Source of the DNA: Acidobacteriota bacterium
Lineage (GTDB): Bacteria; Acidobacteriota; Terriglobia; Terriglobales; Acidobacteriaceae
Assembly (NCBI GenBank): GCA_003225175.1
Contig: QIBA01000040.1
Coordinates: 62,001 to 126,000, forward strand
Length of the DNA: 64,000 nucleotides
Direction of reading: 5' to 3'
The notes beneath the pieces were generated by a model. That model saw only the letters and a program-made list of their open reading frames with translations, did not search any database and was not told the origin of the DNA. The stretch's first letter is position 1; each line of letters opens with the position of its first letter. Made by a program: the position numbers and the translations under genes. Of the stretch, positions 1-64,000 are shown one piece after another.

Positions 1-1
1 T

Positions 2-1270
2 CGGGGGTACCTCTCCAAGGTCACCGATCAACTGCTCGCAGCGGGCCAGGCAGCGGGGGCCGGCGATCCTGGGAAGTCGCTCGAGCTGTCACGCGCATTG
101 AGAGAGCGTCACTATTCCACCGCCGGAGAACTCCTCGGCACCGGACTTTTCACGCAATTTCATTCCGAGCTCGAAACCGAGTTTGACGCGCTCGACGAGT
201 TGCTGCGCGGCATCGCCGCCGTCGGCGAGCTTACTCCTCGCACAACGGATCTCGTTGCATCATTCGGCGAACGTATTTCAAGCCGGATAGTGACTTCAGC
301 CTTTACCGTCCGAGATTTGCCGGCGGCACACGTGGATTCGCGCAAATGTGTAATCACAGATGCAAACCACACGAAGGCAGTGCCGCTCTTCCCGGAGATC
401 GATCTTCGCCTTGCGCGTCAGGTGAAGCCGTTGCTCGAGAAAAAGCAGATTCCCGTAATGGGAGGATTCATAGGCGGCACGCGCGAAGGAGCAACCACCA
501 CTCTGGGGCGCGGCGGCTCAGATTTTACGGCAGCCATTGTCGGCGCAGGACTTGGAGCAGAGTCGATCGAGATCTGGACGGATGTGGACGGCATGATGAC
601 CACTGACCCTCGGCTCTGCAAAGAGGCTCATCGTATTCGCACCATCAGCTTCGATGAAGCCGCCGAACTCGCCTACTTCGGCGCGAAGGTTCTCCACCCC
701 GCGACACTGCTGCCGGCAGTCCAGAAAGACATTCCCGTATTGGTCCTAAACTCGCGTAATCCGGGTTGTGAAGGTACACGCATTACAGCCCGAGCTCCGC
801 AATGCCGCAACTACTTCAAAGCTATTGCCGCAAAGCGCAGGATCACCATCGTCGATGTAGTTGCCACGCGCATGCTGATGGCGCACGGCTTTTTGAAGAG
901 CATCTTCGAAGTATTCGACCACCACCGTTGTCCTGTGGACATGGTCTGCACGTCCGAAGTGAGTGTCTCGTTGACGGTAGATTCAACGGAGGCGATTCCC
1001 GCCATTGCAGCCGAATTGGAGAAGCTGGCTGATGTGAAGTACGAAGGACGCAAAGCCATCGTCTGCCTGGTGGGAGAAAACATCCGCGGCACACGCGGCA
1101 TCGCCGCAAAAGTATTTGGCGCGTTGCCCGAGACCAACGTGCGCATGATTTCCCAGGGAGCCTCCGAGATCAATATCAGCTTCGTAATCGAGGAAGACGA
1201 CGTTGACGAGACTGTGCGAACACTGCACGAGGTATTCTTCGCCGATCCTGATCCGGCGATCTTCGCGTGA
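2..1270 (+). CDS. lysC: Aspartate kinase, 5'-truncated by window edge
   Basis: The frame is open from base 2, so the true start and roughly the first 25-30 residues (the N-terminal ATP-loop strand) lie outside the window; an internal TTG at 98 is not the start. Aspartate kinase phosphorylates L-aspartate, the first step toward lysine, threonine and methionine, in the cytoplasm. Visible are the kinase signature TREGATTTLGRGGSD, the DVDGMMTTDPR and FGAKVLHPAT segments, and a C-terminal regulatory region with tandem ACT domains (RGTRGIAAKVFGAL, then ISQGASEINISFVI) where amino-acid feedback normally acts. About 422 residues are visible against 449 for E. coli LysC, so it is monofunctional with no homoserine dehydrogenase part. 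dapB follows 181 bp downstream, consistent with a lysine/diaminopimelate cluster. The family call is secure; which end product inhibits it cannot be read. Confidence 0.95.
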   Translation, partial: RGYLSKVTDQLLAAGQAAGAGDPGKSLELSRALRERHYSTAGELLGTGLFTQFHSELETEFDALDELLRGIAAVGELTPRTTDLVASFGERISSRIVTSAFTVRDLPAAHVDSRKCVITDANHTKAVPLFPEIDLRLARQVKPLLEKKQIPVMGGFIGGTREGATTTLGRGGSDFTAAIVGAGLGAESIEIWTDVDGMMTTDPRLCKEAHRIRTISFDEAAELAYFGAKVLHPATLLPAVQKDIPVLVLNSRNPGCEGTRITARAPQCRNYFKAIAAKRRITIVDVVATRMLMAHGFLKSIFEVFDHHRCPVDMVCTSEVSVSLTVDSTEAIPAIAAELEKLADVKYEGRKAIVCLVGENIRGTRGIAAKVFGALPETNVRMISQGASEINISFVIEEDDVDETVRTLHEVFFADPDPAIFA

Positions 1271-1280
1271 AAGATACTTT

Positions 1281-1398
1281 GAACACGGAGGACACGGAGG
1301 TCACAGAGGGGCGCGGCTCAATTCCGTATTGTCCGTTCCGCGCTGAATGATGGTTAGACCAAAAATCACTTCTCCTTGCCTCTCTGTCCTCCGTGTTC
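1281..1398. repeat. Imperfect inverted repeat between lysC and dapB
   Basis: GAACACGGAGGACACGGAGG at 1281-1300 recurs in inverted orientation at 1379-1398, with about 17 of 20 positions matching, separated by 78 bp. The arms contain a short GGACACGGAGG-type tandem element. It occupies most of the 181-bp gap between lysC and dapB. It could form a long hairpin or be a dispersed palindromic (REP-like) unit; the sequence alone does not decide. Confidence 0.6.
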
Positions 1399-1451
1399 GC
1401 TCCGGGTTTTGCTTTTCGCCTCACTTGCCTCCATGTTGAAATAGCCCTCAA

Positions 1452-2138
1452 ATGAATCTTCTACTTATCGGTCATGGCAAAACAGGATCGCTGGTGGGCA
1501 ATGTCGCGCGAGAGCGCGGCCACAATGTGCAGGTCCTGTCATCGCGCGATAACGAACAGGCGCGTGCTCTCACGGCCGACCGCCTTCGCGACATCGATGT
1601 CATCATCGATTTCACGAACCCTGACGCGGTGCTCGAAAACATGCGGGCATGCATTCGCCATAAGAAAGCGATCGTAGTCGGAACCACAGGTTGGTATCAG
1701 CATCTTCCCGAAATTGAGCGGCAGGTGCTGGAAGCCAAAGCCTCCTTGCTCTTTGGATCGAATTTCTCCATTGGCGTAAATGTCTTTTTTGAAATTGCCG
1801 CAGCCGCCGCATTAGGTGTGCCACTCGGATATATCCCGCGCATCGTAGAACGCCACCACATGCAGAAGAAGGATGCTCCTTCAGGCACCGCGGTTTCGAT
1901 TCAGCGGATCGTTGCCGAAGTGGGAAACACGAATCCGGAGATTGCTTCTGTACGTGAGGGAGATACGGTCGGCACGCATGTGCTTTTGCTCGATGGCCCT
2001 CATGACACGATGATGCTCGTACACGACGCCAAGAACCGTCTGGGGTTCGCCGAAGGCGCCGTACGCGCAGCCGAGTGGCTAAAAGGGAAGACCGGCTTCT
2101 ACGAGTTCCGCAAAATCTTCCGAGATCTCCAAGCGTAA
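1452..2138 (+). CDS. dapB: 4-hydroxy-tetrahydrodipicolinate reductase
   Basis: Reduces 4-hydroxy-tetrahydrodipicolinate to tetrahydrodipicolinate with NAD(P)H in the diaminopimelate/lysine pathway, which fits lysC immediately upstream. The N-terminal Rossmann strand reads LLIGHGKTGSLVG, a variant of the usual GxxGxMG loop. The family signature with the catalytic His pair and substrate-binding Lys is clear: VERHHMQKKDAPSGTA around residues 135-150. FGSNFSIGVNVFFEIA matches the conserved N-[FY]-S-[IV]-G-V helix. At 228 residues it is shorter than E. coli DapB (273) but within the range of compact homologues. The start ATG at 1452 begins right at the first beta strand. Confidence 0.93.
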   Translation: MNLLLIGHGKTGSLVGNVARERGHNVQVLSSRDNEQARALTADRLRDIDVIIDFTNPDAVLENMRACIRHKKAIVVGTTGWYQHLPEIERQVLEAKASLLFGSNFSIGVNVFFEIAAAAALGVPLGYIPRIVERHHMQKKDAPSGTAVSIQRIVAEVGNTNPEIASVREGDTVGTHVLLLDGPHDTMMLVHDAKNRLGFAEGAVRAAEWLKGKTGFYEFRKIFRDLQA

Positions 2139-2170
2139 GCCCACGAAAGTTATGAGGCTGGACCGTCCTC

Positions 2171-2474
2171 CCCTGTTCGCTGTAACCTATCCCCTGTACC
2201 CTCGATTTCGTATGCCTATCTTTGAATACATCTGCAAAGAATGTGATCGCCGCTTCGAAGCCGTAGTTCGCGGATCGGAAGCTCCGGCGTGTCCTGCGTG
2301 CTCCAGTCATGATCTGGATCAACAGCTTTCCAGCTTTGCCGTAGGAAGTTCACATAAGAGCTTTTCTTCATCTCCGAGTCCCTGCGGAAGCTGTGGCGAC
2401 CCGCGTGGCCCTGGCTCATGCTCGATGAATTAAGGAATCGTCTGTTCCCTATAACCTGTCCCCTGTAACCTATT
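2171..2474 (+). repeat. Two CCTGTAACCTATCCCCTGT-like direct repeats flanking the zinc-ribbon gene
   Basis: A pyrimidine-rich stretch at about 2171-2202 (CTGTTCGCTGTAACCTATCC and on) is echoed at 2441-2474 (CTGTTCCCTATAACCTGTCC and on). Each copy contains the unit CTGT-N-ACCT(A/G)T-CCCCTGT in variant form. They lie immediately before the FmdB-like start and between that gene and the hydrolase. Low-complexity spacers like these may be dispersed repeats; no function is evident. Confidence 0.55.
2212..2433 (+). CDS. FmdB-family zinc-ribbon protein
   Basis: A 73-residue protein starting MPIFEYICKECDRRFE, the classic opening of the FmdB putative regulatory family: a single zinc ribbon made of CKEC and CPAC knuckles (residues about 8-33), followed by a Gly/Ser/Cys-rich tail with CGSCG. 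Members are small cytoplasmic proteins often annotated as regulators, but their role is mostly undefined. An in-frame start exists at 2152, but the intervening 60 bases are the pyrimidine-rich repeat, so ATG 2212 is preferred. It lies 43 bp before the hydrolase gene, possibly in one transcript with dapB. Confidence 0.88.
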   Translation: MPIFEYICKECDRRFEAVVRGSEAPACPACSSHDLDQQLSSFAVGSSHKSFSSSPSPCGSCGDPRGPGSCSMN

Positions 2475-2476
2475 TC

Positions 2477-3490
2477 TTGGTGTTGTCCTCTGAGCACAAT
2501 TTCATTCCCCGACGCGGCCTAAGCGGCGGACACACGCAAACCATCGCGGGCAATTTTCTACCTCGAATCAGCCTGCTGCCTGAAGGCGAGAGGCGCCGCT
2601 TCCTGGTTGCCGAACATGATTCCGGAGCCAAAGTAGAGGTTGAGTGTCTCTGCCACTGGCAGCCAGAGCGGCGATCGGCGATAACCGATATTGTCGTGCA
2701 CGGACTCGAAGGTTCGGTCGAATCGCAATACGTCATCGGCACGGGAAGCAAAGCATGGGCCGCGGGCATGAATGTTGTGCGCATGAATATGCGCAATTGT
2801 GGCAATACCGAGACTCTTACTCCAACGCTCTACCACTCAGGCCTGTCCGCAGACGTAGGCGCCGTCGTGGAGGAACTAATCCGAGAAGATGGCCTCGAGC
2901 GCATTGCCATTGTGGGATTCTCTATGGGCGGCAATCTGGTTCTGAAACTTGCGGGAGAGTGGGCGGATGAATTTCCGAACAACGTGAAGGCAGTGGCGAC
3001 AGTATCGCCGGCGATGGACCTTGCAGCATCGGCTGACGCGCTGCATTCCTGGAAAAATTGGCTTTACGAGCAGCGCTTCCTGCGAGGGCTGCGGAAAAGA
3101 TATCGACGCAAAGTTATACTGTTCCCAGATCGGTACGATCTATCCGACTTGAAACGCTTTCCAAGCATCCGCGAATTCGACGACAAGATCACGGCGCGAT
3201 ACGAAGGCTTCGCCGGCGCAGAGGATTATTACCAGCGCGCGAGCTCCTCAAGAGTCCTCGACAGAATTCGTATTCCCACTCTGGTCATCCATTCCAACGA
3301 CGATCCCTTCATCCGCATCCTGCCTGAGACCAGGCAGAAACTGTTGGCCAATCCTTCCATTACGTGGATCGAGACAAGTCGCGGCGGACACTGCGCATTC
3401 CTGGCCGAACCGAACGGCTACGATGGACGATGGGCCGAGAGACAAGTCATCGATTTCATTTGGCGTCTGAACTCAGATTTATCCGAGTAA
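2477..3490 (+). CDS. YheT-type alpha/beta-hydrolase
   Basis: A 337-residue alpha/beta-hydrolase of the YheT/ABHD1-3 group. The family-typical N-terminus (PRRGLSGGHTQTIAGNFLPR) is present, followed by the nucleophile elbow GFSMGGN (Ser near residue 150), an acid in HSNDDPFI and the catalytic His in GGHCAFL near the C-terminus. There is no signal peptide, so it is predicted cytoplasmic or loosely membrane-associated. Bacterial members are esterases of unknown natural substrate. Start codons TTG 2477, GTG 2480 and TTG 2483 are adjacent and none has a strong ribosome site, so the exact first residue is uncertain by a few positions. Confidence 0.88.
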   Translation: MVLSSEHNFIPRRGLSGGHTQTIAGNFLPRISLLPEGERRRFLVAEHDSGAKVEVECLCHWQPERRSAITDIVVHGLEGSVESQYVIGTGSKAWAAGMNVVRMNMRNCGNTETLTPTLYHSGLSADVGAVVEELIREDGLERIAIVGFSMGGNLVLKLAGEWADEFPNNVKAVATVSPAMDLAASADALHSWKNWLYEQRFLRGLRKRYRRKVILFPDRYDLSDLKRFPSIREFDDKITARYEGFAGAEDYYQRASSSRVLDRIRIPTLVIHSNDDPFIRILPETRQKLLANPSITWIETSRGGHCAFLAEPNGYDGRWAERQVIDFIWRLNSDLSE

Positions 3491-3740
3491 CACCTTAACT
3501 CTCCATTAGCTGCCTTAATCCGTGGCGCGAAATCCCATATTGGGATAAGCGCGTCGCGTGAAACCAAAGAAGTGGCCTTTGGAGGCTGCTCTTTAATATT
3601 TGCGCCCTCGATTTCTGAGCTGCTGAGTACTAAGACTGCTAAACGTCTCAGGTACTTACAGACGATCACCGCTTCGTGCGGACCCAGCTGCGCCTTGACG
3701 CTCTTTCCGCGCCCCAACTATAGTTTTCAATACCGAATCC

Positions 3741-5837
3741 ATGCAGTCTCGTCCTCAAAAAGCGCCGCTTCATCTAGTAGTTTCCTGTCTCTTGCTCATC
3801 CAGGTTTTTCTGACTGGGATACTCTTCGCGACCGCTTCCAAAGACGTGAAGAAGCTCCCAGTCCGGTATCAGCAGTGGTTTAACCGGGATGCCGCCTACC
3901 TGATCACTGACGAAGAGAAGGGTGCGTTCCTGCACCTTAGTACGGATGAAGAGCGCGACAAGTTCATCGACCACTTTTGGGAAATTCGAAATCCCAACCC
4001 AGGATCTCCTACAAATACTTATCGGGACGAGATCTACGAGCGGATTCAATACGCGAATCAAAACTTCGGGCACGAAGGATGGCGAACGGATCGAGGTCGT
4101 ATTTATATCCTCTTCGGCAAGCCGCAGCAGAAGGCGCTCTACGTGGGTCAGGCCAACGTCAGGCCGATGGAGATCTGGTTCTATTCATCTCCACACAAGG
4201 CGCTGCCGCCTTTTTTCTATATTGTCTTCTACCAGCGAGACACAGGCGATGAATTCCGTCTTTACAGCCCGTATATGGACGGTCCGGACAAACTGGTAAC
4301 CGGGACTGGAGCGGAAAACGATCGTCTGACAGCCTTGAAGGTAATTGACCGGTCATTGGGACGCGAAGTAGCTCGCACTACGCTTAGTCTCCTGCCGGAT
4401 GAACCAGTTGATCTGGATGCCGCTACCAGTAGCCTTACTTCAGACGTAATGCTGGGTACGATTCGAAATCTGGCGAACAACCCCTTCAACAAGGAAATGC
4501 TCGATCAGCATCGCAGGCTGCTCGAAGCCGTCAGTCATCGAATCGTCATTAGCGGCGAATTTCTTGAGGTCTTAACCGCTCCGCTGGTTGATAGCCACGG
4601 AGATACGAACCTCCACTACGTCTTGAGATTGAAGAGGCCCGAGGACTTCACGCTGCAGCAGGCACAGGATGAGCAATACTACTTTTCCGTGGAGGTGGTT
4701 GCCCGAGTCTTGGCGCCAGATAACAAGCCTATCTTTGAACAGGAGCGCAAGGTTTCACAGTTCCTTATCTCGCAGCAGGTAGAGCAAGTAAAAAACAAGC
4801 TGTTCGGATATGAAGGCACTCTGCCGCTACCGCCGGGGAAGTACACCGTCGAGTTTGTCCTCAGCAACGAACTCAACAAGACCGCCTTTCGTGAGCAAAA
4901 AGAAATCGTTATTCCTGATCCCCCGGCCAAGGGTTTGCAGCTGACTGCGGTCGTTCCCTTTGCTGAAGCTGAAACCGGCATCACGTCTCCAACCGTGCGA
5001 CCGTTCACGGCCGCCGGCGTGAAGTTCACGCCGTCATCGGGGGAGGGCGTTGCCCTCGGACAGGGGCGTGACCTGAAATTCTTCTACCAAATATGGGCGC
5101 CTCCGGCCGATCCAAGGTCCTATGGCAGCGCCAAATTGATAGCGGAATATGCTGTGGGTCGCATGGGGATGCACGATACCAAGACGCTGCAGGACGAGCT
5201 ACAGAGAAGTGAATTCGACGCCAACGGAACATTAATTAATGGCAAGAAGATTCCCATTTCAGACCTCAAGCCTGGCAACTACAGGATGGTGGTGACTGTA
5301 AGCGATCCGGCAACGCGGGAAAGGGCTTTTTCCAGCTTGAACTTTCGCGTGGTTTCGTCCGAGCCTGCGAATCGGATCTGGGATGTTATCGATCCCTCCG
5401 CGAGTGATGACGCCCGACTCGGAGTTGGTGAGAGTCAACGGGCACTATGCTATCTGTCACAAGGAAAAGATTCTGAAGCAATCGGCTGGCTAACGCGCTC
5501 CTATCGAAAGGATCCGTCGAACGAAGTAGTTCGCTCCAAACTGGTGGAGCTGCTATTTGCGAAACAGCAGTTTCAGCAAATCGCCGTGTTGTACGGCAAC
5601 GCCGGCGTCACCGAACATACTGACGAGCAGACCATCCTGCGAATCGCCGAAAGCTTCCACAAACTCGGACAGGTCGGCAAGTCCATCCAACTGCTCGAGG
5701 GCATAGTCCCCGGCAGGCAAAGCGGGCCTCTATACCTGACCTTATCGAGCTACTACCAGCAGGTCGGCGAAACTCAGAAAGCCGCCGACACGGAGCGCAA
5801 AGGCAAGATGATCGCCTCTCTGCCGCCCAAGTCCTAG
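3741..5837 (+). CDS. GWxTD-domain protein with C-terminal TPR-like region
   Basis: A 698-residue secreted or membrane-anchored protein. Residues about 11-31 form a hydrophobic N-terminal signal or anchor. Residues about 40-200 carry the GWxTD domain, with the diagnostic GWRTDRGRIYILFGKP at 113-128 and the preceding FIDHFWEIRNPNPGSPTN. The middle (about 200-560) is beta-rich and the end (about 575-690) reads as degenerate TPR helices (LCYLSQGKDSEAIGWLTRSY). GWxTD proteins are frequent in Acidobacteriota and Bacteroidota-like genomes, but no activity is established. The gene is monocistronic in appearance, with 250 bp upstream and 367 bp downstream free of genes. Confidence 0.85.
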   Translation: MQSRPQKAPLHLVVSCLLLIQVFLTGILFATASKDVKKLPVRYQQWFNRDAAYLITDEEKGAFLHLSTDEERDKFIDHFWEIRNPNPGSPTNTYRDEIYERIQYANQNFGHEGWRTDRGRIYILFGKPQQKALYVGQANVRPMEIWFYSSPHKALPPFFYIVFYQRDTGDEFRLYSPYMDGPDKLVTGTGAENDRLTALKVIDRSLGREVARTTLSLLPDEPVDLDAATSSLTSDVMLGTIRNLANNPFNKEMLDQHRRLLEAVSHRIVISGEFLEVLTAPLVDSHGDTNLHYVLRLKRPEDFTLQQAQDEQYYFSVEVVARVLAPDNKPIFEQERKVSQFLISQQVEQVKNKLFGYEGTLPLPPGKYTVEFVLSNELNKTAFREQKEIVIPDPPAKGLQLTAVVPFAEAETGITSPTVRPFTAAGVKFTPSSGEGVALGQGRDLKFFYQIWAPPADPRSYGSAKLIAEYAVGRMGMHDTKTLQDELQRSEFDANGTLINGKKIPISDLKPGNYRMVVTVSDPATRERAFSSLNFRVVSSEPANRIWDVIDPSASDDARLGVGESQRALCYLSQGKDSEAIGWLTRSYRKDPSNEVVRSKLVELLFAKQQFQQIAVLYGNAGVTEHTDEQTILRIAESFHKLGQVGKSIQLLEGIVPGRQSGPLYLTLSSYYQQVGETQKAADTERKGKMIASLPPKS

Positions 5838-6204
5838 TATCATCGGGGATAAGACGCGGGGATATTGGGACTAAAGTAAGTACAATTATTGCAATAGCTT
5901 AGCTAAATTTGACAACTCGTAGAAGATCCCTGGCCTTTCGCACCTATTTATTAACATATAATCCCAGCCCGTTCATCCTAGAAATCATATTTCTCGTCCC
6001 GGAAATCATTGTAAGTCTCTGAATGTCAAGAGTCTCGTTTAGGTCATCGACGTGCACTCAGCTTGCACAGTCTTCCCCCTATAGCATTCCTTGGCTTTGC
6101 GGTTAGCACAGACGGTCGGCTGTTGTGCACAGTCGTGGACAACGATGAAGTTACTTCACCTGCGCCCAGCCACCGGAAGAATTTTTCGAAGGAGAGAGTA
6201 AAGG
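5838..6204. other. Intergenic region before first Oar-like gene
   Basis: 367 bp without a credible gene. It is AT-richer than the flanks, with a TATAAT at about 5957 but no well-spaced -35 box, and ends in a good ribosome site (GAAGGAGAGAGTAAAGG) directly before ATG 6205. Unlike the other two Oar-like genes I see no convincing -24/-12 element: the best GG-N10-GC here (6045 region) matches poorly. No riboswitch-like structure was recognised. Confidence 0.5.
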
Positions 6205-9200
6205 ATGAACAAGAGATTTTCGCGGATCGCGACAACTCTGGCTGTTGCCTTGACGCTCGCGCTGTCAGCTTTTGCGCAAGAAACGTCGACAAAGGGCAAT
6301 TTAGCCGGAGTGGTGGCAGACAAGACCGGTGCGGTCGTAGTTGGCGCCAAAGTGACTATGACTGGTCCAACCGGAACACGAGCAACGGACACAGACAAGG
6401 ATGGACGCTTCCTGTTCTCTACATTGGATCCGGGCGCATACAACCTTAAGATCGAAAAGACCGGCTTCAGCGCGGCGCAACTGCGTTCGCTTGGGGTCGT
6501 TGTAGGAAAGACAGCAACTGTAAGTATCACGCTTGAGCCGGGCGCGGTCACCGAGACTGTCGAAGTAAGCGCCTCCGCAGTTGCGGTGGACACTACTTCC
6601 ACGGCGATCAGCACTAACCTGACCGATGAGTTCTACTCCAAGGTTCCAATCGGCCGCGGCGTTGCAAATCTGTTTTATACAGCACCAGGCGTAGCCAGCG
6701 GCGGAGCTACCGGCAATTCCAATCCCTCGATCTCCGGCAGTTCTGGTCTTGAAAATACGTATGTTGCCGATGGCGTAAACATTACGGACTCGGCTTTCGG
6801 CGGCTTGGGAACCTTTACCCGCGCGCAGGGTTCAATCGGAACCGGAATCAATCTGTCATTCATTAAAGAAGTTCAGGTGAAGACCAGCGGTTTTGAGCCG
6901 CAGTATGGACAATCGGATGGCGGCATCATCCAGATCGTAACCAAAACCGGCGGCAACGCCTATCATGGCGCGATCGCGGGATACGCTTCTCCCCAGGATT
7001 TGAAAGCCAATCCACTGCTGCGCGACGATTTCCGCGTCAACAAAATCGGGAAGCAGCCTGGTGACTCGAATTACGACGCGAGCGGTGAGTTGGGTGGATA
7101 CATCCCACATTTCAAGGATCACCTGTTCTTCTTTGCTTCGGGCGATCCGTCGTGGAGGATCAACCCACGTCAAACCGTTCCAACCGCTCCTCTGGCAGCT
7201 ACCTTACCATTGATCAATCAGCGCACCACGACTTACAACTATGACGCGAAGCTTACGTGGCACATCAACGATTCGCACCAGTTAGAAGGTTCGATCTTCG
7301 CCGATCCGTCGCATACCAATGTGGGCGCCTTTAACCTCGCATCATTAAACGCTTCGAACAACACTGGCTTCAGCAGACTGAACTATGGTACGCGTAACGT
7401 TGTCGGCCGATACAATGGAACGCTCAGCCCAACTTGGCTGGTGAACGGCTCTTTCGCCTACAACACCAACAACTTCACTGAGACTCCGGGCTTTGACGTT
7501 TATCAGGTCGTGGACCGCACGACTTCCGTGACCAGGACACTCCAGGGATTTGGCTTGCTGGAGAATCATGACGCCCACACTTACAAAGTGAGTGGTGATA
7601 CTTCGAAGATCGTCAATGCTCTTGGACAGCACACGTTCAGTGTCGGATACATGTGGGAAAACCCGAACTACACGGATGTGAAGGCGCGATCCGGCGGACG
7701 TTACGTCGTTCCCGCTACTAACCTTCAGGGTGGTTCGTGGCTACCCACGACTAACAGTCCGGCAGGTAAGATGTCGGACGCGCAGTTCAACTTGCTCAAG
7801 TCTCCAACTGATTCAAACGGCAACTTCACTTGCACGCTGTGCCCGTTGTATCCGGTGAATGGGGTGATGACGCCCGTTTATCTGAATCAGGTTCGTGGTG
7901 AGTTTGGCGCGGGTGGCAAGTTACCTACCTTCAGCAAATACCAGGCTGGTTACGTGAACGATTCATGGGAAATGAATAAGCACGTAAACATGAGCTTAGG
8001 CGTTCGCTGGGAGCAGCAATTGTTCTCCGGTAACGTGGACACTCAGCACTATACGTTTACTGATAACTGGGCTCCCCGCTTTGGAATCGCGGTGGATCCC
8101 AAAGGAGATCGTAAGAGCAAAATCTTCTTCAACTTCGGCCGATATAACTACGAGCTGCCGTTGGATGCAGCCATCCGTCAGCTCTCGGAAGAGCTCGATT
8201 TGCTGGGCGCTGACTTCATTCCCGTCATTAACGGCACGAAAGTCACCCCAGTGCTTGACCAAGCTCATTTGATCAACAATGCTACCGGCGGCATCGCCGC
8301 AGGCGGCAAAGTTTCCGTAGCAGGTCTGGGCGAGGCCATTGCTCCCGGTACAAAGATGTCCTACACCGATGAGTACGTCATCGGGGCTGAGCATGAGTTC
8401 CATGGATTCGTGCTAAGCGCGCGGTACGTTGATCGCCGTCTGCAGCGTGTGATCGAAGACGTCGGCAGCGTTTCGCCGGAAGGCAACCTGATTCTTAGCC
8501 AGAACTCGGCCATTGCCAATCCAAGTCCGACCCTGGATCTGTTCGTGAACGAAGTTCAGAAGGTGATCGCTCCGGGCACTCCAGTAGCCAATTTCCCAAC
8601 TGGCTGCAGAACGGATAACACGACAAACGTTGGGAAGAATTCAGCTGGAGTGCCAGTTGCACTGGGCAATACCGCCGATGCCAACAACAACGTCTTCACT
8701 CCTAACTCGATCTGCTTCCTTGATGGTGGCGGTGATGTGGGAGCCGACGGCAAGCCGGACGGCTTTATTAAGCCGAGCCGCGTATACCGCGCGATGGAGT
8801 TCGAGGTAAACAAGGCATTCAGCCACAACTATATGCTGCGAGTGAACTATCGTGTTGGCCACCTGTACGGCAACTACGAAGGCGCATTCCGCAACGACAA
8901 TGGACAAACTGATCCCGGTATTAGCTCGCTGTTTGACTTCACCGCAGGCCAATACAACTTATTAGGGGACCAGTTCAAGAATGGCGACTTGAATACCGAT
9001 CGTCGTCATGTGGTTAACGCATTTCTCAGCTACACGTTGCCTGAATCCTTCGCTAAGGGCTTGACCCTCGGTACTGCTGTACGCGTACAGACCGGTACTC
9101 CGATCAGCCAGTTCGGTGATCATCCGGCTTACCAGAACTCGGGAGAAGTCCCTATCGGGGGCCGCGGACTCTTAGGCCGCACCCTGCCGCAGGGGACTGT

Positions 9201-9417
9201 CGACTTTAAGGCTGAGTATCCTATGAAGATAGGCGAGAGGAGCACTCTCCACTTCGCAGTCGACTTGTTCAACATCGCTGATGCTCGCAGAATCAACCTG
9301 GTCGATCAGAACCGGGATTTGTCGAGCCAACCGGCAAACTCGAACGTCGACTTCCAGGCTCCGCTTCAATTCCAAGCGCCGTTCTCCGCGCGCGTGATGG
9401 CCAAGTGGGAGTTCTAG
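6205..9417 (+). CDS. Oar-like TonB-dependent outer-membrane transporter 1
   Basis: A 1070-residue outer-membrane receptor. It has a Sec signal peptide (about residues 1-25, ending ALSAFAQ), an N-terminal carboxypeptidase-regulatory-like beta-sandwich (about 30-115: GVVADKTGAVVVGAKVTMTG, then FLFSTLDPGAYNLKIEKTGF), a TonB-plug-like region (about 120-245, GLENTYVADGVNIT) and a long beta-barrel ending in Phe (RVMAKWEF), as barrel-assembly substrates do. This is the Oar/CirA-like architecture that is strongly expanded in Acidobacteriota; substrates are unknown and usually guessed to be polysaccharide or peptide fragments. The start ATG is supported by GAAGGAGAGAG upstream. A perfect intrinsic terminator follows 30 bp after the stop, and then a secreted TPR gene. 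It is paralogous to the genes at 11031 and 16048. Confidence 0.9.
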   Translation: MNKRFSRIATTLAVALTLALSAFAQETSTKGNLAGVVADKTGAVVVGAKVTMTGPTGTRATDTDKDGRFLFSTLDPGAYNLKIEKTGFSAAQLRSLGVVVGKTATVSITLEPGAVTETVEVSASAVAVDTTSTAISTNLTDEFYSKVPIGRGVANLFYTAPGVASGGATGNSNPSISGSSGLENTYVADGVNITDSAFGGLGTFTRAQGSIGTGINLSFIKEVQVKTSGFEPQYGQSDGGIIQIVTKTGGNAYHGAIAGYASPQDLKANPLLRDDFRVNKIGKQPGDSNYDASGELGGYIPHFKDHLFFFASGDPSWRINPRQTVPTAPLAATLPLINQRTTTYNYDAKLTWHINDSHQLEGSIFADPSHTNVGAFNLASLNASNNTGFSRLNYGTRNVVGRYNGTLSPTWLVNGSFAYNTNNFTETPGFDVYQVVDRTTSVTRTLQGFGLLENHDAHTYKVSGDTSKIVNALGQHTFSVGYMWENPNYTDVKARSGGRYVVPATNLQGGSWLPTTNSPAGKMSDAQFNLLKSPTDSNGNFTCTLCPLYPVNGVMTPVYLNQVRGEFGAGGKLPTFSKYQAGYVNDSWEMNKHVNMSLGVRWEQQLFSGNVDTQHYTFTDNWAPRFGIAVDPKGDRKSKIFFNFGRYNYELPLDAAIRQLSEELDLLGADFIPVINGTKVTPVLDQAHLINNATGGIAAGGKVSVAGLGEAIAPGTKMSYTDEYVIGAEHEFHGFVLSARYVDRRLQRVIEDVGSVSPEGNLILSQNSAIANPSPTLDLFVNEVQKVIAPGTPVANFPTGCRTDNTTNVGKNSAGVPVALGNTADANNNVFTPNSICFLDGGGDVGADGKPDGFIKPSRVYRAMEFEVNKAFSHNYMLRVNYRVGHLYGNYEGAFRNDNGQTDPGISSLFDFTAGQYNLLGDQFKNGDLNTDRRHVVNAFLSYTLPESFAKGLTLGTAVRVQTGTPISQFGDHPAYQNSGEVPIGGRGLLGRTLPQGTVDFKAEYPMKIGERSTLHFAVDLFNIADARRINLVDQNRDLSSQPANSNVDFQAPLQFQAPFSARVMAKWEF

Positions 9418-9446
9418 GCGACTAGGCTACACTTCGCTCTTTTGTG

Positions 9447-9478
9447 TGGGGAGGGCATCGGCCCTCCCCATTTTTTTT
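9447..9478 (+). terminator. Intrinsic terminator after Oar-like gene 1
   Basis: TGGGGAGGGC (9447-9456), loop ATCG, GCCCTCCCCA (9461-9470): a perfect 10-bp GC-rich stem followed by eight T (9471-9478). It separates the transporter from the downstream TPR gene, whose likely start is only 18 bp after the T-tract. Confidence 0.93.
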
Positions 9479-9495
9479 CTCGAATTTGCAGATCG

Positions 9496-10554
9496 ATGAG
9501 CGCGAGCATGAGATATGGTTTTGGTTACGGTGTAGAGTTCCGGCTCATTTGCGTTGTCCTGTTCTGTTCCACGATTGCGATTGCGCAGAATCGCCAGCAG
9601 CAGCCAACCTCGGCGAGTATTCCACGTGAAATCACTGGCCAACTTCGCGTTGCGGAGAGTTCCGCCGGTCCGGCTGGTGTTCTGATCATCCTGAACCGAG
9701 GCACTGGGATGGAGGTAGCCCGCTCGATGACTGATTCGCGCGGTCGTTTCCACTTCCAGGATTTGCAAGCCGATAACTATGAGGTCGTAGTTCAGCAACA
9801 GGGTTATCGTCCGGTAACCCGCCAGATTGATCTCAACTTCACTCCGTCGATGTTCGTTAATCTGGAGCTCGTACCGTTGCCAGGCGCGCGCGCGGCTTCC
9901 GAACCCGCTTCCGGAATCGTCTCCGCGAAGCTGCCTGCAAATCCTGCGGCTCAACAGGAGTTCGAAAAAGGCCAGCGATTGCTCCTTGAATCGAAGGACG
10001 TGAAAGACACTATCAACGGCATCGCCCATCTCGAGAAGGCAATGAAGTCCGATCCGGCGTTCGCTCCCACTTATGCGCTGCTCGGCAAGGGCTACATGGA
10101 TCAGCAAAAGTGGAAGGAAGCGGAAGCGGTGATCCGGAAGGGAATCGATGCCGACTCGAAGGATTTTTCCGTCAGATTCCTATTGGGAGTCTGCCTCAAT
10201 CAGGAACGCGACTTCGCTGGAGCGGCGAAGGCGCTGCTGAGCAGCCTGGAGATCGATCCGAAGGCGTTTCAGGCTCACTATGAACTCTCGCGAAGCTATC
10301 TCGCGATGAATAACTGGCAGATGGCCGAGCCCCACATCGTTGAGGCGATCAGGATTGAGCCACGATTTGCGCCTGCCCACGTCGCCATGGGCAACATTCT
10401 CTTGAAGAAGGGTGACCCACATTCCGCGCAGGAACAATATAAGGAGTACCTGAAGTTGGATCCTTCAGGAATGTTCGCTGCTGGCGTGAGGAGCATACTT
10501 GACAAGATGAAAACCACCAACCCGTCCGGAACCTTGCCGCAAGAAATTCATTGA
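9496..10554 (+). CDS. Secreted regulatory-domain/TPR protein 1
   Basis: A 352-residue exported protein: signal peptide (about 1-31, ending STIAIAQ), a carboxypeptidase-regulatory-like fold (about 43-115: VLIILNRGTGMEVARS, GRFHFQDLQADNYEV), then about five TPR units (about 155-345, such as YALLGKGYMDQQKWKEAEAV). A longer open frame begins at 9442, but that start lies inside the terminator hairpin of the preceding gene, so ATG 9496 (or 9508) is preferred; no strong ribosome site is visible. Placed directly after an Oar-like transporter, and echoed by the 11031/14424 pair, it may be a periplasmic or surface partner of the transporter. That role is inferred from context only. Confidence 0.82.
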   Translation: MSASMRYGFGYGVEFRLICVVLFCSTIAIAQNRQQQPTSASIPREITGQLRVAESSAGPAGVLIILNRGTGMEVARSMTDSRGRFHFQDLQADNYEVVVQQQGYRPVTRQIDLNFTPSMFVNLELVPLPGARAASEPASGIVSAKLPANPAAQQEFEKGQRLLLESKDVKDTINGIAHLEKAMKSDPAFAPTYALLGKGYMDQQKWKEAEAVIRKGIDADSKDFSVRFLLGVCLNQERDFAGAAKALLSSLEIDPKAFQAHYELSRSYLAMNNWQMAEPHIVEAIRIEPRFAPAHVAMGNILLKKGDPHSAQEQYKEYLKLDPSGMFAAGVRSILDKMKTTNPSGTLPQEIH

Positions 10555-11030
10555 TAATTCACTGTTTTCAGTGTTCCTAAACTGTAGATTCGCGCATTTT
10601 GGGCAGAATTTATGATACCCGAGGTTAATTTTAGAAGTTAGCTGTTATTTTCGCTGTTTTTGCCTTTGCTGCTAGATTTCCGCAGCCCCCCAATCCCTGC
10701 GCTTAGTCCTAATCACCTGATCTGAGGGTTAGTCCTAGTTTGTCATTCATCTGGATGTCTTTTTGCCTCCGAGGTTGATTGATCTTAGGATCCACGAGCA
10801 GGTAGTTTTCCGGGACAGAATACCGGATTTTGTATGTATAACTTGCGTTCCGTCCCATTTATTGGAAGTCCGGGTTGCTTAATAAATCTAAACATTTGAA
10901 AACACAGGCAAATCTTTGTGGAATGCGAACTGCTTTGTTGCCCAGAAGCCGGAGAGATGTTGCCGGTCCGGTTTAAAAGTGAAGATACAAGCCCCGCATT
11001 AGTTCCATTCAGTAACTCCTGGAGGTTTTA
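10555..11030. other. Intergenic region before second Oar-like gene
   Basis: 476 bp with no credible gene. It holds a small CACTG-TTTT-CAGTG hairpin just after the TPR gene, a candidate sigma-54 element at 10919-10934 and a strong ribosome site (CTGGAGG) before ATG 11031. The rest is unremarkable AT-rich sequence. Confidence 0.5.
10919..10934 (+). promoter_or_regulatory. Candidate sigma-54 (-24/-12) promoter of Oar-like gene 2
   Basis: TGGAATGCGAACTGCT has the GG-N10-GC spacing required by sigma-54 and matches 9 of the 12 fixed positions of TGGCACG-N4-TTGC(A/T). The predicted transcript start would be about 85 nt before ATG 11031. Found by eye; moderate match. Confidence 0.4.
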
Positions 11031-14000
11031 ATGAAGCAACTGAAAGGCAGAAGTAGATTTCTGCTTACCTTGTCGCTGATGTTGACCCTAGCGATAGGCG
11101 CGTGGGCGCAGTCGGCGACGACCGGTGGTATCTCCGGCGTGGTGAAAGACCCGGCAGGTGCCGTCGTTCCTAGCGCAAGACTGACCGTCACTGGTGAGAA
11201 CCTGATCCGACCGCAGACCACGACGACAGAGCCGGATGGTACTTACAAGATTTTCAATCTTCCGCCGGGTATGTATACGCTCGTAGTGGACGCCGGCTCC
11301 GGTTTTGCCAAATACGAGCGGAAAAACATCGTGGTGAACCTCGGACGAAGCAACGTGGCGGAAGTTCAGCTTCAGATGGCTTCGGCTACGGAACAGGTAG
11401 AGGTGACGGCAGCCAACACGGGCGCGATCGACGTTGACACAACCACGGCCGGTTCAAACGTCGGTGCCGATCAGTTTTTGAATTTCCCGACTACACGTTC
11501 GGTGCAGGGCCTGTACAACATTGCCCCGGCAGTTACGCGGTCGGGCTTGCGCGATGCCTCAGGCCGCGATCGCGATCCTTCGGTTGCCGGTTCCTCAGGA
11601 CCGGAGAACAACTACATTTTGGATGGAGTGAGCACGGCGGACCCGGCATTTGGCGGTGGCGGCGCTAACCTTCCGTTTGAGTTCGTGCAGGAAGTCGAGA
11701 TCAAGACCGGCGCGTACGGCGCCGAATACGGCAAGTCCACCGGCGGTATCTTCAACGTTATTACGAAGAGCGGAAGCAACCGTATTTCCGGTGATGTGTT
11801 CGGATTCTTCACCGGCTCGGGCATGGTACGTGGGGTGAAGAACTTCCCGTTTACTGGATCGGCAGCCAACGGCTTTTCGGAGCAGGACGTGGGCGGCGAT
11901 ATCGGCGGACCCATCGTGAAGGACAAGCTCTGGTTTTTCGGAGCTTTCAACCCGCAACGGCGGAAGAACTTTTACCTGACACAAACGTTTCACACCCCGG
12001 TCGAGAATCAAGTAACGACGCCCTTCTATGCAGGCAAGGTCACTTGGGGGATCAGCGATAGACATACCCTCAACGTTTCCACCTTCGGGGATTTCACAAC
12101 CGTAGACGGTTTCCTGGCCAACGCCGCACTGGCGAACGTTTCCGGCTTTGGTTCGGATCCCACCGCTTTTAAGGGAAAAGACCAGAGTGGCGGACACAAT
12201 TACACAGTCCGGCTCAATTCGGCGTTCACGCCGCGTTTTATCGCGGAGATTGCGATGGGACTGCACTACCAGCGGCGAAATATCCTCCCGTCCGCTGCCT
12301 CGGCTAAAGCCCCACTTATTAGCGACAATTTCGCGGCTCTGGTCGGTGCCACGGTCGCGCCGGTCACGCACACGGGATTCCTGTCGACGGCGAATTCCGG
12401 CAAGACGGGATTCATTGATTATGTTGACGGCCGCGGCGGTTCATTGCAACGGAATTTTCTGCAGGGACCTGGCTTCGGGTTATTTCAGAACAGCGATCGC
12501 AACCGTTACGAGACCAGCGCGCACCTGCAGAACATCTTCAGCAGGCATAGCATCAAGTACGGATTCGAGTGGTCGCGGAACATCTACAACAACCTCAACA
12601 CCTCCAGCGGCGTGCCAATCACGTACGCCAATCCTCAAGGCCTGAGTCAGGCTAGTCCGGATAGCAACCAAACCATCAACCAGCGCACTACGAACAACCT
12701 CAGTGTGTGCACAACCAGAACGACGACGATCGTGTGCCCAAGCAGTACGGCAGCCGCCCTGCTTCAGTCCTTGCCCGCAAATAGGCTGCCCGCCGGCATT
12801 ACGAGCGTAAGTCAAGGATCAATTACTGCAAATGAGGCGTTCGGAAACCCGTTCCTTGTGCGCCTGAGCACACGCGTTCGCGATTTCGAACTCCACGCGA
12901 ACACGTACACCCAGGTGTACTCCGGCTATTTGCAAGACGACTTCAAAGTGCTACGGAACCTCCAACTGAATCTTGGCCTGCGATGGGACCTTCAACAGGG
13001 CTATGACACGGATGGAAAGTCGTACATTAAGCTGAACCAGTTCTGGCGTGACATGCAGCCTCGCCTGGGCGCAATCTGGGACTTCACCGGCACCGGCAAG
13101 GGCAAGCTGTCAGTGAGCTATGCGAGGTTCCTGGAAACGCCTATACCGCTTGACGTGAACGTTCGTGCCGGTGGCGGTAACAGCCAGACGGACAAAAACT
13201 TCAATGTGGATACCTACGGCGCCCCGGCGGGCGCGAACATTGTTCCCGGCATCCGTTCGAGCAATACCGTCGGCGCGGTGAACCTTGGCGCGGATGCAAC
13301 TCCGATCGATCCGGATATCAGGCCGCAAACCTTGGAAGAATATACCGCTGGTATTGAATTCGCGCCTGCCAACCGCTTCGTCTTGGGCATACGCGGCATT
13401 TATCGCAACTACATCAACATCATCGAAGACGGGTCTTTCGATGATGGAGACACATATTTCCTGTTCAACCCGGGCCGTCGCGGCAATGGCGAGACCACGG
13501 AAGACAAAGCCTGTGCAGATCCGACGATCGGCTGTTTCGGACCTGCACGTCGCTATTACCGCGGTATTGAATTCACGGCTACGAAGCGATTCAGCAACAA
13601 CTACCAGTTCATCACTTCGTACACGTACTCGAGTCTTGTCGGTAACTACGAAGGTCTGTTCCGCAACGATAACGGCCAGTCGGATCCGAACATCACATCA
13701 CTGTTCGATCTGGTAAGCCTGTTGCCGAACACCTATGGACGGTTGCCAAATGATCGGCCGCACCAGTTCAAGTTCAACGGCTCATATCAGACGCCGTTCA
13801 AGGTGATGGTCAGCGGCAACTTCTACATCCAATCGGGGTCACCCTTCAATCAGTTGATCCCGCATCCGGTCTATGGCAACAACGAAGGCTTCGCCGTTCA
13901 GCGTGGCACCTCAATCGTTCCGCAGGTGACTGCATCCCAGGCAGGCTTCCCGAACATTGTTGATAGCATTGGCACGCAGCGGACACCAATTACGCACGAC

Positions 14001-14231
14001 CTCGATCTTGGCTTCTACCTGCCTTGGAAGATCGGGGAAAATCGTGAACTCCGCTTCACCGCGGACTGGTTTAACGTCACCAACACGCAGCGTGCGGTCA
14101 CGCTTGATCAGACCTTCTCGCTGAATAGCGGTGTTACTGGCGTTGCCGCCGTACCCAATGCCTTCTATGGCTCGGCTCTGCTTGTCCAGCCGCCTTCGCA
14201 GTGGAGGTTTGGAGCGAAGTTCAGCTTCTAG
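11031..14231 (+). CDS. Oar-like TonB-dependent outer-membrane transporter 2
   Basis: A 1066-residue paralogue of the gene at 6205. It has a signal peptide (about 1-26, ending AIGAWAQ), a carboxypeptidase-regulatory domain (about 30-115: GISGVVKDPAGAVVPSARLT), a plug-like region with GPENNYILDGVSTADPAFGG (about 185-205) and FVQEVEIKTGAYGAEYGKST, then a beta-barrel ending GAKFSF with the C-terminal Phe. The start is fixed by CTGGAGGTTTTAATG. A terminator follows 26 bp after the stop and then a second secreted TPR gene, repeating the arrangement of transporter 1. The substrate is unknown. A possible sigma-54 promoter lies upstream. Confidence 0.9.
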   Translation: MKQLKGRSRFLLTLSLMLTLAIGAWAQSATTGGISGVVKDPAGAVVPSARLTVTGENLIRPQTTTTEPDGTYKIFNLPPGMYTLVVDAGSGFAKYERKNIVVNLGRSNVAEVQLQMASATEQVEVTAANTGAIDVDTTTAGSNVGADQFLNFPTTRSVQGLYNIAPAVTRSGLRDASGRDRDPSVAGSSGPENNYILDGVSTADPAFGGGGANLPFEFVQEVEIKTGAYGAEYGKSTGGIFNVITKSGSNRISGDVFGFFTGSGMVRGVKNFPFTGSAANGFSEQDVGGDIGGPIVKDKLWFFGAFNPQRRKNFYLTQTFHTPVENQVTTPFYAGKVTWGISDRHTLNVSTFGDFTTVDGFLANAALANVSGFGSDPTAFKGKDQSGGHNYTVRLNSAFTPRFIAEIAMGLHYQRRNILPSAASAKAPLISDNFAALVGATVAPVTHTGFLSTANSGKTGFIDYVDGRGGSLQRNFLQGPGFGLFQNSDRNRYETSAHLQNIFSRHSIKYGFEWSRNIYNNLNTSSGVPITYANPQGLSQASPDSNQTINQRTTNNLSVCTTRTTTIVCPSSTAAALLQSLPANRLPAGITSVSQGSITANEAFGNPFLVRLSTRVRDFELHANTYTQVYSGYLQDDFKVLRNLQLNLGLRWDLQQGYDTDGKSYIKLNQFWRDMQPRLGAIWDFTGTGKGKLSVSYARFLETPIPLDVNVRAGGGNSQTDKNFNVDTYGAPAGANIVPGIRSSNTVGAVNLGADATPIDPDIRPQTLEEYTAGIEFAPANRFVLGIRGIYRNYINIIEDGSFDDGDTYFLFNPGRRGNGETTEDKACADPTIGCFGPARRYYRGIEFTATKRFSNNYQFITSYTYSSLVGNYEGLFRNDNGQSDPNITSLFDLVSLLPNTYGRLPNDRPHQFKFNGSYQTPFKVMVSGNFYIQSGSPFNQLIPHPVYGNNEGFAVQRGTSIVPQVTASQAGFPNIVDSIGTQRTPITHDLDLGFYLPWKIGENRELRFTADWFNVTNTQRAVTLDQTFSLNSGVTGVAAVPNAFYGSALLVQPPSQWRFGAKFSF

Positions 14232-14256
14232 AGCCTCTGCTTTTAGGTGGTTCTCA

Positions 14257-14290
14257 TAGGGGAAGGCGCGATCCGCCTTTCCCTATTTTC
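14257..14290 (+). terminator. Intrinsic terminator after Oar-like gene 2
   Basis: TAGGGGAAGGCG (14257-14268), loop CGATC, CGCCTTTCCCTA (14274-14285): a 12-bp stem with one mismatch, followed by a short TTTTC tract. It stands between the transporter and the downstream TPR gene, as at 9447. Confidence 0.85.
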
Positions 14291-14423
14291 TTCGCTGTAA
14301 GAACTAGAATCTTCGGAAGCGGTGGACCGGCACATTAGAAATCTGGGGCCATGGCCTTCACATCAACCATGTCGCGCGCGCACTTTTACTGTTTTGAACG
14401 TAATTACCAACAGGAGCATTGTG

Positions 14424-15575
14424 ATGTTGGCTCTAAAAATCTTTCGGATGTTGCTCGGCAATTTTCTGCTGCTGTTTTCATCTATCGCTGCCATTGCACA
14501 GATTTCTGCCCAGCCGACGACAAACCTTCCCAGCCAGTTGCCGACGGAAACCAACCGTCCGGTTGAAATCAGTGGACATGTTGTTCTTGATGATGGCACG
14601 CCGCTGACCGAGCCGGTGGAGGTGCAGCGTGTTTGCGGGAACATTGTTCGTGGCGAGGTCTATAGTGATTCCCACGGCAACTTCACAATTCTGCTCGACG
14701 ACAAATCCATCCCCGCGTTTCAAAGCGCATCCGAGGGCGGCGGAGCGACGATGATGGGTGCCGATATGGGAAGCCGTGTGTCGCAAACGACAAGGACGCA
14801 GCTATGGGGATGCGACGTCCGAGCGCTCCTGCCGGGCTATTCCGCCGGCTCAGTTTCTCTGGCCGGCCGCGACTTCAGTCTGCCTGTCTCGCTTGGCCCC
14901 ATTACCCTGCACCGTATCGGCGCAGGTGTGGGAACCAGCATCAGTGCGACGGCCCTGCAGGCGCCCGAGAGCGCGCGCAAAGAATATGACAAGGGGCGAG
15001 ATGACTTCGCTAAGAAAAAATTCACAGATGCCGATAAGCACCTGGCCAAAGCTATCGAGTTGTTTCCGCGGTATGCCTCTGCCCTCGACTTGCGAGGACG
15101 TGAACAGCGCGCACGACGCTTGGATACTGAGGCAGAAACATCGTTCGCCGACGCAATCGCCACCGACGAAAAGTATGTCCCTCCATATCTTCACCTTGCC
15201 CAACTGCATGCCACGCATGGAAAGTGGCCAGAGGTGATACGTCTGAGCGACAAGGCGATTGAACTCGACGCAGCCAGCTATCCTGATCCGTACTACTTCA
15301 AGACGGTTGCGCACATCATGCTGAAACAGATTCCTGACGCCAAACGCAACGTGAGTAAAGTTCTCGAACTGGACAAAGATCATCGTTTTCCCCGGGCGGA
15401 ATTGATCATGGGCAATATCCTGCGCTCAGAGAAAGACATTCCCGGCGCTACAGAGCACTTCAGGAAATATGTGCAGCTCGATCCAAACGCCCCTGAGGCA
15501 CCAGACATCCGGGTTTATCTTGATGATTTGGAAAAGCAAGACCCTCAGGGTAAGCCAGCTCCGAAACCCAACTGA
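14424..15575 (+). CDS. Secreted regulatory-domain/TPR protein 2
   Basis: A 383-residue exported protein. The signal peptide spans about residues 1-30 (FLLLFSSIAAIAQISAQ), followed by a carboxypeptidase-regulatory-like domain (about 45-150, ISGHVVLDDGTPLTEPVEV) and about five TPRs (about 175-375, such as YLHLAQLHATHGKWPEVI). A longer frame opens at 14322, but ATG 14424 has AGGAG seven bases upstream and begins exactly at the signal peptide. Same position and architecture as the protein at 9496, though sequence identity looks low. The role is unknown; partnership with the upstream Oar-like transporter is inferred from the repeated arrangement. Confidence 0.82.
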   Translation: MLALKIFRMLLGNFLLLFSSIAAIAQISAQPTTNLPSQLPTETNRPVEISGHVVLDDGTPLTEPVEVQRVCGNIVRGEVYSDSHGNFTILLDDKSIPAFQSASEGGGATMMGADMGSRVSQTTRTQLWGCDVRALLPGYSAGSVSLAGRDFSLPVSLGPITLHRIGAGVGTSISATALQAPESARKEYDKGRDDFAKKKFTDADKHLAKAIELFPRYASALDLRGREQRARRLDTEAETSFADAIATDEKYVPPYLHLAQLHATHGKWPEVIRLSDKAIELDAASYPDPYYFKTVAHIMLKQIPDAKRNVSKVLELDKDHRFPRAELIMGNILRSEKDIPGATEHFRKYVQLDPNAPEAPDIRVYLDDLEKQDPQGKPAPKPN

Positions 15576-15699
15576 AGGGGAAGATTGCCCTCTTCAGCCG
15601 GTTGGGGTTGGTTCAACCAGTTGAGTTGCATGCGTTTCGAGAACCGTATGAACAGCCGCTAGATGTAACGGTAAGGCGAATACGCTCCGGTTCCGGTGA

Positions 15700-15726
15700 G
15701 CCGGCATGAAAATGCCGACTTTTTTT
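15700..15726 (+). terminator. Intrinsic terminator after TPR gene 2
   Basis: CGGCAT, GAAA tetraloop, ATGCCG (within 15700-15719), extended by one further pair past a mismatch, followed by seven T (15720-15726). Confidence 0.85.
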
Positions 15727-15911
15727 GCGAGCGGCGCGCTCTCAGTCGGATCAATCAATCAGCATTCCCGACCCCCTACTTATGGGACAAGGCGTCGCAA
15801 TGTTGGTAGTAGATACTGGATTATGTATATTGCTTAGTATTCGCTCCCGTTTTTTAGATGTTTCGTCCCACGTGAGAGTGTAAAGCTTTGAAAACAAACG
15901 AAAATTCCTCC

Positions 15912-15927
15912 TGGAAGGGCAAGTGCT
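15912..15927 (+). promoter_or_regulatory. Candidate sigma-54 (-24/-12) promoter of Oar-like gene 3
   Basis: TGGAAGGGCAAGTGCT shows GG-N10-GC spacing and 9 of 12 fixed positions of the sigma-54 consensus. The predicted transcript start lies about 110 nt before ATG 16048. It resembles the site before Oar-like gene 2 (TGGAA at -24, TGCTT at -12). Confidence 0.4.
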
Positions 15928-16047
15928 TCTACAGCATAAGAATTGAATTGCATTGACCAAAGCTTGCAGCAAGCGCACCCCACCTTTTCAACAGACGTCA
16001 CCCAAAAGTTTGGCAGCGAGCTACCGGTCCAGGAGGAAGAGAGGCAC

Positions 16048-19000
16048 ATGGGAATCAACAAGTCTTTAAAGCTACTGGTTGCATTCGGGTTCCTTTTTGC
16101 GATGGCCAGCATGATGTTCGGCCAAGCTGTCACTGCGAGTTCATCTCTTGCAGGGACAGTCACAGACAGGAGCGGAGCTGTAGTCGTCGGCGCGACTGTT
16201 ATGGCAGTAGACGCCGCCACCGGCAGTTCCCGTACTGCAACAACCAACAACTTGGGCGCATACCGCTTTGACGTGTTGCCTCCGGGGATCTACTCGGTAA
16301 AAACAACGATGACCGGATTCTCAACGTCGACAGCTCCTAGCGTCGAGTTGCTCGTCGGGCGTACCACTACTCAGGATTTCTCACTTAGACCGGGCGCAGC
16401 CTCCGAAACCGTCGAAGTCACCGCTGCAGCTCCGATTCTCGATCAGGAAAAGACTTCGGTTGGCATGCAGATCACGCCTGAGGACGTGCAGGACCTGCCC
16501 CTTAACGGCCGTGATTTCGCCAATCTCGCGTATCTGGCGCCGGGAGCAAAGGCAACGCCTCCCTGGGATCCCACCAAAGTTCGGACTTCTGGAGTAGGCA
16601 TCAACGGCTCGAACGGTCGCAACATGAACATCACCGTCAATGGCATCGACAACAAAGACAACACCGTCGGTGGCCCGGTGATGCAGCTTCCACTCGAGGC
16701 GGTACAGGAAGCAGTAATTTCCACTCAGCGTTTTTCGGCCGCTAATGGTCGCTCTGAAGGCGCTGCGATGAACGTGATCACCCGTTCGGGCAGCAATGCC
16801 TTCCATGGGTCTGGGTACTTTTTCGACACGCAGACGGCCCTCAATGCAAATGACAAGCTGAATACCGAGGATCCGGTCACTCACATAAAGACCGGTAACC
16901 CGACACCTCAGTTTGAACGACAGCAATTCGGTGGACGCTTTGGCGGACCAATCAGGAGAGACAAGGATTTTGGCTTTGTCGCCTGGGAACGCCTACGCGA
17001 GCACACAGCCATCCCAGTAAAGTCAACCGCGTTTGCGGAACTGAGCAGACTCAAGGGATTGAATCTCGGCAACGTCACGTTTAATCCTGACCCAGCCCTG
17101 ACCATTCCCACCCCCTACTTCGATACTCGCTACAACGCCCGTATCGACCACAACTTCTCCGACGCTCATCGCTTCTTCGTCAGTTACGCCGCACAGAACA
17201 ACGAAGACCAGAACGACCAATCAGGCAATGCCAACGATCTAACCGAAGGCAATTTCCAGAACAACCATCTCATCGTTACGAACGCCACGCTGAGTTCCGT
17301 CTTCAGTCCGAGGCTGGTGAATTCTTTTACCGCCGGGTTCCAGTACTGGAACAATCTGATTGACAGCAAGACCCGCGCGCCACTCGTGACGTTTCCGCAA
17401 AGCATCTCGTTTGGCACAAACACGAACGTTCCGCAGCAGTCCTACCAGCGCAAATATCAGTTCCGCGACGATCTCTCATACAACATCGGCAGGCATGGCC
17501 TGAAGGGGGGTGTCGATTACCTCTGGGAGCCATCGCTTGGCGGATACTTTGAGTTCAACTCCACGCTGGAGTATGACTTCCAGGATTTGCCCAGCGACAT
17601 TCTCGGCAACAAGGGCGGACTCTACCCACAGGGTTTCCAAACACCGGGTGCCATAACGGGCATGTCTATATCGAATGGCGATCCAAAAGAAGATCTGCCC
17701 GGCGGCGGAAAGATGCTTGGCCTCTATTTCCAGGATACGTGGAAAACGACCAGCAGGCTGACGCTTGATCTAGGTCTGCGTTATGACCGTGACTTCAACC
17801 TGATGGCGACGAATGCTCAAGCCGGCAGCCGCACGTACCAGTTGCTGAAGGCGCTCAATAGCCCCTTTGCCGGCATTCCTCAGGACTACAAGAAAGGCTT
17901 CAGCCCGCGCGTGGGCTTCGCTTATGATTTGACCGGAAATGGAAACAATGTTCTTCGTGGAGGCTATGGGCTCTACGACGCTCAGACATTCCTCAACATC
18001 CCGCTGTTTATGATCCAGCAGGCGAATCCTACGCTGTTCGCGACTGTGTTCTCGATCAGTGGCAGCGGTCCAGGAACAACCTGCACGTCCTGCACAGTGC
18101 CCGGTACCAACATCCCGCTGTCTCAATATCGATTAGGTATCGATCCCGTGCCGACGATTCCTGCGCCGATTACGCAGCTTACGGCTGGGGCAGTGGGCCG
18201 CCTCATGGCACCTGACTATCGCAACCCCTATTCGCAGCAGTGGAATATCGGGTTTGCTCATTCTTTCAATGCCAACACAGTGATGGAAATTGAGTACATC
18301 CACGAGCTCGGGTTGCATGAGGAGAAGCGTCAGATTCTCAACTATATCGATCCCGCTACGGGAACTCGGACGCTCGCCTCAGCCATCACTGCTTACAACA
18401 CTGCCCATCCAAGTGCCCCTCTCGCACAAATCGCTCGCATCTCGATGGAGTCCTCGGTGGGACGTTCGCGCTATGACGGTATGAACGTGTCCTTGCGCAG
18501 ACGCATGGCAAATCACTTCACAGTAAACGCTGCCTATACCCTCTCGGAAGGCAGGGCCTACGATGGCAATGCTGCCAGCTATTCCAACACGGTTACCGAT
18601 CCTCGCTTCCCATTGAATCCAGCAGATTTCGGTCCAGTGCCAAACGACGAACGGCACCATGGGTCGGTCTCCGGCGTGGTGGACCTGCCGTGGGGGTTCG
18701 AGGTTGCGCCTATCATGCAGGTAGCGTCTGCGCGTCCGTATGATGCGACGACCGGCTTTACTAACGTGCTCGGCTTTGGCTCGGGACCGCTCGCCGCACA
18801 TGCGCTGGTCCCTGCGAATGACCATAACAATCTGCTGTTTGGCACCACGCAAACCAGCAGCGCATTAAAGACTTGTTACCTGAATGGCTCATGCGTGGAG
18901 ACTCACTTTGACCGTCTGCGTGGTTCGCCATTCTTCAATCTGGATACTCGCCTTACCAAAAACATCAAGATCAAAGAAAAATCTAACTTGAAGCTGATCT

Positions 19001-19194
19001 TCCAGGCGTTCGATCTCACGAACCGCGCCAACTATGGCAACAACTACGATGGCAACGTTCGCCATTTCAACACGGATCCGACGAAGAGTTCCTTTGCAAC
19101 TCCGCTTGGTTATATCGGCTGCAACGCCAACGGGTGCAACCGAGCTATTCCCATCTCGTTCCGTGCCGAATTCGGAGCGCAGTTCACCTTCTAA
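16048..19194 (+). CDS. Oar-like TonB-dependent outer-membrane transporter 3
   Basis: A 1048-residue outer-membrane transporter. ATG 16048 follows AGGAGGAAGAGAGG and starts directly at the signal peptide (about 1-28, MASMMFGQ). Domains: carboxypeptidase-regulatory-like (about 30-118: LAGTVTDRSGAVVVGATVM), plug with QDLPLNGRDFANLAYLAPG (about 150-170), the plug segment NITVNGIDNKDNTVGG, then a barrel ending FGAQFTF. It is closer to the classic Oar-like pattern (LPLNGR motif) than the two upstream paralogues and lacks a TPR partner. A perfect palindromic terminator follows. The substrate is unknown. Confidence 0.9.
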   Translation: MGINKSLKLLVAFGFLFAMASMMFGQAVTASSSLAGTVTDRSGAVVVGATVMAVDAATGSSRTATTNNLGAYRFDVLPPGIYSVKTTMTGFSTSTAPSVELLVGRTTTQDFSLRPGAASETVEVTAAAPILDQEKTSVGMQITPEDVQDLPLNGRDFANLAYLAPGAKATPPWDPTKVRTSGVGINGSNGRNMNITVNGIDNKDNTVGGPVMQLPLEAVQEAVISTQRFSAANGRSEGAAMNVITRSGSNAFHGSGYFFDTQTALNANDKLNTEDPVTHIKTGNPTPQFERQQFGGRFGGPIRRDKDFGFVAWERLREHTAIPVKSTAFAELSRLKGLNLGNVTFNPDPALTIPTPYFDTRYNARIDHNFSDAHRFFVSYAAQNNEDQNDQSGNANDLTEGNFQNNHLIVTNATLSSVFSPRLVNSFTAGFQYWNNLIDSKTRAPLVTFPQSISFGTNTNVPQQSYQRKYQFRDDLSYNIGRHGLKGGVDYLWEPSLGGYFEFNSTLEYDFQDLPSDILGNKGGLYPQGFQTPGAITGMSISNGDPKEDLPGGGKMLGLYFQDTWKTTSRLTLDLGLRYDRDFNLMATNAQAGSRTYQLLKALNSPFAGIPQDYKKGFSPRVGFAYDLTGNGNNVLRGGYGLYDAQTFLNIPLFMIQQANPTLFATVFSISGSGPGTTCTSCTVPGTNIPLSQYRLGIDPVPTIPAPITQLTAGAVGRLMAPDYRNPYSQQWNIGFAHSFNANTVMEIEYIHELGLHEEKRQILNYIDPATGTRTLASAITAYNTAHPSAPLAQIARISMESSVGRSRYDGMNVSLRRRMANHFTVNAAYTLSEGRAYDGNAASYSNTVTDPRFPLNPADFGPVPNDERHHGSVSGVVDLPWGFEVAPIMQVASARPYDATTGFTNVLGFGSGPLAAHALVPANDHNNLLFGTTQTSSALKTCYLNGSCVETHFDRLRGSPFFNLDTRLTKNIKIKEKSNLKLIFQAFDLTNRANYGNNYDGNVRHFNTDPTKSSFATPLGYIGCNANGCNRAIPISFRAEFGAQFTF

Positions 19195-19213
19195 CCAAAG
19201 GTTGTTTTAATGC

Positions 19214-19243
19214 AGGGCCGACATTAATGTCGGCCCTTTTTTT
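19214..19243 (+). terminator. Intrinsic terminator after Oar-like gene 3
   Basis: AGGGCCGACATT/AATGTCGGCCCT is a perfect 24-nt palindrome (19214-19237) running into a T-tract. A textbook rho-independent terminator that isolates the Oar block from the tRNA gene. Confidence 0.95.
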
Positions 19244-19371
19244 GTGTTCCGAACACATCAACGGCTAGGAGGTGGAAGTCCCTGCCGAACCTGATGACGT
19301 AAACGGCTAGAGAGGCGCAAGGGCGCGGAGCATTGGGGAAGCATCGTCCCGGTGCGTTACAATCAATTTGT

Positions 19372-19448
19372 CGGGGCGTAGCGCAGCCTGGTAGCGCATC
19401 TGCTTTGGGAGCAGAGGGTCGGGGGTTCGAATCCCTCCGCCCCGACCA
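19372..19448 (+). tRNA. tRNA-Pro (anticodon TGG)
   Basis: A full cloverleaf can be folded: acceptor CGGGGCG with CGCCCCG, D-arm GCGC-AGCCTGGTA-GCGC, anticodon arm TCTGC-TTTGGGA-GCAGA with anticodon TGG, variable GGGTC, T-arm GGGGG-TTCGAAT-CCCTC, discriminator A and an encoded CCA. Length 77 nt. A TACAAT hexamer at 19358-19363 is a plausible -10 box. It is followed closely by the convergent dehydrogenase gene, with no sign of an integrated element at its 3' end. Confidence 0.97.
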
Positions 19449-19486
19449 GTCTATTCTTTCTCTAGAATCTCCGAACCAAACTCAGC

Positions 19487-20845
19487 TTAGCAGCGGACTA
19501 TGTTCTCAGCCTTTATCCCCTGAGTGGCGTTGCGCGTGTCCACTACTAGTCTCGCGCGCTTCACGATGTCTTGATAATCGTAGCTGGAGTGGTCGGTTAC
19601 GATCAGCACGCAATCGAACTCCTCGATCTTCGTTAATGGCGTGCTCTTCATCTGCAAATCGTACTTGCGGCCGCGGCCGACGGTGGGAAAGAACGGGTCG
19701 TTGTAGCTGACCGTCGCGCCTTCCTTCTGAAGCAACTCGATGATTGTCAGTGAAGGCGACTCGCGCAGGTCGTCGATATCCTTTTTATATGCAAGCCCGA
19801 GCACGAGCACCTTGGATCCATTCAACGCCTGCTTGCGCTTGTTCAGTGCCTGCGACACGCTCGCGACCACGTGATATGGCATGCTCAAGTTGACTTCGCC
19901 CGCCAGTTCAATGAACCGCGTATGGAAGTCAAATTCCTTTGCTTTCCATGAGAGGTAAAACGGATCGATCGGAATGCAGTGGCCGCCGAGTCCTGGTCCG
20001 GGATAGAAGGCTTGGAATCCGAAAGGCTTGGTGGAAGCCGCGCGAATGACTTCAAAGATATCGATATCCATGCGCAGACAGAGCAGCTTGAGTTCGTTGA
20101 CCAGCGCGATGTTTACGCAACGATAGATGTTCTCGAGCAGTTTGGTCATTTCCGCCGCTGCAGGCGAAGAGACCGGAACTACGCGATTGAAGATTGAGTT
20201 GTAGAGTGCGCTGGCATACTGCGTCGCAAGGGGTTCCAAACCGCCGATTACTTTGGGAATATCGCGCCGGGCAACGTCCGTATTGCCGGGATCCTCGCGC
20301 TCGGGCGAGAAGGCGACGTGGAACGTATCATCACCGGAGACGCCGGCGCGTGCGGCTTTCAGCCCAAGGCGATTCTCTTTTTCCAGAATGGTGACAAGAA
20401 CCTCTTCCGTAGTTCCTGGATACGTAGTGCTCTCGAGTATCACCAACTGTCCCGGACGCAGATTGGGCGCAATGGCATGCGCGGTGTTCTCGATGTAGCT
20501 CAGATCCGGTTCGTGATGATCGGTAAGTGGCGTGGGGACGCAGATGATGATCGCGTCCAGCTCCGAAAGTTGGGTGTAGTTCGTTGTGGCCGTGAATCCC
20601 GCCGACTTTGCGGCGGATATGTCCTCGGGAAGAATGCGGTGTATGTAAGATCCGCCGCTGTTCAGCGTGCTTACTTTCTGCTGATCGACGTCAAAACCGG
20701 TTACGCGAAACCTCTGCTCACTGAAAAGTAATGTTAGAGGCAAGCCTACGTAACCGAGGCCGATGATCCCCACCCGCAGTTCGCGTGCCTTTGTTCTTTC
20801 CAGGAATGCTCGTGCACCGACAGGCGATGCGGTTGTGTTTATCAT
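19487..20845 (-). CDS. UDP-N-acetylhexosamine/UDP-glucose-type 6-dehydrogenase (WbpA/WecC-like)
   Basis: A 452-residue NAD-dependent nucleotide-sugar dehydrogenase, oxidising C6 of a UDP-sugar to the uronic acid in two steps. The Rossmann motif GLGYVG is at 29-34, and the catalytic Cys is C290 in GPGLGGHCIPIDPFYL. The C-terminal domain carries KVLVLGLAYKKDIDDLRESP. The N-terminal helix (FLERTKARELRVGIIG) is typical of UDP-GlcNAc dehydrogenases such as WbpA, rather than Ugd, supporting UDP-GlcNAc as substrate. It stands alone, but the genes at 45.6-52.5 kb supply the next steps of the UDP-diacetamido-mannuronate route, so it may feed the EPS locus. Substrate choice between UDP-GlcNAc, UDP-ManNAc and UDP-Glc is not certain. 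Confidence 0.88.
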   Translation of the reverse strand: MINTTASPVGARAFLERTKARELRVGIIGLGYVGLPLTLLFSEQRFRVTGFDVDQQKVSTLNSGGSYIHRILPEDISAAKSAGFTATTNYTQLSELDAIIICVPTPLTDHHEPDLSYIENTAHAIAPNLRPGQLVILESTTYPGTTEEVLVTILEKENRLGLKAARAGVSGDDTFHVAFSPEREDPGNTDVARRDIPKVIGGLEPLATQYASALYNSIFNRVVPVSSPAAAEMTKLLENIYRCVNIALVNELKLLCLRMDIDIFEVIRAASTKPFGFQAFYPGPGLGGHCIPIDPFYLSWKAKEFDFHTRFIELAGEVNLSMPYHVVASVSQALNKRKQALNGSKVLVLGLAYKKDIDDLRESPSLTIIELLQKEGATVSYNDPFFPTVGRGRKYDLQMKSTPLTKIEEFDCVLIVTDHSSYDYQDIVKRARLVVDTRNATQGIKAENIVRC

Positions 20846-21189
20846 GCAAAAAATCTTAGCACGCAGATTGCCACCCTCCCGAGCTCCAAGGACTTGGTTA
20901 CTTTCATGTTCTAAGCGAACGGCATCTTCGCAGTTTTTCGCCGGGCAGAGGGAATCACCACCCAGGGGCTGTGATATGGTGGCCTACATCTTCACAATCG
21001 CGCCTCTTCAATGACCTGTCTCAGTACGCTTACAGAGGTACAAGGATTGCTTTTGCCTTTCGTACCTGTAGTTTAGGTCATTTCGCTTGAAGCAATTTCT
21101 GGCCGGCCATACCGTAATTAACAGGGCAAATGCGCCAAAACCTTCGCTTCTTCTTCCGGAGGATTGGTCGTCATTGAGAGAGGAAACCG
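20846..21189. other. Divergent intergenic region between dehydrogenase and lipoprotein
   Basis: 344 bp between two diverging genes. It holds a sigma-54-like site on the minus strand very close to the dehydrogenase start, and a purine-rich ribosome site (GAGAGAGGAAA) before GTG 21190. Short open frames here overlap both promoters and have no coding character. Confidence 0.45.
20858..20873 (-). promoter_or_regulatory. Sigma-54-like element at dehydrogenase start (poor geometry)
   Basis: Minus strand TGGCAATCTGCGTGCT: GG-N10-GC spacing and 9 of 12 consensus positions. The predicted transcript start (about 20847) is only about 2 nt before the ATG, so it would give an essentially leaderless message. 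Either the start codon is further in, or the match is accidental. Confidence 0.25.
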
Positions 21190-22194
21190 GTGAAAGTTCG
21201 GAATCTCGCGACAGGGCAGTGGTCTCACTCGCTTCTGGTGCTATTCCTCTACGTATTGCCGTTCCTGGTAAGTGGGTGCGGCAGCACAGGAGTCACGACT
21301 CCCACCCCAGGCGGGCAGGGAACACCGTCCGTCAGTGTTTCGCCGAGTAGCCTCAGTTTCACCAATGTTACGGTCGGCACATCCAGCAGCCAGACGGTTA
21401 CGGTTACAAATTCAGGTACAGCGGACCTGGTAGTTTCCAGCGTAACCTTGGCCGGAGCCGGATTCTCGATGAGCCCCCTGACCTTTCCGCTCACGATCAC
21501 GGCGGGTTCTAGCCACACAGTTACAGTAACCTTTTCACCGCAGGCTGCCGGAACAGTGAACGGAACAGCGACCATTACAAGTAACGCGAGCGCGACTCCA
21601 ACTGTGGTCGCAGTTCAAGGGACAGGGGTTTCGCCGACCGTCGCCACGCTCAATGTTTCCCCCTCGACAGTGTCGTTTGGGAAGCTGGTTGTAGGCAATA
21701 GTTCTTCGCAGAACCTGACGCTCTCAAATCCGAGCTCGGTGAATGTAAGCGTGTCGGGAATCACGGTTTCTGGCGCGGGCTTCAGCTCCAACGTACAGAC
21801 GCCGTTCACTGTTGCTGCAGGAACCAGCAGCGCGGTGGCGGTTTTATTCCAGCCCCAGGCAGCCGGAAGCGTGACCGGCTCCATTTCAGTCGCAAGTAGT
21901 GCGACCAATTCGCCCGCCAGCGCCTCGCTCAGTGGCACGGGGACAATACAGCACAGCGTTGACCTGAGCTGGAATGCCAGTACTACTGCCACGGTCGCCG
22001 GATACAACGTGTATCGTGCACCGCAGTCCGGCGGACCCTATCAGATTTTGAATTCCGCACTGCAGTCGCTCGCCTTCACCGATTCGACAGTTCAGTCGGG
22101 AACGACTTACTTCTATGTAGTAACGGCCGTGGACTCGAGCGGAACAGAGAGTTCGTTTTCGGCTGAGGCTTCCGCAGCGATCCCCACTCCTTAA
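21190..22194 (+). CDS. Choice-of-anchor-D domain lipoprotein with fibronectin-III C-terminus
   Basis: A 334-residue exported lipoprotein: hydrophobic signal (about 10-28) with lipobox LVSGC and a Ser/Thr/Pro-rich linker. Two HYDIN/choice-of-anchor-D-like beta-sandwiches follow (about 46-145 and 150-250; repeated LSFTNVTVGTSSSQTVTVTN and VSFGKLVVGNSSSQNLTLSN), then one fibronectin-III-like domain (about 255-334: VDLSWNASTTATVAGYNVYR). The GTG start at 21190 has GAGAGAGGAAA upstream. Such proteins are abundant in Acidobacteriota and presumed surface-exposed; no enzymatic domain is present. The fibronectin unit resembles those of the giant protein downstream. Confidence 0.83.
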   Translation: MKVRNLATGQWSHSLLVLFLYVLPFLVSGCGSTGVTTPTPGGQGTPSVSVSPSSLSFTNVTVGTSSSQTVTVTNSGTADLVVSSVTLAGAGFSMSPLTFPLTITAGSSHTVTVTFSPQAAGTVNGTATITSNASATPTVVAVQGTGVSPTVATLNVSPSTVSFGKLVVGNSSSQNLTLSNPSSVNVSVSGITVSGAGFSSNVQTPFTVAAGTSSAVAVLFQPQAAGSVTGSISVASSATNSPASASLSGTGTIQHSVDLSWNASTTATVAGYNVYRAPQSGGPYQILNSALQSLAFTDSTVQSGTTYFYVVTAVDSSGTESSFSAEASAAIPTP

Positions 22195-22398
22195 CGTAAT
22201 CTCCAAATCCGAAACAGCATAAATCGTGCGATCTCATTTTGCTGGATTTGCACGGTCGTCCAAGCGCCTGTGGATGACGGGCTGTCGCGTGGATCTCGCC
22301 GGGCAAAGCCCGTGACGCCCTTCGAAGCGGTCGTCGGCAGAGATCAGGTCCCGAATCGGGACAGCATAATCTTGTCAATTCACTGCTCTTCCAGGAAC

Positions 22399-22431
22399 AG
22401 CGAATTTATCAGCGAATTTAACAGCGAATTT
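22399..22431. repeat. 12-bp tandem repeat AGCGAATTT
   Basis: Three copies of AGCGAATTT begin at 22399, 22411 and 22423, an exact 12-bp period (ATCAGCGAATTT-type unit). About 100 bp downstream a related, more diverged series with AGTGAATTT occurs. No coding role is apparent. Confidence 0.8.
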
Positions 22432-22672
22432 TTGTTGCGCGCGTCTGCGAGCAACGGATAAAACTGCCAACCCCTGCAGCCACACACAGTTACCGCCCAT
22501 GCCGACGCAACACCCGTTTTGAGAACAGTGAAAAACAGTGATTTAGCAGTGAATTTCTCAAATTCCAATCCGTTGCTCGCCTTTCGAGTTCTCGATGTGA
22601 ACGAGGCGTGTCCCACCGCCTAAGCGTAGTCGCGCAAAATTCTGATTGATTCCCTAATTGGAAATGTGGTAG

Positions 22673-22691
22673 CACCGAACTATGTTCGGTG
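22673..22691. repeat. Short perfect hairpin CACCGAAC-TAT-GTTCGGTG
   Basis: An 8-bp perfect stem with a 3-nt loop in non-coding DNA, without a T-tract, so not a canonical terminator. It may be part of a dispersed palindromic element. Confidence 0.6.
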
Positions 22692-23010
22692 GTGCAGAGC
22701 GCGGAACGGCGACCCGGCACGAACTCACCCGTTCGTCGGAAGGTCAAGCGCTCAAAACCGCGAAAGCGGAGTCTTTCCTTCCGCCAGCCTGGTTCAACTT
22801 GTCCTCCCTGCATTCGTTCCCGGCCTCGGGCATCTGCACACGCCAAGTCGCATCCAGCGCAAGCCTGATTCGCTCCAAGCGCGGCTACCAGCCAGAATCT
22901 CGTTGCCACAAAAGTGCAAATGATTTCACTGGCTAACCCGGGAACCACGCTCAAGTTACCTCGAACCGCTTCTCAGCCAACGACTTACGCTTACCAACTT
23001 CAGACGTACT

Positions 23011-23026
23011 TGGCAATGTTCTTGCA
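23011..23026 (+). promoter_or_regulatory. Strong sigma-54 (-24/-12) promoter candidate of giant secreted protein
   Basis: TGGCAATGTTCTTGCA: TGGCA at -24, TTGCA at -12, exact GG-N10-GC spacing and 10 of 12 fixed consensus positions. The predicted transcript start is about 95 nt before GTG 23133, in otherwise non-coding DNA. Confidence 0.6.
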
Positions 23027-23132
23027 CATTTGGGAGCGGACATTTCCGGACAAACGAGAGATAGCTACCTCTTAGCCGTCGTGTAGCTGATCAACGACAT
23101 TTCCATTCTTCGAAAGTAATAAGGGGTCCTTT

Positions 23133-26100
23133 GTGCTACTGACGAACCGTCGGCGCTTTGCCGCCGCCGCAATTGCCGCCGTCGCATTTTCTGTATTCAT
23201 GCCTTGCTCCTTAACCGCTGCCATTAGCTACGTGCAGGGCAATTACTCGTGTCCGCAGTCGGCACAGACGACCGTGGCAGTGACGTACACAAAGGCACAA
23301 GTTGCGGGCGACTTGAATGTAGTGGTCATTGGCTGGAATGACGCCACGGCGACGATCGCTTCTGTAACCGACACAGCGGGCAATCAGTACCTGCGCGCAG
23401 GGAACCCGACCATCCGAACTGGTAACCCCGCTATCTCTCAATCGATTTACTACGCTAAGAACATCGCCAGCGCGGCGGCATCTGCGAATGCGGTAACCGT
23501 TGCCTTTTCGGTGGCGGCAGCTTTCCCGGACATAAGGATCCTGGAGTATGCGGGCCTTGATCTGGCTAATCCGTTGGATGTTTTTGTCGGGTCAACTGGT
23601 AACTCGAGCACCACAAGTAGCGGTGCGGTTACTACCACCAATGCGAATGATCTGTTAGTTGCAGGGAATACTATCGAGACGTTTACTACGGGCGCCGGAA
23701 CCGGCTTTACCAGCCGATTGATCACAAATCCGGACTCCGACATCGCGGAAGATCGAACCACAACGACTGCCGGCAGCTACAGCGCCACAGCCTCGCTCGG
23801 CGGCACCGGCGCCTGGGTCATGCAGATGGCTGCCTTCCGCGCTGCGGGAGCAGTCGTCGATACAACACCTCCAACCGCCCCGACCAATCTCGGCGCCACA
23901 GCCGCCAGCACCACGCAAATCAATTTGAGCTGGACGGCATCAACGGACAATGTCGCCGTTTCGAATTATCTGGTCGAGCAATGCCCGGGAGCGGGATGCA
24001 CAAACTTTTCCCAGATCGGTACTTCCACGACGACCACCTTCAATAACTCAGGCCTGGCAAGCGGGACAACGTACAGTTACCGGGTACGCGCCACGGATGC
24101 TGCAGGCAATTTCAGCAACTATTCAAACGTCGCCAGTGCCACGACGCTGAGTCCGCCTCCGGTGCCGACGAATCTGAGCGCGGCCGCCAATAGTGCAACC
24201 TCCATCAGCGTCAGCTGGAGCGCATCCGCAGGCGCTACCGGTTACACGCTGCAGCGATGCCAGGGCGCAGGCTGCAGCAACTTCGCCCAGGTCGCCACGC
24301 CCACAGTTACGAACTACACGGATACGAATCTCGCAAGTGGAACCAGCTACAGCTACCGTGTTCAGGCGAGCAATGCGAATGGCGCGAGCGCATTTTCAAC
24401 CGCGGTTAGCGCGACTACACAGACGCCTCCGAGTGCGCCAGGCAATCTGACGCCTTCGGTACCCAGTACGACGGAGATCGATCTTTCTTGGACAGCATCG
24501 ACGAGCTCGGTGGGACTGGCAAATTACATCGTGCAGCGTTGCCAGGGCGCTGGCTGCACGAACTATGCGCAGATCGCCTCTTTCGCCGCCAACATTACGA
24601 CCTATAACGACACCGGACTTACCGCGAGCACCACGTACAGCTACCGCGTCCAGGCCAGCGACACATTCGGCAACCTGAGCGCGTTTTCCAATGTCGCAAG
24701 CGCGACAACCCAAGGTCCGCCATCCACACCTACGAATTTGGGGGCAACTGTCATAAGCGCCACCCAGATTAACCTGAGCTGGAATGCATCAAGCAGCAGC
24801 GCGGGCCTGGCGAACTACATCGTGCAGCGATGCCAGGGAGCGGGCTGCACAAACTTCTCCCAGATTGGAACCCCGACAGGCACTTCCTTGAGTGACACCG
24901 GCCTCGCGCAGGGCACGACCTACGTTTACCGGGTCCAAGCCAAGGACGTGAATGGGAATCTGAGCGGATTTTCCAACTCAGCGAGCGCTACCACGCAGAC
25001 TCCGCCGAGCGCGCCAAGCAATGTGAATGCAAACGCGACCAGCGCGACGCAGATCACAGTCACGTGGACCGCCTCATCGAGCACAGTTGGCCTTGCGAAC
25101 TACATCGTGCAACGCTGCCAGGGATCCGGCTGCACGAACTTTGCGCAGGTTGGCACGCCGACCGCAACCACGTTCAACGATAGCGGCCTAACAAGTACCA
25201 CCACATACAACTATCAAGTGCAGGCCATCGATACGGCAGGCAATCTGAGCGCGTTCTCAGCGGTAGCGGCTGCGACAACTCAGACTCCGCAACCTCCCTC
25301 GGCCCCGGGTAATCTCAGCGCAACGGCAGTCGGAGGCAGTCAAATCAATCTCAGCTGGACAGCCTCGACCAGCAACGTGGGCCTGGCCAATTATGTTGTG
25401 CAGCGGTGCCAAGGTACGGGTTGCACGAACTTCGCCCAAATCGCTTCCCCAACTGGAACGAGCTACAGCGACACAGGCCTTTCCGCCGGAACCAGCTATA
25501 GCTATCAAGTCCAGGCAATCGACAATGCGGCTGTTGCTGGGCCGTTTTCGAACGTTGCCACAGCCACGACGCTGTCGTCGGTCGGGCTGCTGGTAGCGTA
25601 TCCAATGAATGAAGGCTCGGGGCCGACAACCGTCGACGTATCCGGCGCCGGCATTACAGGAGTCCTCCAGGCCACTACCTGGACTTCAGCTGGAAAGTAC
25701 GGCAATGCGCTGTCATTCAATGGTTCCTCGTCCTATGTGGACTTGGGCGCACCTTCGATCCTTAGAACCACGGCCAGCATGACTTGGGAAGCCTGGGTCT
25801 TTGCAGTTGCCAATCCATCGGACGATGGACAGATCATCGCTTACTCCAACACCACCGGGTGGCAGTTGAAGACGAGTCCGGATACTGGTCCGCGGACGTT
25901 TGGCGTTGCCGTTTCGAGCACAGCTGGACGTGTCCAGCGATATAGCAAAACTGTGCTCACGCTGAATACGTGGTACCACGTGGCCGGCGTGTACAACGCC
26001 GCCGCCCAGACGCTGGACATCTACGTCAACGGAGTACTCGATGACGGCGTATTGCGCGGAACCGTGCCTGCAGCTCAGGTACTCCCGACCGGAATAAACG

Positions 26101-29100
26101 TCAACATCGGCCGCCGCACTGGAGGCTTTTACTTCAACGGAACAATTGACGAGGTGAGAGTCTACAGCCGAGCCTTGTCAGCAGCCGAAATCCAGGCGGA
26201 CATGAACACGCCGTTAGTGGTACCTACTACACAAGGACCACCTTCGCCACCGGGAAATGTTTCGGCGACAACCATCAACAGCAGTCAAATTAACCTGAAT
26301 TGGACAGCGTCAACCAGCACGGTCGGAATCGCGAACTACATCGTGCAACGGTGTCAAGGAGCCGGTTGCACGAACTTCGTGCAAGTGGCTACGCCGACCG
26401 GGACGAGCTATAGTGACCTGGGTCTAGCGTCGAACACTACATATGTTTATCAAGTGTTGGCGAAGGATACTGCCGGAACCCTCAGCACGCCTTCGAATCC
26501 CGCAACTGCAACAACCTCCGGAGGCGCATCCCAACCAATCGTATTTGTCCAGGGGAATTACGCTGATCCTCAGTCTTCGCAAACGACTCTGTCAGTGCCT
26601 TACACCAGCGCACAGAGCAGCGGCAACCTGAACATCGTGATTGTTGGCTGGAATAACTCGACCTCCAACATAGCCTCTGTAACCGACACCAAAGGAAACA
26701 ACTACACGGTAGCTGCAGCGCCGATCTCGATCTCCGGCATTGCCACGCAGACTATCTACTACGCAAAGAATATTGCTTCCGCGGCCGCAGGCGGCAATGC
26801 GGTCACGGTGACCTTCACGAATTCAGCGTCGTTTCCGGATATTCGCATTCTGGAATACTCGGGTCTCGATACGCTTAATCCGCTGGATACAGCCGGTGGG
26901 CTTACTGGAAATAGCGCAACAAGTTCGAGTGGCAGCATTACCACAGTCAACCCGAACGACCTTCTCGTGGCCGGCAACACAGTTCAGACCCTGACCACAG
27001 GGCCGGGGCCGGGCTATAGCACGCGTGTGCTCTCAAGCCCAGATGCGGACATCGCAGAAGATCAGATTGTGAGCGCGGCGACTACCTATTCAGCCACTGC
27101 GCCGGTAAGCCCTGCGGGAGCCTGGATCATGCAGCTCGTAGCATTCCGGGCAGCACCGGTGGTTGCTGATTCAACGCCGCCAACCGCCCCCACTAACCTG
27201 CTCGCGAATGCGATAAGCGGAAGTCAGGTAGATCTCACCTGGACAGCTTCAACGGACAACATTGGAGTGGCCGGCTACCTCATAGAACGGTGTCAAGGTG
27301 CGAGTTGCTCGAATTTTGCGCAGATTGCCACCTCCACTGCTACTGGCTTTAGTGATACCGGCTTGGTGGCGGGGGTGACCTACAGCTATCGCGTTCGAGC
27401 TACTGATTCCGCGGGAAATCTGAGTCCGTACTCAGGCACCGCCACAGTGACGACGCTTGGATTTACGGTAACTCCAAAAACGGCGACATTAACCCCAATT
27501 CTGACTCAGCAATTTACGGCTACCACTTCAGGAATCACCTGGTCAGTCGATGGCGTGGTTGGCGGTAATGCAACCTCCGGCACGATTTCGACAAATGGGC
27601 TATATACACCTCCTTCGGCTTCGGGCACACATACGATTACCGGCACCAGCTCGAGTCCCGTTCAGTCGGTGAATGCCACGGCATACGTTTCCAACTACCC
27701 CGGAACTTATACCCGTGACTTCGATAAGCTGCGAACTGGACTGAATCCCAGCGAAACTGTGCTTACACCCACGAACGTGAATGCGGTTCAATTTGGGAAA
27801 CTATTCAGTAATGCCATAGATGGAACTGCTGATGCGTCCCCGCTCTATGTTCCCTCCGTGAACATCTCCGGCGTTCTCCACAATGTTGTGTATGTCGCTA
27901 CAGAACACGATAGTGTCTACGCCTTCGATGCCGATGGACGCCAGACAGCTCCGCTTTGGCAGAGAAGCTTTATCAATCCTTCAAGCGGGATTACGAGTGT
28001 TCCACCTGGTGATACGGGCGAGTGCTGCGATATCTCTCCGGAGATTGGGATCACAGGCACACCCGTCATCGATCCTTCCACAAACACCTTGTACGTCGTT
28101 GTTAAGACGAAGGAGGTCCAAGGTGGATCAACCAACTACTTCCATCGTCTGCACGCTCTCGATTTGAGCACAGGCGCCGAAAAACTAGGCGGACCCGTGA
28201 GCATTCAGGCGAGTGCGCCTGGAAGCGGTGCTGGCTCTTCGGGCGGTCAGATTGCTTTTCAGCCGTTGCGCGAAAACCAACGCGCAGCGCTACTGCTGAA
28301 TAATGGCGTTGTTTATATAGCCTTCGGTGGTCACGGCGATGTAAGCCCGTACCACGGCTGGATCCTTGGTTACAACGCGACGACTTTGCAACAAGTGATG
28401 AAGTTCCTCGCGAGTCCCAATGACAATGGGGTTCGTGTGACTGGAGGCGGTCAAGGCGCCGGAGTGTGGCAGAGCGGTGACGGTTTGGCGACTGATTCAA
28501 CCGGCAACATTTTCTTCGTCACCGGAAACGGCATCTTTGATGTGAACACTGGAGGTCCGGACTATGGAGATAGCTTCGTCAAACTCAGTACCTCCGGCCA
28601 GGTGCTTGATTACTTCACGCCACATGACCAGCAGAACATGAATGATTTGGATATCGATCTTGGATCAGGCGGCGTAATTCTCCTTCCCGATCAGCCAGGC
28701 GCTCACCCGCACATGGCGATCACAGCTGGTAAGAACGGAACAATTTATCTTGTCGATCGCGACAACATGGGTCATTACAACTCTAATAACGACAATCAGA
28801 TTGTTCAGACCGTTGTTAACATCTTTCCCAACGGCACGAAGAGTACTGGAAACTTCAAAGCGGCGGTGCACTGGAATAGCAGGCTTTTCTTCAGCGCCGA
28901 CGCAGATAACATCAAGTGCTTTACTTTGAACAATGGATTAATGTCGACTGCCCCAGTATCGACATCCTCACTTTTCCTGAATTATCCCGGCGCCACGCTC
29001 GGACTATCCGCGAATGGCCTTACGAACGCAATACTCTGGGCAATTCAGCGGGTGGATCTGAATCCTGACGGAGGAGGAGTGAGAGGCCCAGGCTCGTTGC

Positions 29101-29270
29101 ATGCCTTTGACGCCACTGATCTGACCAAGGAGTTGTACAACAGCAATCAGGCCAGCGGCGCGCGGGATACGTTGGATTTCACAGCGAAATGGTCGGCTCC
29201 GCTCGTGGCGAACGGCAGAGTCTATGTCGCCACCACGGGACAGTTTGCTGCATTTGGTCTGTTGCCGTAA
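23133..29270 (+). CDS. Giant secreted fibronectin-III / LamG / beta-propeller protein
   Basis: A 2045-residue exported protein; GTG 23133 has AAGGGG six bases upstream. Order: signal peptide (about 1-30); a beta-rich domain A (about 31-240, VQGNYSCPQSAQTTVAV); six fibronectin-III units (about 245-815); a concanavalin/LamG-like domain (about 818-1029: AYPMNEGSG, WYHVAGVYN, TIDEVRVYSRALSAAEI); a seventh unit; a second copy of domain A (about 1135-1343); an eighth unit; an Ig-like segment (about 1445-1526); and a C-terminal PQQ/quinoprotein-like beta-propeller (about 1527-2045: VYVATEHDSVYAFDADG). All eight fibronectin units carry a CxxxxC loop (RCQGAGC type). It has the look of a surface adhesin or matrix protein. 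No sortase, exosortase or anchor signal is seen at its C-terminus (ends AAFGLLP). A strong sigma-54-type promoter lies upstream. Confidence 0.88.
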   Translation: MLLTNRRRFAAAAIAAVAFSVFMPCSLTAAISYVQGNYSCPQSAQTTVAVTYTKAQVAGDLNVVVIGWNDATATIASVTDTAGNQYLRAGNPTIRTGNPAISQSIYYAKNIASAAASANAVTVAFSVAAAFPDIRILEYAGLDLANPLDVFVGSTGNSSTTSSGAVTTTNANDLLVAGNTIETFTTGAGTGFTSRLITNPDSDIAEDRTTTTAGSYSATASLGGTGAWVMQMAAFRAAGAVVDTTPPTAPTNLGATAASTTQINLSWTASTDNVAVSNYLVEQCPGAGCTNFSQIGTSTTTTFNNSGLASGTTYSYRVRATDAAGNFSNYSNVASATTLSPPPVPTNLSAAANSATSISVSWSASAGATGYTLQRCQGAGCSNFAQVATPTVTNYTDTNLASGTSYSYRVQASNANGASAFSTAVSATTQTPPSAPGNLTPSVPSTTEIDLSWTASTSSVGLANYIVQRCQGAGCTNYAQIASFAANITTYNDTGLTASTTYSYRVQASDTFGNLSAFSNVASATTQGPPSTPTNLGATVISATQINLSWNASSSSAGLANYIVQRCQGAGCTNFSQIGTPTGTSLSDTGLAQGTTYVYRVQAKDVNGNLSGFSNSASATTQTPPSAPSNVNANATSATQITVTWTASSSTVGLANYIVQRCQGSGCTNFAQVGTPTATTFNDSGLTSTTTYNYQVQAIDTAGNLSAFSAVAAATTQTPQPPSAPGNLSATAVGGSQINLSWTASTSNVGLANYVVQRCQGTGCTNFAQIASPTGTSYSDTGLSAGTSYSYQVQAIDNAAVAGPFSNVATATTLSSVGLLVAYPMNEGSGPTTVDVSGAGITGVLQATTWTSAGKYGNALSFNGSSSYVDLGAPSILRTTASMTWEAWVFAVANPSDDGQIIAYSNTTGWQLKTSPDTGPRTFGVAVSSTAGRVQRYSKTVLTLNTWYHVAGVYNAAAQTLDIYVNGVLDDGVLRGTVPAAQVLPTGINVNIGRRTGGFYFNGTIDEVRVYSRALSAAEIQADMNTPLVVPTTQGPPSPPGNVSATTINSSQINLNWTASTSTVGIANYIVQRCQGAGCTNFVQVATPTGTSYSDLGLASNTTYVYQVLAKDTAGTLSTPSNPATATTSGGASQPIVFVQGNYADPQSSQTTLSVPYTSAQSSGNLNIVIVGWNNSTSNIASVTDTKGNNYTVAAAPISISGIATQTIYYAKNIASAAAGGNAVTVTFTNSASFPDIRILEYSGLDTLNPLDTAGGLTGNSATSSSGSITTVNPNDLLVAGNTVQTLTTGPGPGYSTRVLSSPDADIAEDQIVSAATTYSATAPVSPAGAWIMQLVAFRAAPVVADSTPPTAPTNLLANAISGSQVDLTWTASTDNIGVAGYLIERCQGASCSNFAQIATSTATGFSDTGLVAGVTYSYRVRATDSAGNLSPYSGTATVTTLGFTVTPKTATLTPILTQQFTATTSGITWSVDGVVGGNATSGTISTNGLYTPPSASGTHTITGTSSSPVQSVNATAYVSNYPGTYTRDFDKLRTGLNPSETVLTPTNVNAVQFGKLFSNAIDGTADASPLYVPSVNISGVLHNVVYVATEHDSVYAFDADGRQTAPLWQRSFINPSSGITSVPPGDTGECCDISPEIGITGTPVIDPSTNTLYVVVKTKEVQGGSTNYFHRLHALDLSTGAEKLGGPVSIQASAPGSGAGSSGGQIAFQPLRENQRAALLLNNGVVYIAFGGHGDVSPYHGWILGYNATTLQQVMKFLASPNDNGVRVTGGGQGAGVWQSGDGLATDSTGNIFFVTGNGIFDVNTGGPDYGDSFVKLSTSGQVLDYFTPHDQQNMNDLDIDLGSGGVILLPDQPGAHPHMAITAGKNGTIYLVDRDNMGHYNSNNDNQIVQTVVNIFPNGTKSTGNFKAAVHWNSRLFFSADADNIKCFTLNNGLMSTAPVSTSSLFLNYPGATLGLSANGLTNAILWAIQRVDLNPDGGGVRGPGSLHAFDATDLTKELYNSNQASGARDTLDFTAKWSAPLVANGRVYVATTGQFAAFGLLP
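23870..27460 (+). repeat. Eight-fold fibronectin-III coding repeat
   Basis: About 285-bp units encoding near-identical cores (YIVQRCQGAGCTNFAQI type) at roughly 23870, 24157, 24424, 24720, 25003, 25290, 26235 and 27175. The first six are contiguous; units seven and eight are separated from them by the LamG-like domain and by the second copy of domain A respectively. The similarity is high enough that recombination between units could change copy number. Confidence 0.85.
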
Positions 29271-29288
29271 ATGGCGCTCTGGCTTAGG

Positions 29289-29315
29289 GCAGAGACGGAT
29301 GATCTGCGTCTCTGC
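29289..29315 (+). terminator. Hairpin after giant gene, no T-tract
   Basis: GCAGAGACG, 9-nt loop, CGTCTCTGC: a perfect 9-bp stem 19 bp after the stop codon. There is no following run of T, so it is at best a non-canonical terminator or an mRNA 3'-end stabiliser. Confidence 0.45.
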
Positions 29316-29499
29316 TCCGCTTGGAGCGCTTCTGAACCACGGAAGAACATGCAGAATTGTGTCTCCGCGATGTGCAAACTCTTGCACAGGCTACCTGCTC
29401 AAGTTTCAGCGCGGGAATTTAGACCTCGTCTAAGCAGCTGAAAATAAGAATTTTGCCATTGACTCTTCGGTGGACAGGCGCTGCCGTCTCTCTTCCAAG

Positions 29500-29515
29500 T
29501 GGCAGGGTACGTGCA
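29500..29515 (+). promoter_or_regulatory. Sigma-54 (-24/-12) promoter candidate of first EPS glycosyltransferase
   Basis: TGGCAGGGTACGTGCA: GG-N10-GC spacing, 10 of 12 fixed positions of TGGCACG-N4-TTGC(A/T). The predicted transcript start is about 120 nt before ATG 29646. Confidence 0.5.
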
Positions 29516-29645
29516 TTCCGAGGCGTGAGGGTGATCGCAAGGGGACGTCGCTGCGCAAAGTGGCTGCGCGGCTGTGTGTCCGGGGGCTGAGAGCCCCTCG
29601 GCCACCTCCAGCCGGATCGCGCGTTTTCGAGATTTCCTGTCAGGC

Positions 29646-30689
29646 ATGATGGACACTTCACAACCTCTGGTCAGCGTTGTCACCCCTGTGTACAACGGGG
29701 CGAAGTACCTCGTCGAGTGCATTGAAAGCGTGCTGTCCCAGACCTATCAAAACTGGGAATACATCATCGTCAACAACTGCAGCACGGATGCGACGCTGGA
29801 GATTGCCGAGAAATACGCTGCTTCGGAGCGAAGAATTCGGGTTGTCACCAATTCCAGCTTCGTCAACGTCATTGAGAATCACAACATCGGATTCCGGCTG
29901 ATCTCGAAAGAAAGCGAGTACTGCAAGATTGTCTGTGCCGACGACTGGATCTATCCCGAATGTCTAAGCCGCATGGTCGAGGTGGGAGAGAAACATCCAT
30001 CGGCGGCTGTGATTGGAGCCTACGTTGTTAGTAGCCGCGGTGTAACGCTCGCCGGGCTTCCTGTGGGCAAGTCGATATTCAGCGGTTACGACGTTTGCCG
30101 CTCCCATCTCTTTGGAGGCCCCGAGGTCATGGGAGCGCCTTCGGCTGTGCTGTATCGCAGCGAGGTGATCCGGAAACGCGAAGACTTCTTTCCCGGAACG
30201 GCTCCGTCTGCCGATGCCGCTGTGTATTACGAGATCTTGCGCGACTGGGATTTCGGCTTTGTGCATCAGATTCTCTCGTTCGAGCGCGTTCACGACCAAG
30301 CTCTGAGCGGTGGACAACGGCAATTACACGCATTCCTGCTGGATAAAATCGCTTTTCTCAAGCGGTATGCCGGCGCCTATGGGACGCCCGAAGAGCAGAG
30401 CGAGCGATTCCGTCAACTGATGAACGAGTACTACGGCACGCTGGCCACGGCGCTGGTACATCGCTATCCCAGGAGTTACTGGGACTATCACCAGAAGCGT
30501 CTCAGCGAAGTTGGGTTGTCGATTGAAGGCAGCCGCCTTGCCAGGGCTCTTGTGACCAAAGCCTTGAATTTGATTCTGAATCCGAAGCGGGCTTACGCAA
30601 GGTTTTTTCATGCGTCGGAGAAGCGCTGGCGACCCTCTTTCTCTCTCCCCAGGATCGCAAGTGAGGAACAGCCGAACCAGGCGCCTTGA
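29646..30689 (+). CDS. Family-2 glycosyltransferase
   Basis: A 347-residue GT-A fold inverting glycosyltransferase. The N-terminal nucleotide-sugar site reads VSVVTPVYNGAKYLVECIES, with NNCSTDAT (the usual Asp-containing N-D/N-S-T-D turn) and a DxD-like acidic pair in VCADDWIYPE, around residue 95. No membrane segment is visible, so it likely acts at the cytoplasmic face on a lipid-linked sugar. In-frame sequence upstream of 29646 (to 29574) is unlike the family; the ATG at 29646 or 29649 fits the first beta strand. It is the first gene of the EPS region, followed at 60 bp by the Cys-motif protein. The sugar donor cannot be predicted. Confidence 0.87.
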   Translation: MMDTSQPLVSVVTPVYNGAKYLVECIESVLSQTYQNWEYIIVNNCSTDATLEIAEKYAASERRIRVVTNSSFVNVIENHNIGFRLISKESEYCKIVCADDWIYPECLSRMVEVGEKHPSAAVIGAYVVSSRGVTLAGLPVGKSIFSGYDVCRSHLFGGPEVMGAPSAVLYRSEVIRKREDFFPGTAPSADAAVYYEILRDWDFGFVHQILSFERVHDQALSGGQRQLHAFLLDKIAFLKRYAGAYGTPEEQSERFRQLMNEYYGTLATALVHRYPRSYWDYHQKRLSEVGLSIEGSRLARALVTKALNLILNPKRAYARFFHASEKRWRPSFSLPRIASEEQPNQAP

Positions 30690-30748
30690 TCTTGTTTTCA
30701 GCTGATGGTTGTGTTGATGAAGGTTAGAAATTCTTTCATGGAGAGTAT

Positions 30749-31882
30749 GTGAAGAGTAAGGAGAAGTTGAGCGCGGGTGATTGGGTGCAGGTCCGTGGTA
30801 GAGGGGAGATCCTGCGAACTCTGGATTCTCGAGGCTGTCTGGACGAAATGCCGTTCATGCCCGAGATGTTTGCATTCTGCGGCAAGAAATTCAGGGTCTA
30901 CAAGCGCGCACACAAGACTTGTGACACTGTATTTCCGATCCGCGGACGACGCGTGGCAGATACCGTTCATCTGGAAACCCGTTGCAACGGAGCCGCGCAC
31001 GGCGGGTGCCAGGCTGGATGTCTTCTCTTTTGGAAGACAGCATGGCTGATTCCGCTCAACGACGATGGAAGCCCGAAGGACCCTGAGGCAAGGAATGACA
31101 ACGTTGCCAGCGCCTCGAAAAGGTCATCAGGCTGCACCGAATCCGATGTCTGGAATAACGCTCGGCCTCACAATGGAACATCGGGTCCGAAGTATATGTG
31201 CCAGGCAACGCAATTGCCGTATTACACGAGCGATCTGAAGTGGTGGGAATTGTGGCAGTACCTGGAAGACTACACCTCTGGCAATATCGGCCTCTGGCGC
31301 ATCGTTTGCGGTCTGGCTTACTCCGCGTACTACAACCTCATCCAAGCGGGTATCGGTTTAGGAGCTCCACTGCGTGAGTTATACGACCTCTTTCATCCTT
31401 TTCGTGGAGGCAAGAAGTTTCCTCGCAGGACAGGGTCAATTCCCAAAGGACAGGCTACGCCTGCAGCGGTTTTGGATCTTCAGCCCGGGGAACTTGTTCG
31501 CGTCAAGTCGCATGATGAGATCCTGCGCACTTTAAATACGGATTGCTCGAATCGCGGAATGCGTTGGGATGCAGAGATGGTTCCGTACTGCGGTAAGACC
31601 TTTCGCGTGTTGGACCGCGTCACCAAGATCGTGAACGAGCAGACCGGATTTATGCAGGAGATGAAAACTCCCTGCATCATCCTGGACAACGTCATTTGTC
31701 AGTCACGCTACAGTCAGTGCAGCATGTTTTGTCCGCGAAGCATTTATTCCTATTGGCGGGAAATCTGGCTGGAACGAGTTGAGCAGAAGAAGCCCCGTCG
31801 AGAGCCGCAGGAGGCGGCTCCGGAATTGTGCAGCTCGCAGAGGGATGCGTCACAGCTTGTCGAGATCGGGCCCGCTCAATGA
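30749..31882 (+). CDS. Uncharacterised internally duplicated Cys-motif protein
   Basis: 377 residues, GTG start, no signal peptide or membrane segment; I do not assign a function. Two homologous halves flank a unique middle. The first half (about 7-103) has GDWVQVRGRGEILRTLD, FCGKKFRV (C44), then C79, C87 and C91 in CNGAAHGGCQAGC followed by FWKTAWL. The second half (about 246-344) has GELVRVKSHDEILRTLN, YCGKTFRV (C281), then C317, C324 and C328 in CQSRYSQCSMFC followed by YWREIWLERV. The paired Cys plus CX6-7CX3C pattern suggests a metal or Fe-S site in each half. The middle (about 130-220) contains a CQATQLP segment and aromatic-rich helices. It sits between two glycosyltransferases, implying a role in EPS or sugar modification. 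I have a general impression of similar unannotated proteins in other glycan clusters, which I could not check. Confidence 0.75.
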   Translation: MKSKEKLSAGDWVQVRGRGEILRTLDSRGCLDEMPFMPEMFAFCGKKFRVYKRAHKTCDTVFPIRGRRVADTVHLETRCNGAAHGGCQAGCLLFWKTAWLIPLNDDGSPKDPEARNDNVASASKRSSGCTESDVWNNARPHNGTSGPKYMCQATQLPYYTSDLKWWELWQYLEDYTSGNIGLWRIVCGLAYSAYYNLIQAGIGLGAPLRELYDLFHPFRGGKKFPRRTGSIPKGQATPAAVLDLQPGELVRVKSHDEILRTLNTDCSNRGMRWDAEMVPYCGKTFRVLDRVTKIVNEQTGFMQEMKTPCIILDNVICQSRYSQCSMFCPRSIYSYWREIWLERVEQKKPRREPQEAAPELCSSQRDASQLVEIGPAQ

Positions 31883-31978
31883 TCAGGACCACTCCCAAAA
31901 CCGCCTTACGATTGGCATGCAATGAAGTAAGGCTGCGGTTTGCGCTGACGATCACCTCGATAACCGTCCGATTTTGAT

Positions 31979-33199
31979 ATGAGCAGATCGCCGCGCATTC
32001 TCTATGTAACGTCACGCTGGCCCGATGCTGCGGGTACAGGTGCGCATCTTCGCTCCCTGAATCTGCTCCGCGGCCTCGAACAGATGGGATCTGTTGAAGT
32101 GTTGGTTCTGAATGCGGAAAACAGGGACGAAGATCTTGCATTGGGACGCGGGCGCTGGTTGCGGCATTCAGCGGCCATTCGCGTGAATGCCCAACCCAAC
32201 TCCGGGTTTGTGGACCAGCTCGCATGGACGATCGACCCAAAACGGTCTTATCCGAACGGCTGGTCCATATCGGAGCAAGACGCACAGTATGTGAGAAATA
32301 AGGCCAGAGACTTTGATTTGGTTTGGTTCTACAAGCTCGTCTCCCCAGACCTGTTTCCAGATGGGAGTTGGCCGTCCTCTGTTGTGGACATCGATGACTT
32401 ACCCAGCAGTTATGAGCGCCGCACTCTGAAAATGGCTGGCGGTCTGGGAGAACGCATACTTACGGCAAGGCGCTTGTTTACCTGGCGTAGGCGAGAAAGA
32501 CTGCTTGGCGATCGCTTTTCAGTGCTGAGTGTTTGCAGCGAAGAAGATAAGCGGTATTTGAAGGATCTAGGTCTCGCCCGACCGATTCATGTCATACCCA
32601 ATGGTTTCGACGAGCCGCTCGGTGACTGGACGCGGGCCCTGGCCAATCCGCCTCGGATCGGATTTGTGGGGAGACTTGATCATGAACCCAATCGGGATGG
32701 CATCCAATGGTTCATAGATCATTGCTGGTCTCGGATAAAGTCCGTGATTCCTAATCTGAAACTGCGACTCGTCGGCCCTGGCACCGAGCTTCTTCAGGAC
32801 TCGCAGCTGGACATCGAGAGTCTCGGCTGGCTTCCAAGCGTGACCGAAGAGATGAAGACCTGGTCGGTGATGGTGGTCCCAATACGGCTGGGCGCGGGAA
32901 CCTGCGTGAAGGTAGCGCATGGCTTCAGTCAAAGGTGCCCAATCGTATCGACATCTCTCGGTGCTCGCGGATACGATTGCCTGCACGAACGGGAGATGTA
33001 TATCGCGGACTCTCCAGAGATGTTTGCCAGTGCTTGCGTCGAACTCGTGCGGGACTTAGATAAAGCTCAGCCGCTCGCAGAAAGAGCATGGGACTACTTC
33101 GTGGAGAAGTGGAGTTGGAAGTCAATCTATCCGAAGGTCTGGGCAGCGGCCGAAGATTGCCTCAGCCAGAGCGAGGCAACAGCTTCGTATTCAGTGTGA
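31979..33199 (+). CDS. Family-4/1 glycosyltransferase (exosortase-locus type)
   Basis: A 406-residue GT-B fold transferase. The N-terminal domain opens RILYVTSRWPDAAGTGAHLR, and the C-terminal donor domain has IGFVGRLDHEPNRDG, the loop LRLVGPG and PIRLGAGTCVKVAHGFSQ near residue 310, with the usual C-terminal VVPIRLGAGT...K pattern. The arrangement matches sugar transferases annotated as PEP-CTERM/EpsH1-associated (TIGR03087 type), which agrees with the adjacent exosortase; the subfamily call is from memory of the pattern. It converges on the exosortase gene with only 30 bp between stops, where TTGGC-GT-GCCAA forms a weak hairpin. Confidence 0.85.
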   Translation: MSRSPRILYVTSRWPDAAGTGAHLRSLNLLRGLEQMGSVEVLVLNAENRDEDLALGRGRWLRHSAAIRVNAQPNSGFVDQLAWTIDPKRSYPNGWSISEQDAQYVRNKARDFDLVWFYKLVSPDLFPDGSWPSSVVDIDDLPSSYERRTLKMAGGLGERILTARRLFTWRRRERLLGDRFSVLSVCSEEDKRYLKDLGLARPIHVIPNGFDEPLGDWTRALANPPRIGFVGRLDHEPNRDGIQWFIDHCWSRIKSVIPNLKLRLVGPGTELLQDSQLDIESLGWLPSVTEEMKTWSVMVVPIRLGAGTCVKVAHGFSQRCPIVSTSLGARGYDCLHEREMYIADSPEMFASACVELVRDLDKAQPLAERAWDYFVEKWSWKSIYPKVWAAAEDCLSQSEATASYSV

Positions 33200-33229
33200 C
33201 CTTGGCGTGCCAAAATTGATCAGCCGGAC

Positions 33230-34138
33230 TTACGACTCAGAAGCATGCGAAAGCTCGCGGAAGCCGGATGGTTCTTTCGCAGAAACCGATTCTTCTCGAT
33301 TTTCGGATCGCCGCAACAGTCTCCACAACGGGTAGAGAGCGGCCAGGCCAAGCAGATAAAAAACGATTCCGCCCTTGTGATGAAAGCTGCCGGTCAGGAA
33401 TCTCATATCAACATGCACCGCAAGTAGCGTTAGCGTCACAATGCGGAGGGCATTCTTAGCAATAGAGACGGGTATCGCCAGCAGAACCAGAATGAAACGG
33501 CGAGAAGACGTGTGCAGCGTCTCGTAACCAATCAGCAGCAGAGTAAAGACCAGGGCCATGCTGGAATTGATGCCGCTACACTCCTTGGCCACCTCGATCG
33601 TCACTCCGGGAATGTGCAGCAAAAAACCATCACGAAAAACCGGCACCCCGAGCAGCGAGAACAAGAAATCAGCTGTGGCCGTGGAACTGGTTTGAAGAGC
33701 AGCGATGATGCCGCCGGCCACAGATGCCGGTAATGGAACGCTCAGCCAAAGCAGAAACAACGGAAATAAGGCACGCCCCATCGCGCCCCTGCCAAACGCC
33801 AATAGAAATATGCCGAGCACAGACAAGAGCAAGGCCGCGTACCTGAGTTCAAGCGCAACGAATGAATTGGCTTTAGGCAGGGAACCGAAGAACGTGACTG
33901 CTGAAAGGACGATACCGGCAGCTATCGCAATGGGTCCGAGAAGGACATCGCAGCCGAGATTCGAAAAAACATCCTGGCGTCTCGACCAAAGCAAGTAGAG
34001 AGCAAAGAGTGGAACCAGGATCGCATACGAACCATAGCCGTTTTGCAGCGAGAGTCTAAAGATCTCATGCAGCGGCTTCCACGCCGCCGCCACAGCCATG
34101 AGTGCCAGGAAAACGAAGATGCCCGTTCGTGCGCGCAA
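33230..34138 (-). CDS. Exosortase (membrane transpeptidase of protein-sorting/EPS systems)
   Basis: 302 residues with about eight predicted membrane helices. The three catalytic residues of the exosortase/archaeosortase family are present: Cys187 in KECSGINSS, Arg232 in IAKNALRIV, and His253/254 in FHHKGGIVFY. Exosortases cleave C-terminal PEP-CTERM-like signals and transfer the protein to a surface acceptor, usually in EPS-producing bacteria. There is no fused EpsI domain. The TTG start at 34138 lacks a good ribosome site; ATG at residue 14 is an alternative, but it would shorten the first helix. No target protein with a PEP-CTERM-like tail is encoded in the window. A sigma-54-like promoter lies about 84 nt ahead on this strand. 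Confidence 0.92.
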   Translation of the reverse strand: MRARTGIFVFLALMAVAAAWKPLHEIFRLSLQNGYGSYAILVPLFALYLLWSRRQDVFSNLGCDVLLGPIAIAAGIVLSAVTFFGSLPKANSFVALELRYAALLLSVLGIFLLAFGRGAMGRALFPLFLLWLSVPLPASVAGGIIAALQTSSTATADFLFSLLGVPVFRDGFLLHIPGVTIEVAKECSGINSSMALVFTLLLIGYETLHTSSRRFILVLLAIPVSIAKNALRIVTLTLLAVHVDMRFLTGSFHHKGGIVFYLLGLAALYPLWRLLRRSENREESVSAKEPSGFRELSHASES

Positions 34139-34232
34139 CGAAGAGAAATTCAGGAAGCTGTCCCCCGCATACCGGTCACACCAACTAGCAAGCGGCTCAG
34201 TTGGCTTTGGACGTTGACTGAATGTCTAGTAG

Positions 34233-34248
34233 TGCAATTTTGCTTCCA
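34233..34248 (-). promoter_or_regulatory. Sigma-54 (-24/-12) promoter candidate of exosortase
   Basis: Minus strand TGGAAGCAAAATTGCA: GG-N10-GC spacing, intact TTGCA at -12, 9 of 12 fixed positions. The predicted transcript start is about 34222, giving an 84-nt leader. It lies beside the sigma-54 activator gene. Confidence 0.5.
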
Positions 34249-34417
34249 CCCTGTCCTCGTCAGAACGCCTCGAAAATAAGTGATCTCAACCTCTCTATAC
34301 GCGCTTAGTCGCTACTGCGTCCCCCAAATTCTGCCCTTGAGCTTTTGCTGCACCGCTTCTGAGGAAACAGAAATTGCTCCTTCCATGAGCTTCGATTTCC
34401 CATTTCAGAGAAATGTG

Positions 34418-34456
34418 GAAAGAGTTTTCACATTGCAGTGGAAATCATTTTCACAC
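34418..34456. repeat. Direct repeat TGGAAA-N4-TTTTCACA
   Basis: TGGAAAGAGTTTTCACA (starting about 34418) and TGGAAATCATTTTCACA (starting about 34440) are two 17-bp copies, 22 bp apart (two helical turns), with only three mismatches. Each contains a partial dyad (GAAA...TTTTC). The spacing and position between the divergent exosortase and activator genes suit upstream activator sites, though no regulator is known to bind them. Confidence 0.55.
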
Positions 34457-34602
34457 CCAATTGGGGATGCTGGCTGGACCGGGGCTATGGCTGAAAAAAG
34501 CAGCGAAAATTCTGCCTGACACATATTGGTATTGCGCAGCTAAATATCTTAAATTCAGCATCTTGCAGATGGGTCGCCGGAATCGTTTGGTTCATCACTC
34601 CG

Positions 34603-35706
34603 ATGGCAGCACAAGTGCTCAATAGAGACCGTCGCCACTTCGAAAAAAGCACAGTTACCATGAGCGAAAGCAATTCCTCTGCATATGCGAACGGAGTTTT
34701 GAGCCGGCAGGAGATGTCATCCGTGCCGAGCGAGGCAGTGCTCTTTGGCTCATCGCTTCGCATGCAAGCAATCCGCTCGACATTGTCGACTGTGGCGCTG
34801 AGCAATGTTCCGGTTCTGATTCATGGAGAGAGCGGCACAGGTAAGGAGTTGCTTGCTCGGCAAATCCACCGGCTCTCAGCTGTGTCGTCCGAGCGTTTCG
34901 TGAAAGTGAACTGTCCGGCAATTCCAGGAACGCTGTTCGAGAGCGAACTATTCGGTTACGAGAAGGGGGCATTCACCGGAGCGGTGGCGAGAAAGCCAGG
35001 TCGCGTCGCGCTCGCCGATGGGGGAACGCTATTTTTGGACGAGATCGGCGAGCTCGAAGCAGGATTGCAAGCGAAGCTGCTTCAGTTCCTGCAGGATGGC
35101 AAGTATTGTCCCATTGGAGGCCAGGAAGAAAAGACGGCCGATGTCCGGTTAATGTGCGCCACCAATCGCAAGTTGGAGGAAGAGATCACGACTGGCAAAT
35201 TCCGCCAGGATCTCTTCTACCGGATCAACGTTGTGAACCTCCATGTGCCGCCCTTACGCGAGCGCAAAGTTGATATTCCCGTTTTGGTTAAGTACTTCAT
35301 CGACGCTTTCAACTCAGAATTCAATTGTCGCGCGAAAGTTCTTTCAGACGGGCTGATGAGCGCGCTTCAGGCCTATCACTGGCCGGGAAATCTGCGTCAG
35401 CTTGAAAACGTAATGAAGCGCTACGTAATCCTCGGCAGCGAACATGCTGTGTGCTCTGAAATAGAGCAGAAACGGCCGGCCACACAACGGTTCGCCACCA
35501 TTCCGGACATACCGCCCGGGGGCACGATTTCGCTCAAAAAGGTTACCCGGGAGATGGTGCGTGACTTTGAGCTGCAAGTTATAACCAAAATGCTGGAAGC
35601 GCACAGTTGGAATGGTGTGCGCACGGCGCGTGCATTGAATATCAGCTATCGAGCGTTCTTATACAAAGTGAAGGAGTTGCGGCTAAGTTCGCCGTCGCTT
35701 CAATAA
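34603..35706 (+). CDS. Sigma-54-dependent transcriptional activator without receiver domain
   Basis: A 367-residue bacterial enhancer-binding protein. The AAA+ domain (about 50-285) has Walker A GESGTGKE, the sigma-54-contacting GAFTGA loop in ELFGYEKGAFTGAV, Walker B GGTLFLDEIGEL, and the sensor/arginine-finger region ending LRERKVDIPVL. A Fis-type helix-turn-helix lies at the C-terminus (about 325-365: WNGVRTARALNISYRAFLYK). Only about 45 residues precede the AAA+ domain, so the receiver domain of PrsR-type exosortase-locus regulators is missing; control may be by expression level or a partner. ATG 34660 is an alternative start. It is divergent from the exosortase and directly upstream of the EPS operon. 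It probably activates the sigma-54-like promoters listed here (inference). Confidence 0.92.
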   Translation: MAAQVLNRDRRHFEKSTVTMSESNSSAYANGVLSRQEMSSVPSEAVLFGSSLRMQAIRSTLSTVALSNVPVLIHGESGTGKELLARQIHRLSAVSSERFVKVNCPAIPGTLFESELFGYEKGAFTGAVARKPGRVALADGGTLFLDEIGELEAGLQAKLLQFLQDGKYCPIGGQEEKTADVRLMCATNRKLEEEITTGKFRQDLFYRINVVNLHVPPLRERKVDIPVLVKYFIDAFNSEFNCRAKVLSDGLMSALQAYHWPGNLRQLENVMKRYVILGSEHAVCSEIEQKRPATQRFATIPDIPPGGTISLKKVTREMVRDFELQVITKMLEAHSWNGVRTARALNISYRAFLYKVKELRLSSPSLQ

Positions 35707-35721
35707 GCCGAACAAGTTAGA

Positions 35722-35734
35722 GGTAGCGGCTTTT
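35722..35734 (+). promoter_or_regulatory. ops-like element in EPS operon leader
   Basis: GGTAGCGGCTTTT resembles the E. coli ops pause/recruitment element (GGCGGTAGCGTGCTTTTTT), sharing GGTAGCG and GCTTTT with one base deleted between them. It lies 85 bp ahead of a NusG/RfaH-like antiterminator gene, where such an element would act in cis on the EPS operon. Only a short match, so tentative; the same GGTAGCG also occurs in the D-arm of the tRNA here. Confidence 0.4.
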
Positions 35735-35818
35735 AAGGATTTGTGCGGTTCTTCGGGAAGTCGGGCTGGCAGTTGAGATTACTTTAGGGTCACGGAGTGT
35801 GACTCAGAGGGCGAAGCT

Positions 35819-36403
35819 ATGTCAACCAATCCATCGACCTACAACCCGGCCATCGCAGAGTCCCCGGCTGGATCCTTATTGTGGTACGCAGTTCATACTC
35901 GCTCTCGGCATGAGAAAAAAATCGCATCGGAGTTGGAGCGGAAGGGAATTCCCGTTCTACTTCCTCTGTATGAACAATCGCGCCAGTGGTCGGACCGCCG
36001 CATGATCATACAGGTGCCCCTGTTTTCCTGTTACGTGTTCGTCCAGATACCCTTGTCCATTCAGAAGCGGGTCGATGTGCTGCAAACCGCCGGCGTCTTA
36101 AGGTTTGTTGGTGGAAATGATCTGGGAGTCTCGATTCCGGAACGGGAAATCGAGAACATTCAGTTGCTATTGGAACGAAAGCTGGCATTTGCTCCCCACC
36201 CGTTTTTGGAAGTCGGACAGAGAGTGCGCATCCGAGGAGGAGCGTTGGACGGAATCGAAGGGCTGCTTAGCCGCTTTGCCGGAAGCAATCGCCTAGTGCT
36301 TTCGGTGCAAACCATACAGCGCTCTCTTTCCGTGACAGTGGACGGCTATGATGTCGAGCCGCTCGAGAGCCGACGCACTCCTCTTGAATCCAGCGTCAAT
36401 TAG
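35819..36403 (+). CDS. NusG/RfaH-like specialised antiterminator (UpxY type)
   Basis: 194 residues. The N-terminal NGN domain (about 20-115) has the family opening LWYAVHTRSRHEKKIASEL, the aromatic-rich PLFSCYVFVQI and the region FVGGNDLGVSIPEREIENI. A KOW motif follows (about 140-175: VGQRVRIRGGALDGIEGLL). Paralogues such as RfaH, UpxY and LoaP ride on RNA polymerase and allow long polysaccharide operons to be read through. It is the first gene of the EPS run, with 112 bp of leader that includes an ops-like element, exactly the usual context. ATG 35819 has GAGGGCGAAG upstream. The general housekeeping nusG would sit with rpl genes, so this is a paralogue. Confidence 0.9.
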   Translation: MSTNPSTYNPAIAESPAGSLLWYAVHTRSRHEKKIASELERKGIPVLLPLYEQSRQWSDRRMIIQVPLFSCYVFVQIPLSIQKRVDVLQTAGVLRFVGGNDLGVSIPEREIENIQLLLERKLAFAPHPFLEVGQRVRIRGGALDGIEGLLSRFAGSNRLVLSVQTIQRSLSVTVDGYDVEPLESRRTPLESSVN

Positions 36404-36441
36404 GCGAGTTCTCCGCAATCGTGTTTAAAAGGCAGGGCTCC

Positions 36442-37047
36442 ATGAAAGTACTACAGCTACTCACCATGTTGAGTTTGGTATGCGCAGCCACGCTTCATGC
36501 GCAGGAATTTGCAGCGTCCTCGGCGACTGAGGTTCCAAAGGCTGTCGCGGCAGTGCATGCCGACGAATACATTATTGGAAGCGATGACATCCTTGCAGTC
36601 AACATCTGGAAAGAGCCGGAACTCTCGCGGACTGTTCCCGTCAGGCCCGACGGAAAAATCACGCTTCCGCTTATAGGCGAGGTACAAGCTAGTGGCCTTA
36701 CGCCGAAAAAGCTGCAGGACAGTCTTGCTCTTGGCCTCAAGGCATACGTGACAAACCCGGAAGTCACGGTGATCGTTCAGGAAGTAAAGAGTCTCAAATA
36801 CAACATCGTGGGAGAAATTACTCGTCCGGGCTCCTATCTGCTGACCGAGCCGACGACAGTGTTGAGCGCGATTGCTGTTGCTGGTGGTCTTCGCGATTTT
36901 GCCAAGGGAGGGCACATCTACGTGCTCCGGGCAAGCAAAGAGGGCGCCTATCTGAAACTACCTTTTGATTACAAGCAGGTGATTAAAGGGAAGAAGCTGT
37001 CACAAAATGTCGAGCTTCGCGCAGGGGATACAGTCGTCATTCCCTAA
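36442..37047 (+). CDS. Polysaccharide export protein (short Wza/EpsE-like, SLBB)
   Basis: 201 residues: signal peptide (about 1-20, ending ATLHA), polysaccharide-export domain (about 35-115: YIIGSDDILAVNIWKEPELS, VRPDGKITLPLIGEV) and one SLBB domain (about 120-200: YNIVGEITRPGSYLL). This is shorter than Wza (about 380) and lacks a lipobox and C-terminal helix. It therefore matches the compact periplasmic export proteins of exosortase-linked EPS loci and needs a separate outer-membrane pore, which the next gene may provide. ATG 36442 is chosen over an upstream GTG at 36421 because it starts at the signal peptide and is preceded by AGGCAGGG. Confidence 0.88.
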   Translation: MKVLQLLTMLSLVCAATLHAQEFAASSATEVPKAVAAVHADEYIIGSDDILAVNIWKEPELSRTVPVRPDGKITLPLIGEVQASGLTPKKLQDSLALGLKAYVTNPEVTVIVQEVKSLKYNIVGEITRPGSYLLTEPTTVLSAIAVAGGLRDFAKGGHIYVLRASKEGAYLKLPFDYKQVIKGKKLSQNVELRAGDTVVIP

Positions 37048-37064
37048 CGCTAGCGGAGTCTTTC

Positions 37065-38369
37065 ATGTTGAAGTACTTGCTTGCCTGGACCTTCATGGGA
37101 AGTGTCGCGTTGTTGGCTCAGCAGCCGATGCATCCCGCTGAACTCGGAGTCGGTCCCCTCACGCGGGATGCAGTCGCCAACAACACTTTGGATTATGGGC
37201 TAAACGTTTCTTCCACGTTCGACGATAACGCAGTGATAGCAGAAGGGTCGAACAGTGGACGTCAGACAAATGCCACCGTCTCCGTTCAACCGCAAATGCG
37301 GATTCTGCTCGATCGCACGCGGTGGAGCTCTGATTTGTACTACGGCCCAAGCTTCACCTACAGCAACAACATACATACTTATAACAATCACTCTCAGGCG
37401 GTCGGTGTAGACCTGCAATATCATTTCACGAGACGCCTCTCCGCACATTTTCGAAACGCGTTCTCGTACACTTCGAATCCGTTGGACGCAGTTCAAACTA
37501 GCGCTCAACTTCCCGGTCTGGGACTCGTGAATGGTCCAAATGCCTCGGTTCTGGGAGCTGATGTACGCAGTACGACCGAGCAACTTCAAGGCGACGTGGT
37601 TTATCTACTCGGGCCCCACACACTACTTGGAGGAAGTGCAACGCTGGCCGATTTGAAATATCAGCCCACGACAGCCACATTACTCCAATCATTTTCACAG
37701 GCGTCGCGCAGCTGGTCAGGAAATGCCTTCTATTCCCATCAGCTAACTCGGATGTACACCGTCTCCGTTCAGTACACGGCGCAAGACACAACGTCTGAAA
37801 TTCCGATTGGACGCTTTGTTTCGCTATCGCACCAAGTCCTCGGTTTTTTCAGTGTATCGTTCAAGCCTGGTGTGAATCTCTCGATATTCGGTGGTCCGGT
37901 GCGCTCGAACATGAGCGACGATCTCGTTCTTCCAGGACCAATATCATCTCGGGTTTCGAAATATACCCTTGCGGCAGGATCGAGCCTGAGCTGGCAAGGG
38001 GAGCATAGCGGCATCAGACTGACTTTTGTGCAGCGTCTGACGGATGCGGGTCTGGGCGGTGGTGCAGTCGTTCGCACGCAGACGACGAGCTTAGAGGCTC
38101 AGCGCCGGCTTTCTCGACGATCTGCGATGAGTTTGATGGCTAACTACGTTTCTAACAACCAATTCGATCCGCTCAGCGAGGTGCGGTTGTCAGATTCAGC
38201 GATCGCAGGAATCACTCTGTCGCGCTCGCTCTCTCCTCGATTTAGCCTGAGCTGTTCAGCGATCAGACAGCAGTTCATGGGGAGCGCACCTTTAGGATTG
38301 CTGCAGCGAAGTCATGACATTGCTTCGGTTTCCTTGTCCTATTCAATGAGACGGCCTATAGGCCGATGA
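37065..38369 (+). CDS. EPS-locus outer-membrane beta-barrel protein
   Basis: 434 residues with a signal peptide (about 1-19, SVALLAQQ) and then alternating amphipathic strands with many aromatic girdles (LYYGPSFTYSNNIHTYNN, VSVQYTAQDTTSEIPIG). It is consistent with a 16-18-strand outer-membrane barrel of the type found in exosortase/PEP-CTERM EPS loci (about 450 residues). It lies between export and chain-length genes, 17 bp after the former and overlapping the latter by ATGA at 38366. It is probably the outer-membrane conduit or an assembly factor for the polymer; no close family name can be given with confidence. Confidence 0.75.
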   Translation: MLKYLLAWTFMGSVALLAQQPMHPAELGVGPLTRDAVANNTLDYGLNVSSTFDDNAVIAEGSNSGRQTNATVSVQPQMRILLDRTRWSSDLYYGPSFTYSNNIHTYNNHSQAVGVDLQYHFTRRLSAHFRNAFSYTSNPLDAVQTSAQLPGLGLVNGPNASVLGADVRSTTEQLQGDVVYLLGPHTLLGGSATLADLKYQPTTATLLQSFSQASRSWSGNAFYSHQLTRMYTVSVQYTAQDTTSEIPIGRFVSLSHQVLGFFSVSFKPGVNLSIFGGPVRSNMSDDLVLPGPISSRVSKYTLAAGSSLSWQGEHSGIRLTFVQRLTDAGLGGGAVVRTQTTSLEAQRRLSRRSAMSLMANYVSNNQFDPLSEVRLSDSAIAGITLSRSLSPRFSLSCSAIRQQFMGSAPLGLLQRSHDIASVSLSYSMRRPIGR

Positions 38370-39976
38370 AAGTCAATCTGATGGACCAGATCGAGCAGAA
38401 TCCAATCACAATTCGGGGATGGTGGCTGCGCCTTTGCCATAGACGACGGTTGGTGGTGCTCTCTGTTTTCGTGAGTTGGGCGCTGTTTACCGCGGCTGCG
38501 TGGTTGATTCCGGCCAAATACCGGTCGGAGACTCTGATTCTGGTTGAACAGCAGAGAGTCCCGGAACACTATGTTGAGCCTAACGTTGCCATAGATATTC
38601 AACAAAGGCTTCAGAGCATGAGTGAGCAGATCTTGAGTCGCACGCGATTGATGGCTATCATTGATAAGCTTAATCTCTATAACTTGGATCACGGTCGTAC
38701 GGATACCGATAGCTTACTGGAAGCTATGCGGAAGGACATCAGCATTGAGCTTGTGAAGGCGGACGGAACTCGAGCCAACCAGGTAGCTGCCTTCAGAGTA
38801 TCCTATTCTGCAAATAGCCCAAGGATCGCGCAGCAAGTCACTGCCGAGCTTACCTCGCTCTTCATCGAAGAAAACCTACGCAATCGTCAGCAGATTTCTG
38901 AAGACACAACGACTTTCCTGGTAAGTGAGCTCGATGTCGCTCGGAAGAATCTTGATCTCCAGGAGCAGCGGCTTCGAGAATTTAAGAGTCGCTACGTGGG
39001 TCAGCTCCCAGAACAGACCGCCAGCAATCTGCAAATCCTGGGAGGACTTCAGGCAAGATTACAGGCGGCGACCGACGCCCTTCACCAAGCACAGCAGCAG
39101 AGACTCTATTTGGAATCGCTGCTAAATAACTATCGCGTCTTGAGTCCGCAGGCCTCTGCGCCTGGTAAAACGGCGGCTGCTACGCAAAGCGTCGAACTTG
39201 CCAGGCGGCTGGAACAGTTGCAGGCACAGCTGAACACACTCAGCGCTAACTACACGCCCTTGCATCCGGACATTGTCAAATTGAAAGAGGAAATCGCTGC
39301 TACTGAAAAACTAAAGGCAGCAGTGGACGCCGAGGCCGCCAGGAACAGCTCAGCGGAGAGCGTCGCAACATCGGTCAAGACTGCGCCGAGCGACCTGGGA
39401 CCAGCGATGCAAATCGAGAGCCAGCTCAAGGCGAATGAGTTCGAGCTCACAAATCGCAACGCAGAGATTAAGAACATTGAGCAGCAGATTGATGGCTATC
39501 AGCAACGGCTGAATCTGGCTCCCGCCCGAGAACAGGAATTAGCCGCAATCACTCGCGATCACGAACAATCTCGGACCAACTACGACTCACTGCTGGCCAA
39601 AAAGAACCAGTCGGAGATGGCTACAAACTTAGAGAGAAGACAGCAGGGCGAGCAGTTCCGAATGATCGATCCGCCCAGCTTGCCGCAAAAACCATATTTT
39701 CCCAAACGACTCGCGTTCAGTTTCGGCGGGCTTGCGGCTGGATTGATTTTCGGCCTCTCGCTTGTAGTGCTCTCGGAGGTAATTAACCCGCAGATATTTG
39801 GCGAGCAGGAATTGCGCGCCATTGTTGCGGCGCCGCTACTCGTCAGTGTTCCTTCGATGCAGTCTGCGAATGAGAAGCAGAAGAGAGTTCGGACTCGAAT
39901 AATCGAGAGTCTCGCTACCGCCGCAATGCTGTGTGTGGTGGCGGTGGTTACGCTGCTCGTTTACCACAAGAGCTAA
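38366..39976 (+). CDS. Polysaccharide chain-length/co-polymerase protein (Wzz/GumC-like)
   Basis: 536 residues. The N-terminal cytoplasmic segment and membrane helix (about 29-50) are followed by a long periplasmic alpha-helical coiled coil (about 170-450, with heptads such as LDLQEQRLREFKSRYVGQLP) and the C-terminal Pro-rich PSLPQKPYFPKRLAF before the second helix pair (about 440-475 and 512-533). It lacks a fused kinase domain; the kinase is encoded separately two genes downstream, as in exosortase-locus systems. In the inner membrane it sets polymer length and couples polymerase to export. Translationally coupled to the barrel gene (ATGA overlap). Confidence 0.9.
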   Translation: MKVNLMDQIEQNPITIRGWWLRLCHRRRLVVLSVFVSWALFTAAAWLIPAKYRSETLILVEQQRVPEHYVEPNVAIDIQQRLQSMSEQILSRTRLMAIIDKLNLYNLDHGRTDTDSLLEAMRKDISIELVKADGTRANQVAAFRVSYSANSPRIAQQVTAELTSLFIEENLRNRQQISEDTTTFLVSELDVARKNLDLQEQRLREFKSRYVGQLPEQTASNLQILGGLQARLQAATDALHQAQQQRLYLESLLNNYRVLSPQASAPGKTAAATQSVELARRLEQLQAQLNTLSANYTPLHPDIVKLKEEIAATEKLKAAVDAEAARNSSAESVATSVKTAPSDLGPAMQIESQLKANEFELTNRNAEIKNIEQQIDGYQQRLNLAPAREQELAAITRDHEQSRTNYDSLLAKKNQSEMATNLERRQQGEQFRMIDPPSLPQKPYFPKRLAFSFGGLAAGLIFGLSLVVLSEVINPQIFGEQELRAIVAAPLLVSVPSMQSANEKQKRVRTRIIESLATAAMLCVVAVVTLLVYHKS

Positions 39977-39980
39977 TCGT

Positions 39981-40913
39981 ATGTACAAAACCTTCTATGG
40001 TTTCTCGCGAAACCCATTTGAGATCACGCCTGATCCCGCCTTCTTTTATGGCACTTCTCACCACAACGAAGCGCTGGCCAGCTTATATCACGGGATCGAT
40101 CGTCGAAAGGGGTTCATTGTAGTAACCGGGGAGGTGGGCACGGGAAAGACGCTCCTTGTTCGATGTCTGTTTCGCACTCTTCGATGGCGGAAGATCTCGT
40201 TCGCATATGTCTTCAATCCCCTCCTGTCGGTGATGGAGTTTCTCCAATACTCTGCGAATGATATGGGTATACCTGCTGTTTCAAAGACGAAGGGCGAGTT
40301 ATTGGGCCAATTTAATCGATTCTTGATCTCCCAGTTCAGGCAGAAGTCGACTGCTGTGTTGATCGTCGATGAAGCACAACTCCTAACTTGGGAACTGCTC
40401 GAAGAGATTCGACTGTTGACAAATTTGGAGACGGAACAACAAAAGCTCTTGCAAATTATTCTTGTTGGCCAACCAGAGTTGGACAAAAAGCTTGAATGCC
40501 AGGAGCTCAGACAGCTGAAACAGAGAGTTGCCTTACGCTGCCGGTTGGAACCACTTTCACGCGAGGAGACCCATAAGTACATTGCATTGCGGCTTTGGCA
40601 AGCTGGAGCAAAAGAGCGCTGTCGGCAGATCTTTCCGGAGAATACATGTGAACTTATTTATTGTTACTCAGGCGGAATTCCGAGATTGATAAATGCAATT
40701 TGCGAGTCAGCACTCGTGGCGAGCTTCGCCCTACAGAACCATACCGTACCACCTGAGCTGATTGATGAAGCTGCAGCCGAGTTCTGCCTCACTCCATCGC
40801 ACTCTGTAAGCACGATCAAACGCCACGAGCCGGCGAATCTGCGATGTCTCGAGCTGCCGAAGCCGTTTAATCAGTCTTCCAGCGCAGCAAGAAAAGACCA
40901 ACACAACTCATGA
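39981..40913 (+). CDS. Exosortase-locus AAA ATPase (ExeA-like)
   Basis: 310 residues opening MYKTFYGFSRNPFEITPDPA, the hallmark of ExeA/GspA-type ATPases and the PEP-CTERM-locus ATPase family (TIGR03015 type). Walker A is GEVGTGKT at 50-57 and Walker B is in AVLIVDEAQ (about 130). Arg-rich sensor segments follow (LKQRVALRCRLEPLS), then a C-terminal winged region (GGIPRLINAICESAL). The start at 39981 is 4 bp after the previous stop; an earlier in-frame ATG would overlap and is unlike the family. It probably energises or regulates EPS assembly; the biochemical role is undefined. Its end overlaps the kinase start (ATGA). Confidence 0.9.
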   Translation: MYKTFYGFSRNPFEITPDPAFFYGTSHHNEALASLYHGIDRRKGFIVVTGEVGTGKTLLVRCLFRTLRWRKISFAYVFNPLLSVMEFLQYSANDMGIPAVSKTKGELLGQFNRFLISQFRQKSTAVLIVDEAQLLTWELLEEIRLLTNLETEQQKLLQIILVGQPELDKKLECQELRQLKQRVALRCRLEPLSREETHKYIALRLWQAGAKERCRQIFPENTCELIYCYSGGIPRLINAICESALVASFALQNHTVPPELIDEAAAEFCLTPSHSVSTIKRHEPANLRCLELPKPFNQSSSAARKDQHNS

Positions 40914-41767
40914 GTCGCATTTTCGAGGCTTTGCAACAGGCTAATATCGAATTGGCTGGAACCGCTGCCGAGCCTGCTGAATCACCGGAAGGGCTGTCTG
41001 CATTCGTAGCCGCGCTGTCAGGCGATCTCGCGGCATTAGAGGAGGCTCCCACATTTGAGATTCCCGAATGTTTAGAGGTGCGCCTCATTGCATGGAAGGA
41101 GCCGCACTCTCTAGCGGCTGAGAGGCTGCGGGGACTGGCCGCTCGTTTGCGATACGCGCAGCAACGTCGCGCGCTGAAGAGGATCTTGATCACCAGCGCT
41201 GTACGTGGAGACGGTAAGAGCACGATCAGCCTCAATTTGGCGATTACTCTTGCCATGCAGGGGGAAAAAACTCTTCTGATAGATGGAGATCTACATCGGC
41301 CGTCCTTGGCTTCCATTTTGAGAATTGATGGGCAGCGTGGTTTTGCTAATGCCAGCGAAAGATCCGACTCGGTTACAAATTGCGTGCAACGGGCGGAGCG
41401 GTTGCCTCTCTGGATTTGCCCGGCAGGAACAGCACAAGATCAACCCTTGACACTCCTGCAATCACCTCACACTGCAGAAGTGCTAAAGCAATTGCAAGGA
41501 TGGTTTACCTGGATTGTGATCGATTCTCCCCCGCTGGCTCCTCTTTCCGACGCTAGTGTGTGGGCTCGATTGTGCGACGGCTTTGTCCTCATCGCAAGGG
41601 AAGCTGCGACTCCAAAAAGAGCGCTGCTGAAGGGCATCGAAAGTCTCGAGAAATCTAAGATCCTTGCACTACTTATGAATGATTCCAATCCTGAAGAGGA
41701 AAAGTACTACCGCGATTACTACAAGCAATCTTCTGGTGCGGCAGTCCCTGTCACATCGAGGCTATAA
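40910..41767 (+). CDS. CpsD/BY-kinase-like tyrosine autokinase
   Basis: 285 residues. It starts MSRIFEALQQAN, the exosortase-locus tyrosine-kinase opening (TIGR03018 type). Walker A is VRGDGKST (about 98-105), Walker A' is LLIDGDLHRP (122-131) and Walker B is in WIVIDSPPLAP. The C-terminal tyrosine cluster YYRDYYKQ is the likely autophosphorylation tail. BY-kinases cycle phosphorylation to drive oligomerisation of the chain-length protein, encoded two genes upstream. It overlaps the ATPase gene by four bases, so the two are translationally coupled. Confidence 0.9.
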   Translation: MSRIFEALQQANIELAGTAAEPAESPEGLSAFVAALSGDLAALEEAPTFEIPECLEVRLIAWKEPHSLAAERLRGLAARLRYAQQRRALKRILITSAVRGDGKSTISLNLAITLAMQGEKTLLIDGDLHRPSLASILRIDGQRGFANASERSDSVTNCVQRAERLPLWICPAGTAQDQPLTLLQSPHTAEVLKQLQGWFTWIVIDSPPLAPLSDASVWARLCDGFVLIAREAATPKRALLKGIESLEKSKILALLMNDSNPEEEKYYRDYYKQSSGAAVPVTSRL

Positions 41768-41809
41768 ATGAAGCAGTCTGAACTTGGATAGAGTAATTCC
41801 ATAACTTTC

Positions 41810-44092
41810 ATGCGCAGAATTACGAGCCTAGTAATTAGCTTGACAGCCGTCTGCATGCTAGCAGGATGTTCGCGAGATCCACAGGCGAGGGCCAGGCGTT
41901 TTGTCGAAAGCGGACAGCATTACTTCGACAAAGGGCAGTACGAGGCTGCAACGATCCAGTTCCGCCGAGCTGTTCAAGCTAACCCACAGTCAGCAGATGC
42001 TCACTACCATCTCGGCATGGCCAACTTACGGTTGAGGAAGTTGCCCGAGGCTTACAAATCTCTGACAAAGACGATCCAATTGGATCAGCGCAGCATTCCT
42101 GCTCTCGTTCAGCTAGCCGGGTTGGAATTGATGGCCAAGCGAACACAGGAATCGCGATCGCTGTCACACAGAGTATTGGAGCTCGATCGAGCCAATTTGA
42201 CGGCCGGCATGTTGCTGGGCGAAGCTTCGTTTCAAGAAGAAAAGTATGACGAGGCGGTTCAGGAATTCAAGAATACGGCGCAAATCGCGCCCTCCGATCC
42301 GAGGGTACAGGCTCGCATAGCCGATTGTCAGGTCCTACTGAAGTCTTACACCGAAGCAATCAAGAGCTACGAGCTCGCGCTGCAGAACGATTCGGCCTTT
42401 GTGTCGGCTTATGTGAGTCTTTCCCAAGTCTACCGAATCCTCAATGATTCTGAGAGGGAGATCACTACGCTTGAGCGTGCTATTCACGCCAATCCGAAGG
42501 TGATCGCACCGTATACGTTACTGGCGGGAGCGTATCTGCGCCATGGTTCAGAAGAGAAAGTCTCGGGCATCCTCCAAGAGCTGCGCTTTGCAACCGGAGG
42601 CTCGGCGCCGGCATCACTCGCGATCGCAGATTTCTATCGCTCACTAGGAAGCATCCAGGATGCTCGCACCGAACTGCGCAGCATGCTGCGCAAATACCCC
42701 ACAAATGATGCTGCGCGTTCCAGTTTGATTGAAGTTGATATTGATCAGCAGGAATGGGACGAAGCGGAGAGACTCACTGCGGATCTTCTGAATCAGCAGC
42801 CTAATAATCCCGAGGCCCGGCTGTTTAAATCGCGGTTGCTGTTTGTGCGAGGAAAGCAGGCGGATGCGATTTCGGCGCTCGAACAGCTGATTCATGATGC
42901 GCCAGACATTGCAATGGCACATTTCTACCTTGGATTGGCGTATGCAGATCAAGGTCAGAATCAGAGGGCTATTGCAAGTTTCAATGACGCACTCAAGCAC
43001 AATCCTGAGCTAATGGCGGCCTATGTGAGCCTCGGGGAGGCCTATCTTCGTCAAGGCAATGCAAAGCTTGCCATCGAGTCTGTCGAGAGGGCATTCGGTC
43101 ATAACCCTCAATATATTGCGCCCCTTCTGTTGCAAGCGAATGCCTACCTGCAGCTTGGAGAGGATGGTGCCGCTGAAGCGAAGCTGCGTGCTATTCCTGC
43201 TTCCCAATTAAGGAATCCAGTCGTGTTGGAGAGGCTTGGACTTATCGCTCTAAGGCGGCGGCGATTTTCTGACGCCGAAATACAGTTGGAAGATTGCTTA
43301 CGAATAAACCCTGATTACGTTCTCGCTATGGCTGATCTCTTGCAGCTATACGCCGCTCAGTATCGCCATAACCAGATTATTGCAAGAGTCACGCAGCAAA
43401 TCGCAAGGTCATCGAAGCCAAGTGCGCTTTATGAAATGCTGGGAGATATCTATTTACAACAGGGCAAAGATGCCAGTGCTGAGCAAGCATTTATCGATGC
43501 ACTAAAGCACAACCCAACATCGGATGGAGCCTGTTTGAAATTGGCCCAGGTATACGCCAACAGCGACCGTCTTCCTCAAGCTATTGAGAGTGTCAAAAAG
43601 GTATTACAGCGACATACGAATTATGTCGCGGGCTACGTTCTCGTAGGCACTTATTATGAGAAATCGGGAGCATCCAATGAGGCTAAAATCTCCTATGAGA
43701 AAGCCATAAGTTTAGCTCCTGACTATGCTCCGGCTTTGAATAATCTGGCGTGGTTGTATTGTGAAAACGGCGGGAACTTGGATCTTGCTCTGAGTATGGC
43801 GCAGCATGCAAAAGCATCTTTGCCGGCAGACCCCAGCATCTCGGACACGCTGGCCTGGATCGAGTATCGCAAAGGTTTGTATAGTTCAGCAGCCGAAGAA
43901 CTCCGCAGGTTGGTGCGGCAGGTGCCTGCAAAAGGAGTCTATGATTACCATCTCGGTATGACTCTGCTGAAGGTTGGGGACGTGGCGGAAGCGAAGCACT
44001 ACCTGCAACGCGCTATAACAGCGAACGCGAATGCGAATTACGCACAAAATGCCAAGGCAGCGCTGGCCCAATTAAACACGAAATCGCTCTAA
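41810..44092 (+). CDS. PrsT-like TPR lipoprotein of exosortase locus
   Basis: 760 residues: lipobox CMLAGC with Cys20, then about 17-20 tandem TPR units over the whole length (such as HYLGMANLRLRKLPEAY-like and AHFYLGLAYADQGQNQRAI). Length, lipid anchor and position agree with the PEP-CTERM-system TPR lipoprotein family (PrsT, TIGR02917 type, about 880 residues), here slightly shorter. It is likely a periplasmic or outer-membrane scaffold for EPS export, comparable in role to AlgK or BcsC TPR proteins. Last gene of the tightly packed part of the EPS operon; 295 bp follow before the next gene. Confidence 0.87.
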   Translation: MRRITSLVISLTAVCMLAGCSRDPQARARRFVESGQHYFDKGQYEAATIQFRRAVQANPQSADAHYHLGMANLRLRKLPEAYKSLTKTIQLDQRSIPALVQLAGLELMAKRTQESRSLSHRVLELDRANLTAGMLLGEASFQEEKYDEAVQEFKNTAQIAPSDPRVQARIADCQVLLKSYTEAIKSYELALQNDSAFVSAYVSLSQVYRILNDSEREITTLERAIHANPKVIAPYTLLAGAYLRHGSEEKVSGILQELRFATGGSAPASLAIADFYRSLGSIQDARTELRSMLRKYPTNDAARSSLIEVDIDQQEWDEAERLTADLLNQQPNNPEARLFKSRLLFVRGKQADAISALEQLIHDAPDIAMAHFYLGLAYADQGQNQRAIASFNDALKHNPELMAAYVSLGEAYLRQGNAKLAIESVERAFGHNPQYIAPLLLQANAYLQLGEDGAAEAKLRAIPASQLRNPVVLERLGLIALRRRRFSDAEIQLEDCLRINPDYVLAMADLLQLYAAQYRHNQIIARVTQQIARSSKPSALYEMLGDIYLQQGKDASAEQAFIDALKHNPTSDGACLKLAQVYANSDRLPQAIESVKKVLQRHTNYVAGYVLVGTYYEKSGASNEAKISYEKAISLAPDYAPALNNLAWLYCENGGNLDLALSMAQHAKASLPADPSISDTLAWIEYRKGLYSSAAEELRRLVRQVPAKGVYDYHLGMTLLKVGDVAEAKHYLQRAITANANANYAQNAKAALAQLNTKSL

Positions 44093-44387
44093 CCTCTTCT
44101 CGAGATTCTTGTCCTAGGGCGTGCCAAAGGAACTTCCTTCAACTGCCTATGCAAAGGTTTGCAATTGTCCTGAGTTCTAGTGGAGTAAACCGACATAGTG
44201 AAAACTTTTGCAACTCCCATAGTATTGCGTACTAAGTGTCGAGTTTTTAGAGGATTAGGGAGGCGAAGCGGCTCGAAAACGAGCGAAATGAACAGTCCCA
44301 GGTTGGCAGAACGATTGCTCGGTCAGTCGAGAGAGTTAGAGCAACCGATTCACTACACGACTGCGATGGGCAGTACAGAACGGCAAA
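44093..44387. other. Gap within EPS run
   Basis: 295 bp between the TPR lipoprotein and the sugar transferase. It is AT-rich and contains TGCAAAGGTTTGCAATTG (inverted TGCAAA/TTTGCA). No terminator and no convincing promoter. A short open frame (44198-44410) overlaps the next gene and has no coding character. Confidence 0.4.
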
Positions 44388-45542
44388 ATGGCGACTTTTC
44401 CGATCACTGAAGATACAAGATTCCTCCCTGCCAAAAGCGAGTCGGCAGCCGAGCGGCGTCGGCGAGCGAAGAGATGGAATGGAATCATGGAGGAGCACCA
44501 CTTTCTTCGCATGCTTTGCCTGGAACGAAAGAGGACGGAACGTTCCGGCAATGCCTTCATGCTGATGTTACTTAGCGGACCTCGCGTCTTCCAGAGCGCT
44601 GAAGGAGAAAGAGCCATCCGGCAAATCGTTAACGCCGTCTCGCTCGCGACACGAGAGACCGACACTATTGGATGGTATGAATACGGGTCGACAGTAGCAG
44701 TCTTGTTTCCTGAAATTGGTCAACCCGAAAATACATCACTAATTATCGGCAAAGTTACAAGCGCTCTGCAAAATGCCTTACGCTTGGAGCAGTTCGACGC
44801 CCTCAACATCGTTTTCCGGATCTTTCCCAACCAGGAAGTTGAACCGGACGATGAAGATATCGATTTGATCTTCTACCCCGATGCTTCCGAGCGACACGAT
44901 TCAAGGAGAGGTGAGCGAATACTGAAACGCGGTATCGATATCATCGGAGGTTTAGTGATATTGACTGCACTCTGGCCTGTTCTGTTGGTCATCGCGCTCC
45001 TCATCAGAACGACTTCCAAAGGTCCAATCCTGTTTCGGCAGCGTCGAGTTGGGTTACACGGAAGCTCATTTACGTTTCTCAAGTTTCGCTCGATGTACAC
45101 CAATAATGACCCCAGGATCCATCAGGAATATGTATCGAAGCTAATCCAGGGAAAGGCCGATCAGGCAAAGACTGGCCAAACAGGGGTTTTTAAACTGACG
45201 AATGATCCACGAATTACTCCTCTAGGTAGATTTCTACGCAAGAGCAGCCTCGACGAACTTCCTCAGTTGCTAAACGTTCTCAGCGGAGAGATGTCGTTGG
45301 TGGGACCACGCCCGCCGGTGCCTTACGAATTCGAGCAGTACAACATTTGGCACAGGCGACGAGTTGTGGAAGTTAAGCCGGGAATTACGGGACTGTGGCA
45401 GGTCATGGGGCGTTCTAAAACAACGTTCGACGATATGGTTCGCCTCGATCTGAAGTACGCAAAGCTTTGGTCGATTTGGTTGGATCTAAAGATCATCCTG
45501 CAAACGCCGATGGCCGTTTTCACTGGCGAAGGCGCTTACTGA
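44388..45542 (+). CDS. Initiating sugar-phosphate transferase with GGDEF-like N-terminal domain
   Basis: 384 residues. The C-terminal half (about 180-384) is a bacterial sugar transferase that loads sugar-1-phosphate onto undecaprenyl phosphate: one membrane hairpin (RILKRGIDIIGGLVIL start), FRQRRVGLHGSSFTFLKFRS, SSLDELPQLLNVLSGEMSLV and GPRPPVPYE. Instead of the usual four membrane helices or CoA-binding-like domain, the N-terminus (about 28-165) resembles a degenerate GGDEF nucleotidyl-cyclase fold: LRMLCLERKRTERSGNAF, then TDTIGWYEYGSTVAVLFP where active enzymes have R-GGDEF. The catalytic GGDEF residues are absent, so it should not make c-di-GMP; it could sense a nucleotide or dimerise. 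The domain assignment is by pattern only. Confidence 0.85.
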   Translation: MATFPITEDTRFLPAKSESAAERRRRAKRWNGIMEEHHFLRMLCLERKRTERSGNAFMLMLLSGPRVFQSAEGERAIRQIVNAVSLATRETDTIGWYEYGSTVAVLFPEIGQPENTSLIIGKVTSALQNALRLEQFDALNIVFRIFPNQEVEPDDEDIDLIFYPDASERHDSRRGERILKRGIDIIGGLVILTALWPVLLVIALLIRTTSKGPILFRQRRVGLHGSSFTFLKFRSMYTNNDPRIHQEYVSKLIQGKADQAKTGQTGVFKLTNDPRITPLGRFLRKSSLDELPQLLNVLSGEMSLVGPRPPVPYEFEQYNIWHRRRVVEVKPGITGLWQVMGRSKTTFDDMVRLDLKYAKLWSIWLDLKIILQTPMAVFTGEGAY

Positions 45543-45650
45543 TCGGCATTTCCCCGTCTTTATCAATTACTCGAATGCGCTTCTGAGCTGGACCCATTTC
45601 TTTAAAAGCAATCGAGATTTCTACGCCAACTTACATTAAATGAAGGAACT

Positions 45651-46652
45651 ATGATTCGAATTGGTGTGATCGGTTATGGCTATTGGGGTCCCAATGTGGT
45701 ACGCAATCTCCATCGAGTGGAGGGGTCGCGAGTCGCAATGGTATGCGACAAGAGCCCGGAGATGCTGCGACGGGTTAATCAGACTTATCCGGAAATAAAA
45801 ACAACAACGAACTCATGCGACGTCCTCTGCTCTGCCGAGATCGATGCAGTTGCAGTCATCACTCCGGTCTGGACTCACTTCGAGCTAGCAAAAAAAGCGC
45901 TCGAAAATGGAAAGCATGTTTTTGTCGAGAAGCCGTTTACTTCAGATTCGGCTCAGGCCGAAGAGTTGATTAAGCTCGCCGAGAGAAAAGGTCTATGCAT
46001 CATGGTGGACCATACCTTTCTCTTTACTGGGGCAGTGAGAAAGATCCGGCAATTAGTTGATCAGAACGCGCTTGGAAGCCTGTATTACTACGATTCGACC
46101 CGCGTCAACCTTGGTCTCTTTCAACATGACGTCAATGTGATCTGGGATCTGGCACCGCATGATCTTTCAATAATGGATTATGTGATTGGTAAAAAAGCTG
46201 AAGCGGTGTCGGCGACAGGTCAAACTCACTTGAACGGACATGAAGACATTGCTTTTCTGACGGTCTATTTTCCCGGTAAGGTAATTGCTCACATCAACGT
46301 GAACTGGCTCTCTCCAGTGAAGGTCAGGACGACTCTTATCGGCGGCGAAAAGAAAATGCTGGTGTGGAACGATCTGGAAGCGGATGAAAAGATCAAGGTT
46401 TATGACAAAGGGGTTGATATTAAGAGCCGCGAGGGTGTCTATCAGATGCTGGTTAATTATCGGTCGGGGGACATGTGGTCTCCACAGGTGGAACCTGCCG
46501 AAGCACTGAAGACCGAGTTGGATTACTTCATCGACTGTATCGGCAACAGCAAGAAGCCAATCAACGATGGTCATGCCGGCTGGCGCGTAGTGAAGATGTT
46601 AGAAGCTGCTAATCAGTCGGTAAGTAAAAGGGGAGAGCTAGTGTACTTATGA
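45651..46652 (+). CDS. Gfo/Idh/MocA sugar-nucleotide 3-oxidoreductase (WlbA/WbpB-like)
   Basis: 333 residues with a Rossmann N-terminus (GVIGYGYWGPNVVRNL), the catalytic-Lys motif VEKPFT (about residue 100) and DLAPHDLSIMDYVIG, typical of enzymes oxidising C3 of UDP-GlcNAc uronic acid (WlbA/WbpB). The start ATG at 45651 directly precedes the first beta strand. The stop overlaps the ATG of the acyltransferase gene (ATGA at 46649), showing the two belong to one pathway. A second copy of this activity is the N-terminal half of the protein at 49626. Confidence 0.88.
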   Translation: MIRIGVIGYGYWGPNVVRNLHRVEGSRVAMVCDKSPEMLRRVNQTYPEIKTTTNSCDVLCSAEIDAVAVITPVWTHFELAKKALENGKHVFVEKPFTSDSAQAEELIKLAERKGLCIMVDHTFLFTGAVRKIRQLVDQNALGSLYYYDSTRVNLGLFQHDVNVIWDLAPHDLSIMDYVIGKKAEAVSATGQTHLNGHEDIAFLTVYFPGKVIAHINVNWLSPVKVRTTLIGGEKKMLVWNDLEADEKIKVYDKGVDIKSREGVYQMLVNYRSGDMWSPQVEPAEALKTELDYFIDCIGNSKKPINDGHAGWRVVKMLEAANQSVSKRGELVYL

Positions 46653-47158
46653 ATGAATATATTTGCTTGAATAACGTTAAGCTAGGGAAAGATGTCAAGC
46701 TATCAAAGTTCATTAACCTCTATGGATGTGAAATCGGAGACAGTACAAAAATTGGTGCGTTTGTCGAAATCCAGAAGAACGCATTTGTCGGAAAGAATTG
46801 CAAAGTCTCAAGTCATACATTCGTATGCGAAGGTGTCACCCTGGAGGACAATGTCTTCATCGGTCACGGGGTGATGTTTATCAATGACATATATCCGCGA
46901 GCCACAAACAGCGATGGATCGATGCAGACTGAAGCCCACTGGAAAGTCGAGCAGACCAGGATCAAAAGGGGTGCTTCCATTGGATCGGGAGCTACGATAT
47001 TGGCAAATGTCGTCGTGGGGGAAAATGCCATTGTAGGGGCCGGAGCCGTAGTCACAAGGGATGTACCAGCAAATGCGATAGTCGCGGGAAACCCGGCAAA
47101 AGTGCTCCGATACGTTGGAAGTATTGAGCAAGCGGAAGTGATGGCGGTTCCGCGGTGA
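46649..47158 (+). CDS. Left-handed beta-helix N-acetyltransferase (WlbB/WbpD-like)
   Basis: 169 residues made almost wholly of hexapeptide repeats (IGAFVEIQKNAFVGKNCKVS, GATILANVVVGENAIVGAGA) ending in the family terminus GNPAKVLRYVG. Such trimeric enzymes acetylate the 3-amino group of UDP-3-amino-2-acetamido-uronic acid. It is coupled by a four-base overlap to the oxidoreductase. The fused copy at 49626 has the same fold, giving two candidate acetylation steps in this locus. Confidence 0.87.
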   Translation: MNEYICLNNVKLGKDVKLSKFINLYGCEIGDSTKIGAFVEIQKNAFVGKNCKVSSHTFVCEGVTLEDNVFIGHGVMFINDIYPRATNSDGSMQTEAHWKVEQTRIKRGASIGSGATILANVVVGENAIVGAGAVVTRDVPANAIVAGNPAKVLRYVGSIEQAEVMAVPR

Positions 47159-47264
47159 CGCAATGTCACAACTTGTAGAGAATCAGCCCGCCCAGGAATT
47201 AGTAGTCCTCCTCTAGGAAATCAAAAGATCAGACTTCCAACGAAACTCATTAGGAGATTATCAA

Positions 47265-48473
47265 TTGAACGTCAGCAGCATTCCATTTCTCGATCTCGTC
47301 TCTCCGCACGTAGAACTTGAGGGCGAACTCACTGAAATCTTTCGACGCGTGCTGCGCTCCGCCGGCTTTATTGGTGGTGCATTAGTGGAGGAATTTGAGA
47401 ACGCCTTTGCGCGGTTCTGCGAGGCTGAGCATTGCATCGGCGCCGCAAATGGAACCGATGCTTTGCGGTTTGCCCTAATAGCTGCTGGAGTGAAAGCCGG
47501 CGACGTAGTAGTAACGGTTCCAAACACCTTCATTGCCACGGCCGAGGCCATCTCGCAGGCGGGGGCCCTCCCAGAGTTTGTCGACATTGATGAGCGCACA
47601 TACAACATGAATCCAGAATCGCTGCGTCGCTATCTCACAGAGCGCTGCGAATTCGCGGATGGCAAACTCGTAAGCATGCGCAGTGGACGCCCTGTTACAG
47701 CCATTGTTCCCGTCCATCTGTATGGGCAAATGGCAGATATGGACGCCATAGTTGAGCTCGCGCAGCAATTCAATCTCCTAGTCGTAGAGGATGCATGCCA
47801 GGCTCACGGAGCCAAGTACTTTTCAAGACGGGAAAACACCTGGAAGACTGCAGGATCCATAGGTCGCGCGGCGGCATTTAGTTTCTATCCTGGAAAGAAC
47901 CTCGGAGCCTGCGGCGAGGCTGGTGCAGTGACAACCTCAGATCCCGAAATTGCTCGGACTATCCGGATGCTGCGCGATCACGGTCAGGCAAAGAAGTACT
48001 ATCACGATATCGAAGGATACAACGGCAGACTCGATGCCCTTCAGGCTGGACTGCTGGGAGTAAAATTGAAGCATCTGCCGGATTGGAACGCTCGCAGACA
48101 AGCGCTCGCTTCTGAATATCGAGATCTTCTTTCGATGCCAGATTCGAGTATTGCTCCTCCGTTTGAGCCAGGCTGGTCTAAGGCCGTTTACCATCTCTTC
48201 GTTGTTCGTGTAGAGAACCGTGATCAGTTTCAGCGCGACTTAGCAGAAGCCGGCATCGGTACAGGAATTCACTACCCCGTTCCTCTTCATCAGCAGAAAG
48301 CATATACACATCTCGGTTATCAGACCGGCGATTTCCCGATCACGGAATTGGCTGCTCCTCAAATTGTTTCCCTGCCGATGTTTCCGCAGATGACTTCCGA
48401 ACAATTGGAACGAGTAGTGGCAGTGGCCCAGCAGAGTGTCACGGTGAAAGCTGCCGCAGCCGTAGCTCGTTAA
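47265..48473 (+). CDS. DegT/DnrJ/EryC1 sugar aminotransferase 1 (WbpE-like)
   Basis: 402 residues, PLP-dependent. The PLP lysine is K211 in SFYPGKNLGACGEAG, with the typical GAANGTDAL-like cofactor segment (ANGTDALRFALIAAG) and the AIVPVHLYGQMADMD and EDACQAHGA motifs. It would transaminate the 3-keto uronic-acid intermediate. TTG 47265 is the likely start, with TAGGAG ten bases upstream. It is longer by an internal segment near residue 150 (sequence after YLTERCEF) than the paralogue at 51304. 106 bp separate it from the acetyltransferase gene. Confidence 0.88.
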   Translation: MNVSSIPFLDLVSPHVELEGELTEIFRRVLRSAGFIGGALVEEFENAFARFCEAEHCIGAANGTDALRFALIAAGVKAGDVVVTVPNTFIATAEAISQAGALPEFVDIDERTYNMNPESLRRYLTERCEFADGKLVSMRSGRPVTAIVPVHLYGQMADMDAIVELAQQFNLLVVEDACQAHGAKYFSRRENTWKTAGSIGRAAAFSFYPGKNLGACGEAGAVTTSDPEIARTIRMLRDHGQAKKYYHDIEGYNGRLDALQAGLLGVKLKHLPDWNARRQALASEYRDLLSMPDSSIAPPFEPGWSKAVYHLFVVRVENRDQFQRDLAEAGIGTGIHYPVPLHQQKAYTHLGYQTGDFPITELAAPQIVSLPMFPQMTSEQLERVVAVAQQSVTVKAAAAVAR

Positions 48474-48522
48474 TGAATCGCCGTCGAGTCATGCAACTAC
48501 TTAACAGCTAGGAGAGGAGCCC

Positions 48523-49578
48523 TTGTTGAAGGTTGTCACCATTGTAGGCGCGCGGCCGCAGTTCATAAAGGCTGCCGCTGTCAGCAAAGTATTGCGCAAG
48601 CGGCACACGGAAATTTTGCTGCACACAGGCCAACACTATGACTATGAGATGTCGGGAATATTCTTTGAAGGTCTGGAAATGCCGGCAGCGGATGTGAACC
48701 TCGACGTTCGATCGGGAAGTCACGCATGCCAAACGGCAAGTATGCTCAAAGGCATAGAAGACATTCTTGTTGCTGAACGGCCGGACTATCTCCTTATCTA
48801 TGGTGACACTAATTCCACGTTGGCTGGGGCGCTTGCGGCCTCCAAGTTGCATCTCCCCGTAGTCCATATTGAAGCCGGACTGCGCAGTTTCAACCGGCGC
48901 ATGCCGGAGGAAATCAATCGAGTTGTTGCCGATCATCTATCCGAAGTGTTGCTTTGCCCCAGCGACACGGCCGTTCAGAACCTGGCTGCCGAAGGAATTA
49001 CTCGCAACGTCCATATGGTCGGGGATGTGATGCTTGATGTTCTGAATTGGGCCAGACAGCGCAACACCGGACTGCCTCCTGATGTCTTAAGCCACTTGAA
49101 TGTGGAAAAAGGGAAGTATCTGTTGGCAACGGTTCATCGAAGCGAGAACACTGATGATGTCGACAAGCTCTCTAAAATCCTGAATGCCTTCAACTCCGCT
49201 AAAGAGACGATAGTTTTTCCAGTTCATCCTCGGGCGCGGAAGGCGATAGAGCGCGCGGGCTGCCAACTCAACTCCAATATTCGGATTATAGAACCGGTGG
49301 GGTACGTCGAAATGGTGGGACTCGCAAGTGGGGCGAGATTGATTCTTACCGATTCTGGTGGCCTGCAGAAGGAAGCGTACTGGCTGCGTGTGCCTTGCGT
49401 TACGCTTCGCGAAGACACTGAATGGGTCGAAACGGTAGAAGTTGGCTGGAACATATTAGTTGGTTCCGATACGGAAAAGATTACGAAAGCAGTGGGATCA
49501 TTCACTCCCAATGGCTCACCTCCTGCCCTCTATGGCGATGGATTCGCCGCGGAAAAGTGCGTGAATCTGCTCAATTGA
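48523..49578 (+). CDS. Non-hydrolysing UDP-N-acetylglucosamine 2-epimerase (WecB/WbpI-like)
   Basis: 351 residues. Signature blocks: VTIVGARPQFIKAAAVS, HTGQHYDYEMSGIFFE, EAGLRSFNRRMPEEINR, TVHRSENTD and LTDSGGLQKEAYWL. It epimerises C2 of UDP-GlcNAc or of a diacetamido-uronic derivative; in the Wbp context the WbpI-type reaction (UDP-GlcNAc3NAcA to UDP-ManNAc3NAcA) is more likely. Two adjacent TTG codons (48523, 48526) are candidate starts after GGAGAGGAG. It lies between the two halves of the duplicated Wbp set. Confidence 0.92.
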   Translation: MLKVVTIVGARPQFIKAAAVSKVLRKRHTEILLHTGQHYDYEMSGIFFEGLEMPAADVNLDVRSGSHACQTASMLKGIEDILVAERPDYLLIYGDTNSTLAGALAASKLHLPVVHIEAGLRSFNRRMPEEINRVVADHLSEVLLCPSDTAVQNLAAEGITRNVHMVGDVMLDVLNWARQRNTGLPPDVLSHLNVEKGKYLLATVHRSENTDDVDKLSKILNAFNSAKETIVFPVHPRARKAIERAGCQLNSNIRIIEPVGYVEMVGLASGARLILTDSGGLQKEAYWLRVPCVTLREDTEWVETVEVGWNILVGSDTEKITKAVGSFTPNGSPPALYGDGFAAEKCVNLLN

Positions 49579-49625
49579 TCTTTCGTCAAAAGAGCTGGTT
49601 AAGTCTTAAATCTCCGGAGTTACTT

Positions 49626-51329
49626 ATGGAAAATAATGGATTATCGAAGGCGAATGTTGCCGTAGTAGGTGTGGGCTACTGGGGGAAGAATCTGGTTCGT
49701 AACTTTTATGAACTGGGAGCGCTTGGAGCCCTCTGTGATCCGGCGGACACGGCTGAAGCGCTTTGCCGGCAACAGTATCAAGGAGTGAAGTTCTATCGCG
49801 AGTTCAGTTTGGTACTTGCGGATACAGAGATCACTGCCATAGCGTTGGCGACGCCAGCAGTTACGCACTACGAGTTGGCGAAGGCTGCCCTGCTCGCCGG
49901 CAAAGACGTCCTTGTGGAGAAGCCGCTAGCCGTTGAGCTTAACCATGGAGAGGAGTTGGTACGACTGGCCGAAGCCAAGGGACGAATCCTGATGGTAGGC
50001 CACATTCTTCGGTATCACCCGGCGATTCTGAAGCTCCAACAACTTATTCGCGAAGGAGCGCTGGGAAAAATTTGTTATCTCTACTCTAATCGTCTCAACA
50101 TTGGAAAGATTCGGACGGAGGAGAACATTCTGTGGAGTTTCGCTCCGCATGACATCTCGGTAATGCTCGCATTGTTGAACGAAATGCCGAAGCGTATCTC
50201 ATGTGAGGGCAGCGCCTATCTCAACCGCGACATTGTAGATGTAACTCTAAGTCACTTCGATTTTCCGAGCGGTGTACAAGCTCACATCTTTGTAAGCTGG
50301 TTGCACCCCATTAAGGAACAAAAGCTCGTCGTCGTGGGCTCGGAAAAGATGGCGGTGTTTGATGACACCGCCGATGACAAGCTTCTGCTGTACCCACATC
50401 GGGTGGAATGGAAGAATCGAATTCCCACTGCGGTAAAGGCGAAGTCTGAGTCCGTCGAACTGGATCAGAAGGAACCTCTTCGCGCAGAATGTCACCATTT
50501 TCTGGACGCAATTGCGTCGAGAGTCTCTCCAATCAGCGATGGAGCTGAAGGTCTCAGAGTGCTGCGTGTTCTGGATGCATGTCAGCGAGCACTTCGCGAC
50601 GGTCAAGTTGCCCTGGAGACTACGGCGGTGAAGTCTCAAAAGCAGGAGCGGCCATATTTTGTCCACGAATCTGCGTACGCAGATGAGGGCGCCGAGATCG
50701 GGGCGGGCACAAAAATATGGCACTTTTCCCACGTGATGAAAGGTGCTCGTATTGGTGAGTGCTGTGTCATCGGGCAGAACGTCAACATCGACGGTGGCAC
50801 GGTCATCGGTAACAACGTGAAAATACAAAACAATGTGTCGATCTACACGGGACTTGTTGTTGAAGATGATGTGTTTCTCGGACCGTCATGCGTGCTGACC
50901 AATGTTTCAAATCCCCGATCGCAAGTGAGCCGGCATTCCCTATATGAGACAACTCGCTTGAAGCGAGGATGCTCAGTCGGTGCAAACGCTACTATCGTCT
51001 GTGGCATAACGATAGGCCGATACGCATTCATTGGAGCAGGTTCGGTTGTCACAAAAAGTGTTCCCGATTTTGCCCTCGTAATGGGAAATCCCGCTCGCCA
51101 AGTGGGTTGGATGAGTCGCCATGGACATCGGCTTGATTCACCAGATACTGACGGTGTGATGATCTGTCCTGAAACTGGATATCGCTATTGCGAAGTTGAG
51201 CCAGGAATCCTTCGTTGTCTTAATCTCGACGAGGAAGCCCCTCTTCCAATTGAGTTCAGTAAAGGTACGAAATCATACAAAGAGTTTAAAGAGGAGTCCG
51301 AATATGCAAGTGCCCTTGCTGGATCTTAA
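49626..51329 (+). CDS. Fused oxidoreductase-acetyltransferase (WbpB-WbpD-like)
   Basis: 567 residues joining two enzymes encoded separately at 45651 and 46649. The N-terminal part (about 1-335) is Gfo/Idh/MocA: VVGVGYWGKNLVRNFYELG, catalytic VEKPLAV, FAPHDISVML. The C-terminal part (about 345-545) is a hexapeptide beta-helix acetyltransferase: AEIGAGTKIWHFSHVMKGA, GNNVKIQNNVSIYTGLVVED, ending MGNPARQVGWMS. The true start is ATG 49626 with CCGGAG upstream; an earlier in-frame start (49422) lies inside the epimerase gene. Its last 26 bases overlap the aminotransferase start. Fusion of two sequential steps suggests the 3-oxidation and 3-N-acetylation belong to the same sugar. Confidence 0.9.
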   Translation: MENNGLSKANVAVVGVGYWGKNLVRNFYELGALGALCDPADTAEALCRQQYQGVKFYREFSLVLADTEITAIALATPAVTHYELAKAALLAGKDVLVEKPLAVELNHGEELVRLAEAKGRILMVGHILRYHPAILKLQQLIREGALGKICYLYSNRLNIGKIRTEENILWSFAPHDISVMLALLNEMPKRISCEGSAYLNRDIVDVTLSHFDFPSGVQAHIFVSWLHPIKEQKLVVVGSEKMAVFDDTADDKLLLYPHRVEWKNRIPTAVKAKSESVELDQKEPLRAECHHFLDAIASRVSPISDGAEGLRVLRVLDACQRALRDGQVALETTAVKSQKQERPYFVHESAYADEGAEIGAGTKIWHFSHVMKGARIGECCVIGQNVNIDGGTVIGNNVKIQNNVSIYTGLVVEDDVFLGPSCVLTNVSNPRSQVSRHSLYETTRLKRGCSVGANATIVCGITIGRYAFIGAGSVVTKSVPDFALVMGNPARQVGWMSRHGHRLDSPDTDGVMICPETGYRYCEVEPGILRCLNLDEEAPLPIEFSKGTKSYKEFKEESEYASALAGS

Positions 51330-52458
51330 AGCGCAGTATCTACCAATTAAGCAGGAAATACTTTCGGCCGTCAGCGAAGTGCTTGCGTCCCAGCACTTCA
51401 TCCTGGGCCCGCGAGTGGAGCAGTGTGAGAAGGCGATAGCTGAGTATTCAAACTGCAAGTACGGCATCGGGGTATCTTCAGGCAGCGATGCCCTGCTCGT
51501 TTGTCTCATGGCCGAGAATATTGGACCGGGGGACGAGGTCATCACCACGCCCTATACATTCTTCGCCACGGTTGGTGCAATCACCCGCTTGGGCGCAAGA
51601 CCTATATTCGTCGACATCGACCCGGTCACATACAACCTTGACGTAACGCAGATCGCCTCGAAAATTACCGAAAAGACTCGTGCCATCATGCCGGTTCATT
51701 TGTTCGGACAAATGGCCGACATGGATCCGATCATGGGACTCGCTAGCCAGCATGGCTTGGTCGTGATCGAGGATGCGGCTCAGGCCATTGGGGCGGAGTA
51801 CAAGGGACGTCGAGCTGGCTCCATCGGTCACTACGGGTGCTTCTCCTTCTTTCCATCCAAGAATCTCGGAGCTGCGGGCGACGGCGGCATGGTGGTAACG
51901 AACGAAGCAGCCAGAGCAGAGCGCGTGCGGTGCTTGCGGGGACACGGCGCCAAGCCGAAGTATTACCATCGAATGATCGGTGGAAACTTCCGCCTCGATG
52001 CGTTGCACGCTGCCATTGTTTCGGCCAAATTACCCCACCTGGATCAGTGGACTGAAGGGCGCAGAGCCAATGCTCAACGATATGACGTGTTGTTTCAGGA
52101 AGCCGGTACCCCGGTGACACGCCCCTCGGTTGTCACTGATCGCCATATTTTTAATCAGTATGTGATCAGCACGCCCGAACGCGACGAGCTTCAGGCGTTT
52201 CTCCGGAGCAAGGGGGTTGGCACGGAAGTCTATTATCCAGTACCCATGCACTTGCAAGACTGCTTCGCATATCTAGCTATTCCTCCGGGAGCTTTTCCCG
52301 AAAGTGAACGCGCTGCAAAGGAATCACTCGCCATTCCGATTTATCCGGAACTCACAGAAGAGCAGGCAAGGTACGTAGTAGAGTCGATTGACGAGTTCTT
52401 CCTCGAGTCGCGGAACATAGTAGGCGCCTCCGCTGCAGTAGCCGCGAGTAGTAATTAG
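51304..52458 (+). CDS. DegT/DnrJ/EryC1 sugar aminotransferase 2 (WbpE-like)
   Basis: 384 residues. It starts MQVPLLDLKAQYLPIKQEI, an exact WbpE-type opening, at ATG 51304 (GAGGAGTCC upstream) and overlaps the fusion gene by 26 bp; the longer frame from 51196 is rejected. The PLP lysine is K186 in SFFPSKNLGAAGDGG, with SSGSDALLVCLMA and AIMPVHLFGQMADMD. It makes the 3-amino sugar between oxidation and acetylation by the fused enzyme. Paralogous to 47265. Confidence 0.91.
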   Translation: MQVPLLDLKAQYLPIKQEILSAVSEVLASQHFILGPRVEQCEKAIAEYSNCKYGIGVSSGSDALLVCLMAENIGPGDEVITTPYTFFATVGAITRLGARPIFVDIDPVTYNLDVTQIASKITEKTRAIMPVHLFGQMADMDPIMGLASQHGLVVIEDAAQAIGAEYKGRRAGSIGHYGCFSFFPSKNLGAAGDGGMVVTNEAARAERVRCLRGHGAKPKYYHRMIGGNFRLDALHAAIVSAKLPHLDQWTEGRRANAQRYDVLFQEAGTPVTRPSVVTDRHIFNQYVISTPERDELQAFLRSKGVGTEVYYPVPMHLQDCFAYLAIPPGAFPESERAAKESLAIPIYPELTEEQARYVVESIDEFFLESRNIVGASAAVAASSN

Positions 52459-52478
52459 ATAACCCTCCGGAGTTGTAG

Positions 52479-54176
52479 TTGATCGGCGTTTTCGCAAAAT
52501 CTGGGCAGGACGAAGCGGTTCGAGAATTCTTCGAGCTCTTCAAGACGCCATGGCAGTTCGTTCGAGCTGGCAGTTTTTATGATGTAGTGATCTCGACATT
52601 AGACGATGTGCCGCCTGTAGATTGCAGGTTGCTCATTGTCTACGGCTGTTCAGCAAAGCGGGTGGACGCGGGGCATGGAGATGCCTTCCCGCTCCTCAAA
52701 ACCGCGTCTTTTATTTATTCGGGTGGTGCTGTCCCGATCTACTGTGGAGTGCGCACGTTTGCACCTTTGGCCGAGGTAGTTCGGTATGTCAGTGATAATG
52801 GCGAGACGGTTGGATTTTATTCGCGGCCGCGTTCGCTCTTACGGCTTGGATATGACCTGTTCGATGAATCAGAGTACCTGCTGACGGCAGGTCAACCCGA
52901 GGAATGGGCGCATGTTCCTACACTCGATCTCCACATTGAGATCCTACGCAATGCCATATTGCAGGCAGGTATACCCCTGCTGGAGATTCCACCTTCTCCT
53001 GAAAACTACAGTTTTATAACCTGCCTTACCCATGATATCGACTTCGTTGGAATACGAAGCCATTTCTTCGATCATTCCATGTTCGGCTTTTGTTACCGAG
53101 GAACGATCGGCGCTTTCCTCAAGTTCCTCCGAGGCAGACTTTCGCTTGATCTTTTGATCAGGAGCTGGGTGGCTGTTCTATCCTTGCCGTTCGTCTATGC
53201 CGGATGGATGAAGGATTTCTGGCAGCCATTCGAATGGTATCTAACGGCGGAAAAGGACCTTCCCTCTACTTACTTCCTCATCCCTTTCAAGAGAACGCGA
53301 GGGACAAAGGTTTCCGGCGCTAACGCCGGGCGACGTGCAGCTGCTTACGATGTAGGAGATCTTAAGTCCTGGATCGAGAGGCTTCAAAACGAAGGGTGTG
53401 AAGTAGCAGTCCATGGAATTGATTCCTGGCACAGCGAGCAGAAGGCCCGGAATGAATCGAAGAGAGTTAGGGACGCCGCCGGCAGATCGCGAGTTGGAGT
53501 GCGAATGCACTGGTTGCTCGCGGATCGCGATACTCCCGCCATTCTAGATCGAGCCGATTATGACTATGACTCAACTTGTGGATACAACGGCGCAATTGGA
53601 TATCGAGCGGGAACGCTGCAAGTCTTTCGTCCAATAGGTACGAAAAAGTTGTTAGAATTGCCCTTACACCTTCAGGATGGCGCTCTTTTCTTTCCGGAGA
53701 AGCTAAACCTCTCGGAACCAGAAGCGGAGCAACGCTGCGCCACTTTGATCGATCAAGCCCGAAATCTGGGAGGTGTGCTTACAGTTTTGTGGCACGACAG
53801 GAGCCACGCTGCTGAGCGGTTTTGGGGGGATTTTTACCTGCGATTGCTGAAAAGGCTTCGCACCTGTCGTTGCTGGTTCGCCAGTGCAGAGCAAGTTATA
53901 GCGTGGTTCCGTTACCGCCGAGAAGTCAAGTTTAAATCGCTTACAGCCGCTGTTCCCAATTTAGTATCGATCCATTACGACGGAAGGACACCGATCCAAC
54001 CGCTCGTCACCCTGAGAATTCATCGTCCGTCCGGTCAAAGGGTTGGCAGTGCATCAGAGCATGCAGCTCCAGCGTTCGAAGACATTTCGTGGGATGGCGA
54101 AGATTCTGAAAAGCTTTCTCGAATCTGCCGAGAGCGGCTGGGCTGCTTCAGTATGGATCCCACAGTTCGGGCCTAA
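52479..54176 (+). CDS. Divergent NodB/polysaccharide-deacetylase-like protein
   Basis: 565 residues, TTG start with CGGAG upstream. The N-terminal 170 residues form an alpha/beta domain often seen in uncharacterised polymer-gene proteins. The NodB-type domain (about 178-480) has CLTHDIDF (D186/D188 metal-binding position), VHGIDSWHS (H312 and H318) and GVRMHW for the third motif, then YDSTCGYNGAIGYRAGT and VLWHDRS with a likely catalytic His. It could de-N-acetylate or otherwise hydrolyse the EPS or its precursor. No signal peptide is visible, so it may act on cytoplasmic intermediates. It is 18 bp from the next glycosyltransferase. Confidence 0.75.
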   Translation: MIGVFAKSGQDEAVREFFELFKTPWQFVRAGSFYDVVISTLDDVPPVDCRLLIVYGCSAKRVDAGHGDAFPLLKTASFIYSGGAVPIYCGVRTFAPLAEVVRYVSDNGETVGFYSRPRSLLRLGYDLFDESEYLLTAGQPEEWAHVPTLDLHIEILRNAILQAGIPLLEIPPSPENYSFITCLTHDIDFVGIRSHFFDHSMFGFCYRGTIGAFLKFLRGRLSLDLLIRSWVAVLSLPFVYAGWMKDFWQPFEWYLTAEKDLPSTYFLIPFKRTRGTKVSGANAGRRAAAYDVGDLKSWIERLQNEGCEVAVHGIDSWHSEQKARNESKRVRDAAGRSRVGVRMHWLLADRDTPAILDRADYDYDSTCGYNGAIGYRAGTLQVFRPIGTKKLLELPLHLQDGALFFPEKLNLSEPEAEQRCATLIDQARNLGGVLTVLWHDRSHAAERFWGDFYLRLLKRLRTCRCWFASAEQVIAWFRYRREVKFKSLTAAVPNLVSIHYDGRTPIQPLVTLRIHRPSGQRVGSASEHAAPAFEDISWDGEDSEKLSRICRERLGCFSMDPTVRA

Positions 54177-54193
54177 AGATTTCCTTTTCGATC

Positions 54194-55408
54194 ATGAAGC
54201 CGATCTGCGTTCTCCTGCAAAATCATTACGACGGCGATATCCGCGTCAGGCGCAAGGCTGAAGCTCTGGTAAATGCGGGCTATTCAGTTGAGGTATTCGC
54301 TTTGCGCAACTCCGGAGGTAGGAAGGACTACTACTTAGAGGGTGTGCATGTGCGCACCTTATCTCTTGGTAAGGCAAGGGGCTCCTTGGCTCGATACCTC
54401 TACGAGTACGCGATTTTTTGGCTGTGGTCATTCATTAACGTTACTTTTCGTATGCCCTTCCGGAAGTATGCGGTAATTGACGTAAACACTTTGCCCGATT
54501 TCCTGATTTTTGCAGCGGCTTTTGCAAAAGCCATGGGAGCAAAGGTGGTTTTGGACATGCACGAAATCACCCCAGAATTTTACATGTCCAAATATCAAAT
54601 CCCGGAGAACGCGAGCCTTGTGCGATTGCTCAAGTTCATAGAACGGCTGAGTTTTCGGTTTGCTGACCGGGTGATCACGATCAATGAACCTATCACCGAC
54701 CTGTTGGCGAGTCGAGGGCTAGATCGGCGCGTTACGACAATCATTACGAATTCAGCGGATGAGTCGATGTTTGCCGGTCGCAGGAAGCATTCTGAGGCCG
54801 TGAAGGAATCGTTCGTCATGATGTACCACGGCACTCTCACCAAGCTATATGGATTAGATATCGCTATCGAGGCGTTTGCGCTCGCACAACGAGAGATCCC
54901 GGGCTGCGAGTTTTGGATCCTGGGAAACGGGCCGGAAGGTGAGTCTTTGCGCGAATTGGCGAAGCTGCGTGGAGTTTCGCAAAAAGTACGATTGCTGGGG
55001 CGCGTACCCTGGGAAGAAGTGCCGAAATGGCTCGCTCAGTGCGACCTGGGAGTGCTTGCAATAAGGCGGGATGTGTTTCTGGAGTTTGCCTCACCAAATA
55101 AGCTACCTGAATACATCATTATGGGTAAGCCGGTCGTTATTTCACGGCTGAGGGCCGTTCAAAGATACTTCAGTGAGTCCTCATTGGCTTATTTCGAACC
55201 TGGCGAAGTGGCTGACCTAGCGAGACAGATGGTTCGAATATATAGAGATCCTGAAATGCGACTCTCGCTAGTTGCTTCAGCAGCAAAGGAGTATGCAGCT
55301 ATCCGTTGGGAAGTCATGAGGGCGCGCTATTTGGAACTGATTGGAAGCATCATCCCTTCGCGCCATGATGCGGCTAAAGCTTCTAGCTGCAAGGTCGGAG
55401 TAGCCTAA
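54194..55408 (+). CDS. Family-4 glycosyltransferase
   Basis: 404 residues, GT-B fold. The N-terminal domain has PICVLLQNHYDGDIRVRRKA and VLDMHEITPEFYM. The C-terminal donor domain has MYHGTLTKLYGLDIAIEAF, EFWILGNGPEGESLRELA and FLEFASPNKLPEYIIMGKPV, the E-x7-E-type segment expected of retaining GT4 enzymes. It resembles transferases of the colanic/amylovoran group. It overlaps none of its neighbours (17 and 11 bp gaps), consistent with one operon. Confidence 0.87.
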   Translation: MKPICVLLQNHYDGDIRVRRKAEALVNAGYSVEVFALRNSGGRKDYYLEGVHVRTLSLGKARGSLARYLYEYAIFWLWSFINVTFRMPFRKYAVIDVNTLPDFLIFAAAFAKAMGAKVVLDMHEITPEFYMSKYQIPENASLVRLLKFIERLSFRFADRVITINEPITDLLASRGLDRRVTTIITNSADESMFAGRRKHSEAVKESFVMMYHGTLTKLYGLDIAIEAFALAQREIPGCEFWILGNGPEGESLRELAKLRGVSQKVRLLGRVPWEEVPKWLAQCDLGVLAIRRDVFLEFASPNKLPEYIIMGKPVVISRLRAVQRYFSESSLAYFEPGEVADLARQMVRIYRDPEMRLSLVASAAKEYAAIRWEVMRARYLELIGSIIPSRHDAAKASSCKVGVA

Positions 55409-55419
55409 ACCTACGCATC

Positions 55420-57192
55420 ATGAGTGACGTCGCAATCCTATATCGGGACAATCCCTCGGTCGCGGACACGCGCGCGGGACAGCTTGTTCAATTTGTTGGA
55501 CTGCAATCGGAATTCGTTGATGTCGGCGCCACTGCAGCTCTGATTCACTCTCTTCGAGCCACCGTTGCAGGGTGCGAGTGCCTCTTGGTCTCGATGGAGT
55601 GTCTTGCGCAGCTGTGCGCTTCGATGCAAACGAATGTAGGTATTGAAACGATACTCGGGGCTGGCAAATCGATTCTTATTTATGGCTGTCTACCAACAGA
55701 ACCTCACAATTCAATGGTTCGATTGCTTTCGTCTGGAATGCTTAAAGGCGTCAAGCGCGTGGAGAGCCGTCCATCAGAATTCCGCGTGAAGAATGATCGA
55801 GAATTCTGCCGAGAACTGGCAGGAATTTCCTTTTCCGCCGCTCAAAAGAGTCTCCATTGCTTTGAACCCGCGGGACTCGCGGCTGAGAACCTCATAATCA
55901 GCATCGATAATGATCCGTTCTTTGTTCTCGCGAACTACGAGTGCTCACGTGTTTCCCTTTTGGCACACGATCATTTTGTCGATCTGAATCGCACAGTAGA
56001 ACGCGACTATAACCTCACATCGAGCTTTCCCGACATGGTGCCGTTGATCATGTTTTTGCGAAACGCGATGGACGAGCGCTTGTGGCATAGCGAACGCGCT
56101 CGTGCATGTTTCGTTGTTGATGATCCATTGCTGCAGGAGCGATATGGGTTTCTCGAGTATGCCCAGCTCTTCAGCAGGATGCTTCCACATAAATTCTCTC
56201 TATCGATCGCGTTTATTCCCTGGAATCACGATAGGTCGGACCCGGAAATTATGCGTTTCTTTCCATCTGGTTCACCGCGAGGCTCCTTGTGTATTCACGG
56301 CTGTGATCACACTGCCGGCGAGTTCGCCGTCAATAACGTCATCCTCCTGAGCAAGAAGGCACGCTTGGCTCTCGAGCGGATGGGCCAGCATCGTGCGCGA
56401 TACGGAGTTTCTTTCGACGAAGTGATGGTATTTCCTCAAGGGCTTTTCTCGTCAGAAGCATTGGAGGCATTGAAGTCCTCTGGTTATCTTGCTGCAGTGA
56501 ATTCTGATCCTCATCCATCAACTGCAGATAGCCAGCTACGGCTGGGAGATATTCTCGATGTTGCAGTGATGAGCTTTAGTGATTTCCCCTTGTTCCTCAG
56601 ACGATATCCAAAGGACATTGCTGAATTTGCTCTAGATCTCTTTTTGGGGAGACCTGCCATCGTAGTCGAACACCACGGCTACTTTCGGAAAGGTTATGGT
56701 GCCTTGGAAGATTTTGTAGAAAAGCTTAACGCGCTCAACGACCGTCTCGAATGGACTAATTTGGGAACGATTTGCTCAGAGGCATGCCTGACCCGAACCG
56801 ACCGTCATGGCGACGTTCATGTGCGCTTCTATACTAGCCATTTTCATCTCAGAAACAGTGATTCGCGCTCCCACGACTATGTTTTGTATAAGCGCCATAC
56901 ACCTGGGTATCCAATGCCGGTGATTACCATTGATGGAAGCAAGGTGGAGGCTGAGGAAAAGGACGGTTACATTATTCTGAGGCTCTCTCTCGACGCGGGA
57001 GCAGCTGCACATATTCAGATGCCGGCAGCTAAGGACGCCAGTCCTGATCAATATGGACAGAGTGTGGCTGATCGGACCAAGACAAGCACGCGGAGATTGC
57101 TTTCTGAGTTTCGAGACAATTATGTCGACACGAACCCTTTACTTGGCGGAGTGCTCTCACATGCTCGCAAAATCAGAGCTTGGCTAAACTAA
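55420..57192 (+). CDS. Large NodB-related hypothetical protein
   Basis: 590 residues without a signal peptide. A Rossmann-like N-terminal part (about 1-150) is followed by a region with deacetylase-like blocks: ACFVVDDPLLQERYGFLEYA (D-D metal position), SLCIHGCDHT (H-x-x-D-H), VMVFPQGLFSSEALEALKSS and VVEHHGYF. The C-terminus (about 460-560) is a beta-rich accessory domain. It is a distant relative of NodB domains and shares its neighbourhood with the more canonical protein at 52479, with which it may be paralogous at low identity. Function not established; carbohydrate hydrolysis/deacetylation is the best guess. Confidence 0.65.
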   Translation: MSDVAILYRDNPSVADTRAGQLVQFVGLQSEFVDVGATAALIHSLRATVAGCECLLVSMECLAQLCASMQTNVGIETILGAGKSILIYGCLPTEPHNSMVRLLSSGMLKGVKRVESRPSEFRVKNDREFCRELAGISFSAAQKSLHCFEPAGLAAENLIISIDNDPFFVLANYECSRVSLLAHDHFVDLNRTVERDYNLTSSFPDMVPLIMFLRNAMDERLWHSERARACFVVDDPLLQERYGFLEYAQLFSRMLPHKFSLSIAFIPWNHDRSDPEIMRFFPSGSPRGSLCIHGCDHTAGEFAVNNVILLSKKARLALERMGQHRARYGVSFDEVMVFPQGLFSSEALEALKSSGYLAAVNSDPHPSTADSQLRLGDILDVAVMSFSDFPLFLRRYPKDIAEFALDLFLGRPAIVVEHHGYFRKGYGALEDFVEKLNALNDRLEWTNLGTICSEACLTRTDRHGDVHVRFYTSHFHLRNSDSRSHDYVLYKRHTPGYPMPVITIDGSKVEAEEKDGYIILRLSLDAGAAAHIQMPAAKDASPDQYGQSVADRTKTSTRRLLSEFRDNYVDTNPLLGGVLSHARKIRAWLN

Positions 57193-57255
57193 CGGTTCGC
57201 ATCAGTCATTTGAGTGTTTTCCCTAATTTCAGTAAGTCAGAGCTTATAAATCTCA

Positions 57256-58149
57256 ATGCCAAATAAGCTGCCTAAATATGTACTCGTAACTCCTGCGAGA
57301 AACGAAGCGGCATTTATCGAGAAGACCATCACGTCAGTCATAGAACAAACCGTATTACCCGTGAAATGGGTGATTGTGAGCGACGGTTCCACAGACGGTA
57401 CTGACGAGATCGTTCAGCGCTTTGCATCGCAACACTTGTGGATCGAGCTCGTCAGGCAGCCGGAACGCAGGGAGCGAAACTTCGCCGGAAAGGTTGCTGC
57501 TTTCAATGCCGGACTGCAACGCCTCCGCAATTTGGACTTCGAGGTCGTTGGAAACGTAGATGCCGACGTTTCGTTTGAGGCTGACTACTTTGCTTTTCTC
57601 CTCGAAAAGCTCGCCACCGATCCGTCTCTGGGCCTCGTGGGCACACCATACAGAGATCCCTTGAATCCTCCATATGACTATCGCTTCGCGAGCATTGAGC
57701 ATGTTACTGGCCCATGCCAGGTGTTTCGTAGGAGCTGTTTTGAGGCAATCGGCGGCTATCGTCCAGTAAGGGGCGGCTGCATTGATCGAATTGCCGACAT
57801 ATCCGCCCGAATGAAAGGGTGGAGAACTCGCACTTTTACGGAGAAAACCTATTTGCATTACCGCTACACCGGCACTGCTGAGCAGGGGGTGCTCACGGCA
57901 AAATTCAAAGATGGTGGCAAAGACTATTCTGTCGGTACTTCCCCGATCTGGGAGGTGTTTAGAAGTTGTTATCAAATGACAAAAAAGCCATTGATTATCG
58001 GCGGCGTTGTGACAGCACTAGGTTATTTCTGGGCTGCCGTCCGAAGAATGGAGAGGCCAGTCCCACGCGAGCTGGTCGAGTTTTGTCGCCGAGAGCAAAT
58101 GCAGCGACTCAAGCAGTTTACTGGGAGAATGCTGCGGCCTAACTCCTAA
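57256..58149 (+). CDS. Family-2 glycosyltransferase
   Basis: 297 residues: YVLVTPARNEAAFIEKTITS, the nucleotide-binding SDGSTDGTDEIV (about 45-56), metal-binding NVDADVSFEADY (about 98-109), a ProGlyGly-like acceptor loop GGYRPVRGGCIDRI and a basic C-terminal tail. No clear membrane segment. It lies after a 63-bp gap in the EPS run, before an acetyltransferase-like gene. Sugar specificity unknown. Confidence 0.88.
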   Translation: MPNKLPKYVLVTPARNEAAFIEKTITSVIEQTVLPVKWVIVSDGSTDGTDEIVQRFASQHLWIELVRQPERRERNFAGKVAAFNAGLQRLRNLDFEVVGNVDADVSFEADYFAFLLEKLATDPSLGLVGTPYRDPLNPPYDYRFASIEHVTGPCQVFRRSCFEAIGGYRPVRGGCIDRIADISARMKGWRTRTFTEKTYLHYRYTGTAEQGVLTAKFKDGGKDYSVGTSPIWEVFRSCYQMTKKPLIIGGVVTALGYFWAAVRRMERPVPRELVEFCRREQMQRLKQFTGRMLRPNS

Positions 58150-58217
58150 GAATCAGGAGAACTTCACGCGAACGACTTCGTGCGAATAACAGAGACTCAG
58201 TGCCAAAAGGACTTCTT

Positions 58218-59135
58218 ATGGGAATCGCGCAAAAGCAAACTGTAATCAAGACTTGTGGCAAGGAGCTAAAAGTCTTAGGCCGTGTGTTAAAGGTCGCTCG
58301 GCTGGATGGGGAAAAGTTCACGTTTCCTGAAGATCCGGAGGCTGTAATCCAGAGTCTTCATCGATGCGGAACTCGCATTGATCTTTTCACGTTTTTGCAG
58401 AAACTTCCCGAAACCGCACCAGTGTACCCATATCCGATGGAATGGGACAACCTTGCTGTTTTGTCTGTGTCTACGTTTGAACACTGGTGGAACCACCAGA
58501 TTCGCTCTCTCGCGCGCAATCGGGCGCGTCAAGCTGAGAAAAAGGGCGTAGAGATCCGTGAGGTCCCCTTTAGTGATGCGCTGCTTCAAGGCATCTGCGA
58601 CATTTACAACGAGTCGCCCATTCGCCAAGGTAGACGATTCCCTCATTACGGCATGAACCTTGAGAGGGCGCGTTTATATGCAGGAACATTTCTTAATCGA
58701 AGCGTCTTTATTGGCGCGTTCCTTAATGGCGCGATGATTGGCTTCATCAAGCTGGTAGTCGATGAGACTGGCACGCACGCGTGTGCAATCCATATCCTCT
58801 CGATGCTGAAACATCGTGACAAGGCGCCAACGAACGCTCTAGTCGCTCAAGCCGTGCGGTCATGTGCCGACCGCGGAATCGCATATTTAGTGTACGAAAA
58901 CTTTACCTACGGAAAAAAGACTGGCGATACTCTCAGTCACTTCAAGGAGACGAACGGGTTTCAACGCCTCGATTTGCCACGCTACTACATTCCATTAACC
59001 CGCTTTGGGGCCATTGCACTCCGTATCGGCTTGCATCGTGACGTGGGGAGCGCTCTGCCTGAAATAGTGAAGGCGAAACTGAGGCAATTGCGCAGCGCAT
59101 GGTATAGCCGCAGATACCGCACAGTTGATGCTTAG
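58218..59135 (+). CDS. GNAT/FemAB-like acyltransferase
   Basis: 305 residues. ATG 58218 has AAAAGGA seven bases upstream and is preferred to GTG 58200. The core (about 125-260) looks like a GNAT or FemAB-type fold: FIGAFLNGAMIGFIKLVVD, HILSMLKHRDKAPTNALVAQ and YLVYENFTYGKKTGDTLSHF. Proteins of this type near EPS genes often add acyl or aminoacyl groups to sugars. The fold is a pattern guess. It precedes the asparagine-synthase-like gene by 8 bp. Confidence 0.65.
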   Translation: MGIAQKQTVIKTCGKELKVLGRVLKVARLDGEKFTFPEDPEAVIQSLHRCGTRIDLFTFLQKLPETAPVYPYPMEWDNLAVLSVSTFEHWWNHQIRSLARNRARQAEKKGVEIREVPFSDALLQGICDIYNESPIRQGRRFPHYGMNLERARLYAGTFLNRSVFIGAFLNGAMIGFIKLVVDETGTHACAIHILSMLKHRDKAPTNALVAQAVRSCADRGIAYLVYENFTYGKKTGDTLSHFKETNGFQRLDLPRYYIPLTRFGAIALRIGLHRDVGSALPEIVKAKLRQLRSAWYSRRYRTVDA

Positions 59136-59143
59136 GTGAAGGA

Positions 59144-60949
59144 ATGCCCGGTCTCGTTGGTCTAATCACAACTATGCCCAAAGAATGGGCGGAATCGCAG
59201 TTGTCTCGCATGCTCGAGACCCAGCATCACGCTCGGTTCTATACCTCTGGAAAGTGGCATACAACATCGATTGGGGTCTACGTGGGATGGACAGCTATCG
59301 AGAACTCGTTTGCTTCACAGATGCCCCTCTGCAATCCCACAAGCGATGTCCATCTGTTTTTCGCGGGTGAAGAATACTCTGGGGATGGAGTACACGCCGC
59401 TGATAACGGATGTCCCAAGCGTAACAACGAAGCTTCTTATTTGATTGATTGCTATGAGTCAGGTGACACCTTCCCCGCAAGGTTGAATGGAATTTTCCAT
59501 GGTCTCGTTGTGGATTCGAGAAGGAAGACGGCTACGCTCTTCAATGATCGATACGGAATGCATCCGGTCCATTACTACCAGGCAAAAGAAGCATTTTATT
59601 TTGGAGCGGAAGCTAAGGCAATTCTTGCTGTTTGTCCCGACTTGCGAAGCATTGACGAGCGCGGACTAGCGGAGTTCATTGCTTTTAGCTGTGTCCTCGA
59701 GAATCGCACGATTTTTAGGCAGATCCAAGTAATGCCAGGTGGGTCATCGTGGACTTTTTGCAACGGCACTCTTCGAGGAAAACAGAGTTACTTTCGCCCC
59801 GAAGAATGGGAGAGCCAGGAGCAAGTGGCGCCAGAGCAATATCGGCAAGAGTTATCGAACGTATTAAGAAGTAGCCTTCCACGCTATTTTTGTGGTTCGC
59901 AACGGACGGGAATAGCTCTGACGGGTGGGTTGGATACGCGCGTCCTCCTGGCAGTGAATAAAGCTTCGTCAGCTTCTCTTGCAACGTACACGTTTGGCGG
60001 ACCACTGCGCGAATCGCAAGACGTTATCATAGCCCGAAAAGTCGCCCGAGAGTGCGGGTTAGCTCATCAGGTAATCACCGTCGGCGAGCAGTTCTTATCG
60101 AAGTTTTCCCATTATGCCGAGCGAAGTGTGTACTTCACGGAAGGAACAGTAGATGCTTACCGTGCTTCTGATCTCTACTTGAGCGAAAAGGCTAGAGAAA
60201 TTGCCCCGGCAAAAATTGTTGGTACCTACGGAAGTGAAATTGTTCAACACGCCGTGATGTTCAGCCCTACGCTTTTTGCGCAAGGGCTCTTTTCCGGTGA
60301 TCTCAAACCACATTTGCTGGCTGCCGACCAGACCTATTCCCAGGCGCGGCGATGCAATCCAATTACGTTTGCTGCATTTCGACAATCGCCCTGGTATCAT
60401 CGTGGGATTCTTTCCCTGGAGCGGACTCAGCTTACAGTCAGATCACCCTTTCTCGACAATAGCTTTGTCCGCACTGTTTATCGTGCGCCCCAATCTTCCA
60501 AGGCTGACATTCGTTTGCGCCTGTTAGCCGATCACAACAGCCAATTAGCACGAATCCGTTCTGATCGGGGAGTTGTTCAGAATGGGAACTCTATGTCGCT
60601 TCTTCGACAAATCATTCTTCAGACGACATACAAAGCGGAATACCTGTTTGACAGCGGCATGCCCAATTGGCTTGCGCGATTGAACCAAGCATCGGCAGCA
60701 CAACTCGAACGATGGTTTCTGGGACGCCACAAACTCTTGCACTTCAGGGTCTGGTATAGAGATGCGCTTAAGGATTACATCCGCGAAATGCTGCTCGATT
60801 CCAGGTCCCTTGCTCGGCCCTATATCGTCAGCAAGCGAGTGGAAACGATTGTTCGCGAACACACATCAGGAACGGGAAACTACACAACTGAAATTCACAA
60901 ACTATTAACCTTGGAGCTGTTGCACCGACTGTTTTTCGATAGGTCTTAA
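59144..60949 (+). CDS. Asparagine-synthase-like protein lacking the glutaminase Cys
   Basis: 601 residues in class-II glutamine amidotransferase plus PP-loop (AsnB) architecture. The N-terminus reads MPGLVG where active enzymes have M-C-G: the nucleophilic Cys2 is replaced by Pro, so no glutamine hydrolysis is expected. The synthetase domain keeps the PP-loop in altered form, ALTGGLDTR (T260 to R266; normally SGG-x-DS). EPS and lasso-peptide clusters often carry such proteins, which may aminate or amidate uronic acids with ammonia, or have another ATP-dependent role. Substrate unknown. The stop TAA (60947-60949) is in frame with the following ligase frame. Confidence 0.82.
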   Translation: MPGLVGLITTMPKEWAESQLSRMLETQHHARFYTSGKWHTTSIGVYVGWTAIENSFASQMPLCNPTSDVHLFFAGEEYSGDGVHAADNGCPKRNNEASYLIDCYESGDTFPARLNGIFHGLVVDSRRKTATLFNDRYGMHPVHYYQAKEAFYFGAEAKAILAVCPDLRSIDERGLAEFIAFSCVLENRTIFRQIQVMPGGSSWTFCNGTLRGKQSYFRPEEWESQEQVAPEQYRQELSNVLRSSLPRYFCGSQRTGIALTGGLDTRVLLAVNKASSASLATYTFGGPLRESQDVIIARKVARECGLAHQVITVGEQFLSKFSHYAERSVYFTEGTVDAYRASDLYLSEKAREIAPAKIVGTYGSEIVQHAVMFSPTLFAQGLFSGDLKPHLLAADQTYSQARRCNPITFAAFRQSPWYHRGILSLERTQLTVRSPFLDNSFVRTVYRAPQSSKADIRLRLLADHNSQLARIRSDRGVVQNGNSMSLLRQIILQTTYKAEYLFDSGMPNWLARLNQASAAQLERWFLGRHKLLHFRVWYRDALKDYIREMLLDSRSLARPYIVSKRVETIVREHTSGTGNYTTEIHKLLTLELLHRLFFDRS

Positions 60950-61033
60950 TTTTTTTGCTGCGTCGTTAAGTTTGGAAGGCATCCTACGCCGCCGTTTATT
61001 GCCACCATCGCGTTTACCATTGGCATTCTGGGA

Positions 61034-62422
61034 TTGTTCTTCCTGGATCGGGACCGCTCCGTTCGAGTCTCCATAGCACTCTGGCTTCCTGTGACTTGGA
61101 TGATTCTTGGAGCCACAGCATCGAAGTGGCTGCAAACATATCCTCGAAGTGCAGCCGACCAGCTAGATGGCAATCCTATCCAGCGCAATATTTTCACCGC
61201 TCTGATGCTTATGGGATTGATCGTTCTTGCGATCAGACGCCATAACGTTGCGGCAGTTCTGCGCGCCAATAAGATCGTAGTTCTGTTCTTTCTTTATTGT
61301 GCTCTGAGTCTGATTTGGTCAGACTACCCAGATGTGGGATTAAAACGCTGGATCAAGGCCTGCGGCGATTTAGTAATGGTGTTAATTATCCTCACGGACC
61401 CACAGTGGCGGGCGGCACTTCAGCGCTTCTTGGCCCGTATTGGTTTCCTGCTCATACCAATTTCAGTTTTACTTGTTCGCTATTATCCCTACTTGGGAAG
61501 AGGCTACAAGGAGCAGGATGGACGGCAAGTGTTCGAGGGAGTCACGAATGACAAGAACATGCTTGGAGTGCTCTGCCTCCTTTTTGGTCTCGGAGCACTC
61601 TGGCGATTCGCTTACGAGCGGATTGAACGACACTCTCCGGGAAGGAAGGGACGTCTTCTCGCCCAAGGCACACTTCTATTGATGTCCCTGTGGTTATTTT
61701 CCAAGGCCAATTCCATGACTTCTCTGGCCTGTTTCCTGATCGCGGCAGTCTTAGTTGTTTTCACAAGCTCTCCCTCATTAGTCCGACGTCGACGGACTGT
61801 GCATCTCTTGGTCATGGCCGTGATACTGGTCGCTTTTTCCGCCCTGTTCCTCAATCTAGGCAGCTCCTTAGTTGAAACAATGGGCAGAGATGCAACTCTC
61901 ACAGGCCGCACGGCGCTCTGGAAGGAAATCGTGGGTATGAACGGAAATCCGTTTTTGGGCACCGGCTTCGAAAGCTTCTGGATTGGCCCAAGACTGGACT
62001 TGATTTGGGGGCATCATTGGTGGCATCCGAACGAAGCTCACAATGGTTATTTAGAGGTGTACCTAAATTTGGGATGGATTGGACTCGGCATTCTAAGCGC
62101 GGTTCTCGTCACCGGGTACCGAAAAGTCATTCAGATGCTACAGCGAGATCCGAAGTTTGGAGGGCTATTTTTAGCTTTCTATCTCGTTGGCGTTATCTAC
62201 AGCTTTACGGAAGCTGGGTTTCGGCTTCTGAATCCGGTCTGGATTACCTTTCTCATGGCCTGCACGGTCGCTCCCGACGAGTTGAAGCCTTCAAGTTCAC
62301 CACAGCAGAAGCTCACGCCAAGACCTTTCTCGCACGAAGCGGACAGAGTGTTTGATGGAGAGGAAGTTGAGAACGCACGAGCCGCGTTGCTACCATCTGT
62401 CCGTCAGGCTCAACTGTTGTAA
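61034..62422 (+). CDS. O-antigen ligase/polymerase family membrane protein (Wzy/WaaL)
   Basis: 462 residues from TTG 61034, with about 11-12 membrane helices. The ligase-type periplasmic loop region has GVTNDKNMLGVL, ATLTGRTALWKEIVG and WWHPNEAHNGYLEVYLNLGW, typical of O-antigen ligase/polymerase (Wzy_C) proteins. It would polymerise the EPS repeat or transfer it. The in-frame sequence upstream to the preceding stop (60950-61033) reads KFGRHPTPPFIATIAFTIGI-like hydrophobic sequence that continues the first helix, yet holds no ATG, GTG or TTG, so the real start may be an unusual codon (ATT 60998) or a sequence error may be present. Confidence 0.83.
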   Translation: MFFLDRDRSVRVSIALWLPVTWMILGATASKWLQTYPRSAADQLDGNPIQRNIFTALMLMGLIVLAIRRHNVAAVLRANKIVVLFFLYCALSLIWSDYPDVGLKRWIKACGDLVMVLIILTDPQWRAALQRFLARIGFLLIPISVLLVRYYPYLGRGYKEQDGRQVFEGVTNDKNMLGVLCLLFGLGALWRFAYERIERHSPGRKGRLLAQGTLLLMSLWLFSKANSMTSLACFLIAAVLVVFTSSPSLVRRRRTVHLLVMAVILVAFSALFLNLGSSLVETMGRDATLTGRTALWKEIVGMNGNPFLGTGFESFWIGPRLDLIWGHHWWHPNEAHNGYLEVYLNLGWIGLGILSAVLVTGYRKVIQMLQRDPKFGGLFLAFYLVGVIYSFTEAGFRLLNPVWITFLMACTVAPDELKPSSSPQQKLTPRPFSHEADRVFDGEEVENARAALLPSVRQAQLL

Positions 62423-62450
62423 GAGTGTCTACAATTCCGAAATAGAACTA

Positions 62451-63671
62451 ATGAATCCGTTGGATCGCTTACCTCCATCACTTAAGACTAGTGTCGCCTT
62501 ACTAACCGGAGGTGGCGATAAACCATATGCCTTTGGCATGGCCAGGGCGCTCACGTCCAATGATGTAATACTGGACTTCATCGGGAGTGATGAGCTGGAT
62601 TGTCCTGACCTTCCGCGCAGCGCCAAGTTGAAGTTTCTTAATTTTCGTGGAGATCAAAGCGAGCAGGCGCCGTTCATCGTGAAGGCGCGCCGAATAATCG
62701 CGTATTACCTACGGTTGATGTGGTACGCAGGACGATCTCACACCAAAGTACTGCACATTCTTTGGAACAATAGATTCCTATTCTTCGATAGAACTCTTCT
62801 GATGCTCTATTACAAGGCGGTCGGCAAAAGAATCGCGTTTACCGCGCACAACGTTAATGCGGAGAGGAGAGACGGCAAAGATTCGCTCGTAAACCGCATA
62901 GGTCTGGGCATCCAGTACCGTCTTGCAGATCACATTTTTGTTCACACCGAGAAGATGAAGCAAGAGCTGATTGGCGAATTTGGTATTCGTGACGAAGCTG
63001 TCAGCGTCATTCCGTTCGGAATCAACAATGTAGCGCCGCATACTAACCTCACTTCACAACAGGCTAGAAAGCGTTTATGCATTCGTAATGATGAGAAAGT
63101 AATCTTGTTCTTTGGGCGGATAGGCCCCTATAAAGGCCTTGATCTGTTATGGGATGCATTTGAACGCATTAGCTCAAGAAACGATAGTTACACGTTACTG
63201 TTAGTTGGCAAGCCCAAAAGCGGTGCTGAACGTTACATTGAGGAGATTTTGAGGAGCATCCGCCAGAGCCCAGTTGCCGGGCGTGTTATCGAGAGAATCG
63301 AGTTCATCCCTGATGAGGAGACAGAAATATATTTCAAGGCCTGCGATGTAGTGGCATTGCCTTACACGGAAGCGTTTCAAAGTGGAGTTTTATTTCTGGC
63401 GTACAGTTTCGGAGTCCCTGTGATCGCCGCTGATGTGGGATCGTTCGCAGAGGATGTAGTGATCGGCCGCACGGGACTGGTATGCGAGCCATGCGATGCC
63501 GGAAGACTGGCTGCGGCAATCGAATGCTATTTTGCGAGCGAGATGTATAGATATCTTGAAGAACGACGGGAAACAATTCGCAGTTACGTACAGTCCAAGA
63601 ACTCGTGGAACATCGTCGCGGAGATGACGCGCAGAGTATATCTCAAGTTGGAAGGACAGATTCAGGCATGA
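62451..63671 (+). CDS. Family-4 glycosyltransferase
   Basis: 406 residues, GT-B fold. ATG 62451 is preferred over 62352, whose extra segment overlaps the ligase gene and lacks family features. The C-terminal donor domain has VILFFGRIGPYKGLDLLWDA, TLLLVGKPKSGAERYIEEI and VVALPYTEAFQSGVLFLAYS. GIGIQYRLADHIFVHTEKM-type sequence precedes it. It overlaps the next glycosyltransferase by four bases (ATGA). Confidence 0.85.
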   Translation: MNPLDRLPPSLKTSVALLTGGGDKPYAFGMARALTSNDVILDFIGSDELDCPDLPRSAKLKFLNFRGDQSEQAPFIVKARRIIAYYLRLMWYAGRSHTKVLHILWNNRFLFFDRTLLMLYYKAVGKRIAFTAHNVNAERRDGKDSLVNRIGLGIQYRLADHIFVHTEKMKQELIGEFGIRDEAVSVIPFGINNVAPHTNLTSQQARKRLCIRNDEKVILFFGRIGPYKGLDLLWDAFERISSRNDSYTLLLVGKPKSGAERYIEEILRSIRQSPVAGRVIERIEFIPDEETEIYFKACDVVALPYTEAFQSGVLFLAYSFGVPVIAADVGSFAEDVVIGRTGLVCEPCDAGRLAAAIECYFASEMYRYLEERRETIRSYVQSKNSWNIVAEMTRRVYLKLEGQIQA

Positions 63672-64000
63672 AGCCATTGGTATCGATACTTGTTCCAGCT
63701 TTCAATGCGGAGATGTGGATCGCTGACACGCTCCGTTCTGCTTTGCGGCAAACCTGGGATAAGAAGGAGGTCATTGTCGTAAATGACGGATCGACGGACC
63801 GTACTTTGGAAATTGCACGCGGGTTTGAAACGCACGGGGTGCGAGTAGAAACACAGCACAACCAAGGCGCAGCCGCGACGAGAAACAATTGCTTCTCTCT
63901 TTGCAATGGCGACTACATTCAATGGCTAGATGCAGACGACCTTTTGAGTCCAGACAAGATCGCCAGACAGATGCAATTGAGCAATGCGGGCAGGAAAAAG
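63668..64000 (+). CDS. Family-2 glycosyltransferase, 3'-truncated by window edge
   Basis: The first 111 residues are visible: LVSILVPAFNAEMWIADTLR, VNDGSTDRTLEIARGF and the metal-binding WLDADDLLSP (about residue 93). The frame is open to the last base, so the C-terminus lies outside the window. Translationally coupled to the preceding glycosyltransferase through ATGA at 63668. Confidence 0.9.
   Translation, partial: MKPLVSILVPAFNAEMWIADTLRSALRQTWDKKEVIVVNDGSTDRTLEIARGFETHGVRVETQHNQGAAATRNNCFSLCNGDYIQWLDADDLLSPDKIARQMQLSNAGRKK

Follow-up and report, generated by a model that had tools for sequence, protein, structure and literature searches.

From our analysis of the 64,000-nucleotide stretch of DNA presented above (the window), the open reading frame at 30749-31882 on the forward strand (377 codons, starting with GTG at 30749) is a genuine gene and belongs to a genuine bacterial family for which there is no curated model. 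We tentatively read its product as a cytoplasmic, non-catalytic, probably zinc-stabilised tandem-SH3 adaptor of surface-polysaccharide assembly, a reading that we consider possible rather than probable. The family is a well-conserved unnamed addition to a recurring polysaccharide module, which comprises a cytidylyltransferase-like protein, a C-methyltransferase, a 3,5-epimerase, DUF4910, PIG-L and a flippase and is found in loci labelled Acidobacteria, Verrucomicrobiota, Planctomycetota, rhizobia and an actinomycete. If the reading is true, a non-enzymatic, metal-pinned adaptor would suggest how polysaccharide machinery is organised. The original prediction set the gene among glycosyltransferases next to an exosortase, and we found this arrangement, with a glycosyltransferase on either side and the exosortase next on the opposite strand:

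30749-31882 (+): 377-aa protein of the unnamed family
30740-30745 (+): ribosome-binding-site-like GGAGAG just 5' of the GTG start, read from the sequence
29574-30689 (+): upstream family-2 glycosyltransferase (Glycos_transf_2, E 2.5e-29)
31979-33199 (+): downstream glycosyltransferase of the group 1/family 4 type (Glyco_trans_1_4, E 7.1e-18; TIGR03087 below its cut-off)
33230-34138 (-): exosortase (PF09721, E 5.6e-43; TIGR02602 over its cut-off)

The gaps to the same-strand glycosyltransferases are 59 bases on the upstream side and 96 on the downstream side. A GDWV-type motif also lies near the N-termini of called relatives, some of which have a called start further 5'. Profile searches of Pfam and NCBIfam gave no match to the window protein, in agreement with the earlier statement that it fits no nameable family; a PDB sequence search returned nothing relevant (best E 0.93 and 0.88), and no paper was found whose title or abstract opening deals with the family. 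The N-terminus is charged by eye, and there is no long hydrophobic stretch (the best 19-residue Kyte-Doolittle mean, 1.09, falls in the middle segment); the protein would reside in the cytoplasm.

The genome collection yielded 12 loci with 43-68% identity, under the labels Acidobacteria/Terriglobia, Verrucomicrobiota/Limisphaerales, Planctomycetota, Bradyrhizobium and a gammaproteobacterium. Six records matched in the plasmid collection (four Mesorhizobium, Bosea and Nonomuraea), and none of the phage records gave a match. The Nonomuraea record (L027, NZ_LT559118.1) is called a plasmid and, at 11.85 Mb, is probably a chromosome. The distribution of the family is patchy: counting the seed genome each time, it is present in 8 of 100 related genomes, and 14 of 297 genomes of the window's phylum; in the phyla to which the Bradyrhizobium and the planctomycete genomes belong, the counts are 3 of 397 and 3 of 244, respectively. 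Since four Verrucomicrobiota/Limisphaerales MAG loci are closer to the window protein (52-61% identity) than is G023, which belongs to the same taxonomic family as the window genome (43%), transfer is hinted at, subject to possible MAG binning errors. L081 (807 aa) and L083 (475 aa) are long at the N-terminus, which looks like an over-called ORF start in each rather than a fusion. Three members, L070, L092 and L093, are single-barrel proteins called at 171-207 aa, whose N-terminal segment may match the middle of the two-barrel proteins.

The motifs said to be shared by two half-repeats, and all eight cysteines listed with them, are present in the window protein, and the repeats reflect a true internal duplication: the halves align with a BLOSUM62 score of 93, against a mean of 24.9 (SD 4.2) and a maximum of 55 for 2000 shuffles. 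When the second half was used as query against the plasmid collection, two matching places were found in all six records; with the first half this was so in one of the six. The protein can be divided as follows:

30761-31060 (+): first predicted SH3-like barrel, residues 5-104 (AlphaFold2, 26 aligned halves, mean pLDDT 86.5, pTM 0.78)
31061-31471 (+): middle segment, a variable linker with a CQxT motif (Cys151) and predicted helices at 168-176, 182-199 and 205-219
31472-31789 (+): second predicted SH3-like barrel, residues 242-347 (strand/helix order as in the first half, full-length model)

Each half is predicted to form an SH3-like barrel. The model from 26 aligned halves has strands at 8-11, 43-52, 64-74, 88-92 and 96-99 (plus 4 in window numbering), which gives a five-strand meander barrel with a long RT-like insertion between strands 1 and 2; the Cys register of the underlying alignment (A3) is, in our view, wrong for the second halves. 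The full-length model (13-row alignment, mean pLDDT 71.0, pTM 0.67) has the same strand/helix order in both halves and helices in the middle. Cys151, which was missing from the earlier list of cysteines, is invariant in the 13-row alignment. Foldseek gave no match at E 0.001 or below for either model, which counts against the adaptor reading. Among the matches listed (50 for the domain), the neighbours, which we take to be mostly SH3-like, include Mind bomb repeats, ribosomal proteins such as L21e, nitrile hydratase beta, PsaE and NdhS; Mind bomb REP, L21e, PsaE and NdhS are for the most part non-catalytic binding modules. The second most frequent weak Pfam match among 39 members was zf-C2HC_2 (3 of 39, best E 0.0033), and NCBIfam gave seven scattered weak families. 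An adaptor is favoured over an enzyme or a redox switch because the fold is a predicted binding module, no catalytic signature was recognised and divergent members occur elsewhere; with SH3-like barrels predicted and no nameable catalytic signature, the enzyme part of the original prediction, a metalloenzyme, is not upheld. The middle segment was also scored as an amphipathic helix, unconvincingly, and it is the second barrel of the window protein, not the middle segment, that has the best helical moments, which again counts against the adaptor reading.

Cysteine conservation was counted in an alignment of 74 barrels from 39 members (35 two-barrel and 4 single), namely the window and one locus per other member; L002, L006, L008, L011 and L012 are represented by duplicate copies of their contigs (L084, L088, L085, L089 and L090), and of the four Mesorhizobium records one is in the set, the other three having been dropped as repeats. 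Strand positions of the first-barrel cysteines are those of the domain model:

30878-30880 (+): Cys44, candidate metal ligand immediately preceding strand 2; in 33 of 35 first barrels
30920-30922 (+): Cys58, at the end of strand 2 opposite Cys44; in 32 of 35 first barrels
30983-30985 (+): Cys79, candidate ligand ending strand 3; in 35 of 35 first barrels
31007-31009 (+): Cys87, candidate ligand in the strand 3-4 loop; in 35 of 35 first barrels
31019-31021 (+): Cys91, candidate ligand beginning strand 4; in 35 of 35 first barrels, with Cys at the equivalent position in 3 of 35 second barrels
31589-31591 (+): Cys281, counterpart of Cys44; in 27 of 35 second barrels
31697-31699 (+): Cys317, counterpart of Cys79; in 35 of 35 second barrels
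31718-31720 (+): Cys324, in a variable insertion; Cys in this column in 16 of 35 second barrels
31730-31732 (+): Cys328, counterpart of Cys87; in 35 of 35 second barrels

All five first-barrel cysteines, including the conserved C58 that the earlier list omits, are kept in 30 of the 35 first barrels; three lack only C58 and two only C44, and at least four of the five are present in every one. C44, C79, C87 and C91 are all found in three of the four single barrels, the remaining one being without C44. The claim of four conserved cysteines per half thus stands family-wide for the first half and falls for the second, in which the set C281/C317/C324/C328 is complete in only 12 of 35 barrels (the Cys324 column has His in L004 and Tyr in L011). 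Likewise, loss of the cysteines in homologues, which had been named as evidence against the claim, affects some second-half cysteines but spares the first half, and an equivalent pair of metal or Fe-S sites is no feature of the family. It is likely that the family has one conserved Cys site. As the second barrels are not poor in cysteine (30 of 35 have at least four in total), a shifted Cys site in them is possible. In the 74-barrel alignment C328 is aligned to C87, each eight residues before a conserved Trp, and the position of C91 is taken by Ile332, whereas a MAFFT alignment of 26 halves gave another Cys register with a 4-residue gap; we favour the ungapped register because of intermediates such as L073 (GGCSRDVYHYW). 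The spaced Cys triads noticed in both halves are therefore alike in spacing but probably not equivalent in position.

Because the meander is antiparallel, C44, C79, C87 and C91 would share one end of the sheet, opposite C58. Structure prediction had been suggested as a check on whether the cysteines cluster; in the first half the four are probably near one another, as judged by topology rather than measured distance, and in the full-length model C281, C317, C324 and C328 are placed likewise around the second-half strands. A metal, of which zinc is the likeliest, may pin one end of the first barrel through C44, C79, C87 and C91, and the second barrel would then be a copy with a partly eroded metal site. 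Alternatively, oxidation of the cysteines or loss of the metal could free a partner and so tune polysaccharide synthesis. The five conserved cysteines in 30 of 35 first barrels are consistent with such a switch, as are a hemerythrin/ScdA_N gene adjoining L077 and a homologous neighbour at L080, but a structural zinc explains the invariant cluster equally well and the hemerythrin context is confined to these two related loci; we regard the switch as quite unlikely. Neither the window protein nor the families listed for the 39 members included a match to an Fe-S family profile. The CDGSH iron-sulfur domain, whose motif we take to be CXC...CDG[STA]H with an invariant His, was rejected, as the motif here is C-x-G-x-x-H, 5 of 35 first barrels have Tyr or Phe instead of the His and the first barrel of the window protein has no CXC. 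The string CX7CX3C also occurs in two papers on ferredoxins.

For the gene neighbourhoods, we clustered the 438 proteins encoded up to eight genes away and named the representatives by Pfam, and the members were split into close (22) and divergent (17) by whether one match spans most of the profile. Six clusters represent NDP-sugar enzymes (epimerase, nucleotidyltransferase, 3,5-epimerase, PIG-L, C-methyltransferase and DUF4910), the nucleotidyltransferase being named from another member (NTP_transferase, E 4e-9) and TIGR02623, as its representative had no match at 1e-4. Controls were 20 regions at hand-picked positions, on one contig each from five member genomes. Of the close members, 15 of 22 have at least two of the six clusters nearby, as against 1 of 17 divergent members and none of the 20 controls, in a sample that includes near-identical Bradyrhizobium loci (several) and many loci truncated at a contig end. 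One or more of 17 scored clusters, picked because they recur and one of them unnamed, occurred near 21 of 22 close members, 8 of 17 divergent members and 8 of 20 controls; six of the eight control matches are ABC ATPases of the Wzt cluster alone, and with these excluded the counts are 21 of 22, 7 of 17 and 2 of 20. The proposed linkage to EPS or polysaccharide synthesis accordingly holds for close members against controls but not for divergent ones. Because divergent members mostly lack the cassette, we rejected a purely polysaccharide role for the family as a whole, and the role of the adaptor cannot be purely polysaccharide either. A Wzx-type flippase cluster is near 13 loci and is the directly next downstream gene in six.

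The cassette linkage of close members would also suit a metalloenzyme, or an enzyme subunit as in nitrile hydratase, that modifies a conserved NDP-sugar or lipid-linked sugar with the Cys site in a catalytic or structural part. In the rhizobial loci L009, L026, L085 and L086 conservation of the family protein is on a par with that of the cassette enzymes and above that of the flippase (at L009, 50.2% against 48.5% for RfbC, 59.1% for the C-methyltransferase and 30.9% for the flippase), which is high for a scaffold and counts against the adaptor reading. The weak fold similarity to nitrile hydratase beta and the strong conservation of PF[ML]PxM and W-x3-W in first barrels of the 74-barrel alignment point the same way. 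However, the conservation argument fails at L066 (45.1% against 49.7-69.7% for five cassette proteins) and L074 (44.0% against 54.8-59.8%), where, as at L090 (45.1%), the family protein is below most cassette proteins. The C-methyltransferase and DUF4910 are within eight genes of only 9 and 7 of the 22 close loci, some of which are cut by contig ends; divergent members are mostly without the cassette, and the window protein matches no catalytic family. We therefore consider an enzyme unlikely. DUF4910 is found in 18 of 100 related genomes at E 0.001 and in 5 of 100 below 1e-100, two of these five holding the family, so that co-occurrence across genomes gave little information. Elsewhere, GNAT/FemAB-like neighbours are found at L073, L082, L092 and L093, and a two-component system with a PepSY protein, a CNNM protein and an ammonium transporter at L076, L078 and L079, for which few neighbours were scanned. 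The divergent L077 adjoins an acyltransferase gene besides the hemerythrin/ScdA_N gene; L080 is likewise placed, by clustering only.

The window's own locus is of the XrtA/PEP-CTERM polysaccharide type (XrtA-specific models scored below their cut-offs), with genes for an export protein, a chain-length protein, an ATPase, a tyrosine kinase-like protein, a PrsT-like TPR protein and a sugar transferase. It has none of the six NDP-sugar clusters within eight genes of the ORF. An NDP-sugar cassette with a flippase lies on the same contig at 72509-81822 in window-extended coordinates, 8.5-18 kb beyond the window's right end and about 41-50 kb from the ORF; its presence on the contig speaks for the adaptor reading and its non-adjacent position against it. 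The cassette runs epimerase, RfbC, DUF4910, two other genes, C-methyltransferase, glucose-1-phosphate cytidylyltransferase-like gene (TIGR02623, E 4e-60, below cut-off), PIG-L and flippase. The polysaccharide locus is very long, from 34603 to 63671 in the window and on to about 83300 in extended coordinates. A KOW-like protein, linked to RNA or transcription and acting on this long operon, could be imagined from the UpxY/RfaH-like antiterminator at 35819 and the ribosomal-protein chains (L21e and presumably L24) among the Foldseek neighbours. Such matches are generic to SH3-like barrels, and no KOW match was found in the window protein or among 17 families from the 39 members, which makes this highly improbable. 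Between the export and chain-length genes, a 434-aa ORF at 37065-38369 (+) was matched by neither Pfam nor NCBIfam. At 6205-9417, 11031-14231 and 15943-19194 (+), near one another, are genes for three related proteins of about 1070 aa, which form one cluster and each end in Phe; a terminal Phe is common in outer-membrane proteins. A 2045-aa protein at 23133-29270 (+), with fibronectin III and laminin-G-like domains, clusters with proteins near the family members in L073 and L090.

On the favoured adaptor reading, the two SH3-like barrels would lie on either side of a helical middle segment, which might contact the inner membrane face, and the barrels would bind partner proteins or a glycan carrier, thereby holding together glycosyltransferases, NDP-sugar enzymes and the flippase. 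A more elaborate joint claim, that tandem SH3-like barrels and a Cys-ligated metal site define a new, sporadically distributed family, which forms a metal- or redox-gated assembly platform coupling CDP-linked branched sugar synthesis to transfer and flipping and which divergent members reuse outside polysaccharide loci, is rather improbable as a whole.

Mind bomb SH3 repeats (PF18346, SH3_15; PDB 4xi6 and 4tse), known from eukaryotic ubiquitin ligases, share the SH3-like barrel predicted here. The 4xi6 structure had the highest TMq among the 50 domain matches listed (0.54, Foldseek probability 0.99, E 0.11), and, with matches allowed up to E 10, SH3_15 was the most frequent of the weak Pfam families, found in 7 of 39 members (best E 0.017), all below threshold (best 15.6 bits against a curated cut-off of 24), so that the family falls outside PF18346. 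We know of no comparable Cys site in Mind bomb repeats. The nitrile hydratase beta subunit was the top Foldseek match of the full model (E 0.0052, probability 0.89), with a TMq of only 0.18; no nitrile hydratase profile matched the window protein or appeared among the families listed for the 39 members, and no alpha subunit was present among the scanned window neighbours. Ribosomal barrels of the L21e/L24 type share the SH3-like fold (8hku L21E, probability 0.99; 8why chain X, which we take to be L24, probability 0.99 with the full model), whereas no sequence relation to ribosomal proteins was found and the scanned genes have no ribosomal context. Closest in gene content are the DUF4910/NDP-sugar neighbourhoods of PMC4000134, the passages of which that we consulted concern DUF4910 itself and make no mention of the present family. 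These neighbourhoods likewise contain a nucleotidyltransferase, an epimerase, a methylase and an export protein, and Das and colleagues proposed in those passages that the product of DUF4910 operons is a modified surface sugar (PMC4000134).
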